Shown piece after piece: positions 1-64,000 of a DNA stretch of 64,000 bases. The notes beneath the pieces are model-generated. The model searched no databases and was not told where the DNA came from. It was given only the letters and a program-made list of their open reading frames with translations. This stretch comes from Amphirosellinia nigrospora (Eukaryota; Ascomycota; Sordariomycetes; Xylariales; Xylariaceae). Position 1 is the first letter of the stretch. Each line of letters opens with the position of its first letter. The stretch spans positions 2,108,001 through 2,172,000 of the forward strand of contig SCHM01000003.1 of the NCBI GenBank assembly GCA_004123355.1. Reading direction: 5' to 3'. Position numbers and translations under genes: made by a program.

Positions 1-3000
1 TGTAGCTTGGCAGATCCGAAAGATATATTGACGCTAACTATATTAGGAAGAGCTATCAAATATCTGCCCCTATTGTGATCTATCATGCTAAGCCGTTCTT
101 CTCATGCTTACACTACCTAATAGAATACAGTTGAGCAACTCGAGCCGACAACCAGTCAAATAGTCAAGGGCCTACGTAGTATGTACATTTTCTCACACCT
201 AGAGATAAGTACATACTGTCGATTAATTGTGGTATGCGGCGTTGCTATTCGTGATAACTCGCCTCTATGTCCAACATTTCCGAGACAATTATAGCGGTCT
301 ATACCGCCTGGTCAAATTACACGCTTCCGAGCAATCTTCTTCATATGAGGGCAATTTTGCTCTACCATGCAATAACTATTCCAAAGTACCGTGACGTCAT
401 GGTTCGCCGCCTAGATCATAATAGCAAAAGCAATTTGGGTATAACCGAGAGCCTTGGCATCGCGAACTGTTCATATGCGAACTCCGGGTTTGTAGCTTAA
501 CAATCTACTGACTACGTCACTGTGGACTCTTGACATTGAGGAGCTAGAAACGGCGTTGAAACTATAGAGAGCTTCAATTGGAAAAATCCAACTGCTCTAT
601 TATGAATACTACCTAAGCACTTACCCGAAGCCGGTATCCTAGTATAGTGCAGAACGGCCATGCTAGTAGTGATAGATACTAGTGCTGGTCCGTCTTGGGT
701 TATGAGCTATGAAAATTTGGCACGAAATATGGTCACACGCTCCCCAGATATAGCCTCGTGCGAATGCCTTATCCCCGATGCGACGGAGTAAAACCGATGC
801 GTTCAATACCCCGAGAGCATCAACGGTATACCGAGGCATGTATCCGCTTCTACGCGACACGCCAGCTATACTTACTTTAGAGATATTTCTTTCACTTGGT
901 GTGCCGTGCTATTCTAACTAATGCCTCCATTCCGTCGTGTTCTTAGCTAGAACAAGGGCTTATCGAAGGGCTTAGGTAATGATCAATTTTTATAATAATT
1001 CTTCTTGGAATCATGGCGCCATGCAGGTCCATCCCCTCGTCCCCTTCAAGATAGGAGAAATATAGTCGATATACCCAAAGGCTTTGTCTCTTCCTTCCTA
1101 TCACTCTCTATTTCGGAGTACGGAGGTCGGGAGTCACACTCGGAGGCTCCCATAGAGTCCGAGACCTCCGCCTATACAAAAACGTTGTGTGACTACAGAT
1201 AGGCGACATTGGCTGTTTTCAATGAGGACTCCAGGGTCTAGCAGTCATACATAAACGTGAACTCCTTAAAGGGCATGTCCAGTGATACAAAGCCCACGAA
1301 GATCTAGTTTTTCGCGACTATCATCAGTATTGAACACAAAAACCTCGTTATAGTTGAGCCGAAGAGGTCACCTGTTGTCGGGGCTTCAGCTTCTCCTTGC
1401 AATAATCCAGCTCGTCCGCAGTATGCCGTCTACCAGCAAACGGTAAAATTCACCCTTGGGCCTTGCGGTAAAAGGCGAATCGGTTATGAGAGTCATAATG
1501 ATGAGCATAAAAGGTCGCGTATGTAAACCCCATAGCGAAGGAGATAGTGCTCCTGGTACTAGATCCGCTTTCAGACAATACTCCAATCATCGAAGGCGAA
1601 GGAGCTGATGTGATAATGGGTATATCTCGAATATGGTTTATCCGAGGCAAACTGCTCACCCGGAATTACTAATAGCTGAATCATGTTAGGCTGGCGTAAC
1701 GTGGGCAAGATGCCGTAGCGAATCGATTAATTGTCTCAAATTTCCTCCAACTGCGACATGAGGGTGACTCACCATTGAGTGTATGATTACGTGAGATTCC
1801 CCATTGGCAGCATCGTCGTACGTGTGGTTATCAAACTCTTTTATTCGGGATTGCAAGTCGCTAGCGGTCAATGGCACTGGCTCAGACATCAAGGAGGCCA
1901 CTCTCATATTGAAGGCGCCAGGAGATAAAAGACCCTCTCAGCATCGCGCAAGGGACAAATTATGGCTAGGTAATAAGGTAGTAATAGGTATTGGCTCGAG
2001 ACTTAAGGTGTACCACCTACCTAGACGAGCAACAATTAAGTATTTACGAAACTCTTTCATGCCAATCGATATTGGCTCTGAGGTTTACCTGCTCAAACCA
2101 GTACCTTACTACGGCCCGTCGCGGTTGCACAATGGCGACTACCTGGTCCAATGATTTCATGACAAACTGAAACTGTACGACTAAAAGCTGATATGTCACG
2201 ATCTACGCAAGGGTAGGGTGTAAACATCTGTTGTTGCACAGAGGACCAGTGAAGTCATCTCCGTGGGCTCTACGTGACCATATGGCTATATACGAGGAGT
2301 CTCTTTGTCTAACTGATCTCTGATCCCTGTTCCTGGCATGATATCTGCGAGTAAGGAATCAGATTGCAATGTGGCGATGGTGTTGTGCTGTGCTGGTGTG
2401 CCGTATTCGGATGATATGAGTCGCAGCTGGCTGCGACGGCCGACGTACCACAACTTTTCGAGTGATTCGGTTTCATCTCTCTTGCCGCTATCCGTTGCGC
2501 AACGCAAGTCGACTAATGCATCAATGAGTAGTATATCGATTATCAGATCAGTTGCCATGTCGTGATTGCCACTTTCATACCGCCCTTTGTAGCGTGACTA
2601 GGTGATGACACGAATATCTAATCAGGAAGCAAGTAGAAAATAATGGAAAGTTTGAAAGATGACTCTCTCTGTGTGACAGGTTGAGTATACTGGGTAAACA
2701 CTTGTAAAATTTCTGTGACTGTAACGAGTTGACGTCCCAAAAATAGGCGTACGTGAAAGCTGTTTACCCACGAATAATCCTCGATAGGGTGAATAAGGGA
2801 CAGTTTATTGTGGCTGCGAAAGGACCTAAGGAATGAAGTTGCTATGCTACCATGTATCCATGGCGCATAAAGGAGGTAGCTACCCTCGCCACCTTATGGG
2901 CCATGCTCAGGTGACTTTGGAAGCAAGGGGCATAATATACTCAAGATTATTTTCTTATATTGTGACCATTCTGAAGCATTTCGACTATCACAAATATGCT

Positions 3001-5354
3001 CACATGAAACTCCGCCAACGTTGTAAAACAGGTCGCGGCGGTAAACAGTGCTTTGGCTCACTAATGTCATTTTTGAGCCGTTTGTTAGGCAAGGGCTTTC
3101 GTTAAAGACACTCTATTTGACGCACACACGATTGGCTATCAGCAGGTGTTTTGAATACGTTGACTGCCCGCGGTTGTCTGATTAGTCGAATCGTAATATT
3201 TGCTGTTTCCGTTTGCTACAGCCGTATTTGCCTATCTTCTTTCTTGATAGGCCTAGACTATGTGTCGGAACATCGGAAAATTAGGTGCTCGTCGAAAATG
3301 TGAGACCCAACTAGCGAGGACTAGTCACGAGCATAGAAGATGCCGTTTTGGGTGATGTTCCACGGGCGCGTATATGGCCGAAGAAGGTTGCCGTGGTCAG
3401 GTGTGAGTTTCTTGTACTCATTTTTCCTCGGTTTGCTCACTTTAAGAGCGACAATACTCTTTTGGGATAGATAAAAGTCCCATGGTAGGCCTGTATGCGG
3501 CTCTGAGGCAGTCAGCCGAGCCATGTTTGGGATAATAACTATTGACTCAATGTTGCGGTGTGCTAGGATGCGCGAGGTGGCACTGAACAGACTTGATATG
3601 AGGGATATGACTAAGGAAAGGTCGGATTCAACCGGCAGGGAGGGCGGCGATATCAGGTATGCCTGCTATTTCTTCGACCAGACTCATTTCTTAGTGATGC
3701 CAATATAGATGTGTTGCCTACCTAGGCAGTGTGACCTCTCATATTTCGAGGCTAAATAAGTGACGAGCTCAGGGCAATCAACATCGAAAGCCTGGTTACT
3801 TGTCGTAATATGCGCAAAATCATGAGGTATCGTAATTCGTGGGTAGGATCGGGGTGGTTGCGGGCATCATTTGCTCTTTTCTTTGCCAGCCAAGGAGAAA
3901 AGATGAAAGCATATGATCCCTGGTCACCCTTGGCCTCATTTCTATCCGCTGGCATATGTAGTCACACTGAGTCTTGTCTCTCTGGAATCTGAATTTTGGC
4001 CGGGGGCACCACAGGTGTGAGGATGGTTCAAGTTGTGACTTATCATATCCAGAAAGAAAATCAGACCACAATGAAAATGTATGTACGAAGGGTGTGTTGC
4101 ATGGCTCCTCAGCGATGACTGCCTACTTATGTACACAGATAACTATACAGGACCAATAGATACAAGATTAGGTATATACTTGGATCGGTCGGAAGCCAAC
4201 AAGGACACAAATTGCTGTGGCCAGGGGAATAATGAGGTTATCAGTGGTTATTCCTCGCCACTATTTAGTACTCCTTCCTCACCGCCGCATTTCTAACTAG
4301 TCTTGACCCTCATCTCGCTTGTGGCATGGATGCATTTTGCATGGGTCCTCTTGTATACTATTTGATACTTCTACGCCACAAATGCCTGATTTCTCAATAC
4401 GGCGCGTCCCAAATTAAGTACTCAGATGAAGGACATAGTATCACAATTGCCCTTCAAAAGCCTGGGTTTGCCTGAGAGAGTAATGAGGGTGCCGAAATTG
4501 CTAACCTAGAGAGAACGGGGAATGGATAGGTAATATAAAATCCCTGTAAGTAAGCGAAGTTCCGGTCTGTTGGTTCCCTGTATGTACGAGACCATGTGGA
4601 TCGCCTTGGCGCTTTGAGACGTGGCGTGGCCCCACGAAACTACTTAAACCGTAGATAATTGAATCAAATGTAGCGGAGGTATTCCATGTTAATACGTTAT
4701 ATGTAGACCAGACCAGACTCACTCGAAAACCTAACAATCTGTAGAAATCTCTTTTTTAGCTACCTGAGTACACAATTCGTGGTATAAAACCTACCTATCT
4801 ACTGTCACCTACCTAATAGGCGGGGACCTACAGGCGCTCAACATTGGGCTACAGCGGTATACTTATCTCCAGGTACTACGTGTGGGCACTGGCTGCTGCT
4901 GTAATAACAAGCTTAACGTTGATGGGCGATACCTACCAGCTGATTGCGTTAAACCACTTAATGGACCAAATAGGCACCTAACGACTTGCACCTACTCTAA
5001 TTGAGTACTTACTTGGCACTTACGGTTTTGAGATATCGGAAGGCGTGAATCTACCGGGACGCACTTCCCCAGACCATCACTACTCAACATCAGCTCAGTC
5101 TACCTGGTACTTAAGCAAGCACTTTCCACTTTTCATGCTTGAATAAATCTCTTTACATCAAAACTGCCCCTTGCCTTCACACCTTCGCACCCTTTTTGCT
5201 ACAAGAAAGAACATTGCTCCTTCGGCGCTGTACTTTCTGGGTCACTTACCGGGAATGTTCAAACTCTTGCCTACACACTCAAGATCGCCTCGCTGACATA
5301 CATACCCACACCACTTACCGATGGACATGATATATGGGCTGAAGAAGACGCAAC
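1..5354. other. gene-free stretch
   Basis: No open frame here carries a recognisable domain or a convincing exon chain, and the longest are about 116 codons with random-looking composition. Base composition is mixed, with no obvious tandem arrays, LTR-like ends or transposase motifs. The last 600 bases before the gene at 5355 are enriched in ACCTACC-type words (for example around 4790-4820 and 4930-5000), which could belong to its upstream region. I see nothing else that can be named. Confidence 0.6.
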
Positions 5355-8300
5355 ATGAGTTCATCACGTCTCGAGGGCTTCTCCCGAACTTGGGCGAAGA
5401 AGGAGAAACTGACGGCTGATTCGCACTGGGAAGAAATTACTGACTATATGCACGAGATACACCAGAAAAAGCAACGGGCTAGAGAAAATGCACGGACTTA
5501 TCTGGAAGCTTTATATAACCAGGACTTAACACCTGCAAAATTCGACGATGAGGCTCGGAAGATAAAAGAGAACCTTGATGCTGCTATAGAATCTATCGAT
5601 AAGGAAGGCATCGACATAATACGTGGCATAGAGGAAACACAACGGAAAGAAAGGGAGATCATAAGAAGGCTTACCATGAAGCATTGGCTGCTAGACGATT
5701 TATGAACGATCTTTCACCTAACCATTTGGCTTCACCAGTCTTTGCAAGTACATCCTCCGAACCTCCTTATGGTGACCCTACCAATAGTGGTACTCCTCCG
5801 GCCACGGCTCCTGGAGAGAAGGATCAACCAGCAGTGCCCGAACACTTCTCTTGTGCTGTCCAACGTGAGTTTACCACCAATGGTACGGAACAATACATCC
5901 TGAAATATAAGACTGAAAATCGCAAAGCGTTGCAAAGAATCGTGGAACGACAGGCCGATCCATCACGAACATCCGTTACTACGCCTTCGATCCCCGGCAA
6001 TAAACCAGGGCCTTCTAGGAGTATCACTTTCGATGAAGTGTACCAAAATGGTGAAGCGAAACAGTGCGTTCTTTCCTTCTACCCTCTTTTTCTCTGTTCT
6101 GGTGAATCTATCCATCTCAGCTGTCGCATATCACTGCATGGCACTGGGTCCATAAAGGTTCTATCGGGCTCTTACTACAACAGTAATATCTAACTCTTAC
6201 TTTCCTATAGTAAAGACACCATTATCGAATTTCCACCTCTGAGTCGTCAATGGTACATCATCAAATGCGAGGAGCATGAGATGCGATTTGGCCAAAGGCC
6301 TCTTGCGGGAGCCGCGAAACACCTTAATGGCAGACTACATGGCGGCCTAGAGAAGAGTTGGCATGTGGCGGTTGAAATGCTTGGTTACCGAGTAATCGAT
6401 TGCACTGAGGAATTAGCCGCGCTGAATAATAAAGTAGTAGTCGAGGCTTTTGCTCATGGTTATAAGCCTGTGAGCATGATCAACCCCGTAAGTGCTGGCA
6501 AAATCCACATGTTAGATCATAGCAACTGAGGGCCATATCATAGGAGAGGAAGATAAGACGGAAACAAAACTCAGAAACGATCACAGATGCGATACGAGGA
6601 ACCCCACAGAGCGCCCGCCATGGACAGATGCTGTTGATACCCTTAGGAAGGGAGCGAGATATCACAGACTAGCATAGGACACAAGAGTACCCGGTCACCC
6701 CCGAAAAACGACGCAAAGGACTGGGGGAAAAACCAGCTGAGATCATTACGAACCCGAAGACGTTTCACGTTTACAATTGTTTTTGGAAAGACCATGACCG
6801 CCTATATCCGGTCATGATTCTTGCTTGGGACGATCAGAAACCTGGTGGGCTCGAGCATGACCTCGCTGAGACTGGACTCTTAGACAAGAAATCTAATCCA
6901 CCCAACTGCTATATTTATAAAGATACAGATAGTGGCAAAAATAAAGCCATTGCTGGTTGGGCAACAGGCTTCGAAGATGGTGGCTCTAAGGTTAATCAGA
7001 GGAAGTTCCCCGCTATGTTCTTGTAAGTTGTAAGCTCCCTCCTTTGTCCTTGTCCTATTATCGAGTTTTAAAGACTTAAACTGACTTTACTTTAGTCCTG
7101 ATAAAGCAGTTAGCTGGGTTTCTGCTAGTCTCTTGAGCAAATTTCCGCTGTTTAAACCAGACCCTCCAAATAAGAAAAGCCATCCTTTTAACGTGGCTCG
7201 TCGTTGGATTGCCAAGAACGAAGGATTTTCTTCGTGGGAGGAATTTGAGCAGGCTCGAAAAGATGAAGCCCGAGGTACGCTGGTAGATCCTAACTTTTGA
7301 CATATAAAACAAATCCATGAACTAAAACGCATCTAGAGAAACGAGAGCAGTTGATTATGACTCCATCAGTTTCGCCCTTGTCAGATATGGACGACACCAA
7401 AAGCGACCCAGGTACAGAGAGCTCTGCGGAGTCTTACACTTCTCATACTACAGAAAAGGTGCTGCAGGAATTACAGGACAAAGCTGGCGAAATCCCTGGC
7501 GATAGTGATTATGCTGGTTCTGATGTGGATAGTACTTTGGAAGATGAGCTTGAGGAATGGGAACAAACCGAGACTGACGGACGGCCATGGGCGTGGTACG
7601 ATTTACGACAAAAAACACAAACCACGCCACCCCAGGAAATGGAGTTGTCTACTCCTACGCCCGAAAATACCCCTTCAAATAATAAGGCTATGTTATGCGT
7701 CGAGGAAGGCATGAGGATAGCGCGCCGCCCGTCCGTGCATGCACGCACGCAAGACGATGACAACTTAGCAAAAGACGTCCCAGACGCTGGAACCTCATAT
7801 CCAGAAGATCTCCCGAAAGAGACGATAGAGAACTCGACATATAATGACAACGATAAGCCCTTGAGAAATACACCGGTGACAAACGTATTTGCCGCAGATG
7901 TAGTAAATCAAGCGACTCCCCACTGGAGAGACCGATCTCACGGGATACTACTGGAGATGAGAAACAGTCGCGTCGAAGGGGACTTTCGGGCCATTTCATG
8001 CATGCCGGCAGGGCAATTATACCGGCCTTTCGTCGTCCCCAGCCGAGCCAGAAAGTCTCCCAAAGGGAATGAAGCGGGCAAGGTCTAAGGAAGGAGCCGA
8101 AACAGATAACAACACATCCATACAAGGGAGCGCTAAGAAACCTAAACAGACCGTGGAAATCACTACTAACCAAGCGACCATGTCTACAGATTCGGGACCA
8201 CTAGCTGTCGTACCGCCATTCAAGCCCAAAGAACCCTGGGGCCCGCGGTCTTTGAGCTGTCTTCTTACAGTAAGGGCGTTATCTCCTGGAACCGCCAGAG

Positions 8301-8601
8301 CGAGGAGATTTCTCTGAGGCTCTATTATGGGGAAGGCGACAGAATGGTCGGCACCGTAGACGGCCCAGTAGACGTTATAATAGATCCAACGACCTTGAGG
8401 GGAATTATGCGAGAAGAGATCCCGCAATCCAAAGGCAATGTTGTTATTACGTTACTTAGCAAAGACCCGGGCGATGCTTCGGTGAAGGTCGTGTTCGACC
8501 GTCCTGTAGGTAGCAAGGTGGATATTGGAAAGGTTCAGTCGCGGAATTTTCTTCGGTGGATTCGGAGGATTGTCCCAACCCTCCCACTCTTGGAAGGTTG
8601 A
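5355..8601 (+). CDS. large unrecognised protein with Cys/His zinc-binding-like module
   Basis: I do not recognise a named family, but the pieces read as one gene of roughly 950 codons. The N-terminus (5355-5660) is a charged coiled coil rich in Lys/Glu. A Ser/Pro linker follows, then an intron at about 6064-6210. Next is a module starting WYIIKCEEH, with AAKHLNGRLHG about 20 residues on, so a C-x2-H plus H-x5-H pattern that could bind zinc. Later exons contain YPVMILAWDD and AIAGWATGFEDGG, two blocks with the look of a conserved domain, then introns near 7024-7095 and 7275-7336. The tail is acidic and Ser/Thr-rich, followed by a compact C-terminal block from 8245. The frame shifts by one base near 5665, 6672, 8068 and 8244, at or beside short runs of one base. 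I read these as sequence errors, but pseudogenisation is possible. Function unknown. Confidence 0.6.
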
Positions 8602-10052
8602 CCAAAAGCTAAGGAAATAACGTCTGACAAGGCGCAGGGATAGGGGCGGTGGAATAGATTTACGATCTAAGAGATCAACGGCGCCCTACGATATACCGAC
8701 TTAAAAAAACAAAAAGGGCGATGTGTACTTAACGATTAAATTCGTGGGTACCGTTACAAGCCGAAGGATGCGTATATTTATTCATGCCCTATTGTATCTC
8801 TACGACTGGTAATTGCTACCCAAGGATAGATAATACCTAGATAGACAGTGTGTTTGGGTGGTTGCGGCAACCCTGAACTTTTAAGTCTGATGACATGTGA
8901 AAATGCCAAGCTCCATTTCGTGGCCGATGCCGACATGAGGCAAGATTCCCCACATGTTCGGCCTACTGCGAGCAAGACATAGGTACAGTAGGCCGGTATT
9001 TAGAGCTCCAAGATTAGGTTAGACTAACATCACAAGACCTCAATACTAATCTTTAAGCCTAGGTTATTGTCTGGCTCTGCTTAAACATGGCCGATGGCAG
9101 CTGACTAGTTGATAGGCGTGTTTCAAACGTGCCAATCGTTCTTTCATGTAAAGGTTTGGGCTGTCTACGGACACGCTGACAACTATCACGAAGGGAATAA
9201 GCTCGTGCTCAAACCTTTGTGGCCCCTTGCGTTTTCTCTGTTAGACTCAGCACTAAACGCCGAATCATAATCAACTCAGCTACATACTTTTTTTCTTTTT
9301 TCGTTTTTCATTTTTCGGTTTGGCTTACTTCATCTACCGGTTATCGGATGACGTCGGCTTTGCGTGGAATGGCAGTGACTCGAGCGACCTACTACTTTTA
9401 TTGCAACACCTGAACCTCGAAGGGAGCCTCGAAGGGAGCCTGTAGCTTGCCCAGGCAGGAGCCTGACGGCATCTAACAAGGAAGGAGTGGTACCTAGGAC
9501 CTAGGTCGGTGGTACCTACAGTATAGGTATAGGCCTCAACAGGTACTGCCTGGAATCTGGAATCTGGAAGTTTTAACCGTCTCCAACCTCCTTCTCTCCT
9601 CTGTCATCTAGCCCGTATGGCTGCACTTGTAAGTCGCATGAATAAGTGAATTCATTTCGTCACGCCTACCCATTACCCATTTTATTTAGCCAGCCACATG
9701 CGAAAGCGACAGGAACAACAGGCCCAATCAACCTATCATCCCTACCACCCACCCACTTCCCCTTTGGGCGCGTTAAGTGGTTCGCAGCCGCGGTCGCAGT
9801 CGCAGTTGCAGGCAGCGAGCGAGTGTCGCTTCGGCATCATCCGTCAACTGTCGTCATCGCGCCATCTTCACCATCACCATCACCATCCATCCACTCATCC
9901 ACCCATCCACCCTTCACACATGCAAGAAAACAAACCACCATACCATCACCACGAATACCTCCCCTCCATCGCCGACTAGACCACCGCCCTAATCGCAATT
10001 GCCCAGCTGACATGCAACCTCGTTCTGCTGCGTGCTATAGGACATACCCTGG
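8602..10052. other. intergenic stretch with short direct repeat and microsatellite
   Basis: No gene recognised. A 12-14 base unit (CTCGAAGGGAGC) is repeated in tandem at about 9415-9440, and a GGAATCT unit at about 9550. Around 9490-9530 there is a dense cluster of TACCTAGG/CCTAGGT words. From 9860 to 9920 a CCATCA/CCATCC microsatellite runs into a CT-rich stretch that probably forms the 5' leader of the peroxin gene starting at 10053. Open frames across 9646-10056 are His/Pro-rich products of that repeat and are not believable as protein. Confidence 0.5.
9860..9920. repeat. CATC-type microsatellite
   Basis: Imperfect run of CCATCA, CCATCC and CCACC units seen directly in the sequence. It lies 130-190 bases upstream of the peroxin start, in probable leader or promoter DNA. 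Confidence 0.75.
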
Positions 10053-12012
10053 ATGACGCACATGTCGACTCCCAGGTCCACGCCTCGTCCTCGTCCCCGT
10101 TCCGACGTCGACGCCGACTTCGACAGTGTCGCTAATCCTGCCGCTCCCATCTCGACGCCCGCCTCCGCCTCCGCCTCTGCCTCTAATCTCTCGCCACCCT
10201 CATATGCCCCTCCGACCTATGCTTCCTTCTCGCCCGCTACCCTCACTTCCAATGCCGCCGCCGCTGCTGCTAAGCGCACATCCACGATTCTCGTTCACCA
10301 GAAATCTCCCCTGCTCCTAGCAACTCCCCCTCAGGTCACCCGCGCCCTCGCCTACAGCCATCCCTTCTTGCTCCCCTTGAATAAGCTTGTCGGCCTGCTG
10401 AGTTGGACTACTGGTGACCCCTGGGAAAGCTTCCTATTCCTTGCCGCCTTCTGGGCCATCGTGCAATATGGTGACAACGTCTTACGCTTTGCTGGGCCCA
10501 TCGTGGCCGTCGTCGGTATCAACCGGCATGTACCCGCCGCTACAGCCCCCTGTCAAGCAGCGGCTGGGCTGAGCATCCGAGCTCGGCTAATAGCAAGGAC
10601 AAGAAAAAGGGCAATAGTGCTGCCTCGGCTAGCAACCAGGCAGGTCCAGGCCATCTGAGAAATGCCAGTGAGGCTACGAGCACGCGGCATCAGAAGACCC
10701 TCGACGAGATTGTCGATACCCTCAGGGTCTTTACATCACGTTGTAACATCTTGCTCGAGCCGCTACGTGAGATGACGGATTTCCTGTCCACCAACGCACC
10801 GCCACTAGTGCGACAACCCGACCGGCGCTCACCACGCTCTTTATCCGCATCCTGACCGTCACCCCCGTCTGGGTTGCATTGACCCTACCGCCCTTACGCA
10901 TCATCACGACAAGGCGGATTGTTCTCGTCTTTGGCACCCTGGTGTTGAGTTGGCATTCCAAAGTCTGCAGGGTGACGCGAACATTACTATGGAGAAGCGC
11001 GACGGTACGGAAGTTAGCTCAGTGGATAACCGGCTTAGAGTTTGAAAGCCCAGTCAAGCTCGAACCGGGGCAGAAGGAGAATATGAACGGCCAGGCAGCG
11101 CAACCAAAAAAAGCACACGAGGCGGCCAAGATATCCTCCTCGGCTTTGACGGAGGCTCTCAAACGCAGCAAACTGGGTGCTAAGGACTCGGGGGTCCGCT
11201 TCACGTTTATACTGTACGAGAACCAAAGACGGTGGCTAGGCTTGGGGTGGACAAATAGTCTGTTTGCTTATGAGCGTGCTGCCTGGACGGATGAACAGAA
11301 CAACCCTGTCACGCCAAAGGATGAGTTTGAGTTGCCCGAAGTCGAGGATGGCCGCGCCAAGTGGAGATGGGTTGAAAGCAGCAAATGGCGCGTCGACGGA
11401 GTGCCGGACATAGACGAGGCAGACTATGATGGCGAAGCTGGGCGGATGGGTTGGATCTTCTATGATAATAAGGTATGTCTTCGTGACGGGTTTGATACGA
11501 ACATCTCTCTTTGCTAAGTCTTTCTCGTAGTGGCAGAATGGTCGAAGAGGAAGCGATGGCTGGGGTCGCTGGACAAGGAGACGGAAGTGGTATCGGGACG
11601 CAGAACTGGTTGAAGTCGTGGAAGAAGACCTGCCTTCACCGCCGCCACCTGCGTTGCCAGCACGACCGCAGCCCATCACAGTGTCTTCAGCTCCCAATAA
11701 CGGCGACTTGGGGCACTGTTATCTACATCCGCGCCCGCGGGCACCCACTCCGAGGACAAGCCAAAAGACGAGGACGACACAGTCTCGCTCCTCAGCACAT
11801 CTTCCAAATCGGCGAGATTCCGATTTCCCGGTCCGTCGCTCCGGCGCCGTACGACGGGCGAAACCCAGCGCTCAAGGAGAGCGAGCGAGGCCGCCAGTGT
11901 ACGGTCGCATGACGACGATAGTACGCTAGATCCCGCCTTGGAGTTGGAGATTCAGGGGCACCATAGGGATCTCGGACAGGGGCATCGGCGACGACGTCCA
12001 AATGGGCCTTGA
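10053..12012 (+). CDS. Pex23-like peroxin with dysferlin (DysF) domain
   Basis: Integral membrane peroxin of the Pex23/Pex24 and yeast Pex30-32 type, which acts in the ER and at ER-peroxisome contacts to control peroxisome number and size. After a Ser/Pro/Ala-rich leader comes HQKSPLLLATPPQVTRALAY, then hydrophobic segments (SFLFLAAFWAIVQYG and PIVAVVGI) and the family motif RRYSPLSS near 10540. A second hydrophobic stretch lies around 10830-10930. The DysFN part is at 11200-11340 (FTFILYENQRRWLGLGW), and after a short intron (about 11473-11530) comes DysFC with GWGRWTRRRKWYRDAELVE. The tail is acidic and Arg-rich, ending at the stop at 12010. One-base frame breaks near 10530, 10796 and 11720 split the frame, while protein similarity continues across each. 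The start at 10053 is the first ATG, with 10062 also possible. Pex23 versus Pex30-like naming is uncertain. Confidence 0.85.
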
Positions 12013-12271
12013 GTGAAGATAGGATTGCGAAGATAATTGGCGGTAGGCGCAGTGAAATATTTGACTATGGTTTACTTTTTGGTCAGGGTTGGTGGGCATA
12101 GGTGGCGTTTGGTAGATACCAAATTTGATTATTGGGTTTATCTTTTTATTTTACCTTTTCTGTCTTACTATGTGCTCCTATCTACAGTATTCCCAAATCT
12201 CCACGAACCGTTATAAATATGAATATTCGGACTGGTTGTATGTTCGTATGCATTTTGACTTCATTTGCCCC

Positions 12272-14895
12272 CTATCTCGCGATCGGGGATTTCGGTACTT
12301 CTGAATTAGTAGCAATAACTGTGTTAGCAGCAGCGAATTCGTCGTCGTCATCTTCGTTATCGTGGGCGCCGTTGAGGAGTCGTTGGCTCCTTCGGAACAA
12401 GAGGTCCATTTCTTCTAGCGGGACGCCTTTGGTCTCTGGGTAGAAGAGGAGGATTATCTGTGTTTTGTTGATTTGTGTATTAGTGAGATGCCCGTGACTA
12501 TAGGGGCGTTATTTATCTCTGCTCCCTATACCCCTATCTTGATGGTATTGCATCGCCTACCGCCGACCTTCGCCCTGGTGACCGAAGATAAGAGGAGAGG
12601 AGGCAAAATAAGAAAAAAAGACGGAGAAGAAGAAGTAAGATGGAATAGGAGCGGGGAAGAGGGAAAGGAGGTAAGAATGGGAGACGTACGGGAATACAGG
12701 CAAAATTGATGGCCATGAAAAAGAAGTAGATGTTGGACCCGATCGACTCGATGCCCACCGGCCACACCTGCGCTGCCACGATGGAGCCTACTGAACTGCC
12801 GGAGGCGGAGAAGTTGAGGCCGCGGGCGCGGACGGATGTTGGGAAGATCTAGGCTTTGGGTTAGTTGGGTATTGTGCCCGAGTGAAAAGTCTTATCTGGG
12901 CGCCGTGTTATATGGGAACTCTCTCTCACCTCCGACCCATACACCCACGCCGCTGGCCCGAAGCCCATGCTATACCCTAATGCGTAGATGAATATGAAGA
13001 CGATGCAGACTATGTCTGCTGTGCGGTTCGTGTTTTCTGGGTATACCTGGCCTAGGACGCCGTTTATCTGGATCGGTTTGTTAGCTCGCAGCATATGAGA
13101 TACACGGGCGCTCAGATGCCGGGTAGTAATAAGAAAACTTAAATGTGTAAGACATACCAATAAGGCAAATCCCATCGCTAATGTGCCCGAGACGAGTGTA
13201 GTTCGCCGGCCTAAGCGGTCGATGAGGAACATTTCGAGAACTGTCATGCCTATCTTCAGGGTTGACTGTGTTCGCGGTGTCAGTGGGAGGTTGTTAGTCA
13301 GCGGAGATGATGGATAATCGAGCTTACTTCGATACCGCCTGCCATCAGTGCTATCCGCGTCGACAGGCCGAGTTTCTCGAGGAGTGTGGGGAGGTAGTAT
13401 TTCATTGCGGCAGCACCGCACTTCAACCTCAAAGTCAGAGCGAGATTTTGTCTTTGTATATATTTTAAAGGGGAGAGGGCCTCAAGTAAAAAAAAGCTAT
13501 CCCAGGTAGCCAGCTAACTGCCAGCCCCCCCGATGAACGTGAACTCACCATCTGCGCCATGAACTGGAGAAGAGATGCCCTCCATAACCGACTGAATAAG
13601 TTTGGGTCCCGGAAGAGCGAGAGCCAGCTCGCGCCCGAGCCCCTGTACTCCTCGACGTCGTCGTGGATCCGCGAGAGCTCGAAGTGGATCTGCTCATTGG
13701 TGAAGCTGTCCTCGCGTAGCCAGTGGAGCGATACCAGGGCCTTCTCGTGGCGGCCGTGCTCTATTAACCATCGGGGCCTGAGGAGAAAATAGCTGGGTGG
13801 TTAGCAGGTCTGCTGTAGTCGTGAGTGAGTGGGGGTTGTTCTGACGTACGTCTCGGGAAGAAACGGCAGGCCGACGCCGAAAATGACACTTGGTATCAGG
13901 TTGATGGCGAGAGAGCATCGCCATGATATGTACCCCGTAGGGTGTGGTGCTCCAGAAGGTCACGCCATATCCGACCCTGATGGTCAAGTCAGGTTAGTGG
14001 TTTGTTGTGATGAACTCAGCCACGGATTGTGGTGTTGTGTTGACTCGTGACTGCTTACCAGAAACCGGTTGCTAATCCTATAACGAATCCAACATGGTTT
14101 AAAACAACGTATTTCCCTCGTTTGCCAGCTGGGGCCACTTCGCTATGCATTATGTTTCGTTAGCACGTCTAATACATACTCTTCTCCTTGCGAGTCTTCT
14201 ATATAAGTTAGTATAGGTAGTGATCACGAACCTTTGATATAATGGGACAGCAGTAGACACCATCCCAATACCAATACCGGATATGATGCGTCCCGCTATC
14301 ATCATCGAATACGCACCCGGTCCGCTCGCTCCAGATTCGAACGCGGTGCCTACGGCCACGATAGCAATGCCGACTAGAGCAGCATAACGTCGTCCTAGCC
14401 GATCGCTGGCCGGATGTGAGATAAATATATAGCTCGCCCACGTGCCGAGGTAGTATATGGCGGTAATGACACCTTTCTGCGAGGCCGTGGGTAGCCCATG
14501 GTGCGCTTGAAACCCGGGTGCACCAGCACCGATGAAAGAACGCCGACATTATACCTGAAGATTCGAATAGGTGAATTAGTTTCAAGAATATTTAGAAGGT
14601 CTGGCAATTTTAAACCCGGTATAAGATAGCGAGAGACGGATGTCAACCGGTGTCATAGTTAGGAGGGTATAATAGAAACAATTCTTATATAGAGCACATC
14701 CAATATCAAGTTGATAGTTGTGTAATCGGCGGAACGGCTTGAAACCAACATAGCAAGAGATCATCGTGATAGTTGAAGATTCGAATGCGCCAGAAGTAGG
14801 AAAAAGACTCACCCCCAAACAAAAGAGCCAAGAGCGAAGAAGAGGCATAAAAGGTGTAGTCGAAGGACTGCCTTGCTCAACCTCTTCATTGTCAT
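12272..14895 (-). CDS. MFS sugar:H+ symporter family transporter
   Basis: Twelve-helix sugar porter of the plasma membrane that would import a hexose, pentose or quinate-like substrate; which one cannot be told. Reading from 14895: a short first exon ending GSFVWG, an intron of about 270 bases, then YNVGVLSSVL, and SDRLGRRYAALVG, the first family loop signature. AGRIISGIGIGMVSTAVPLY is helix 4. PRWLIEHGRHEKAL and the central loop precede FLIDRLGRRTTLVSG, the second signature. Helices with GFGPAAWVYGSE follow, then PETKGVPLEEMD, the classic C-terminal signature. At least five short introns are visible. Single-base frame breaks lie near 14505 and 13940. The open frames here are otherwise conserved throughout, so I treat the gene as real. 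The upstream gene at 15825 runs divergently. Confidence 0.9.
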
Positions 14896-15824
14896 AACGT
14901 GAACCTTAACCCAAAGGCGTCATATGAGAAATCCACGTCTGTTAGCAGGGCTCGAATCGAGAGCCTCATGAATTCTGTAGTATGGCCAGCAATAGGTGGT
15001 AGTCCAGTCCTTGGTTATCGTCTCCTTCCCTGGGTGCTAGAGCTATTAAGATTATATGGGGTGAAAATCGACTTTCGTACAGATGTGACGGCGGCATTCG
15101 TCTGTTCCCGACCCTACGTCCCGTCTCGTCCCGCTCCTCGCGTACAACAGCACGGCTGTCGCATGCCACGCTGTCCCAAAAATCCAAGGTGGTGGGAATC
15201 AGATGTCGAGTTGCATATGTGAGTTGTATTAGGACTTGTTTTAAAGTCCGAAAAAAATATCCCTTTTCGCATCGGCACTCGTCGGATGGCCTTATGAGCA
15301 GGGATTGCTAGTATACACAGGCAGGAAAACGAGCGATTGGTTGTGAGAATGAGGGTACAAGAAAAGGTAAAGTAGAGAGTATTTAACACGTAGTATGTAG
15401 CCCCGGCTAAATAGAGACAGCGCGCTCCTCGGTGTGCCCCAATTCGTCGCTGCATGAGAATCGTAGGTGCTCGTAATGTCCAAATGGGATGAGACTTCAA
15501 TTTATTTTGCGGAGCTTGGGTAATCGGAAGATGTCACCCAACACCACCCAAACGGGGGGCGTTATCATGCTAAGGACGGAGCGGGCACTATATTCGAGGG
15601 AAAGGACGCTCAATGTCTTATATAGTGGACTGCTTGGATTGCAACTTCATTTCAGCTTTTATTGATAAGCTTGCGTAAGACCCCGATAATAGTACCTTGA
15701 GACAGGAGCGACTGAGCAGCTCGTATATGCGCCAAGCGTCAAAAAGTAAAGAGACTCAGTCCGCTGAAGCATTAGACGACCGAATGACGAGGGCGAACTT
15801 TCACATCGATAGAAGAGTCTCAAT
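14896..15824. other. shared upstream region of two divergent transporters
   Basis: No gene seen. It separates two divergently transcribed MFS genes, so it probably holds both promoters. No specific operator could be recognised. Confidence 0.5.
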
Positions 15825-17592
15825 ATGACTCGGAATTTAGTTGACAGGGGAGAAACATCGTTCTCGCCAGATAGTAAGTCAGAATTGCTCATGCGGGATG
15901 ACTGGTGGAAGTATTACAGATGTTTACCTCCCTTACTATCTTCTCAAGCTACCAAGAGACTAACTTTCATGCGAGTAGATAGAGAATGGGAGACCCCTCG
16001 GCCTGCAGAAGCTACCGTCGAAAAGGCAGCTATCGATGTTCGTTGGCGAGACCTACCCAATAAAGACCAGCTGTTCATACTCGCCCTATGTCGACTATCC
16101 GAGCCATTATCTAATGTCTGTTTATTACCCTACATCTTCTACCTCGTTCGCTCCGTACTGCCCGCATCCGACGACGATGCCTCACCCGACGACTCGGCGG
16201 CTCGCATTTCCGAGTATTCAGGTCTGCTCGTTGCGGCGTTTCCCCTAGCGCAATGTGTTATCAGTCTCCCCTGGGGCCGATTATCTGACAAGCATGGGAG
16301 GAGGTTCTCAATAATAGGGGGCCTCCTCATCTCGGTAATTGCGAACATCGGATTTGGATTATCTAAATCGTTCGGGGCCTTGCTATTCTGGAGAATCCTC
16401 GCCGGCTTGGCCAATGGCAACGTCAGTATCATGAGGACCGTGACGGCAGAGGTCGTCAGAGAGCGGAAATACCAGACTAAAGCATTCCTACTTCTACCAT
16501 TGGTATTCAACTCCGGCATGGTACTAAGTCTAGCGCTGGGCGGCTGCCTCGCAGAACCAGCAGTAAGTTTACCGGCATTGTTCGGGCCCAATGGGATCTT
16601 TAACTGGAGTGGTAATCCCAATGGTGTTCAATGGACACTCGAGTATCCGTATGCGTTACCAGCGCTCTTGAACGCCTTCCTCCTTGGTACTGCCCTTCTC
16701 CTCGCGGTCTTAGGGTTGAAGGAGACTCTTCTGGGCAAAGAAGAACAGAGCGATTGGGGCCTTAGGGTTGGCACAGTAGTCCGCAGACTTGCGTTACGGT
16801 TATGGAATAGGAGAGCGACATCCCATAAGTACATCATGATGCATGATAACGAGGAGGCTAGTTTCCTAAACGACAGCGCACCCAACCCTGAAAAGCCGGA
16901 GCCCTCAATATTTATAGCAAAACCCACCAAAATACCCTTTCGCGGAATCTGGACCCGAAAAGTCACCTCCGCGCTGGTATCATTCGGCCTTCTACCCCTA
17001 CACAATTCAGCATTCATGCACATCTTCCCGGTATACTTGAGCAGCCCCCCGGCAGACAACACCGAAGCGACACTTTTCGCCTTTTCGGGCGGTCTTGGCC
17101 TCCGATCAGCAACGATCGGACTATGGCTTTCGGCCTTCGGTATAGGCGGCATCCTCCTCCAGCTATTTATCTACCCGCGCCTACAGAAGCGCATCGGGAC
17201 GAGGGGCGTGTTCCGCGTCGCGCTTTTCCTGTTTCCGGTGACGTACGTAGCGGCGCCATATCTCTCGCTGCTAGCGGGCGATCATGGGCGAGGTGGGTGT
17301 TTCTGGGCTTTGTTGTCTGCGCGCAGATTATGGCGCGCACGATGGCGATTCCTAGCACCGTGATACTGCTTACGGAGGCCGCTCCCGCTAAGACGGTTCT
17401 GGGGACGGTTCACGGGGCTGGAAACATGTTGGCTAGCCTCGCCCGTGCTGTTGGGCCGGCTGTTGGGGGCTATGTCTTCGCTCTTGGGTAGAGGAAGGCG
17501 TAATTGGCTTGGTATGGTGGTTATACCTGGTTGGTGTTGCCTTGTGTGCTCTGGCATGGTCGTATCTTACGGAAGACGGCAATGATCATTGA
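15825..17592 (+). CDS. MFS transporter, ZIFL/YCR023C-like
   Basis: Major facilitator of the group that includes plant zinc-induced-facilitator-like proteins and yeast Ycr023c; vacuolar or plasma-membrane export is typical, substrate unknown. The N-terminus is a soluble leader of about 75 residues. LPYIFYLVRSVLP is in helix 1, and PWGRLSDKHGRRFSIIGG is the MFS loop 2-3 motif. LAGLANGNVSIMRTVTAEV is the helix 4-5 region typical of this group. A long central loop (about codons 310-380) carries acidic and Pro-rich sequence. The second half has SAFMHIFPVYLSSPP and GIGGILLQLFIYPRL, ending with ARAVGPAVGGYVFALG. No intron is apparent. The frame slips by one base near 17296 and 17490, each next to a G run, so the true stop is probably at 17590. 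The start is the first ATG, preceded by stops. Confidence 0.88.
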
Positions 17593-17927
17593 TGCCTTGG
17601 TAACAGGGTGCCCGAGGGCTTGAGGTCGAACTTTACAGTTCCTACCCCTGACTTCCCGTAGTTGCTTCAAGATGCGATATTGTGTAAACAAAATTTTTAA
17701 TTGACAAGAGTCGACTAAAATATCAAAATAGTAGTATTTATATACGCAGCCAGCCCAAATGTCTGGCTCCTCGGATCTAGGGTAGATATTTAACCTAGAG
17801 CTGCCTCGAGTTCACGATGGTAATATGGGTAGTATCATGATCAGGTCAAACGCCACCTACTTCAAACAGATTTGACCAATTATCGGGAAAAGTTTCGCGC
17901 TCTTGGTTCTATTTAGGGATTTACCAC
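17593..17927. other. short AT-rich intergenic stretch
   Basis: Between two convergent genes, so it probably holds both 3' ends. I see only AT-rich sequence such as the stretch near 17690-17745. Confidence 0.4.
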
Positions 17928-19684
17928 CTATCCAGTGAAGAGCTCGACGCAGTCGAATATCTACAAAGTTATTTGTTAGCAAATGTATTCCCTTTTTGGC
18001 TACGGTCGGAATGTCTGTGCATCACTTACGATATTCGGGTTGAGGAAGGTGGTACCACTACTTCCAGAGATGGAAGAGATAGTAATCGTGTTAGACCCAG
18101 ACACCAGTGTCCCTGAGGGGATGTTGATATCATATACCTCGCCATACCCCCGATAGGCGCCACGCGTAACCCCGCGACTATCAATCTTCGTGGGCGCCGC
18201 CGGACTGGGGCCTGACCAGGAATTCACCTTGGCCTGCGGCCGCGAGCCAGCGAAAGACAAAGTAGTCGCGATACGCAGCGTCGCAGCTCCAGGTGCGGAA
18301 GCGAGGTTGAACTTGATAGTCACGGGGCTGTTCACGTTCTGGAAGAGCGCCATGGGGAATTGCCCGACGGAGGAAGACCCGACCGTGTAGGTGACGGGGT
18401 TCCAGGCGCTCATCCGGCTGTCGGACGGGTGCATGCGGAGGAACTTGTCGGCGTTTAGAAACCCAGTGGGTTGTCCGTCGTACTCCCCGATCTTCCATAG
18501 CGAGGTGTGATTCGCGAGAGTGCTGGCGATGTTCTTCGAGGTGGTCCCGCCTGCGCTCACGCTCACACCAGTGGCTGTCGCTACCTTGAATTCACCTTGG
18601 TAGAGCACCATTGTGTAAGTCCCCGGCTTCATCGCCGGGGATTTGAATGTGCCACCGCTTGAGGATGCGATGGTCCAATACTGTGCTGCAGAATTGTACC
18701 AGTGGACTACGGTCTGGAAGCTACTTGAAACCCCCGATGCGGTTCCGGACACATATCCGCGGGCAGAAGTGGGCACGAAGCCCTTGACGTCGAGTTCGGA
18801 GAAGAAAGAGACGTCCGCGTTTTTGACGGAGGGCACACCAGACCGGGAAAACACCATCATGTACGGCCCATGCAGGACATTGGTGCGCCATGCTTCAGTT
18901 TGCACATGTCCACTGTTCATGTACCAGTAAAGGTTCGTGTCGTCGGCCGCGTTGTTGGACTCTATGTCGCGGAAGAATGGACCGCCCGACGACGACTCGG
19001 GCTGCGGCGCCAGCATACACACGTGTATCTCATCTGAGCCCGAGCCACCATACACGCACTGCGCATCCCTATCGATGAACCGCGTGCTGGAGTAGAACTT
19101 TGAGCGTGTCTGACCGTTGACGACGAAGACATCAGATCCTTCGACTGTGGAGCTTGACCCCGCTGTCGTTGACACGCTGCCGTACGGGTACTCGTTGGGC
19201 AACTTCGATGACTGAAGGCGTGCGATGAAGCGTAGCTCGCCAATATCCGGTTCCGCCGTGATGTGAGTGCCCATGTAGATGATGCTCTCGCCGCTCTTGA
19301 CCACCATGTAGTGGGTGAGGGTCGACGTCGTGCATGTGACCTTGACGTATTCTATATGCGGAAATCATTATTACATTTTCTGAAGTACGACCTAACAAAA
19401 TAGTTCAAGTGCAGAATACACCTACTCCCGCTAACTTCGGTCACGCTGACCGTTGCAGAGCCAAGGCCGGAGGATAAGTGAGTGCCCTTGCTCTGACCCT
19501 GGAGCTCTACATTGCGGTACTTGATCGACGTGATATCGCAGTTCGACCCGCTAACGGTGAAAATGAGCGAGTCGGAAGACCCGGCGTCGACGACATAGTT
19601 GTTACCGGACTTCGTGAAGCCGAAAGCAGCGGACACCAAAGAGGCGAATCCGAGCGCCGACAAGACAAATAGCGGTAGCTGCAT
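17928..19684 (-). CDS. secreted rhamnogalacturonate lyase, PL4
   Basis: Cleaves rhamnogalacturonan I backbones of pectin by beta-elimination, outside the cell. Three exons: 19684-19426, 19351-18030 and 17960-17928, giving 537 residues, the usual length for fungal PL4 enzymes. The frame is clean. Residues 1-20 form a signal peptide ([20 protein letters not shown]). The catalytic N-terminal beta-sandwich contains [20 protein letters not shown] and GELRFIARL, and [13 protein letters not shown] is a family block. The FnIII-like middle domain (from about ARGYVSG) and C-terminal carbohydrate-binding domain ([20 protein letters not shown] to [12 protein letters not shown]) follow. The start at 19684 is the ATG directly in front of the hydrophobic segment; the in-frame TTG upstream is not credible. 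One of the few fully intact genes in the window. Confidence 0.93.
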
Positions 19685-21860
19685 GGTAGTCAATCAACTA
19701 CACCTTATTGAGCATAGGAACCTGTTGCAATTGATCACGGTGCAACCATGGCGCTGTAGCGAAACGATAACCTGGATTCGACCTCATCTTATACAAGTTT
19801 CTATATAGTATACTTAGTTGCGATAGTTCTGGGATTCAGATGATTTGTATCAAATAGATGAAGATATTCAGGCACAAGATTAAGCGGTACTCCAGGCTGG
19901 GCGACTAACCTTGCGTTTTAGACAGAAACAGACAAAACGGAGGATATCCTGCGTAAAGTGCAGCAACTTGATATACTCGGGTCGAATTAGACCGAGGCGA
20001 AGCAAGTCTCTAGGTTATCCAGTTACGGCTTAATATCTGAACATGATTATTTAATTCAAAATTCTTCTCTTGGGTTATTTAGAGGTTGTGTTAATGGCCG
20101 GGGGTAACCAAAGACGGGACATGAGGCGAGTTCCCTGAACAACAACGTTCTCCTATTCGATACCAAAGCGGCTCGGCGAGACGTATGCCGAGATGTCGAA
20201 TTCCTTTGATTGGGTAATTCAAAAAGACAACGAACTGGTGCGCCTATGCGGCCTAAATGTTGGCTAGACGTCTAGCTAACGCGACATTGAAGTAAAGCCT
20301 GAACTAATAAGTAACCTGGTGAGAAATAAGCGTAATTCGATCTCGGCGGATTGCCGCCACCACGAGGTTACAGTACATGTATAAAGGAGCGGGGAAAGTT
20401 ACCTAAGAGTAATGGAAATACAGCAGCAACTAGCGTGCTTGGTTCTTGTTCTTATGTCGTGGATACAATCTGGTCATGGCTGAGGTGAATATTGTAGGTT
20501 TTGAAAAATCGCAACCGGTTAAAGCATAGGTACTTGGTAGTTCCAGGCTTACTCTGCGGTCTGCATCTTGGTACTCATCTGTAAGCATCAGCGGGGTTGT
20601 GTCAAATATCAGATTGCGTCAGCCAATACCACTTGACTGTTATAAACACGTTATAAAGGGAATGGTGGCGGATGCAAAGCAAGTACAGCAGATGGTTAAG
20701 CCAGCATGACTTTGGGGGCGAAACTGAGTTAAAGGGCCCGGATGCCTACTGTACCAATTCCCACGTCAAAAATAAACTCCGACATAGTACGACACATACC
20801 TAGGTAGACGCCCCTCCTCCGGGATCTGAGCAGGGATATAATATACCACCAAAGAATAAATATAGCTCACAGCCGCAAGTAAAAAGGCATTCAACACTGC
20901 GTACCTGCTCAGCTACGGCACGTACTTCGGACAAACAAACATCCTATAATCCTCCGAAACCGGGGAGGGTGATGACGGGAAGTCGGTATAACTCACGAGA
21001 GGCGTCTTCCGAGCTGCCAGTGCTGACGTCAAAAAGTACCTTACATTGCATATTATCCGATCTAGTCAGGAATCGTTGGATGTGATTGAGTCAAGCTATA
21101 CGGGCCTAATAACTTTAAGGCGATGGCGATTATTGATCAGTGAACAAATAAGATGAATGTTTACTAACGCCCTGTCGTTGGTCTGGAGTTAGTGAAGTAG
21201 CACTGAGCCCAATTTCCGGGGTTAAGCGGTTTCATGCACCACATGGTCGTCCCATTACAGAATGGTGCGAATGTACGAGATTGCGTAAGTCGATTTAGAT
21301 CGAGCTGACCTAAGTGTGAATAGGCCTAGTCTGGGTAGGTAAATGATCCAACTGGCCAGGGGGTCGGCCCGCAACTCTATACTACCTACTACTCTAAGCA
21401 AAGCTAGCAGTGGTGTAACTGCATGCGACGTGGGAGAGCCCCTTACAATATCGCTGATGAGAGATTCAAGCGCCCAAAATGTTTCGGTGACATCTCGGCT
21501 TCAATACCAGGGAATGCTGCCCATTACATTTACAATGCATAGTTATACGTAGCAGGGCAAGGCTGAGCTAGGAGCTCGAGCCCCGGTATATTGCAACCTT
21601 CTCCTGAACATGTACAAGCGTGTCGAGGATCCGGGGCGGGGGCGAAGGTATTGGAGGGATCCTGCATTGACTCGCCACGATCCATCGCAGGGAATCCTCC
21701 ATTGTATGTAGGTATATAGTCTTACGCTGGCGCCATCGACATCGCTGTCATGACCTTATAAGGGTCAACGGGTACAACCGTCGTCTCCCTTCATCTCCCT
21801 CTATTCCAGCAGAAGCTTCACTCTTAGAAATACAGAGTGGTGGAGATTGGCGAGACCAAG
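19685..21860. other. gene-free stretch of about 2.2 kb
   Basis: It separates the upstream ends of two divergently transcribed secreted polysaccharide-degrading enzymes (PL4 on the minus strand, GH71 on the plus strand), so both promoters lie within it. A TACCTAGGTA palindrome sits at 20807-20816. The open frame at 21343-21552 has no recognisable features. Nothing else can be named. Confidence 0.5.
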
Positions 21861-23418
21861 ATGCTTCTACGTTCCCTCCTTCCCCTGGCCGGGCTGTGCG
21901 CCGAGATGGCGGCAGCAGCGAACCGACAAGTCTTCGCCCACTACATCGTCGGCTAACGAGCGGCCAGACACGCGACGAGTGGCAGCTCGACATTTCACAG
22001 GCCAAGGCGTCGGGAATCGATGGGTTCGCCCTCAACATCGGTTCCCAGGACAGCTACAACGACGCGCAGCTCCATCTAGCCTACGACGTCGCCTCCTCGA
22101 ACGGGTTCTCCGTGTTCCTTTCTTTCGACATGGCAGCCTCCCAGTGGAACGCCGACCAAATCAGCTCGTATATCAATACCTACAAAGGTTTTGGCAGCCA
22201 GCTTAAGGTCAACAACCTCCCCGTCGTTTCGACGTTCGAGGGACCCTCGCAATCCGATATCTGGCCCGGTGTCCGCTCTGCGACTGGTGGTATTTTCTTC
22301 ATCCCTGATTGGGCCTCTCTGGGTGCCCAGGGTGTCGGTGCGAAGAGCTCTCTAATTGATGGTGCCTGTAAGTGTTCTTAAGCCTTGTTCATTGAGGTGG
22401 ATGCGTAGCTAACAAATACAGTCAATTGGGGTGCTTGGCCCGACCCAAACCAGTTGACTATGTCGACGGGCAATGACGTAGCATACAAGTCTACTCTGAA
22501 CGGCAAGCCGTACATGATGGGTGTTAGCCCTTACTTTTATACCGGTATGATATTTATGTCCAAGCCTTCTTGGGCATATTTCTAGGCTGACAAGTTGTGA
22601 TACAGATCTTCCCCAGTACGGCAAGAATTGGTATTCATCCAGTGATTCGCTGTGGTTCGATCGATGGAAGCAGGTATTCGATATCAACCCGGAGTACATT
22701 GAGATCATCACTTGTATGCCGAGCCCCCTTATGCACTAATCTTGCAGACCCCAGAGAGATAGAAGCTAACTAGCATAGGGAATGACTACGGCGAATCGAG
22801 TTATATCAATGCGCCTATCAGCCACCAAATCGTATCCGGCGCGCAGGGTTACGTTAATGGATTTGATCACACGGCCTTCCGGTTCGTATTGCCGTACTTT
22901 ATCAGCGCTTACAAGGCTGGCAACACAAACGTTGCTGTTCCAAGCCAGGGAGCTGTTGTCTGGTATAGAACTACACCAGCCACTGTTTGTGGCGACGGAG
23001 GTAAGTTGGCGGGCGATGCTAAAGAGGCTCGTTGACAGCACTGACATATCTCTAGGCACGGTCTGGGGCAGGGAGGAGGTGCCTCTGCCGCTGGAGGCAC
23101 GAAAGACGTTATCAACGTTATCGCGCTCACTAATGCGGCTACCAACATCAACGTCAAGATTGGTAGCGGAGATGCAGGCCAATCGGTCAGCGCCATCAGG
23201 ACAGTAGGCAAGGCGTCGTTCTACCAAGTCCCAATCAATGGAAGGACCGGTGCTGTGACGGTTACGGTGAATGGCAAATCAACGACAGGCCTCAAATCAC
23301 CAACAGCTGTCCCTCCACAGGTCATGTGAGTACTTGTGACTATACTAGCCAGATGCAAGCGGATTGTCTAACATGGAATAGGTCAACTTCAATTCCGTTT
23401 CCTTCCAAGTATAGTTGA
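21861..23418 (+). CDS. secreted alpha-1,3-glucanase (mutanase), GH71
   Basis: Hydrolyses alpha-1,3-glucan, a fungal cell-wall polymer, so it serves mycoparasitism, scavenging of dead hyphae or self wall remodelling. The start at 21861 gives a signal peptide (MLLRSLLPLAGLCAEMAAAA), then VFAHYIVG at the start of the mature enzyme. Family blocks follow: GIDGFALNIGSQD, FSVFLSFDMAA, FEGPSQSD, IFFIPDWASLG, NWGAWPDPNQ, YMMGVSPYFYTD and EYIEIITWNDYGESSYI, the last containing the acidic residues of the active-site region. The C-terminal beta-sandwich begins around 22900. Five short introns are visible, including 22368-22421. One base appears missing near 21954 (GGCTA where GGCCTA is expected) and another near 23068 (GGCAG for GGCCAG). 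No C-terminal starch- or mutan-binding module is seen. Confidence 0.9.
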
Positions 23419-23570
23419 AATATGAACAACCGTAGCTTTGGCAAAGCAGCGTGGCAGTTAGCCGAGGCGCTTGTGAGGAAAGTTGATGTATAGTGTGCCT
23501 GGCGAGAAGAATAGAACTATACTTTGTACACCTGGGTGTTGTCGAGTCCAACCGGCGCAGTGACCTCCTT

Positions 23571-24722
23571 CTAGTCGGGGTTTTTAATGCTGATTTGAAA
23601 CTTGTCCGCCACGCCGTAACCATCCTCAGTGCCAGTCCACGCGCCTTCAGCATTTCTGCCGCAGCGAAGGCGTCAAAGAAGCAGGAATCCATTGCACCAT
23701 CTATAGCACCAGTATCCAGATCATAGAACGCACACGCGACATCACCAACCGGTGAGGCAGGCGCTTCAAGATTGGGTACAACTCGTCTAGACGTCGGGCG
23801 ACGGGCGTTGCCGTCCCGGCAGGCAGAGAAGGTAGAGTCTTTATCCTTCTTTTGATAATAGCAGAGTAAAGCAGGGTGGTGAGCCGCAACCGCTTTAGGC
23901 ATGAGTCCAACCGTTCGCGAATCCTGTCGGGGTCGTTTCGGGGAATCCGTTGGGATGTCATGAGGTCATCAATCATCTGCTGAGCCGAGACATGGGTATT
24001 TTGTAGCCCGTCGGTGATATCCTGCACGTCCTCGCCCTCACCCTCACCTTCCTCTTCCTCATCTTCTTCTTCGTCTACCTCTTCACTCCATTCTTTGAGC
24101 TCCTCTAGCACATCTTGGAGAGTGTCCCGGTAATCCTCTGCCTTCTTCACCAAGAGCCCGGCAATTCCGAGCTTTTTGAGTAGAATGACATCATCGCATG
24201 CGGCCCACACGACGCCGGTGGTAACGATGCTCCCCTTGTCACCGTTGGCGCCGTTCTTGCGAGGGCCGGTAGCGCTTTGCCATCGAGGGGGATTGTCTCA
24301 AGCAAGGCCCTGAGCTCCTTTAGAACACGGTAGCATCTCCAAGCAAGGTCCTGGCGCGCAATAGTTGTGTGGGTGTCGGCATCGCAGAGCTGAATGGCCG
24401 AGGCAATGGCGGGATGGGGCCAGCAACGAGCTCACGGAGCACCTTGGCAATGGCAGAAGGGTGAAGGTTCGTTGATGATCAAGAGGGAGATCTTGGTCGC
24501 ATGTGCCCTCACCAGGGTGGCAGAGTCGTGGGCGAGAGCGAGGACATCGACTGAAGTGGGAGCAGCATCGTGGGCTGCGGACAAGGACGCCGACGGGCCT
24601 GGCGGGGTATTGTCGAGGGCGACGGCATGGAGGGTCTGCTCGATCTGGGAAGTGAGGCTGATGGCGGACAGAACAAGCGTTTTGAGGCTCTCGAGTGAGC
24701 CTTCTGTAGTCTTTGGGGGCAT
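23571..24722 (-). CDS. GCIP / cyclin-D1-binding-protein-like protein
   Basis: Homologue of the Grap2 and cyclin-D-interacting family (human CCNDBP1). The fungal members are uncharacterised all-helical proteins, so a role in cell-cycle or transcription control is family inference only. Starting at 24722, MPPKTTEGSLESLKTLVLSA leads to HDSATLVRAHATKISLLIIN, the conserved N-terminal helix pair. WAACDDVILLKKLGIAGLLV and KKAEDYRDTLQDVLEELKEW are the most diagnostic blocks. A run of about 20 Glu/Asp/Gly residues follows (24035-24085), then RLDELYPILKRLPHR and the C-terminal helices up to KISIKNPD and the stop at 23571. Frame breaks lie near 24460, 24256 and 23660. The last fits loss of one C from a CC pair, and the protein match continues after each. 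Confidence 0.8.
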
Positions 24723-25107
24723 GTTCAAGTCTCAACTTGCTACAGCCAGAGACGGGAGACTGGGGTGGGTTTGGATTAGATTTTCATGTCAAGAGTTTCT
24801 TGGGGCGTCACCTGGTAAGAGCACACCAAACGATGCTAATGTTAGGGTATAGTGAAGTGCCCCTCCTTCTTGCCAGCTGCCTTTTGTGCACCTGTCAGCT
24901 GGACTCCGTACGACGCGTTTGCCTCATCTCATCCCTTTTGTGTCACTGAATTGAATTCAAGAGTTTCAGAAAGGCAGCCAACTTCGTAAGCTCATCACAG
25001 ATATAACAGCATCGCCATAAGTACAGACTATCCTAGCACTATGTGCACATTTGACTCGCCGTATTCACACTGCTTTGCTCCTGTGCCCTCCGAAACCTAC
25101 TCCCACT

Positions 25108-26258
25108 ATGGAGACCAACTCTGTCGAGCATCCTGACGCTTCCGATGACGCGCAACAAACCAGTATTTGTTCATACATGCCTCTAGAATTATCCCGAAAA
25201 TTTATTGATCCCGATGGCGATCTCAGTCTCAAGGTTGGAGAGACTAAGTGCGTATACAAGACGCCACGAAGTGGCACTGGTGACCAAGACCTCGACCACG
25301 AACATGAGCTCCCAGTCATCTATATAGTGTGCTCCAAAGCCTTGTCGAGGGCATCGCGTGTCTGGAAATGCCTCCTCTACGGCGGATATTTGGAATCAAA
25401 ACCCTCTTGCGCTTCGTCAGCCTCGGACTGGGTCGTGGAACTGCCTGACGATAATCCGAAGGCCATGGCGATTATTCTCAGTATCGTTCACAGCCGCTTC
25501 GACGCACTGCCGCGAACCACCGATATCATCAGCCTAGAATATCTTTATCAGCTGACCGTCTTGACTGATAAGTATGATCTCACTACCCTCTTGCGACCCT
25601 GGGCGCCCATCTGGATGAACTCTGCCCGTGAGAAGTATAAATCATGCCAGAACCCCGTTACATCTGACCTTGAACGCCTTTTATGGATCGCTTGGGAGAT
25701 GGGCGATATAAATCTATTTCGAATGGTCTGGAAGGACCTGGCTATACACTGCCCTGTTGACGACAGGGTGACTTCAAAACAATACTGGAAATGAGGTTGT
25801 TCCCACTATTTAGCTCTACACTCGAGCCACCTGGGCAAGCTGCGATGAAAGCCGCTCGATTAAACGTCATAAAAAACGTACTAGCAATTACCGCTATACT
25901 ATCGCGAAACTTCTCAAAAGTGGGACGACCCCGAACGAAAGCATACCTGTCAACATGAAAAGCCAAGTCAGAGGTGCGAAGCAAGTGTTTTAGGAGACAT
26001 AATTCTAACTCTTGCATGGTCTGGATACTGGCCCTTGCTAAGGCCGCTGATGTTCGAACCAGTATTAAAAGTCTATCGGCTGTTCTGAAAAACATCCGGA
26101 CAGCCAGCACACATCATTCAGACTGTGACGGGATAAAGAAAAAAGATCTACGAATCGATTACTGTTTAAATCAATTTCCATGGTACATTCCGCCTGCAGT
26201 GAAAGCGCGAATGAAGAGGCAATCAGCAAAATCAGGAATCATATTTCCGTCTCGATGA
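25108..26258 (+). CDS. BTB/POZ-domain protein
   Basis: Fungal BTB protein of the large family seen in filamentous ascomycetes; probably a protein-interaction or Cullin-3-adaptor-like factor, with no specific role known. The start is ATG at 25108 (METNSVEHPDASDD), and the upstream TTG is not used. Residues 45-130 hold the BTB fold: LKVGETKCVYKTP, VCSKALSRASRVWKCLLYGG and WVVELPDDNPKAMAIILSIV, then EYLYQLTVLTDKYDLTTLLRPW. The first clean frame stops at 25792, but typical family sequence continues in other frames: LEMRLFPLFSSTLEPPG, then CEASVLGDIILTLAWSGYWP and SIKSLSAVLKNIRTASTHHS with the expected terminal Cys at DCDG. About four one-base slips (near 25775, 25895, 25950 and 26070) separate these pieces. 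The full gene therefore probably ends at 26258. Confidence 0.7.
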
Positions 26259-27653
26259 ATGCGGTAGGTAGTGTACAACATTTGTCGGGTATTATGGGAG
26301 TTGTTTAGTATTGGTTTCTTTACAGGTTGGTTTAGTAAATGCGTTAACTGGATAATAAAGCGGCATGAGAAATATTTGATTTATATCCACTCTCACCTCC
26401 CGCGTGCCGTAAAGTCGCTACGACCCAAAAACTTTACAATCCTCACACCTACCACTAAACGTCGTAGTTTGGATTTAATTGCATTCCTCAAAGCGGTTGA
26501 AATTATGGAAAAACCATTAAACTAATTAAAAAGGTTACGAAAGTAAGCCTTTATAGAGAGATGCAATCTTTGGGATCTTCTCGACAAGATTTCGTTCGCG
26601 CACGGAAGCCAGGGCCGTCGGGCATCCAAGATAACGCCAAGTTTGTGAGATGAATCCATGCCAAACATAACCCCCATCTTTATGTAAGACCTAACTATAG
26701 AATGAGCGATGTTGTAGATAATGCAAATAATGAGCACCGTCTCGAGTTTCTTGCTGGCTAGGTAGTGAATGATGCGGGGTAGTGGGGAATGATAAGATGA
26801 TGATGATGATGGCCTGCTTAACCGACGAGAGCAGTCTGGGCTTGCTTTTTCTTTTTCTAGGAATAATGTAGCTCTATCCCAATGAAAGCGGTCTCATTAC
26901 AATGAAAATTTGGGCAGAAATGTTGTTAATTACTCTATCCTTTCATGACTCGCGCTCCTACCACGCTTTACTATATTTTGGCTCATCTCCTATCATAGGG
27001 GTAAATCTCGTGTGGATAGCTTGGGCACTACAAATCCAATGCGACAGAATTATATAGTACCACACACGGAAGTAGCAACCCGCCAATAATATGGCTTTCT
27101 AATAGCCTTTCCCAAGTAAATGGTGTCGTTGATGGTGGAGTCGATTAATCATCACACCAGACGGATGGCGTATTTCATTCACTATGGCAAATGAGACACA
27201 ACCTAGTATAACCCTCGCTCTCGGATATCATGGCAAGCTTGCCGGATGGACTTTTCCGCATGCACGCAGATACCGGTAGACGCACTTGATCTTGTACTTC
27301 GAACCAGACATAGGTTGGAGTTCTGTCGGTATTGTTGATGGGTCAGGGATGCGGGCTTGACGTCAGGCAGGTTAGTTGGGAACGTTTGTATGTGTATGGC
27401 CTAGCCAAGCACATGTCCACCTGTTCGTTTAGCAGAGACGTGAAGCCGAGATGTAAGTTTATCATGCATGACTCCTTGGTCTAGTAATGTCGACGTAGGA
27501 CTTTATCCAAATAGCGCCATTGGCAGTCAAGAGCCCAATATTTAGACTTTATGCTGTTCACCCCCTCACTAGACGACTTCCAAACGCCTCCGAACTCATA
27601 ATCAGGTGTTCTTTTTTGCATAGACATATCAAACTACTAGCTTGCCGGGGAAA
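26259..27653. other. AT-rich gene-free stretch
   Basis: No recognisable gene. It contains a GAT microsatellite at about 26796-26813 and AT-rich sequence. The small open frame at 26271-26525 has no domain. The right end is presumably the promoter of the sulfite-oxidase-like gene. Confidence 0.5.
26796..26813. repeat. (GAT)n microsatellite
   Basis: A short uninterrupted run of GAT units, visible directly. Confidence 0.7.
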
Positions 27654-29899
27654 ATGCAGAGAGATATTCCTCTCCGAGAACCAGTTCAGAGCCACCAGGT
27701 TCGTATAACCGTTATATCTATAGAGGCTTCTTCCGCTAATCCGACCTTACAGTCTGGTGATCAATGGAGGGTTGAACAAGGCATCGCAGGCGGAGAGCTC
27801 TACCTACTTGATCAGACAAAGGGACATGATGACCGAGGAAGTGTCCCTAAATTCGAGAAGCCAATTACTCCGCCGCTTGAACCCAAATTTGACGGCGAGC
27901 TCGCGAAAGATGAGCTTCTAGGCTGGGACGGGTAAGAGGTTGTGTCAATGTTATGGGTACTAATATCTAACAGTTTGATGACAGGTATGTAGAATGGGAA
28001 GATTACCCCGAAAAGAGAAAGGTGGCCCATGAAATCTTGATATCGCAAGAGTTCCCTCCGCCTCCTGAATTTCAACTTGAACAGATTCCTGGTACCAATC
28101 CAGTACTTGAGGGTGAGTATATTGGCATATTATATCTGTCTTCTGAAAGGACTAGCTGATGTGAAACTAGGTGTTCGCTGGAAGGAATGGCATCGCGCAA
28201 GTGAGTAATTTCGGGCATGATTTGAATACAACACTGCTATTGTCTTAGTTTTGGACAAAAAAAGAGAGCTGATCTCCTAAAATGCAGTCGGAGGCCGTCT
28301 TAAAAACGTACCCGAAGAATCGTGGGATATCGTACAGAAAGAGAAAGACCCAAAGATGTTGCACCTCTTACAATTCCCATACAACGGGGAACCACCTAAG
28401 GGACTCGTCACAGCTCACGACATCACCCCAAATCCACTCCACTTCATACGCAATCACGGCGGGCAAGTCTGCCCCTGAGCCAAGAAGCAAGCATAAAATC
28501 ACTAACAATAACCAGTATTCCATCAATAGATCCAGAGTCCTGGTTCCTGCGCCTCGAAGGTCTCGTCAAGGAGCCCAAGAAACTCACCCTATCCGACCTG
28601 CAAGACGAAACCCGATTCCCGCGCATGGAAAGGCTCGTAACAATCCAATGCAGCGGGACGCGTCGCATCGAGCAAATCGCGCTGTACGCAGGCGAAGGCG
28701 ACGAGATGATCAACGCACCGTGGGCCGAAGGGGCGATCGGCACAGCGCGGTACGTAGGCGTATCTCTGAAGAAAGTGATCAAGTATTGCGGGGGTCTCAC
28801 CGAAGGCGCGAAGCATCTCGAACTCGTGGGCGCCGACACATACTTTAAGATGAACGAGGTCATGAACTACGTCATCAGCGTGCCGTATTCCAAAGTCCGC
28901 GCGCACGAGGTCATGCTCGTGTGGGAGATGAATGGCGAGCCGCTTCCCAAGATCCATGGCGCGCCGCTCCGGGCCGTAGTCTTGGGGTATATCGGTGCGC
29001 GAAGCGTCAAATGGTTGTATCGCGTCACGGCGCTCAAGGAGCCGACGCGCGCGCCGGTGCAGAGTAGGGAGTATTTGTACTTCAATCAGCAGGTGGGGAA
29101 GCATAACCAGATGGACGGATGGGATTCAGATACAAGAGATGCCTGTTAGCAGCGCTATCGTAAGTCGTGTTTGCTTATGCTATGTCTGCTAGCGTCTTGT
29201 TTTCTGTTGTGGACGTTGACTGAATTCTCCCCCCTCAGATGTCCCCATGGAATAAGCAGGTGGTGATACACGAGGGTAAAATATCCGTGAAAGGCTGGGC
29301 CTATTCAGGGGTGGCCGTTGGCCCGAGAGGGTTGAAGTGAGTGCCAACGGAGGTTTCTCGTGGTACATGGTCCCGGTCGAAAATCTTAGTCCCAAGCACA
29401 AATACGCGTGGCGGACCTGGCATACGGAGCTCCCTTGCGACGTGGAGGGGTGGATTGAGCTCGTGGTCCGATGTTGGGACAACAGCCTCAGGTATATGCC
29501 AATTCCCTGTCTGTTCTCATTTTCGCTGCATCGCAAACTAACTTCCTGCAGTAAGTCCAAATCCGTTTCTGCATTTAGTGAATTGTCGCCAATGAGATTT
29601 CAACGCGTCTGGCAAAGCTCATAAGCTTCATGATAAACTACTTATATATCGTAGATACCCAACCGACCGAAGTACGAAACACATGGAATTGGGGCTTGCA
29701 CGTAACGAGTAGCGCACACAGGGTAAGAGTATATAGTGTCAACAAGAGCAAGGAGAGGACTAGGGCGAGACTGGAAGAGTTTGACAAGCGAGGTATCAGC
29801 ATCGTGCCAATCACTCGGCCCACAGAGTTCCCGTTCATGAGTTGGGATGAGTACGAGGACTTCTTCAATAGGAACGGGCCACGGGATGTTGAAGTCTGA
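27654..29899 (+). CDS. molybdenum-cofactor sulfite-oxidase-like enzyme
   Basis: Mo-pterin oxidoreductase of the sulfite oxidase family, expected to oxidise sulfite to sulfate; no cytochrome b5 heme domain is present. After an N-terminal extension (QWRVEQGIAGGELYLLDQTK) come ITPNPLHFIRNHGG, IPSIDPESWFLRLEGLV and RLVTIQCSGTRR, whose Cys is the expected Mo ligand. GAIGTARYVGVSLKKVIKYC, YFKMNEVMNYVISVPYSK and GARSVKWLYRV finish the Mo domain. The dimerisation domain follows: IQIQEMPVSSAI, KISVKGWAYSG and GFSWYMVPVENLSPKHKYAW. Five or more introns are seen, one with a GC-AG boundary (donor GCAAGT near 28460). Frame slips lie near 29108 and 29306; the second fits loss of a G from a four-G run. The phase of the last intron (about 29490-29653) is also off by one. 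The start at 27654 is the best-supported ATG but not certain. Confidence 0.88.
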
Positions 29900-30213
29900 A
29901 GTCAGGTATGTGACTCTGCTTTGCTTCGGGCTCAGTAAAACTAAACCATGGCAAAAACAATGAGTGCTGGGCTTTCGTTCGGCGACCATCGTCGTCGATG
30001 TGAGCTTTTGGGTTATATATCATACTCTTTAATTGCATAGAATGTATGTAAGAAAAAGCCATCAAAATTCTTCCTGGTCTCGTAGTGTTGTGCTTAAAAC
30101 CAGTATGCTTTAGGGACTAACGATATCAGGCATCTCTCTAACAGTTGTAAAAGTTGGATTGGACGCTATCATTCCACAAATTACTCCGACTGATCATGTC
30201 AGTCTCTCCGTGT

Positions 30214-32288
30214 CTAGGAAGATTCAACGTCGCTCGTCTTCTCCATCTCCCGCCGCGCGAGCTCTATGACATCAACCCAGTTCGGTGGCCGACACTCACT
30301 TTCTTTACATATGTCCTCCGCATTAGCTGCGAACTGCAAGAGAGCTGATTCGCTGGCCCATTCGCCCATCGCCATGAGTCCCACGGGGACTTTTCCGGGC
30401 ATCTCTGCGTCGGCGACCGCGCCTTGATCCGGCTGGCCCTCGGGCACAACAAACCCCGCTGGCACGGTGATGCTAGGAATCCCGCAGAAATTCGCCAGCC
30501 AGACATATCTCATGGTCTCCTCTGTGCGGTCGCCGTCGCTGACGCCGTACTTCAGTTCCACGGGTGAGAGGATCGGCCACCCTGCGCACTGCGTCGTCGG
30601 CGTGATGATGACCATGCCTGGATACGTTTGCCAGAGCCAAGAGAGATGTTGCATTAGCAGATGACGTAGCTTCTGGGCGAAAAGTAGGTCTGTAGCACGC
30701 GTTGTGCGTCCTAGCGCGAGCAGGATGCGGATCGTGGGTGAGATACCACTGTCCAAGGGTGCGGCCGTGGCTGCGTGCGTGAGCATCGTAAGAGCATGGC
30801 CTTCTGTCCCTCTTTTACGAACGGGATCTCAATAGGAACAACCTTATAGTTCTCTTCGGCTACAAGTCGCTCAATCATCTCGCGACAGAGGCTTTGGACT
30901 CCTGGGGATGCGCGGTTGAACCAAGTCTCAGGGACACCTATCACTCTTTGCCGGGCGCTTTCCCCATTTGCGAGGATTGGGGGGCTTATCTTGGGAAAAT
31001 CTGTACTTGGGTGCGGTTGGCTAATGACTTCAAATACAGTAGCGAGAGAGTCGATGTCAGCAGCTATGGGGCCTTGAACGGCGCAAGAGCTAGCGTGGTT
31101 AACGGCCGGTAGATATGTCAAGCGGTTATGTGTGGGCTTCAGACGTAGACGGAGCAGAAGGATGAGGGAATCCGTATACTACCGCCAGCATCACTGCCCA
31201 TTGCTATGGGTACAAGGCCAGCCGACACTGCGTAGGCGGAACCTGAGGAACTGCCGCCAGTGTAATACTGGTGATTGTAAGGGTTCGGTGGGGTGCCAAA
31301 GTTGGGATTTGACCCAGACGTATCTGCATAGTGTGAACGAGGTGTCATCTAAAGTCCACACAAAAAGGAGCATTCTTACCCATGCCGAATTCCACCATGT
31401 TCATCTTTCCCACAATAATGGCGCCAGCTTCTTTCAGCTTTTCCACGCACCAACTGTCGACGATGTTCTTGACATGCTCTTCGTCGGTCGGGACAATATT
31501 CGAACCCAAGGTAGTTGCATAGCCCTCAACGTCATACTCGTCCTTGATCGCGATAGGGATTCCGTCAAGAGGACCGAGTGGACGGCCCTCTTCGTACCGT
31601 AACGTTGATGCCTTGGCGGCTTTGATGACTAGATCAACCCGCACACTGATCCATGCTATCGAGTGCTCGCCGGGAGGCGAAGCATCCCTCCGGATCAAAG
31701 GAAGTAGAGCATTCGCAACAGCTAGAGGTGTAAGTTCACCGGTAGTATAGAGAGACCGATAATGTGCAACGGAATATCGCACGGGAGCGGATTTAACTAG
31801 TGCAGAAACGGACAGAGACGGAGATATGGAATCGGTCAAGGTTGGACCCTTGGTGGACACAGCGGACTCGGGATGAGCATCATCTAGTGGGATGACGGTG
31901 GGGTCGAATCGTGGTTCGACATTCTCTAGAAACTGGCTAATGCGAGCCAGAGTCCCGAACCCGGCATTGCGCCAGACGATACGTCGGAGAAAGGCGAGGC
32001 GTTCTAGGCTGAATAGGCACCGTGTTAGTCATCGGCTTGTTAGGAAGACATTCTGATAAGTTAGTCTTTAATTGAGGTAAAACTGTGGATATTTACAGAA
32101 CGGCACAGGCTACCAGAACCCAGCCGGAAAGGGTGGGATTCCGTTTTTCGTTATCCTTGTGAGGCACCGATGGTCTGGTTGCGATTAGTGGTAACCTAGG
32201 AAAAGTACAGCGGTATATAAAGCACTCACCCGCGAATAGGCGTCGGGTACTGCAGAAAGCGTTTCCGGTGAGCTGCCGAGTCCTCCAT
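30214..32288 (-). CDS. amidase-signature family hydrolase
   Basis: Amidase-signature enzyme that would hydrolyse a carboxamide to acid plus ammonia; substrate unknown, location probably cytosolic. The start at 32288 ([15 protein letters not shown]) is followed by a short intron and [15 protein letters not shown], a hydrophobic stretch characteristic of a fungal subgroup. The catalytic Lys is in [13 protein letters not shown]. The Ser-rich signature is [20 protein letters not shown] then [12 protein letters not shown], holding the cis-Ser and the nucleophilic Ser. After [20 protein letters not shown] the second half continues to [15 protein letters not shown] and the C-terminal [19 protein letters not shown]. 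One base is missing near 31144 (TACGTCTG where TACGGTCTG is expected) and one near 30797 (GCCATG for GCCCATG). Apart from these the sequence is full-length. The Zn2Cys6 regulator just upstream on the same strand may control it. Confidence 0.9.
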
Positions 32289-32643
32289 CGTAATGATTTT
32301 GTGGTGAACTTCAAATCAAGAGCTCTTATGAGCCAAGCGTAGAAAGCGCGAGGCTGCCCATTTAATTGATTTGTGAGACGATAGGTATACCAGGTACGTA
32401 CACTACTTAAGGTACCTCTACCTCTCAAGGGAGGAAGGATCTTGAGGCAGGGCAGGTTTGCCGGGGTAGGCGCTATCTAGATGTGCTTGTCCCCTGCCAA
32501 GACTGGTAGGTAGTACTGTGAGCGTGGACTTCTTTGCTGAGTAGGTACTTCTACCTAGTTGGCCATGGCAAGAGTTCTTAGTCAGCTTTATAACGGTTAC
32601 GATTATGTAAAGCTGGGCTTCTACTCGCAATTCCTAGATTGTC

Positions 32644-34367
32644 TCATGCCCAAGAGGGCTGAGGAAGAAACTCGGATCGGACATAAATTTCACCCTCAGC
32701 GGTTCGCATGAAGAAACCTCCCAATCTACCAACTAATTCCACTCCATCTACTACTTGCAAAATTGGGTGAGATTCGGTTGAAGAATCCCGTACCCTAATT
32801 GCGTCTGGGGGAAGGCCTGGGCATGCAGGCTCGGTAGATAGATCCCCATCATCGGTTATAACTGCGCCATGCTCGATTTCAACGATGCGTCTCGCCGAGA
32901 TAAACATCGTGGGCAGATCCCAGAAGTTCTCCCTGGCCGCCCCTAATCGTTTCATCAGTGACAACGCTCGCAACCTCGTCTCCAGGCAACGGCATTTCAT
33001 GATGACGAAACATAGTAATGGTATAAAACCCATCTCAAAGGTGAAGGTGACGGGTTTGGCGCAATAATGTAAGGATTCTATTGTAGTGGCTGAATCGACG
33101 ATTGAGCGGAAAAGGTCCATGTGCTCGTCGTATGCGGTTTGATGGAAGTCGAATGGCGTTTCTATCCACACACGGCATATTAGATATCGTATTAACATGT
33201 TGCATCTATATATAGAAGCCGACTCCGACTCGGATGATTTCGAGACCAGTCGCACAAAGTTTGAGTGCCAATCATCAAGCAGGGTGCGAGTGAGGTCCTG
33301 CTCCGCGATCAATTCTGGGGACACCTGCTGACGTATCATAGGACCGAGACGGTACGTGTCACCACATCGGATTAGCCTGACGGTACGACCAACAATACCA
33401 TCCAAGTAAAATTGTGCACTCGTGAGAGTGGAGAAGGAGGGGATGACATCGTCCAGGCAGAGCAAATTAGGTTGTGGGCGGCCGGTGACGAAGAAGAAAG
33501 GCAGCAGACTCAAACGTCGAAAGATGGGCGACAAGTACTCTTTCGCCCAAGGAAATTTCTCTTCCACCCTCTTTAAGATAGAGATGCCGTGCTGGCAGTG
33601 TTCGGTAGCGGCCGCTCGGTTACCGCGAAGGAATTCGATGCAAACGAAGAGGATGCAGACTAGTAGAACTAAAGACTCATTTTTCATAGTCTTAAGATGT
33701 CTGATTGCCACATTGTAATGAGAGAGAACAATATCATCGTTAGGCCACGGAGAATCCGTGTCCTGGCGATGCCGAAGCTGCTCATAAAGCGAACCGACAG
33801 CGATTACGGAATGCCGGACGGCGGGCTCCATTTGGCTGAACTGAAGAACGAGATGGGTCCAAAAATAAGGGTCTAACGGACCAGACAAAACCGGGGCGGC
33901 CACCTCGTAGAAAAACTCCAGACATCGCCGCTCCGACGCACTATTCACAGTGGGGAATAAGTGACGAGGCCGATGCCAGGTCAGGGCCGAAGATGTAGGG
34001 ATCGGTGTGTAGCCGTCACATTTACGTCCTGTACTCGTACACTACACAGAGAACAGGCAACATAGCTTGGTAAGGAATTAATGTACATTTTTGAGTCATC
34101 GAGAGATTTGGCTGGGTTACCCAAGCTGCTCAGCCATGGGATTTCGTGGTTGAGGATTGAGTGGATGTGAAGTTGGAGGTGAGCACTCACGCGTTTACAC
34201 TGTGGTTTACCCTCATCACATTTCACTTTCCGAATCCTGAATGCAAGCGACCCGTTTCATTAGCCGACGAGAGAAAGGGAACGGGAGGGCCCGCTATAGG
34301 GAGATGGGGAACCCAACTTGCAGGTCAGGCAGCCTGTTCGGACTTTGACATTGCCTTTACGAGCCAT
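32644..34367 (-). CDS. Zn2Cys6 fungal transcription factor
   Basis: Nuclear DNA-binding regulator with a binuclear zinc cluster. Three exons: 34367-34318, 34236-34191 and 34041-32644, giving 497 residues with an intact frame. The cluster is assembled from all three exons: GCLTCK / IRKVKCDEGKPQCKR / CTSTGRKCDGY, spaced C-x2-C-x6-C-x6-C-x2-C-x6-C, a perfect match to the family. The rest is the C-terminal regulatory region, beginning RRCLEFFYEVAAPVLSGPLD and DPYFWTHLVLQFSQMEPAVR, typical of the 'fungal-specific' tail found in many such regulators. It lies about 350 bases upstream of the amidase on the same strand, so a local regulator is plausible but unproven. The start is the ATG that opens the exon encoding the first two cysteines. 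Confidence 0.93.
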
Positions 34368-35201
34368 GACGACAAAAGGTTGCTTCAAGTTAGCATGTAA
34401 TGGTGATCGCGGCGCACGATGTATGAGCCAATGAGAACGAATAATAGCTGGTGGAGCTGATCAGTTCCGCGAATAGAATCACAGCAAGATGGGCGTGCTG
34501 CTTCCTTTTCAACCCTATTGACTTGCCAGAATAGGAACAGAACACCACAACTGTATCGCCAGTTTGGGATGTTCGAAAAGAGAGATCTTTAAGTGTTTGA
34601 GTTCCTGGTTCTCCAAGGAGTTTTGCGCTGGAATGGATCATGTACTAGCAGTAAAGCGATATACGGTAAGCTGACGAAGGCGATGCTAGGCTCATTAAAG
34701 CTTCATGTAACGGGGCGAAGTCCGACCTAGCCAATCAACAGACAGTATTCTCCTCTCTTCTTTCGCAGGAAATTGTCCCAAACTGACATAAAACACTAGA
34801 CAAAGCCCGGATTCTCTAAAAATTGGACTTCTACAAGTGGTTTATAATCCATAGCAGCGACACTGGCACTGAAATGCGTTCAAACGGAGTTCTGGGCATG
34901 ATATAATGCTGGCCGGCCTTATGAATTCGGTTCTCTATTAGTCTGCTCTATTTGCAATTCACCCCAGCGCCAAAAGATTTAACGGATTTCTTCCCAAAAA
35001 GTGCTAACGTATGCAGTTAATGTTGCGAAGGCGCGAGACCTTTGCGCGGCATACGCAATAGATACTTCATGAAAGACGCGCGATGCAGACAAGAAAGATC
35101 ATCACCTTTTATTTAGGACCGTGGCATATTTTGGACTAAACCGTACACTCTGATTTCTTGGCTTACATTAACAACCATCCTCACCCCTCACGGCCGCCAA
35201 T
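34368..35201. other. intergenic stretch
   Basis: No gene seen. It contains the upstream region of the Zn2Cys6 regulator and the 3' end of the small secreted protein gene. The antisense-strand frame at 34390-34641 has no domain. Confidence 0.5.
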
Positions 35202-35888
35202 CTATTTCTCGTTGTAGCGACCCTCGCCCGCGGCTTCCATCACGATCTCAGCCGGCATGTAATCCGTCGTCATAAACGCGGAGCCTAACATCAACAAGCG
35301 TCGTGTTAGTCGATGAGGGTCAATTCGAATTGATTCCCAGCCACGTAGGAGTTTGAAGAGCTTACCATCCGTCCATTTCACGGCCCAGCTGTTCTTAGTC
35401 ACTGGGAAGACGACCCAGCTGCCATCGCCGTCGTTGGTTAACTTGCTATCCGACACTCGGAACGAATCCCACTCGGCGATCTGGCCGTCCGCAGGCTTTT
35501 GCCCTGCGGGATTTACCATGTCTGTGAGGGTCATGAGGCCATTGGATCCGACAAGGCCGAGGGCATGGTCAATGATGCCGATGGGATATGTGTGAAGTTG
35601 ACTGCAGCCTGCCTTCTCACTGCTAGTCTGGTAGACTCGGACGGGGGAGATGTCGTCGCTTCGGTAGACGCCTAGGGTAGAAGCATTTGATGCTAGGTAA
35701 TGGCCATCGATCTCTTTCACCGAACTAGATACAAAGGTCAGGATCTGAAGACTCGATAGGAATGGTTTCGGGAGAATGTATGGCGCACTTACGTAGAAAC
35801 TTTGAGTTTGAAGAAGCCCGGCGGCAGGGGCAGCCTGGACATTACTGGCAATATAGCCCACAGAGAGTATAGCGGCAAACCACTTCAT
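35202..35888 (-). CDS. small secreted protein, unrecognised
   Basis: I do not recognise the family. Three exons (35888-35793, 35744-35366 and 35284-35202) join to 185 residues with an intact frame. Residues 1-20 are a clear signal peptide (MKWFAAILSVGYIASNVQAA). The mature part contains LASNASTLGVYRSDDISPVR, DHALGLVGSNGLMTLTDMVN, WDSFRVSDSKLTNDGDGSWV and FPVTKNSWAVKWTDG, a Gly/Ser/Asp-rich beta-type sequence with a single Cys (in KAGCSQLHTYP). No transmembrane helix follows and no GPI signal is seen, so it is probably secreted. It could be a wall-associated protein or an effector-like protein; the low cysteine number argues against a classical cysteine-rich effector. Gene order gives no clue. 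Confidence 0.75.
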   Translation of the reverse strand: MKWFAAILSVGYIASNVQAAPAAGLLQTQSFYVSAPYILPKPFLSSLQILTFVSSSVKEIDGHYLASNASTLGVYRSDDISPVRVYQTSSEKAGCSQLHTYPIGIIDHALGLVGSNGLMTLTDMVNPAGQKPADGQIAEWDSFRVSDSKLTNDGDGSWVVFPVTKNSWAVKWTDGKLFKLLRGWESIRIDPHRLTRRLLMLGSAFMTTDYMPAEIVMEAAGEGRYNEK

Positions 35889-38724
35889 CTTGACACAATA
35901 GGTACTGAATAGTAGAGCAATGGGGAGGAGATAATAATTCTAGACTATATATATATATGACGAGTCGAGTGATCTGGGACAATGCTAGGGATGGTAGTCA
36001 AACCACGAGTGTGAAACTAGACAGGAACGAAGGTGGACTATTTATGGTCGGCTGGAGGTAACTTCACATCTAAGTGAAATCAGGCGATTGTCTGCCCAGG
36101 CCTGAAGTCAATACACATCTGATGGAAGGACCCGTTGATCACAACATCACACTACAGAGCAGATGGGGTAGCGGCGGAATCGTGTTATTCCCTTCTTGGC
36201 TGTATTCGAGGATGGTAGGTAGGGTTGCAGATTAAACCTGGGAAAGCTCATGCCTGTCAAGGAAAGCAATGACGGCATGTATCACCGCATTGGCATTTTG
36301 GGGATTAAAAAACGCACTTGTTCTGCCATAGAAATACCGAGGCTCGCGGGAGAAATCATCACCGGTGGAAACAATACGAAGGACGCGTCAGATCTAGATA
36401 CTCTCCGAAGTACAACTCGAGCTACCATCTGTCAATTCGTAAGTAGCACACATCGTCTGTGATCTCTTCAAAGTAATATTAATAATATTGGTGACAGGTA
36501 GGATCGGTCAAAAGCTCGGAATCACCACCAAGACTATTGCTGCGTGTGGTCGTTCAGAATTGCCCGGAACAAGGGAGACCTGACGCATCTCCCCAGACAC
36601 AAGTCACCAAGTGATTCAATTGAACATCTTCTGGACTAGGGTCGCAATGAGAAGAAGCCACTTGGCCTGAGCGAAATTCCCGCCCGAAATCAACCTCTAA
36701 CACGTGGAAAGAGAGGTTGAGATGAGAGACGTAGGTAAATTCGGATTGAGCATCTGCAGTCAATCAAAACTGGAAGGGTGGGCAATATATACAGTTGCTA
36801 ATTTTAGCGGTCGTAGGCGAGTACCAGACTCTGGGCTCATTTACCGCAGAGCCTAGGCATCGCTAGAACCTGTAGATGGCGGGTTATTTTAGCGGGATCT
36901 GCCCCTAAAATTGCCCTACGAGGAACGCGTCGCACGGCGGACAGGCCCTGGAGGCAGATGCGCCGTGGGCTTACGCAGGCTAAACTCGATAACAACCTGC
37001 CAAGCTTGCTGTTGTCTAACTCACCACATCACCATTACTTCACCCGGGCAATTGGAAACGAGGGAAGATAAATATAACCATGAGTAAACCTACCTTGTTA
37101 GCTGTGATGGTGTCCTGACCCGACAGTAGCCGTGATTGAAGCGGGCATCATGAACATGTATGTCATAGTGCGACGTGCCAAGTGCATTGGCAAAGTGACC
37201 GGTTCGCTCACCTGGTCGAGGAGGAATCAGATAAACTGATGTTAGCGCACGGACCAAGACGACAATACGTCTAAGTACCAAAGTATAATACTGTATTTGT
37301 GTTCTTTCCGGAGTTAGGGTCGGCGCGAAGCGTATGCTCTCCGGAGGTCAAAGAATTTAAAAAGAAAGTTGAAGTGTGGTTATTCGCGGTGTAGCCGCCT
37401 GGCACGAAGGTAACTTTGAATCTGTACTTATATAAAACTGCGGCGTTTTAACAGGATTGAGTTAACATCAGCTTGTGTGTAGGCTCCGAGGTGAGGGCAA
37501 TATATTTTTGGACGACACATTGCAAGTAGTATCGTGTTATTTGTATAATAGGCGTCTTTCGCCCTGTTTATATCAACTATTTTTATCCATTTCTTCGCTT
37601 CCGGAATATCTACGTCACTAGGAAGAATAGCATGCTATGTGTATTTTTCACTCGATCACCTCGAAGGATGGCAGGGGAATCCGTTCGACAACGGCTATCA
37701 TATCCATTACTAAAATAAAATAGCGTCCTGTTTCTGTTTCTTATACTTCCTTCACGCAGGCAGGGGAGGGTAGCTTTTAGGATACTAATAGAACTATACG
37801 AGACATATACGGTACCTAGGTAGATTGGGCCTTCATCTGTATGCATTTATACTATGTTAGGCACCAAGACAAAACTCCTAGCTCTCGGGGCTCTTGTTTA
37901 ATAGCTTTTCTCGTTCTTGGCCAGTCACGAAAACAAACTTGCCGGTTATTCAAGTCCATTATGTGTACGGCCCCTTGAACAACACCACGAGTTGGAGATG
38001 CGTTGCACATATGTATAATGAGTAGATCATATATAGTTGATTGTGTATTGCAATAGCAAGTTTATCGCCAGGGCTGACCCGTGGCCCTCAGCTGGAAGGT
38101 TAAGTGGCCGTCATTCTCCAAAAGTTCTTAAGTATAATTTTTCCACCTCTCTATAATTTTGGGTTTCAACAACAGTGTCAGAAGGGTCCTGCTAAGATAA
38201 ATGCAGTGACGACTAGTAGAACTACTGTATGGAATTAGCAGGTATTGCATGGCGCCGGCATAAATATATGATCTGCGACAAGCTTCGCAGACAGACGGGA
38301 TACCCAAGCCGCCCTCGGCTGGCCAGCAAGCAATCAGGGCAATTTTCTAGCAATTTAGACTTTCCAGCTACATAATGTTGCTCGCTTTGACCCATAATAT
38401 CCTTGGACTGCCAGGGCATCGACGCATGGGTTTGCTGCGCCTTGAACCATCAGACCCCAATACGGCGTATCGCGTCACCTTGATGGCATCTAAATAGGGG
38501 ATGGTCATGTTATGCTATATCTCTCTATTCGACAGCTTGGCAGAACCAATCCCATCCCATCCAAACCCAAAGCTACCATTACTCATTAAGGTCGACCCCA
38601 GGTTACAATCCCAATAACGGCTGCCTGGAGTGGATGATAGGCAGAGCATTTATCATTGAGTTGTTTTTCGCGAATTGTTAGATAATTTTCAGTTTATCCA
38701 ACTCGGTCATCGTGACCTCGCTGA
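35889..38724. other. gene-free stretch of about 2.8 kb
   Basis: No recognisable gene on either strand. It holds a short (AT)n run at about 35946-35958, in the probable promoter of the small secreted protein, and a TACCTAGGTA palindrome at 37813-37822. The scattered frames of 60-78 codons lack domains. Confidence 0.5.
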
Positions 38725-39562
38725 ATGGATATGTTGGATCAGATCATCTACGCCGGGTGTTGGGTGGTGCTCGTGCTGTATATCCTAACTACAACCGCTG
38801 CCTTCACCCAGCGAAGTTGTATTGCCTGTGCGGCCGCTTTCATATGCTCATGCCTTCTCTTCCTCAACTTGTGCCTCTTCAACACTTGGTTCTTCCTCCC
38901 GCACTGAGGTATCACTTACACGAAATCAACCTACATGGAGAGACCGTCGCTGAAGTTCTCCGAGCTATATTCCAAAACGAAGCCGCATGGGACATCTATC
39001 TAATCATTCTTGGGTCGTGTGAGTACAGATCTATATCGTTATTCCATTGGTTAAGTCTACAGTCTTGCAACGGTCATTAGCCCCTTCAATCCATCCATTA
39101 ATATGTTAATACGTCTAATTTAAGACCATCCAAAGCAATACTGACTCAAGTTGTGTAGTTGGAAGCTGGTTAGCAGTATATAACGCCGCCGGTATGCTAC
39201 AAACCGAAATCCGCGAAACTACGACTCCTTATCAACGCGGCAGAGGTGCGAGATATTTTATCGAACTGGCCTGTCGACTTTACACGTATCTAGGGTTCAG
39301 AAGCCTCAGGATGGCCAAGCTGCCTATTGCGGCTACAACCAAGATCTGTCCCGAGGAGAAGGGCCTACTAAGTGTATTTGCAAATACACATTGCGGCCAA
39401 TCGAGTCACTTCCAAGCTACCGATGAGAAACGCTCGACAACTATGATTATCCCTCCAGGATATCGTCGCTCTCTTGGGACGGATAAAACACACCAGTTCA
39501 GCGAGTCTACCAACTACATAGACTTGCTATGTCAAACGGAACTAGGCTCGACCCTATATTAA
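38725..39562 (+). CDS. multi-pass membrane protein, unrecognised
   Basis: Family not recognised. The first exon from ATG 38725 begins MDMLDQIIYAGCWVVLVLYI and continues through hydrophobic stretches ending SCLLFLNLCLFNTWFFLP, giving two to three transmembrane helices. The frame then slips by one base at a CCC run near 38905. It continues with ALRYHLHEINLHGETVAEVL and WDIYLIILGS, followed by an intron with donor GTGAGT near 39018 and acceptor near 39160. The second exon reads FGSWLAVYNAAGMLQTEIRE and has an Arg/Lys-rich soluble tail to the stop at 39560. A small membrane protein of about 235 residues is the likely product. Assignment as a real gene rests on hydrophobic periodicity and matching splice phase, not on a known domain. 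Confidence 0.5.
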
Positions 39563-40127
39563 GACCAATTTCTGTGTTTTCCCTAGTTATTTAGACTTTA
39601 CAATACTTTCTATGTACAACCGCTACCACATACAGAGTTTTCACACAGAAAATAATAGTGCGCTACCGGTGAACTACCGTGGTTTTAAATGGAAAGGTGG
39701 ACATACTACGTCGATGGCAACATTGTTTGTCAATCGTGATTGAGCAAATCTAGAACGCAGGCATTAAATGGGATATAGAGTGTTGGGGTGGCATGGAGTA
39801 TGGAATGAAGAAGCAATTTGCAACAAATTATAACTCTAAGCGAAACTAGCAAATGGTTTCGACGTCTTATAGAACATCATATCATCTTACCTCGTCTATT
39901 CACAGTTAAGAATAAGCATTTGTTTATCCCATTCTGGAGGTCATTTTCTAGACGACGAATACTTCTTATTATCGCGTGAAAGGGTCCTCGACCCATCTTC
40001 GTGGGCTAATCCGACTATATACAAAAGTCTCTTAAGAATTCCTATGATTCATGTCCATACAGATGGTATTCTTTTTTACTTCCAGGTCGACCATAGTATT
40101 AAATCTCGTACCTGTCTGTGTGATACT
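39563..40127. other. intergenic stretch
   Basis: Lies between the 3' ends of two convergent genes. AT-rich, no gene seen. Confidence 0.5.
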
Positions 40128-41708
40128 TCACAGGCCGGTAGGTAAAGTAATCAAACCGGCGGGTAGCGCAATTCCATTTAGATCGGAGCAGGCAACGCCC
40201 ACAAACGCACCGGTGAAGCTGCCATGTACTTGGTGTCCACCACACTCATCCGAGACGATCGATGCATCGAACGTAGGTCCGATTTCCTGTAACTCGTTGT
40301 CGCTCTGAAGAGCGTACGAGAATTGCAAATCGCGGCCGCGCACTGTGACAGCTAACCTCACCTTCCCCTCGTTAGGGATCTTCTTTGGTTCTGGGAAAGG
40401 CTTTTCGAGTCTCCCAAGTGGGAAAGACGCCTCGGATGACATGATGAGGAGCTCGCGTTGCCCGTCCGAGTGCGCCGTCACCGTGAGATAGAAGAAGTTG
40501 TAGCGGCTGTAGTAAACTGTGAGTCCAGCGTATTGCCGCTCATCCTCTGGCGAGAACTCTATTGTTGTCTCCGCATCGTAGGAAAAGTGTTCCTGGCGCC
40601 TGGCTACTAGAGATTGCTCGAACCATGAGCCAATGGACTCACGTCCGAACAGAACGAGCCTTCCGTCCTCAATTGCGAATATGCGGTCCGTCTCTGGTGT
40701 CCGAAGCCACTGGAAATCCTTGTGCAATTCATCGGCATTATATTTTCTTCTCGGCCCAGTACGGTTCGTCATCTCGCCCGGACGGCAAGTCGACAAACAA
40801 CGATGGGATAGGTCCGTTCTTGACGTAGAGCCAGTCATCTTCCCAGAACGCTTCCTGAATAGCTGTCTCACGGCCCAGTACACAACGGCGTTCCTGGGTA
40901 ATCGGACGGCCGGTAAGGTGCACTAAATATGTCTTACCATCCGCTGCCTCCACAATATCGCCATGACCAGCTCTCTGTAGTGCCGCGAAAGGGTGGTCCT
41001 TCGATGACAGGATATGTTGCTGCGGATGCACGTCATAAGGGCCCAAAATGTCATGAGAGCGAGCGAGCGTGCAGGCATGGTTGTATCCAGTGCCCCCTCA
41101 GCAGTGAGTAGGTAATACCAGCCATTCCTCTTGTATAGATGTGGACCCTCGACTAAATCCAGGTCCGTGCCGAGGAATATGTTTTTTCTTGGGCCGACAA
41201 GTCTCCCGGCGGACGGATCAAACTCTTGCAGCACGATGCCGGCGAATGTCCGAGGCCGGGCGCGGTGGTCTATTAACATGTTGACGAACCACTTCCTCCC
41301 GTCATCATCGTGGAACAGGGACGGGTCAAAGCCGGACGAATTAGCATAAACGGGGTCGGACCAGGGACCTTCTATTGTGGAAGACGAGACAATATAGTTA
41401 TGTGTATCTTTGAAGGAGCCATCCTTGCGTTTCACATCAGTATACACGAGCCAGAACTTCTCGCCATCGTGAGTAAGGCAGGGTGCCCAGATTCCGCAAC
41501 TGTCTGGATCCCCGCGCATGTCCAGTTGGCTTTTCCGGTTCAGCGGGCGAGTAAGTAGTGTCCAGTTCGCAAGGTCCCGGGAGTGGTGGATCTGGACGCC
41601 CGGGTACCACTCAAAAGTTGATGTGGCGATGTAGTAATTGTCACCGACCCGCAGGATCGAAGGGTCGGGGTTAAACCCCGGGAGGATGGGGTTTCGGACC
41701 AAAGGCAT
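40128..41708 (-). CDS. GH43 beta-xylosidase / arabinofuranosidase
   Basis: Five-bladed beta-propeller hydrolase acting on xylan- or arabinan-derived oligosaccharides. The start at 41708 gives [20 protein letters not shown], whose GFNPDPS holds the general-base Asp, then [40 protein letters not shown] is blade 2 and [19 protein letters not shown] contains the pKa-modulating Asp. [19 protein letters not shown] provides the general-acid Glu. From about codon 330 a C-terminal concanavalin-like beta-sandwich follows, typical of the GH43 subgroup with XynB-like enzymes. No signal peptide is evident, so it may be intracellular. No intron is seen. Frame slips lie at a five-C run (41093-41097) and next to an A/T run at about 40742. 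The protein match is continuous over both. Confidence 0.92.
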
Positions 41709-43372
41709 TATGGCAGTATTTCACTTCAGGATAAGAGTACGCAGTCAGAAGTGATATATATTTAAGATTCAAGAAACAACAATAATTTGAAATGGACGTG
41801 ACTCTAGAATTAATATACCTTGGATCGGCATGTTTATTATGGGTAGGCGATCTGCATCTCAACTCACATTGAAGCCAGCTTCATGTGAGGCGGGGGTTTC
41901 CTAAAAGCATCATCTTGTGTATAGCCGTCGCCCACTTGACGACGTATTTATCCGTAACGAACCCTATAGGTCCAAAATGTGGAGAGCGACGCTAGCATCC
42001 ACTAAGCGGCGCGCTATGGCTCTATTACCCGTTCAGTCTATTCTACTGAGGGGGTTAGCTCTGCAAGGTACATCAGATACTCACTTAAGGGTATAGAGTC
42101 ATTCCTCAAGTTATGACATTCAAGTTGCAAAGTTCATTCTAGCAACATTTAAAACTAAAGCAACATATCGCACCATGTGAAAGAAGTTATAATTATCAGA
42201 AAATAAGGCGTTCTAATATTAATAGGAGACCTTGATTCGATCATGACACTTGAATGCACCATATCAGCGTAGTACAAGTATCCCTCTTCAAAACTAGGAA
42301 CATAGGAATATATTCTTCAAATTGGTCTAAATTACAACGTCATTATAGCGCTAGTATAACCACTGTGTTTGCATATCGATGATTTAAGAGCCCACCATAT
42401 TTTCCTTGATGATGGCCCTTTCTTTGTTGATATTTCCCATTCCGGTCCTCTTCCCCCCTTTTTTGTTTCTATCTTGAGTAGTTCTAATTTATGCTTTGTT
42501 CTGCCTCTTTGGACTTTATGTGGTGCGCGTATCTTACGACGGGCGTAGAACTTTAAACAGTGGAACGAATACTTCACTCTTCTTTGTGATTATAATGCGG
42601 GCAAACCACACCTATCCCAAGCATATAGACGTCGTAACATAGTGAAACAGTTTAAATATCTTATAAAGACCTTTTAGATAGATTAGGTAGTGGGAAGAAA
42701 CGATTTTCACTTTATGCCTTTTTAAATTTCAAGCTATACTACTTGGAAGCTAGTTAATCTCTTAAACATCACAACAAGCTCTGCTCCCGCTCTACCAATA
42801 TTATCAGGTCTTCTTCTCTTTGTTAAGTACAAAGAAGATGCCGAACTAGTTTCAATTATGTAATACCTTGTCAAAGCAAAAAACCACCTAAACCAGCATG
42901 AATAAAAAGTGCATCAAATCAAGGAGCAAACTTCCATGCACAATCACAATTTTAGAAGCTGTAGCATAACGCAAACTAAAGTTAAATAGATTGCAGTAAG
43001 CAATTTAACTATATTTAAGCCTATGACCCAGGCCTATCAAATTAAGATTGTCACACCAAACAAATTTCGTGTGTCGTATAATTATGCTGTATATTATCCT
43101 CGTATGCTATACAAAGTTAAACACAAAAGAAAATTTGTGAATGCCACACAAAAAGACCGCTAATCCTTAGCTCCATTGTTTTAATTCCTTTGAATTAATA
43201 CTAGATCTAGTAGGTAGACTATGCTCTTCGATAAAAACGCAACGCTTTTCCAGATACTTTTCTGACCATTTGGATTATGCACCTAATTGCCTACAATAAT
43301 ATCTTTCTTTATTAATGAACTTCATCTCCTGAATTGATGTACGAAGTTATTTATTAGCCACAAACCCCTACA
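41709..43372. other. AT-rich gene-free stretch upstream of the SNF2-family gene
   Basis: About 1.6 kb that looks clearly AT-rich, particularly 42,100-43,350, with no recognisable gene. Such blocks in ascomycetes often come from repeat-induced point mutation of old repeats, but no element family can be named here. Confidence 0.45.
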
Positions 43373-46300
43373 ATGAATGATCCCAGCTACGTCAGCCCAT
43401 CCAAACGTGATCCCAGGGTTAACTTGGATCACTTAATCATCTCGGTTAAGTCCAGAACCGAAGCATCGGCCGACCATGCCCTTAACGAGTTCCTAAGCAA
43501 AGATGGCTATAGCTCTACAGTGCGCCAGTCTAGGGATTATGACTATAATATGTTCCGCAATAGTCTATTCGAAAGGCTCAATATCGATAATGCTGCTACG
43601 CTTTACCCTACTCTCGCCGGGCTCACCTCCATTACTAACGAAGCATCGTTTCAACGATGTCTCACACAGGTTCAGAAAGGAGAGATCGCAATCCCTCGTC
43701 CTTCTAGCTACGGATTGCCTTACTTAGAGCTCTCGTCTGTACGGCCGGCGCACATAGACGTTGAACCTCCCAAGAATGAAGGCGACCCCACTCCAAGTAC
43801 GCCCACCCGGACCAGACCTCAACGACCTATACCCGTTGACATGCCCGATCCCGAAGATCCGAGGGACGATAATGACCCCGTCATAATTGACCTTACACAG
43901 GAGTCACCAGCCGATGATCAGGTGGAAGGGCAAGATCCAGTTTTGGACCACGACGAAGAAGATCTATACCCAGACGAAGGTCCGTCCTTGATTGATCAAC
44001 TAGCACCTCGAGATGACTCAGCAGATGAATCGGAATGGGAACAGGTATGCGACTTCTTCCGCTGCCCTATTGACGCCAGAACGGTTCCCGTCCCAGGGTT
44101 AACCTTTGAGCTCAAAAACTATCAAGCCTTTGCTGTGTGGCGCGTTTTCAGACAAGTCACCGAGAACAAAATTCCAGCGTTTATATTGGGAGACGCTCCA
44201 GGGCTTGGCAAAACTGGGATGTCCTTGGCTATAGCTATAATCTTTGCTATGCTACAGGAAAGGTATACGGGGGTTCTCACTGAGCGGCGCAGGACTGATC
44301 AACCCCGGGAACATCTTCGTCCTGATGCCCCTGGTCCATGCCCTTCTCAACGCGGTCGCCGGGGGATCATATGCCCCTGCGTTACTTCAGGATTGTCACA
44401 CCAGATTGTTAGAAACTTCGAGGATTTCCCTTCCCTATTCTGCGTGCCACCTGTCTTAATTGAGCAGTGGTGTGCTGAAGCGAGAAGGTGGATTGATGAT
44501 AGTCAGGGTAGTCCAGCTCGTAATGTGAAGGTCCGTTATAACCATGCGAACAATTTCCGAGAGCATCATAAGCTATCTGTAGCCGATAATAGAGAGATTA
44601 GCGGAACTCTAGTCAAAAGGAGTGGTTCGAATGGTTATCGTATACGGCCGAAGGCAGGCTCGTCTTCTTACATAATAATATTTAGCAGCCGCGGTGCCGT
44701 TGGTTTAATGGACAAATTCAAAGTACTGGAACCAGTAGATCCTCCATCGCCGTCAACGCCGGGAACGCCAGGAAGGCCGGGTACTCCGGGAAGGCCGGTA
44801 ACTCCGGGAACTCCACGGGGTGGACGAGGAGGGTCGAATTCTCAAACGTCCCGGGTGGGCAAAGCGGACGAGGAGGATCGAGGCCTTCAACGCCACGAGG
44901 CGGACAAGGCGGACAAGTTGGGCGAGGCGGACGAGGCGGACGAGGAGGAGCGATTCCTCAAACGCCACGACCCAGGCGGACAACTGCCGCACCAAGGAAG
45001 ATAAACTCACTCGGCTGTAGTTTTATGTTTTTTGATGAGTATCACAGCTATAAAGGGTCGGCAGGCAGCAGGACACAGCCCTTTGATATGCTTGAAACTA
45101 TACGGAACACAGTTAGAAGGGTGATGGGAATCGGGCTCTCGGCGAGTGTGACAAGGGGGCCTGAGATGTGGCAGCCTTTTGTTGATCATGCGTTTAACAG
45201 TAGCAACGCAGTGTCAATACCAGGGCTAAACGATGCCGCTGGCCTACAAAGGATTCAGACAGACTTCAAATATCTCGTCGATAACATGGAGAGGCAGCAA
45301 TTGAACGATCGAGGAAAGGCAGAGCGAGATAGACGCCAGGAGACGGTCCTGGAATTCACGGGCAACTTCATTCCTCGCATGATGCTTGCACGAACAAGAA
45401 CCTCAAATTTCCGAGGCCAGCCCCTTGGGGCCGTGTACGCTAGGATAAAGTTGAAGCGGCTGGACATGCTACCAGGAAGGACCCGAAACTCTTTCGGAGA
45501 GCTGACTAATTTGATTCAATCATATTGTAACCAGCGATATGAAGATGAGGTTCAAAAATGGGAGGATGGAGGACGACAAACTGCTAGGCCAAATAAGAAA
45601 AGTCTGTTTAATCAGCATTTCGGGCAACAGGTTGAAAACCGAGAACGTGGAGGCCGAGAACAAGAGAGTCAATTTTCAGTTGCCTCTAGAGCATCATGCT
45701 TCCCATACATCGCTCACATGTATCGTGAAGGCATGATACAAGAGCAGGACCTTTTAGTTACAAGCAACCGAAATGTTGCAAGGGACATAACTCTGCTACT
45801 TACTCCCGATAAACTCGTTGCGGACTCGGTTCGTGACTCAATAGAGACTGTTGATCAAATAGTGAACAGATCTCCATTTTCTGGCCATTTAGGTGACTTG
45901 AGGGACGAGTCTCCCAAGATACGATGGGTCGAGGACTATATTCGAAACTTGCTCGAAATCTTGAATACACCCCGGAATGATGCGAAGGTCAATAAAAAAT
46001 ATGGCCCACCACCGCCTGACGGCACGAACGCCCGGCAGTAAGTGTTTTTGGGTCATTTATCCTTCTCTGTCGCGGGATTCCGCTCCTCTGCACTATGAGA
46101 TCCTGCATGCTCCCGAGACACAATAATCCATACGATCTTCTTTAATACTAAACTGAAGTATCTAACTCTCCATTCTTCACAGCGCACTGGTGTTTAGCCG
46201 GGTACCAATCACCGCCCTTCTAACCTTCATGGTCCTGTGGGACACTTTCCGTGACAACATTAGGAGGGGGGAGCTTGTTCTCTTATACGCCCACGCTGGA

Positions 46301-46830
46301 GTAAATACGCCGGCGAGAGCTGGGATGAGAGATTTCAGTAAGTCATTCTCAAAATCATCTCCATGTTATTTTGGCCAATTTGAGCGGCACCGGAAGCTTT
46401 CTCTTTGAGTCCAAGTGATTGTCTAAGAGACTCTGATACACTCCCAAAATATACTTAAGTCAGTGATAACTGACTCTAAGTGTTTTAGTGAACCAGAGTT
46501 GCCAAGAAGATAATCGCTGCAAAGTGCTGATCAGTAAATGAAATATTTGGTGAAGGCCATAATCTTCAACGTGTTAACACTGCCATACTCACCGAAGTAC
46601 CGGTCCATGAGGCCCAAAAACAGTCGTTCGGGCGTGTCGACAGGCAAGGACAAACGATGACTCCCATTTTATACCAACTATACGACAATTTAAATATAAT
46701 TGAGCGTGTAACAATGACCAGGAACAAGAACCGAAGACGCCTCCGTCAGGGGGGCGATGACGTGATCCAGGAAGATCCAGACGTTGAAGACGCTTTGGAC
46801 AATACAATATTGGGTTTAGATGCTGCTTAA
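43373..46830 (+). CDS. divergent SNF2-family helicase/ATPase (copy 1)
   Basis: ATPase of the SNF2 superfamily, expected to remodel chromatin or other protein-DNA complexes in the nucleus; the exact subfamily is not recognised. The first 230 residues are unrecognised and acidic (RDDSADESEWEQ). LKNYQAFAVWRVFRQ is the Q-motif region, ILGDAPGLGKTGMSLAIA is Walker A, and VLIEQWCAEARRWI is motif Ia. An RGG- and Pro/Gly-rich block (44750-45000) precedes FFDEYHSYKGS, a DEYH Walker B. The C-terminal lobe contains ALVFSRVPITALLTFMVL, ISANEIFGEGHNLQRVNTAI and KQSFGRVDRQGQ (motif VI). Two introns are seen, at about 46040-46181 and 46340-46485. Frame slips occur between 44240 and 44460, near 44850 and near 46535. 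The protein ends 50 residues after motif VI without the extra domain seen in the related gene at 62513. Confidence 0.8.
44750..44985. repeat. minisatellite-like coding repeat (Pro/Gly and RGG units)
   Basis: Two blocks are seen directly. The first (44750-44820) repeats GGGAACGCCAGGAAGGCC-like units and codes for repeated PGTPGRPG. The second (44865-44960) repeats GGCGGACGAGG-like units, read as GGQGG/GRGG in the frame that continues into the Walker B motif. It lies inside the SNF2-family gene. Confidence 0.7.
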
Positions 46831-48705
46831 AGCTTTCTTTAAAACGAGCCAGTCTCATTCAATCATTTGTATTTATTAGTAGGACAGTCAATGTTGATCT
46901 TGTTACGCATTTAATTCGCTTTTGCGTCGATATGCGGCGTTAACCTTCTCTCGCATGGGATGTACCCTAATATTCTTGCTTTAGATACTCAGTAGATGTT
47001 ATCTATAAAAATTTAGTGACTTAGAGTTTTCAAAGCGAGATTACTAACATGCCTTATCTGTTACATGGATCTCGCCTACAGATACAGCCCTCAGCTATTC
47101 GTACTATTTAGAGCTCTACAATTTTAGCTATTCGCTAAAACCCGAAATAAATTACTGAAAAATATAAACTTCGGATATATAAGTCTACAGATGTCTATAA
47201 GGTATTAAAAGGTATTTTATGTATATAAAGGCCAGTCAGGTCCTAAATCCTCCTTAGGAAACCTAGAGGATAAGAGGTCCTTTAACGCCATGGCCAATTA
47301 TTAGAATCAATTAGAATAAAGCTGTTCCCAAGTTCTTCTACTAGGCCCTTCGGACATTAAGTATTCCTCTAAGATTTGGCGATATTCTGATTCTGTGGCG
47401 GCGATGAAAGAAAGTGCTAGCATCTTCTGCGGCTGTTGTGATCTCACTTGCAGATAAATTAGCCCATTATGTAGAACTCTTATTCTCATTAGTTTCGTCC
47501 TATTTAAGTAAGCTACGATGGAACTATATATTCGGAGGCCTTTTTGGCATTTAGTAATCCAAAGCACAGCGCGAAATGATGACTGAACACTCGACGCGTA
47601 CTAAAAGAAAGCTACAACAACTCCTTTATACGTTTAAGTATTCCTTTAGCCCTATTGGTCAATGGCCTCTAAGTGCAATCCGCATTACTTTAAGGTTACT
47701 TATTCAATGTCTAGGGCACTATATAATTTTACGATACCTCACTCGGACACCGATTTACCTTATTTGGTAGGTTTTATGGGACTTGAGACCCTAGGAATGA
47801 AGGGCCTATATTTATATAGATAGGGGCTGGCTCTCGAGACTCTTAGACTCTCTAAGCAATAACAGATATTAATATAGACCCTGTATCCTCTTTGACTTGT
47901 GAGGTCTTAAAAGTCCATCACCAGTATTTATCTGTATTCGCTTAGTGTATCATACAAACCTAGACACCTTTGCATAATAAATCCTACTTTACATTTTCTC
48001 CTCGTGACACGAATATATGACAATGATTGCGATTTGGTAATAACAAAAACATGGCTGTTTGTGCTTAGTCCGACCCATTGCAGTACTATTTGCCTAAGTG
48101 CACAGGTGCTGGCTGCGCTCGGACATAAGCTGCAACTACAATTTGATAAGCCTTAATATAAAAACCATGGGTCGATTGATTCTGCCTTTTACTTTCGTCT
48201 AAGAGATTAGCCGGTAGTCTATGCTACCTCAAGCCACTCCGATCATGATTAGTGTTGACACTGCCATTGGTTCTAGGTCGAAAGCTGACTATATTTTGCA
48301 TTATGAGATGTTCTCAAGAAACGTCTTGGGCGATGTTTCGTAGTCAAGAATATACCAAGACAGATAACACTCTACGCATGTGTCATGTCGAGCCCTAAGT
48401 ACAGATAGTGAGTTTCTATTCTTAGCGTCCCGAGAGCTGCCTTGGCGAGACCTAGACCGGTGGTAAATTAAGCGGTTATATTGCCCATCCGGGCCATGAA
48501 TGGGACAATTATTTGTGATCAGTTGTATGTATCTTCATTCATAGCACACGACCCATTACTACGAAGGTCGAGGAAAGAATCCTGTTTAGTGATATAAACT
48601 GATGCCTTTAATCATCCTTGACATTCTTCGTGATCGCTTTGATAGCCTTCACGTTCTGCCGAAACATTAGATCCTTAGCGACCGGTTGTCCATCTTGTCT
48701 GAGTC
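46831..48705. other. AT-rich stretch, possible decayed repeat
   Basis: No intact gene. The sequence from about 46,900 to 48,000 is AT-rich with recurring AGGTCCTTA/CCTAGA-type words, as often seen in mutated ascomycete repeats. An 86-codon minus-strand frame at 47307-47567 (containing IAATESEYRQILEEYL) has protein-like composition but no family I can name. It may be a scrap of an old element, and I cannot support more than that. Confidence 0.35.
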
Positions 48706-49701
48706 ATGAAGCTCATCCTGGTCACAAGCACCCCTCTGGGCGAGTTTTGCAGTCACCCTCCCCAGCCTTGCTGCACGCCGTCAGCGAGGGCTGGGACGAG
48801 TTTTCGCCATACTAGCTTGCCACGGCTACTTGATGGCGATGTAGACTCGCTGCTAGTGAATAATGAATCCCACACCGAATATACTTCGAACTGGGCTGGT
48901 GCTGTCTTGATTGGTTCGAAGCCTACGTAGCGTTACCGGGCTGGGCTCATTACTTCTATAGGTAGCGGATATACAACCGTCTCTGGCACAATTGTTGTCC
49001 CGAAGCCGTCCATGCCTGCCGGAGGCATCAGCACACGGACATATTCAGCATCGGCGTGGGTCGGTATCGACGGAAGCACTTGTCAGTCGGCTATTCTGCA
49101 GACGGGAGTCGACTTCAGCGCCAAAGGAGGCACACTAAGCTATGAAGGCTGGTACGAGTGGTACCCAGACTATGTAAGTAATGAACCGTCAAACTATGCA
49201 ATGAACATACGGCCCGATTTCATACGTGGGCGTTTGCCTCTTGTATAGCATAGTACGGCGTAAAGGTTCTGCACATACCAACTTCCCACTTTCACCCGAT
49301 GGGTATGCTCGCATCTAAATGATTGCCTACAGTCATACAGATTTGCCAACTTCAAAATCTCGGGCGGCGATACGATCACAATGACGGTCACAGCGACAGG
49401 AAAAAACAGTGGCAGCGTAACCCTCGACAACAGAACGACGGACAGTCTGTCTCGCATGCATTCACCAATCAGATTGGGAACCTCTGCCAGACCAATGCTG
49501 AATGGATAGTCGAGGACTTTTCGCAGGGGAAGCCTGGTCCCTTTCGCAAACTTTGGCACCGTCATCTTTACCAACGCAAGCGTCAATGGCGGTGTCGGCC
49601 TCGATAAGGCGGTTATATATGACATCAAGCAGGGCGACAAGGTTTATACGAGCTGTTCGACGTCGAGTTCTAGCTCTGTGTCCTGTTCGTATGTAGGATA
49701 G
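48706..49701 (+). CDS. secreted G1 glutamic endopeptidase (eqolisin)
   Basis: Acid endopeptidase of the scytalidoglutamic/aspergilloglutamic peptidase family, secreted as a proenzyme. The start at 48706 (MKLILVTST) begins a signal peptide that continues in the neighbouring frame as FAVTLPSLAA. A propeptide of about 35 residues follows. The mature part opens with YTSNWAGAVLIGSGYTTVSG; an intron at about 48917-48971 separates LIG from SGYTT. SASAWVGIDGSTCQSAILQTG gives the region of the catalytic Gln, and YEGWYEWYPDY follows. NAEWIVEDF holds the catalytic Glu, then VPFANFGTVIFTNASVNGG. A second intron lies at about 49172-49333. One-base slips lie near 48735, 49430 (a G missing from GGG) and 49528. 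Protein context is otherwise complete. Confidence 0.88.
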
Positions 49702-50443
49702 GTATTTTGATATAGGTAATAGACCTTGGGATAGTATGCCGCTTGAGTTTGATGTAAAGGGGATGGAACGAATTAGAATCTATACTATGTAATTGCTGCC
49801 TCTTAGCGTGCTTCCTAGGTGGCCTTTTTGGCGGCTACGGTCACCTGGAAAAAGACTCCGAATGCCAAGACAAGACAAGACATGCAGCTGGCAGGGTTCC
49901 TCCCCACAAATATCCCGCCCTGCATCAAATGCACGGTCCCCGAAGCCATGACCACCATACACTACAGTATTCCCAGCACTCAACCATCTACAACATCTCG
50001 TTGAGCCGAAGTCGCACGTCGTACGTCGCAAGGGCTAGGCCAGAACCTATGAGCTGGAGTAGTCTACAAATTGCTTATTGAATTGGCCAGAGACGTGTCG
50101 GTCAATTACTGGGCTCACCGACAATATATCTCTCCCTCGCCCTTGTCACGTTGTTGTCAGCTCATGCATGACCTGACCTGGCGACTGCAAATCCGAAAAG
50201 GTCGCGAAGCTACTGGCTCTCGGACGCCCAACGCAACCTTAATTCACCGTGCCACCGTGGCCCATCTACCATCTACCGCTTTTATCATCACCTTTCGAAT
50301 CGTTTGAAGTCTATTGTTTTTCCTACTTTCGAGAGACGGAGAATAAAAGGTAGAAAGAGAGCGACAAAAGGAGAAGAAAAAGAAAGGAAAAGGAAAATAG
50401 ACGTGTATCCATCTACTAGTGCCGACCAACTGCAATCGGAATA
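49702..50443. other. intergenic stretch
   Basis: No gene seen. Its right end is A/G-rich (50335-50400) directly before the TANGO2-like start and is probably a promoter or leader. Confidence 0.5.
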
Positions 50444-51468
50444 ATGTGCATTGCCCTACTATCTACGGCGCATCCTAAATACGCCCTCATCGCACTCGAC
50501 AACCGAGACGAGTACATCCTTAGACCCACCAGCCGGCCGCATTGGTGGACCCATAAACCGTCAGGGACCCGGATCCTATCGCCTCGGGACCTGCACCGCC
50601 GTGAACGCGGTACTTGGATGGGCGTGAGTAGCGCCGGTCGCCTTGCTATCCTCACCAATTACCGAGAGTCCAGCCAGGATGATCCGGATCACGCTATCTG
50701 CGGCGTGCGCAGTCGCGGCGCGCTGCCGACAGCTTGGCTGACGGCGCCAGCTGAAGAGAAACTGGATCATTTTGTGAAGAGGATGGTCGATGACCCTGCA
50801 ACCAAAGCGGCCGGGGGTTTTCGCTCATTTGCGGCGACCTCAAGCAAACGTCAAAGAGTGGCATTGAGCCACTCGCTATCATCACAAACCGATGCGATGA
50901 GCTTGCGGAGTACCGCGCATTGGTGGCGGCAGGGGTGTGACGTATGGATTGAGCAATACTATCTACGTTGAGCCTCCTATGTGGCCCAAAATCAAGAGAG
51001 GCAGGCTACTGCTGGAAGAGGCCATACAAGAGGCCATCGAGAAGGACCTGGATGAGGAAGAGCTAATGGACCGACTTTTTACTGTACTTGAGGATGACAC
51101 GATGCCCCTGCGACCGGATGTCGATGCAGGACCATATGGACGTCCTCAGGCACTCAATCTTTGTGCCCGCCTTTAGCGATACTGAGGGATGGAAGGACAT
51201 GGCTGATGCTGTGGAGAAGGGTAAAGGAAAGATGCCATTCGACGGGACTGAAGATGAGAGCGACTCCGACACAAACATACCAGCGGACCCATTTGTCAAC
51301 TTTATGAAGGGCGCATATGGAACACAAAGGCAGACGCTAATATTTGTTGACTGGGACGGAACTGTTACTTATAAGGAACGGGCGTTATGGGATGCGCACG
51401 GAAATCCGTTAGGGAAAGGTCAAGGTGATATTATTATCAAGTACAAGATAGATGGAACATTTCAATGA
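50444..51468 (+). CDS. TANGO2-like NRDE protein
   Basis: Homologue of TANGO2 (transport and Golgi organisation 2), linked in other eukaryotes to ER-Golgi organisation and heme/lipid handling; biochemical activity not settled. The start at 50444 gives MCIALLSTAHPKYALIALDN, followed at once by the diagnostic NRDE motif (residues 20-23) with the near-N-terminal Cys2 typical of the family. HWWTHKPSGTRILSPRDL and GTWMGVSSAGRLAILTNYRE are family blocks. After a frame slip near 50818 come ICGDL and PLAIITNR, then after another near 50936 TYGLSNTIYVEPPMWPK, including the conserved GLSN. A third slip near 51138 leads to RHSIFVPAF and the C-terminal YGTQRQTLIFVDWDGTVTY. The slip near 50936 fits loss of a G from a run of four. 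No intron is seen. Confidence 0.88.
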
Positions 51469-54151
51469 GAATAATCCTAGACATTATAGGATGGTCCTAT
51501 GAAATTTACTAGTTCTTAGGTCATTGATGTAGTTTAGCGGCCTTATCACAGGCACTGCTTGACTGCTACTTGGTCTCGCAGCAGAGTCACTCAGATTGTT
51601 ACTGCCTTCACAGGGGATTTAATCGCGGGGATACGTAATTTCTAAATGCGGTCTGAAAAGTGTAGAAGGAGCATCGCGAAGGCACTACCGACGCCTCTAA
51701 TCACAGTAGGTACTCGTATAAACCAGCTGTCACTTAGTATCCCTTGGCATATTCCAAACCGCCGTCCCCAAGTGTGGAAAAATGGATTATTTTACTCGCA
51801 CATGTTGATCATCAGCAAATATCCCAGAGAGGCAAAGCCAACTGCTCGATACTTTCCCAGCAGTCTTCACTGAGAACATTGACTGAAACCACCCTATTCT
51901 TCGCCCGGAAGGATTGTACTTGCCATCATTGCCAAACTCATAGCGGGAAAATCATCATGAACCCCTTCATGGTGAAGCTCGGTGCATTTGTTTACTACGG
52001 GGGATTACTTCCCATGGCCAATCCTTGGTAAGAATTTGATAATTAATGCGACGAACAGGATCTAACGAATCTTGTTGATTCAGGCATAACATTGGTATTC
52101 GACACGTGGCGGCGATGTTCTACGGACTACTATTACTCCTTATCCGCTGGTTAAGACGGTTTTGCGCCCTGACAAAATATAAGACGAGGTTCGATTCGAA
52201 ACTAGTCGATTGTATAAGAGGAAAGAGAGCATCTATAGTATTAATGCTTGATAGGGGGTTTGTAGAACACCGCATCTCGAAAGGATCCGGTTGAAATTGG
52301 CTACGCCGGAATACACACCCTTCGCCGACCTGCAAAGCACACCACCCTCCATTCATAACGCGACTATTGAAGGTTACCGGTGCGCTAGGTACGTGGTTTT
52401 TTTAAAGCGAGGCACAGTTCAAAGCTAAACATCACCTCTGCAACCTCTATGTAGCCGTCTACCAACTCCAACTCTCTCTTGCATAACCTCAACAAATTAG
52501 CTGGCGACCCTGAACCGAACCCGACTGATAAGACGCCGACAACCGCCATAACTCGGCATCAACACTCACTCATCCACCATGCCCGCAACTCCTCTGTACT
52601 ATGGGTCGCCTACGACATCGCCGTCATTCTCGCAGGTTTCAACATGCCAATGGAGATGATCTCTCAACTCTTCGCGCTCCTGCTGTGTCGCTTCCGCACC
52701 ACTAATAGCGAGAGCTTCTTCCGATGGCGCTCACTTTCTTGTAATCGGTAGGTCGAGTCCCTCATTCTATAGAAATACTTGCAATCCTCGCCGGCATCAT
52801 AACGTATTAACTGTCTGCATAGCTGCATTTGATGAATTCATATACCTGGTGATGGTTTTGATCCTCATTGTCATCGTCCGGATCCTGGACGGTTATCTAA
52901 ACCTGAGAAGCTGGCCGGTACTGTTTTTCGAGCTCCTAGGAAGTTTGTAAAGTTCGGGAAGGATATTAAACTACGAAGTATCACAACTCGTCGGAATCTG
53001 TAGGAGCAGAAGGGTGGATTGCTAGGTTAAGACAACCTTCAATACTGCTTGCTTTTCTATTGTTAATTCTGGGCAATGCATTCAGTCACGAATAGAGACT
53101 GTGATACACCAATAGAAAGCCTCGGGCGCGGTTGCAATATTCGGCTGCTCAAGTACTCGCCATAGAGGGAGCATCGATGTACCCAGTCTCGATGAGTCAC
53201 ACTGCAACATACCATCTTGTTTTATCCGGTTTTGTAGGAGCCGTTGGCTTTTTTCTCTAATAAGCAATTTGTTCAATTTGATTACTATAGACACCTAAGA
53301 CTTAGGTACTGCTACCTAGTCTCGCACCATATTATAGGTGCTATGTATAGTGGGTGAGGCTTCTCGTTGCATGTCATTCACTCACTCCAAGGAGGTCTTT
53401 CCTGCTCGGCATTTACCTTTTCTTCGCCAATGATATTTTCCAAGTTGGGGTTCTTTATGCGTGGCCTAACCTTAAGGTATTCAAAACAACGCGTTGCTAG
53501 GCTTAGAATCGGCAATTACCTGCAGGTTGCTGCCGAATTAAGGAGCAGTGAAGCAGGCACGGAGCATATTTTGTTCGCGACTTCTTAGTTTAAGTATGTA
53601 GCTAGAATATAAACTTTGATTACGCAGTTCATTGACGTAGGCACCTACAGTGAATGTATCAGGCATTCAATGCGTACTTCCCCCAAGTCGAACCTTACCG
53701 TGTTATTAAGAATAACATAAACAGCCCTACAGCCTAGCAACGCGTTTCTTGTTTTATATGCTCAACTCAACACAACGTCTCCCTTTCTCATTACCACAAC
53801 AACCAGACTACACATCCTCAGCTATTATCCGTCCTGCTACGTAACTTGCCGTTTCTCAACCATTTCCATGAGCTACACAAAACCACTACCTTCCACATCC
53901 TTCTGCCTCATCAACAAGGAAGACTCGAATCTAGAAGAAACGCTGTACACCACCATCAACGTCATTGGCCTGACTATTTGGCTTCTTGTTTCATCGTGAC
54001 TGGAGTATTTGAAGACGATCATAAATCTTACCTGGCTCACGTTGCAAGATCACTCAAATCATCCAACTTGGTTTGTATTATCGTCGAATTCTCCTTGCAC
54101 CATTGTTTCGCTCTTGTCATAAGTGCCCCTCATCAAATTCAAGCCGTCTAG
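51469..54151. other. stretch with no confident gene
   Basis: About 2.7 kb. One weak gene candidate lies at 52479-53001 and is listed separately. A palindrome-like TAGGTACTGCTACCTA lies near 53305-53320. CT-rich sequence with several CAACACAA/CCACATCC words from 53,750 to 54,140 looks like the leader of the gene at 54152. Nothing else is supported. Confidence 0.45.
52479..53001 (+). CDS. possible small gene, unrecognised
   Basis: Weak candidate. A 90-codon frame from 52479 and an adjacent frame starting with an ATG near 52579 (MPATPLYYGSPTTSPSFSQ) both look protein-like. After a possible intron (donor near 52750, acceptor near 52820) one frame reads HCHRPDPGRLSKPEKLAGTV then FRAPRKFVKFGKDIKL with a stop at 52999. 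Composition suggests coding but no domain is recognised. It may equally be chance. Confidence 0.2.
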
Positions 54152-55758
54152 ATGTCTCGACGCGGCCGTACCGGAGGAGCAAAGACTGGAGGTGAAAGAG
54201 GAGGAAATGTCTCTGGCTACTGGTATCCAGCTGCCCCCTTGCCTAGAGAGAACATAAACACAGCAGGGCTCAATCACTGCGTGAGAGACACGCCGATGCA
54301 AGCTGCCCCTTTCACACCTGCTCGCAGTTCTCATAATCCATCTGCACCGACCTCGACACGCAAAATTTCCGCTAGTTTCTCTACGGATTGTCCTCTGTCG
54401 GGACATGCAACGATTGCATATTCCTCAGTCACGGCGTCCACGGCAACGAATCATCCAGGGCCTCTCAGCAGTCATCCTATCAACCAATCTTCAGCTTTGC
54501 CTTCACCTCGGCCTCATCATTACAAGATAAATGGCTTCAACACAGACAGAGCACTGAAGACCTCGCTTACTTTTAGCAATCTTCCTATGCCAGTTGCGGC
54601 GCAATGCCAACGGCCCTCACCTAAACGATCCATGGCAACCACTGGCACGGATAAGAGAGCTCTATACGGCCGTAATGAAGAAAATATCCCACCTAGCCTT
54701 TCAACAACCACCCTCACTGCAACCGAACAGAGTACAGCCGAATACAAAACGCCGAAACTAGATCCTAATCCCGCATCTCCCAAGAAAAAGGCGAAATCTC
54801 GTCCCGGCATACCCATGTCACGAACTTTTGGCGTATTTTCCAATCTGACGGCATCCTTATCTCGCACTTCCCTAGGTCAACTAACCGGGAGCGACTCAAG
54901 ACAGACCTCGGCATCATCGAAGAGCACATTCCGCAAAGATAAGGCACCTGACACAAACCCTCAACTAGTGTCATCTGCCTCGTCACACGCCTTTCCCAGC
55001 CCGCGGGCCGAGTCCGCTCAAGGCCGCCAGATCCACACGGCGCAGAGCTCGGCGTACTGGGCAGGTCGCTTCATGGCCCTACAGGACCGTTTCCGGTCCG
55101 AGATGCTGATGCCCGAGAACTTGGCAATGCTAGTCCATGCGCACGCCGAGCGCTCCCTGGTCCCCGTGGCGCAGCCCAGCCTGGGATCCTCGGCAACGAT
55201 GAGCTGCATCACGCCCGCTGCCAAACCCATGCATTCGACGACCATATCCACCAGTCCCCGCAAGTCCCACCAACAACCGCCAAAGACGAAGAAGAAATCC
55301 TGGGGCGACTCCGCCACTCCCAAGATCTCGGGCCCGACGACCAGATTCGTCCCGCCTCGCTCGTCGTGTGAGACCGCCGACGGAGCTCGTCGACGAGGAC
55401 GCACGCGCCCGACGGATCTTCTCGTACTTGCATACTCTTTGTGCGACCAGCGAGGCGCGCCATAGTCTTCAAAGTTGGCAGCAGGCATACGCGCGGCGTA
55501 TGGGAAGGAGCATCGTAAGTGGCCTGTTCCCTAGAGTCATGGGGTAATGCCTCTGGTCTCTTCAAGCCGCCACCATAAGCCTTGCAAAGCACTTACAGAT
55601 AATGACAATAGAATAACTGACTTGCCAATATTGCAGTCCTGCCAGAAGGCGGCACGATGCAGGAGAGGACTCGCGAGATGACGTGGATCAGTCGCTTACT
55701 TATTAGAAGTGGTGGCGGCCATTTGAAGAATTCGAAGAAAGACGCCTTGAGGCTGTGA
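54152..55758 (+). CDS. conserved disordered protein, unrecognised
   Basis: Not a family I can name with a function. The start at 54152 (MSRRGRTGGAKTGGERGGNV) opens a long Ser/Thr/Pro-rich, probably disordered region to about residue 290. A Lys-rich patch (ASPKKKAKSR) may be a nuclear localisation signal. A conserved block follows: SAYWAGRFMALQDRFRSEML. The clean frame ends at 55463, but conserved-looking sequence carries on in another frame: DEEEILGRLRHSQDLGPDDQ, then ARRIFSYLHTLCATSEARHS and LQSWQQAYARRMGRS up to a donor GTAAGT at about 55509. After the acceptor at about 55635 the final exon reads WISRLLIRSGGGHL and ends near 55758. One-base slips lie near 55280 and 55365. The helical block suggests a protein-binding module. 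Location and role unknown. Confidence 0.6.
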
Positions 55759-56342
55759 CTCGTCGGCCTACTAACTCTTTACTAGATGTTTTCGAATGCT
55801 GTTTTGATACCTTAAAAAGTTGGGATCGTAGTGTATCGATATGTTGATGGAGTGATCAAAGATGAGGTCTCTAAAGTGAGCATGAGGTATGACACGAGTC
55901 AGTCAATAATAAAGCAAGCGTTGAGGACGAACAAGTCTAAGGTGAGGGCAGACATGGTGTCTTTCTAGAAAATTACAAATGTCAAATCAATTATGTAAGT
56001 CGGAAATGAACATTGACACAAAATTAAAATACTTCATTTCATTACTTGCTTGTTCCTTCTTTCTTATAGCATTGAAAGCATCGTATTTTCAAATGCAATG
56101 GATAAGACCCTTGAACGCCAATGCTGTCTTTCCGCCTACCAGGTAGTGCCATGTCCGAAACGCCAATCCGTTGCCGTCTATGTCTACCTAACGCCTTTAA
56201 TACAGAAGCCGTTCCTCATTCTAACCGGGTATGAAAAAAAGTGTTCTGGTATCTGATATTAATAATAAAACGGAAAATAAATCTGGCAATTCCTGATCCC
56301 CGCACGCAGTTGGCGGGGTGAAGGCTCTTCTGCTGTTCGTCA
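55759..56342. other. intergenic stretch
   Basis: Lies between convergent genes. AT-rich in 55,950-56,060; no gene seen. Confidence 0.5.
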
Positions 56343-57976
56343 TCACTTAGACTCGTTTGCCTTCTTCCTTGTCCGCATAAAGTCTTTAATCTGGTCTACT
56401 TTCGAGGCGAAGAACATGCCCTTCCGATCGTTGCGCCAGGCGACGACGCCGATGTCGTCGGCGAAGTTGCATATCTCATTGTACTCCTTGTAGTCGTCGA
56501 AATCCCTGAAGAGGAAGCCCGAGGTGGCGAGCATGCGTTCTGTGTCGAGCTGCCAGAGACGGATCTGGTCGACGACCACCGGGGGCAGCACGGGCTTGTT
56601 GGCTGACGCGGCTACGCGGTGCATCTGCTCGTGCGCGTGCGTCGCCAGGTACGACACGATCTGGTCTGATGTGATGCCCATGTCCACGGCCCGTCGAATC
56701 GAGTTACGTGTCAGCACGCCTGACACCAGCCCTCGAAAGCGGTACTTAAGGTCCGCGAACAGTGCTAGTACCGCGATCTGCAATGGCGAATTCACGTATG
56801 CATATACACGGAAATTAGTCTCGAGAATAATGGCGCTCTTGTCCTGGGCCGAGTCACCGGCCCCTGCGCCGCTGGCATTTCCGGCGCCGTCAGCTGTGGA
56901 GGAAGTTGGATTCCCAGCGGCTGCAAAGCCAGCGCTCACGCTACGCATCTTGGAATCGCTGCTGGTCAATGTGGTCGCGAGGCGTGTCGGAAAGAATTGT
57001 CGCGTGTTGGACGGTGGCACGTACACGAGGCCGAAGTCGACGAGGTTTGGGAGCATGTTGCGGCGGGCTTCTGTCAGCGCGTCGGTATCATACGCTCGTC
57101 CTAGTTCTAGAGAGGCAAGTAGAAAGAAGAAGCACAACATATCGACACTGTCGAGACCTTCGCGCAAAGCTTCGTCAGCGCCCTTGGCTGAAGCGACGGC
57201 ATCGGCAGACTCTAGCCAGAGCAGGAGAAGGGTCCAGACTTGCGCATTCGCTTCTTGCAACAGGAAGGTAAACCCGGCTTGTGTGATATTGATGCCACTG
57301 CCGCCGCGCCGTTCCACGAGATGGCCTCGGATCATCAGATCCTTAACGGATTGCTTGGGCCCGTTTGAACCACGGTCGCCAGGTCCGCTGCTGAAGCCGA
57401 CGGAGTTCACGACAAAATGCAGAATGTCATCCCATTTCTTCTGAGCGTAGCGATCCAGGAAGTTCGGATCGATGTCGGAAGGCACAGGCTGTGTCGAAGG
57501 CACGCCAAAGGAGTTGTGCTCACCGCGACCCTCGAGGACCAACCGTAAGCTGTTACGGAAATTAGGCGTCAGAGAGATGGTGGGCGAGGCGTCTCGTTGC
57601 ACGATGTGGAGGGACCGTAAGATGGAGATGGCCTGGTCTTTCTCCCGCTTGGCGCTCGGTCTAATCCAGGCCTCGAGGTCGGAGAGGGGGAAAGGTGCTG
57701 GCATGTAAAGGATCCCCATAACGATGGTCTTAGCTGTGGGATGACAAACGTCAGCCTAGCCTAGCGTATGTATTGCATGTAGTCTGAGGGGATGGTATAT
57801 GGCCGCCTGTATTAAAAGCAAGGGAGCTGGGAAGAGCTTGGGGAGGCTTTACCCAGCTTCGGGAGCATGCGTCGGAAGATGGCAAATGTAGTCGAGGGCT
57901 GCTGATATAGTCGACGGAAAGTGGTGCCTGGCAGCTGCTCCAGGTACTCGGACAGCGATTCAGTATTGGCCGACAT
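56343..57976 (-). CDS. TFB2: TFIIH subunit Tfb2 (p52)
   Basis: Core subunit of the general transcription and DNA-repair factor TFIIH; it anchors and stimulates the Ssl2/XPB translocase, in the nucleus. Two exons, 57976-57853 and 57733-56343, give 504 residues, close to the yeast protein, with an intact frame. The N-terminal exon reads MSANTESLSEYLEQLPGTTF and LYQQPSTTFAIFRRMLPKL, then AKTIVMGILYMPAPFPLSDL, the characteristic Tfb2 N-terminal block. KWDDILHFVVNS, INITQAGFTFLLQEANAQVW and TLLLLWL are helical repeats. LPNLVDFGLVYVPPSNTRQF and FFPTRLATTLTSS follow. A Ser/Gly/Ala-rich disordered insert lies near 56830-56900. The C-terminus has VDQIRLWQLDTERM and FDDYKEYNEICNFADDIGVV. Housekeeping gene; its clean frame is a useful control for the frame slips elsewhere. 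Confidence 0.95.
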
Positions 57977-59282
57977 GGTGATGACGATGGTGACGATGAT
58001 GGTGATGCCGATGCTGATGGTAATGGTAACCACGGCGAGGCAGGCTTGCGAGGCTTGGACAGACGGTTATCGGGGGATCAGGCGACCATCTGCAAAGAGG
58101 CCGAGCACCCGTAGGTGTAGGGGTTAGAATACAAGATCCGAGGTAGCTTGAAAGTCGGTTGAGCAATAGGTATCTTTATAAGGTAGTAGATAGATGCTAT
58201 AACGGTCTGGTGGTAGCCCGGCTACACCGTGAATTGATACAGCAAGCTACCTACAATAACGCGTGTAGATGCCAATGGATGGTTGGAAAGTTCTACTTCA
58301 CTAACGCATGCGCTGTGACGTCCGTGCCTTGTAGTTGGCACAGTATTAATCCCAACGGGCTCTCTCTTTCGCACAGTCCCCGCAACCTACCACTGCACGC
58401 TACCTAGGTATCAGAAGAAAATAGTATCAGTACATCGCAATAGGACAGACGCGTAGAACATTTAGAGAAGTTCAAAATTTAAGTGGTTTAAAGACTCTCG
58501 GGGAACTTTTAGGTATAGACAGGAGAACACGAGGAAGAAAACTACAACTCAACAGGCTCAGTCTTTTTTAACTCTGGGTTCAAATTAACTTCTGACGGCT
58601 GGTAGGGCGTATGCCTGTGGAATCGGTTACACGTGTATGTGTATTAGTTCGGATGACGTGCTGATAGAAGATACCTAATTCTTTCATCTTAGCATAAAAG
58701 AAGGGGAAGGCTTAAACATTACCGAGAAATATAGCAATGCATAATCATCTATCACTAGGCGGTTATCATACTGGTGACAGCTAGTATACGGAAGAGATCG
58801 TATCTTTTGAAGTGAGGTGATACTTTCCCCTTGGGACTATACCTAACTTAGGGTATAGATAGCAACAAATGCATAGAACCATCATCTTCAAATATCGTCC
58901 AGAATAGAACCATCGGGCAAGTAAGCCGATTTCGGGAATCCCATCCGACCCCGCAATAGCCCGTGGATGCATCCGAGCGGGGCAACGCTTGTGATAGTAC
59001 CCGAAAGACCGGGGTCTTGGAATTCTCGGGACCTATGGCCTTCATTATCTCATACCCCACAAGTCTGATCTACCACCTAGGTAGGTATGACTTATCAGTG
59101 AGGGACCAGATACAGTCTTGTGAAGTATCTCAGATCGAGCTAACTCCAACCATTTCGGGGGCCGATCTCCTCGACTATTTCTGTGCAAAGTTATATCTAT
59201 AAATAAAGATATATCAAGCCTAGCTACTACCTTCTTAATACTATCGCTTTCGAGGCCCGATCAAACTAGTACCAACACCAAC
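57977..59282. other. gene-free stretch between divergent genes
   Basis: Carries the promoters of TFB2 and of the copper amine oxidase. Immediately before the TFB2 start is a GAT/GGTGATGACG-type low-complexity run (57975-58030). TACCTAGGTA occurs at 58401-58410 and CCACCTAGGTAGGTA at about 59073-59087. No gene is seen. Confidence 0.5.
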
Positions 59283-61778
59283 ATGGTTGCTACATCATCA
59301 GCTACTCTCCCTCACCCCTTAGATCCCCTATCCAAGGATGAGATCCAATCCGTTATCGGTGTAGTTAAAAAGGCGCATGGGCAGCTCTTCTTCAATGTCG
59401 TATCTCTTCATGAACCGCGCAAGGCCGAGTTGACGAAGTGGCTTGAGAATCCTTCTGCCCCGCGACCAAGCAGGATTGCGGATGTCGTGGTGATTGCGCC
59501 CGAGGGCAAGGTCTACGATGGGCTCGTAGATCTCGCGTTGGGTTCAATCACAAAGTGGGAGCTGCTGGACGGGTTACAGCCGATTGTATACCCCTTTTGG
59601 GCCTGTGTCATGAATAAAGTACTAATTGGGCCTAGATCACGATGGAGGAATTGATGGCAGTCGAACATGTCTGTCGCAAAGACCCAAAGGTCATAGAACA
59701 ATGTGAGATCAGTGGCATTCCAAAGGAGAGCATGGACAGGGTCTATTGTGACCCGTGGACGATTGGTTATGACGAGCGGCACGGCAACAAAGTCCGCCTT
59801 CAGCAAGCTTTGATGTACTACAGGCCCAATGTGGACGACTGTCAATACCAGTATCCTCTAGACTTCTGCCCGATATACGATGCAGAGAAGAGAGAGATCA
59901 TCGATATTGATATCCCCAAGGTTAGGAGACCACTCAGCAAGAAGGAAGCTATCAATTATCACCCTTCCGGCGTTGAAAAAGCTGGAGGATATAGGAATAA
60001 CCTCAAGCCAATAAATATCACGCAGCCAGAGGGTGTATCTTTCAGCGTAACTGGTAGGGAGATCGGTGGCAGAACTGGAAGTTCCACATTGGGTTCAACT
60101 ATAGGGAAGGTATCGTTCTGAACAACATCACGTTCAATGACAAGGGAAACGTACGTCCGATCTTCTACCGGTTATCCCTCGCTGAAATGGTGGTACCATA
60201 GTAAGTTTGGTTTTCAATCAAGAGCCTTGTTACTACATATAAATTAGCGCGAGATGTTAACTACAACACAGTGGTAATCCTGAACACCCCCCATCACCGG
60301 AAACATGCATTTGATCTTGGAGAATACGGCGCCGGGTACATGACAAACAGCTTGACCCTAGGTTGCGACTGCAAAGGTTCGATTCATTATCTAGATGCCG
60401 AATTCCCTACTAGGGCCGGCGAAATTCGAACGATTAAGAATGCTAGTAAGTATTGGACATACACACCTCGAAGACATCAAGCCTGAGGAATAGCGACTGA
60501 TGCTTGGGGCTTTATTTAGTCTGCATTCATGAAGAAGATGCTGGAATCTTGTTCAAACACTCTGACTTCCGCGATGACTCCGTCATAGTAACAAGAGCAA
60601 GGAAATTAATTATTCAGCAGGTTTTTACTGCTGCCAACTACGAATATGCAATCCAGGTAAGCCGCTGTCCACATCATTTTCGTGATTGATTGTTAACTTT
60701 TGAAAGTGGATTTTCCACGTAAGTTACTGCCCTTAAAGCTGCTCTCGTGAGCAATTTTTCACGCCAATTGTAGCAAGACGGGACGATCCAGCCTGAGATC
60801 AAACTTACCGGCATTCTGAATACATATGCCATGGATATTGATGAAGATACACATGGATGGGAACCCAAGTATATCCAGGTACGACCAAGTCCAAGCTGAG
60901 CTACCCTGTATATACCCCTGAATCCGTTAGCTAATCACTCCATGAAGGTGTCAATGCCCACAACCACCAACACCTCTTCTGCTTGCGTATCGAGCCAATG
61001 TAGATGGTCCTAACAATACAGTATTCGTGGTTGATGCCGTAGCTTCGGACGCTCCGGTTGGAAGCCCAGAAACTACTACGGGAATGCATTTTCCGCCAAG
61101 CGCACCAAATTCTCTACGGTCGGCGAATCAGTCACGGATTACGATGGATCAACGAGCCGAACTTGGGACATCTGCAACACAATAAATTGCATCAGTACAG
61201 CGGGAAGCCCGCAAGCTACAAGCTAGTGAGTCGAGAGGTTCCCAAACTACTGCCCAAGGAAGGCTCCCTAGTGTGGAAACGCGCTGGGTTCGCCAGACAT
61301 GCAGTCCACGTAACCAAATGTAAGCAAGCATAGTCATTAGCATAAAAAGGCCTCGAGAAGACTGTCTAATTACGAAATAGACCGAGATGATCAGCTCTGG
61401 CCGGGGTCGACATGTACCCCAAACATCTGGCGAGCCATCGCTCGGTCTGCCGGAGTGGATGGGCGACGGCAGCGAGTCTATCGAGAACACAGACATTGTG
61501 CTCTGGCATACCTTTGGAGTCACGCATATTCCAGCGCCCGAAGATTTCCCGTAATGCCAGTCGAACCAATCACGCTGCTCCTGCGACCGCGCAACTTCTT
61601 TACCAACAATCCCGTCATGGACGTCCCGCCCAGCTTCTGCAGCACCCCCAGCCAGGTTGTCAACGGTAGGGGGGTTACCGATGCCGCCGACAAGATGAGT
61701 AAGCTGGCTTTTGACAGAGGTAGTGGCTGTTGCACAAATGGCATAAATGGCGTCAATGGAACAAATGGGACGTCATAG
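59283..61778 (+). CDS. copper amine oxidase (peroxisomal AO-I type)
   Basis: Oxidatively deaminates primary amines to aldehyde, ammonia and hydrogen peroxide, using copper and a self-made topaquinone, so it supports use of amines as nitrogen source. MVATSSATLPHPLDPLSKDE starts the first domain, with KAHGQLFFNVVSLHEP. RMYYRPN-type D2/D3 sequence follows (LMYYRPNVDDCQYQYPLDFC). AFDLGEYGAGYMTNSLTLGC contains the region of the catalytic base Asp. TAANYEYAIQ is the N-Y-E-Y topaquinone site, and NAHNHQHLFCLR supplies two copper His. The third ligand region is WHTFGVTHIPAPEDFP. At least five introns are seen. Frame slips lie near 60066 (a G lost from GGG), 61003, 61070 and 61178. The C-terminus ends NGINGVNGTNGTS rather than an SKL/SRL peroxisome signal, which is unusual for the group. 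Confidence 0.92.
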
Positions 61779-62512
61779 TTGAATAGATACCCATTTTTAC
61801 CTAGTGTAATATGAATTAAACTTCGTATGTATATGTGTCAGCTGCTTTCGGTAAAAGATAATTACTGTCGTGAATAAAGACTATCTTGATGCGAGCGTCT
61901 TGCTAAAATAATGGTGAAGAAGGACAAAGAAAAGGTGAAAGAAAGCAAAAGAGATAGGTAGAGACGGGTGTACGAAGTACTTGTACGGTTTTTTAATAAG
62001 GCCATACTAATTATGTTATACACTGAGTTGATTCTAGTTGCGAAATATTTAAATTATGAGCAGAGCTCAGTTCATTAACCGTGATATTATAGTAGTGGAA
62101 AATTTCGTGACATAAACTAAACTACCTAAATCTAGTTTTGTTATTAGGTTCAGTTTTGTTATAGTAGCTAGTACAGCCGTGTAAGTGTGATATATTAAAT
62201 ATATATATAGTGGCGTAGTACTCTGTATTTACATCAGCCTAGCCACAGTAATCTATAGCACTCCTCTCAATACCAAACTGTAGAACAGTTTATCGAACGA
62301 AAGATTGAGTTGCACAATTCTTTTTTAAAAAAAACTATCAACATCACATTGAATCTGATCCATTACTCAAGTTCTTGGCGCCCATCCCAGCCATTTCAGC
62401 CGTCAAAGTACATGCGGCTGGCCCGTTCCGTCTCCCTATCGCTAACTCGGATTGTGACTTTAACTGCCCGGTCCAACCCTTTCCGTAGACAGGATTATAA
62501 AATTGATCTCAT
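61779..62512. other. AT-rich intergenic stretch
   Basis: AT-rich, no gene seen. It includes an ATATATATAT run near 62200. It lies between the convergent 3' ends of the amine oxidase and the second SNF2-family gene. Confidence 0.5.
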
Positions 62513-64000
62513 TTAAACGTCGTTCTGCCGGCTTACGGCTTCGAAGTGACCATTATCTCCATCAGTCTGAAGTTTTACCCAAACAACTGTTTGTTCCTCA
62601 AAGGGCAAATCATCTTCTGCCCTCGCCGGGATCAAATGAGCCACGTTGCGTGGGGTTTGTGAGATGTAACCGATACGAAATTGCCTATTAATGTTTCCTC
62701 GTCTGGCCCATTCCCGTAACCCAGCCTGAAGGCCGTCTGCCGAAAAATTGTTGAACTCTTCAAGCTGAACTTCATCCATACCCGATAATATACAGTTAAG
62801 TAGTTCTTCATCTTCTGGAACCTCTAAATCTGCCCTGTCGAACTGTCTCCGAATTGAGCCCTGCAAAGCTTTGAGCCCGCACAGGTGATTGAAACCGGAA
62901 GTATTGTAGCGCCTGAACCTCCCATTGGGGAAGGCTTGGCGTGCCGCAGCATATGCCTCCGCATCATGATAGCCATCGATTCGCAAGACGGTGCCGTGAT
63001 TGTCTTCGTCATCCCCGTCATCCCCGCCATCCCCGTCACCCCCGTCGTCAGCTTCTTCGTCCGGTTGCCCATTGTCAACCTGGCCAAGAATCAAGTCGGC
63101 TAGTGGGTAACTAGGGCCGCTGTCTTGCCCGACTCCAGCTAGCTGGTCTCGATTCTCATTACGGATTCGGCGGATCTCCTCGAGCAAGTTGTTCCTGTCA
63201 TGCAACTGTATCAAATTAGGTTCCATGACTTGCCCCCTCCTATCCACCCTCCCGAAGGCTTGTTTCTGTATTTCTGAGCTTCTTGGGACTTCCGTTATGA
63301 TGACAGTACTAGCCCTGAATATATTAAAACCATGGCCTATAATGTTCATTGTCGATATAAGTATCTTGACAGGATCACCTTCCTTACAATCCTTTTGTAT
63401 GTAGTCAACATACTCCTGCCTTTCTTTAACACTTACGCCGCTATGCCGTACATGAACACTACATTTCTCTCGGAGTATTTAGGGAAAAGTATCATTAACA
63501 TCAAAAATGCCGAGAGTGGGTAGTCAGCGAATAGAAGAAGATGGCGGATGGTAGTCTCGTCGCTTGGCGGTGGTCCTAAGGTAGCTAGGTCGGGATCATC
63601 TGGATTCTTTTCGGAGATTTCTATGAGGCTATTGATCTGTCTCTCTACTTCTTTTATCTTGGGAGATTGTTCATATAGGATGTCTTTGTGCTTCCACCAA
63701 GTGGATGATTGTATTACACCAAGTGCTTCCGTCTTGGCCCTGTAGTCGAGTTTTTTGGGCACGAGGATTTTGCTGATTCTCGTGGCTATTGGAACAACGC
63801 TGTTGCCAAGTATACCTTCGTAGTTCACGGATTTATTTCCAACTAGTTGTGCGACTGTAGGAAAAGTTGAGGATCGTAGCAATAATTGGTGCGCTCGTGA
63901 CGCCGCCGTTCTCCGAGGGCTGTCGGATATGAATTCAAGCCTCCTTTGCGCAATTTCTCTTTTGATAGGCTTCTCTCCCTTCTTGTTTTCCTTTATCCAG
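62513..64000 (-). CDS. SNF2-family ATPase fused to OTU-like protease domain (copy 2, partial)
   Basis: Runs off the right edge, so only the C-terminal part is visible; the Walker motifs are outside the window. Reading from 64000: helical sequence with RTAASRAHQLLLRSSTFPTV, then SPKIKEVERQINSLIEI and the lobe-2 block HLLLFADYPLSAFLMLMIL. GVSVKERQEYVDYIQKDCKE and STMNIIGHGFNIFRASTVII lead to KQAFGRVDRRGQVMEP, SNF2 motif VI. After an acidic Asp/Gly linker (63000-63060, GGDGDGGDDGDDEDN) comes about 140 residues that look like an OTU-type cysteine protease: NTSGFNHLCGLKALQGSIRR (candidate catalytic Cys), NNFSADGLQAGLREWA and TVVWVKLQ, with HFEAV (candidate catalytic His) near the end. The stop is at 62513. 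One frame slip lies near 63470-63480. The closest relative in the window is the gene at 43373. Confidence 0.78.

Follow-up and report, generated by a model that had tools for sequence, protein, structure and literature searches.

Genes and features at the locus

The window (the whole stretch of DNA that was analysed, 64,000 nucleotides) ends within a minus-strand gene that appears to join the end of an SNF2-type helicase to an additional C-terminal domain. The neighbours of this gene (Tfb2, copper amine oxidase, GH43, rhamnogalacturonan lyase and Pex24) are of an ordinary fungal type and, together with intron-like signals, form the basis for assigning the window to a fungus. The features of the minus-strand gene are as follows:

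62513-63478, minus strand: main ORF of 321 codons, with SNF2 motifs V-VI, an acidic linker, the C-terminal tail and the stop (from the open frame and Pfam)
63433-63999, minus strand: second ORF, which holds the upstream portion of the gene (63436-63999) in a different frame and is cut by the window end
63436-63478, minus strand: overlap of the two frames, with the change at about 63445, where FMYG meets HSGVSV
63320-63337, minus strand: SNF2 motif V region, GHGFNI
63230-63268, minus strand: SNF2 motif VI, QKQAFGRVDRRGQ, around which 78 aa are 50% identical to the paralogue described below
63007-63061, minus strand: acidic linker rich in Asp and Gly, part of whose coding sequence is a 9-nt tandem repeat (63007-63046)
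62516-62998, minus strand: C-terminal domain of 161 residues with a possible papain-like cysteine-peptidase-like fold (from Cys-His order and spacing and from block tests)

Residues 3-82 of the main ORF match Helicase_C (PF00271) above the gathering score (Pfam, E 1.3e-7), and this region includes GHGFNI and QKQAFGRVDRRGQ, which we take to be SNF2 motifs V and VI, with GRVDRRGQ read in the latter region. The upstream part runs from the start of the C-terminal RecA lobe to a motif IV-like SERNVVFMYG; it gave no match of its own in the Pfam scan and is 25.8% identical to the paralogue over 159 aa (E 1.4e-9, for a comparison within the window). The N-terminal lobe of the tailed gene (Walker A, DExH) falls past the window end, while the paralogue has both motifs. 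The closest solved SNF2 protein is FUN30, with a weak match (E 0.015). These observations support the assignment of the gene at 62513-63999 as a predicted SNF2-family ATPase. Compared to known members of this family (PF00176 and PF00271), the gene pair is alike in the Helicase_C match, in motifs V and VI and in the Walker A and DEYH of the paralogue, and unlike in the extra C-terminal domain and in its weak similarity to solved members.

Fusion of the tail to the helicase end

The tail holds NHLCGLKALQGS, FSADGLQAGLREWA and GHFEAV in the same open frame as motifs V-VI. Indeed, motif VI, the acidic linker, the Cys block and GHFEAV, which the preliminary description had placed in one frame, were all recovered within 62513-63478 of the minus strand. 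Met occurs at residues 44, 85 and 234 of the main ORF, motif VI ends at residue 83 and the candidate Cys is residue 200. The last Met ahead of Cys200 is thus residue 85, two positions past motif VI, and a separate Cys-bearing protein started by ATG could begin no later than the helicase end. We thus read the tail as a fused domain, given the continuous frame and the position of the last Met ahead of the Cys, and these data support a single predicted polypeptide for the helicase end and the tail, fused at the level of the reading frame. The earlier proposal of an SNF2 ATPase and a tail domain in one protein therefore holds for the helicase end, through the Helicase_C match, the continuous frame and the Met spacing, whereas the upstream half of the gene lies in another frame in the assembly.

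Codon use was scored against a reference of 2947 codons from ten other stretches of the window. Of the six frames of the tail, its own came out slightly ahead (0.057 vs 0.021 bits per codon for a reverse frame) and exceeded the best frame in 330 overlapping intergenic windows (maximum -0.149); these comparison windows came from three hand-picked intervals and the codon score penalises stops, so that the contrast with intergenic DNA partly reflects a mere open frame. Over the helicase part, a reverse frame (0.008) outscored the true one (-0.008), and the own frame of the short linker was likewise surpassed by two others, which makes codon use weak evidence here.

A diverged paralogue without the tail

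A second SNF2 gene was found on the opposite strand of the window:

43373-46831, plus strand: diverged SNF2 paralogue, which stops just past the helicase, at ...DNTILGLDAA, and has no C-terminal domain
44189-44215, plus strand: Walker A of the paralogue, GDAPGLGKT
45034, plus strand: DEYH of the paralogue

This gene matches SNF2-rel_dom (PF00176) at the gathering score (Pfam, E 1.3e-5), carries GLSAS and FGRVDRQGQ as well, and has two likely introns at 46038-46182 and 46338-46488, placed by eye only. Its end (DNTILGLDAA) sits close to LADLILGQVD of the tailed gene. A search for a hidden tail in the plus frames past the paralogue (46820-48800) found none, since 189 of 200 shuffles scored equally. 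As the paralogue has no tail, the domain would have been gained by one copy or lost by the other.

Reading-frame breaks and assembly quality

The frame change at about 63445 raises the question of whether the tailed locus is a decaying pseudogene copy from which the fused protein is not made. At the matching place the paralogue is continuous (LLYAHAGVNT, judged by eye), and it is frame-broken further on, between KVLIS and VNEIFGEG, a similar break that can be counted on the side of decay. Against this, breaks of the same kind, flanked by conserved coding on either side (by eye), occur in three genes that are unrelated to it (a GH43 xylosidase, a copper amine oxidase and an MFS transporter), and the frame of the tailed gene stays open for about 310 codons after its break. 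Since the paralogue and these three unrelated genes are broken like the tailed gene, we suspect indel noise in the assembly, which, on these sequence comparisons, seems more likely than decay of the tailed gene alone. Note that the survey of frame breaks covered a subset of the genes of the window, in which Tfb2 and rhamnogalacturonan lyase remained in a single frame across their matched stretches. We consider loss of the fused protein by decay somewhat unlikely, and the frame break may leave room for an inactive copy.

An intron was considered as the cause of the frame change and rejected: 41 GT-AG pairs with 10-200 nt could join the two frames of the tailed gene, but the candidates of at least 40 nt would take out conserved residues of the helicase, and the smaller ones are too short to be introns (by eye).

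The three broken genes differ in their layout. The GH43 xylosidase (40128-41720, minus strand) has two frame changes with its middle part in another frame, which suggests assembly indel noise. The copper amine oxidase (59124-61100, plus strand), with matched N2 and N3 domains, changes frame near GREIG/WQNW, and its later parts are spread over several frames, probably with introns. The C-terminal part of the MFS transporter (15813-17500, plus strand) carries on in the next frame.

Arrangement of the C-terminal domain

Three sites of the tail were retained as candidates:

62879-62881, minus strand: candidate nucleophile Cys200 (NHLCGLKAL), assigned from its position
62705-62746, minus strand: middle block FSADGLQAGLREWA, aligned to ataxin-3 FSIQVISNALKVW in a block test
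62546-62548, minus strand: candidate catalytic His (GHFEAV), assigned from its position

Their order is that of a papain-like arrangement, i.e., Cys first, a middle FS..L...W block, and a His on a late strand, the His being followed by an aromatic residue (HFEAV). The Cys-then-His order given in the preliminary description is retained, but its spacing of about 115 residues is revised, as Cys200 and the His were counted 111 residues apart (110 in OTUD5 and 111 in OTUD1). Only 10 residues follow the candidate His.

Two single-sequence structure models of the tail were poor (mean pLDDT 43.7 and 45.6). Both low-confidence models begin with helices, which hold the Cys, and finish with strands, which hold the His, an order that suits a papain-like fold and to which we give little weight. 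Foldseek searches of the PDB with these models (mean pLDDT below 46) returned, up to E 10, 231 matches for the first and 144 for the second, and 0 at E 0.001, with no OTU or Josephin entry among the best 50 of the 231 and the best 50 of the 144; the second model retrieved the Ulp-type protease SENP7 only at E 2.4 to 4.3. Scans of viral contigs and genome contigs, and a tblastn search of phages, turned up no relatives, a result that covers viral, prokaryotic and phage collections and has no bearing on absence in fungi.

An alternative is that the tail is a lineage-specific and non-catalytic extension in which the Cys/His pair is coincidental. Such an extension would agree with the lack of any match in Pfam, NCBIfam and PDB sequences, with OTU tests near chance (see below) and with a diverged paralogue that manages without the tail. 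Indeed, Pfam gave neither OTU (PF02338) nor Josephin matches to the tail at E up to 10, a setting at which the HMMER filters still drop most weak matches; the NCBIfam scan gave no OTU match; the PDB sequence search gave no OTU and two chance-level peptidylprolyl isomerase matches (E 0.71); and neither PHROGs nor PADLOC returned a meaningful match to the tail. The ordered blocks and their family-like spacing speak against a coincidental pair, and we regard a non-catalytic tail as lying on the unlikely side.

Comparison with OTU domains

The tail had been described as OTU-like, a label that the Cys/His order and spacing are compatible with and that the sequence tests did not bear out. Three features speak for a true OTU-family domain. 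First, the Cys-His spacing equals or nearly equals that of OTUD1 and OTUD5, two proteins that the tail also resembles in the His block H[YF][DE]A. Second, in a local alignment with OTUD1 the His blocks stand in register (EDDL..VVWVKL..NGHFEA / EDSL..SIWLSWLSNGHYDA), with a score reached by 31 of 1000 shuffles under BLOSUM62 and 19 of 1000 under BLOSUM45. Third, OTU domains end soon after their His, and so does the tail.

The other alignments and the profiles point the opposite way. A home-made OTU profile (OTUD1, OTUD3, OTUD5 and a typed consensus) scored -0.6 bits on the tail, a value equalled or beaten by 688 of 1705 scored shuffles (out of 2000 generated), PF02338 gave no match, and hhalign joined the tail to this profile over no more than 13 columns near the His (probability 0.7%, E 0.076). 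In a test with three OTUD blocks, the score of the tail was reached by 62 of 1000 shuffles (124 of 1500 with wider spacing) and ranked third of 108 ORF windows, the tail included, with two other stretches scoring higher; block 1 alone was matched by 1542 of 3000 shuffles. Moreover, the alignment with OTUD5 stayed at shuffle level (894 of 1000 shuffles as good, BLOSUM62), while that with OTUD3 was reached by 3 of 1000 (BLOSUM62), yet out of register with the OTUD3 Cys block. The tail is also unlike OTUD-type deubiquitinases in that it has no profile match and no DGxC box, with NHLC in its place and therefore Asn-His instead of Asp-Gly ahead of the Cys. The OTU label thus remains unproven and appears somewhat disfavoured by these tests, and we consider a true OTU-family domain improbable.

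Comparison with Josephin domains

A resemblance to ataxin-3 was spotted at the middle block (FSIQVISNALKVWG, HWFTVRK), and the Josephin blocks were picked post hoc, after this resemblance had been noticed. With three blocks in order, 0 of 1500 shuffles reached the score of the tail (7 of 3000 for blocks 1 and 3 alone), and each block, when placed singly at its best position, again fell on the Cys, FS..W or His site, in the right order. In its initial form, the test gave 0 of 2000 shuffles at the level of the tail and ranked the tail first of 102 ORF windows (46.0 vs 32.2 for the next one), although a spacing limit had put the third block on VWVKLQT and not on the His site. The His block alone was reached by 887 of 3000 shuffles, and a reversed-block control by 35 of 1000, which is itself somewhat low. 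Overall, the Josephin-like block model fits the tail better than the OTU blocks do, but it was chosen after inspection.

The order of Cys, FS..L...W and His blocks resembles that of ataxin-3 and Josephin-2, whereas the alignment to full-length ataxin-3 did not rise above shuffles (750 of 1000 under BLOSUM62, 276 of 1000 under BLOSUM45). Josephin domains have a Gln ahead of the Cys and an Asn about 15 residues after the His. In the tail, Gly stands at Cys-5 in place of that Gln, five residues before the Cys, and the Asn is absent since only 10 residues follow the His, so that the end of the fold is missing. Unlike Josephin deubiquitinases in these respects and in the lack of a profile match, the tail is quite improbably of Josephin type, in spite of its block scores.

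Proposed reading and possible mechanism

Altogether, our preferred reading is that of an accessory fungal SNF2 ATPase from a duplicated and diverged group, to which is fused a tail of papain-like arrangement that might carry out deubiquitinase-like trimming; we hold it tentatively, at a probability of roughly 0.45. This reading includes the OTU and Josephin alternatives as sub-cases, and the respective odds therefore overlap. The tail itself is possibly papain-like, and its sequence lets us place it no closer than that. The sequence shows SNF2 motifs V and VI, the in-frame fusion, the positions of Cys and His and a paralogue that lacks the tail, from which we infer, for this protein, the papain-like fold, catalysis, a substrate and DNA translocation. 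In the proposed mechanism, translocation along double-stranded DNA or chromatin would be powered by ATP through the two RecA lobes, and the flexible acidic linker would tether the tail, which would trim ubiquitin or a ubiquitin-like tag either from its own polypeptide or from chromatin proteins present there. A more specific proposal, which we deem unlikely, is that one copy of a duplicated accessory gene acquired a deubiquitinase from an undescribed papain-like family, which would let a single fungal SNF2 translocase remove ubiquitin or a related tag where it remodels chromatin.

To our knowledge, separate proteins or subunits mostly provide the coupling between chromatin motors and ubiquitin signals. 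If the preferred reading is true, one protein would allow a direct test of whether an accessory fungal motor, or a mobile element that employs such a motor, protects itself or its target site from ubiquitin. Moreover, the two SNF2 genes of the window, one with the extra domain and one lacking it, offer a ready natural comparison. The catalytic claim is unproven, and its value lies in being a testable lead.

Relation to known systems

Accessory SNF2 genes are described in other fungi. In excerpts of the corresponding reports, insertions of Fusarium graminearum match orphan SNF2 helicase-like proteins (PMC11152077), and Trichoderma has a paralogous 'SNF2, DEAD box helicase' group (PMC3218866). 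These are variable or duplicated SNF2-like genes, a kind to which the present gene may belong, and the excerpts mention no peptidase-like tail (PMC11152077, PMC3218866). SNF2 also occurs, in the part of the report consulted, in fungal host-transposon fusion proteins (PMC10799480).

According to an excerpt on Helitrons, these elements combine a helicase with a VTD or OTU deubiquitinase domain in one polyprotein, and its authors put forward the idea that Helitron-encoded VTDs might shield transposition proteins from degradation (PMC9741609). As far as this excerpt goes, Helitrons are alike in joining a helicase and a deubiquitinase domain, the tail here being only a deubiquitinase-like candidate, and unlike in their RepHel with an HUH nuclease, compared to an SNF2-type helicase here. 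In the open-licence literature, at the level of the titles and abstract starts listed, no fungal SNF2 fusion with an OTU, Josephin, deubiquitinase or papain-like domain was found.

Repeats and composition around the paralogue

A transposon was considered, and no signature of one appeared at the sensitivity applied: no inverted repeats were found in 42000-50000, and direct repeats of at least 16 bases occurred there only inside the coding region of the paralogue. No repeats of at least 25 were found in 52000-64000, a range that includes the tailed gene. Between the Walker A and DEYH of the paralogue, where two frames overlap, a GC-rich tandem repeat with 9/18/27-nt periods (44748-44970, plus strand) encodes a Gly/Pro/Arg-rich insert. 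After the paralogue, the A+T-rich interval 47001-48000 displays the strongest dinucleotide bias of the repeat-induced-point-mutation type among 64 bins (TA/AT 1.22, composite index 0.30), and nine other 1-kb bins of the 64 passed the same cut.
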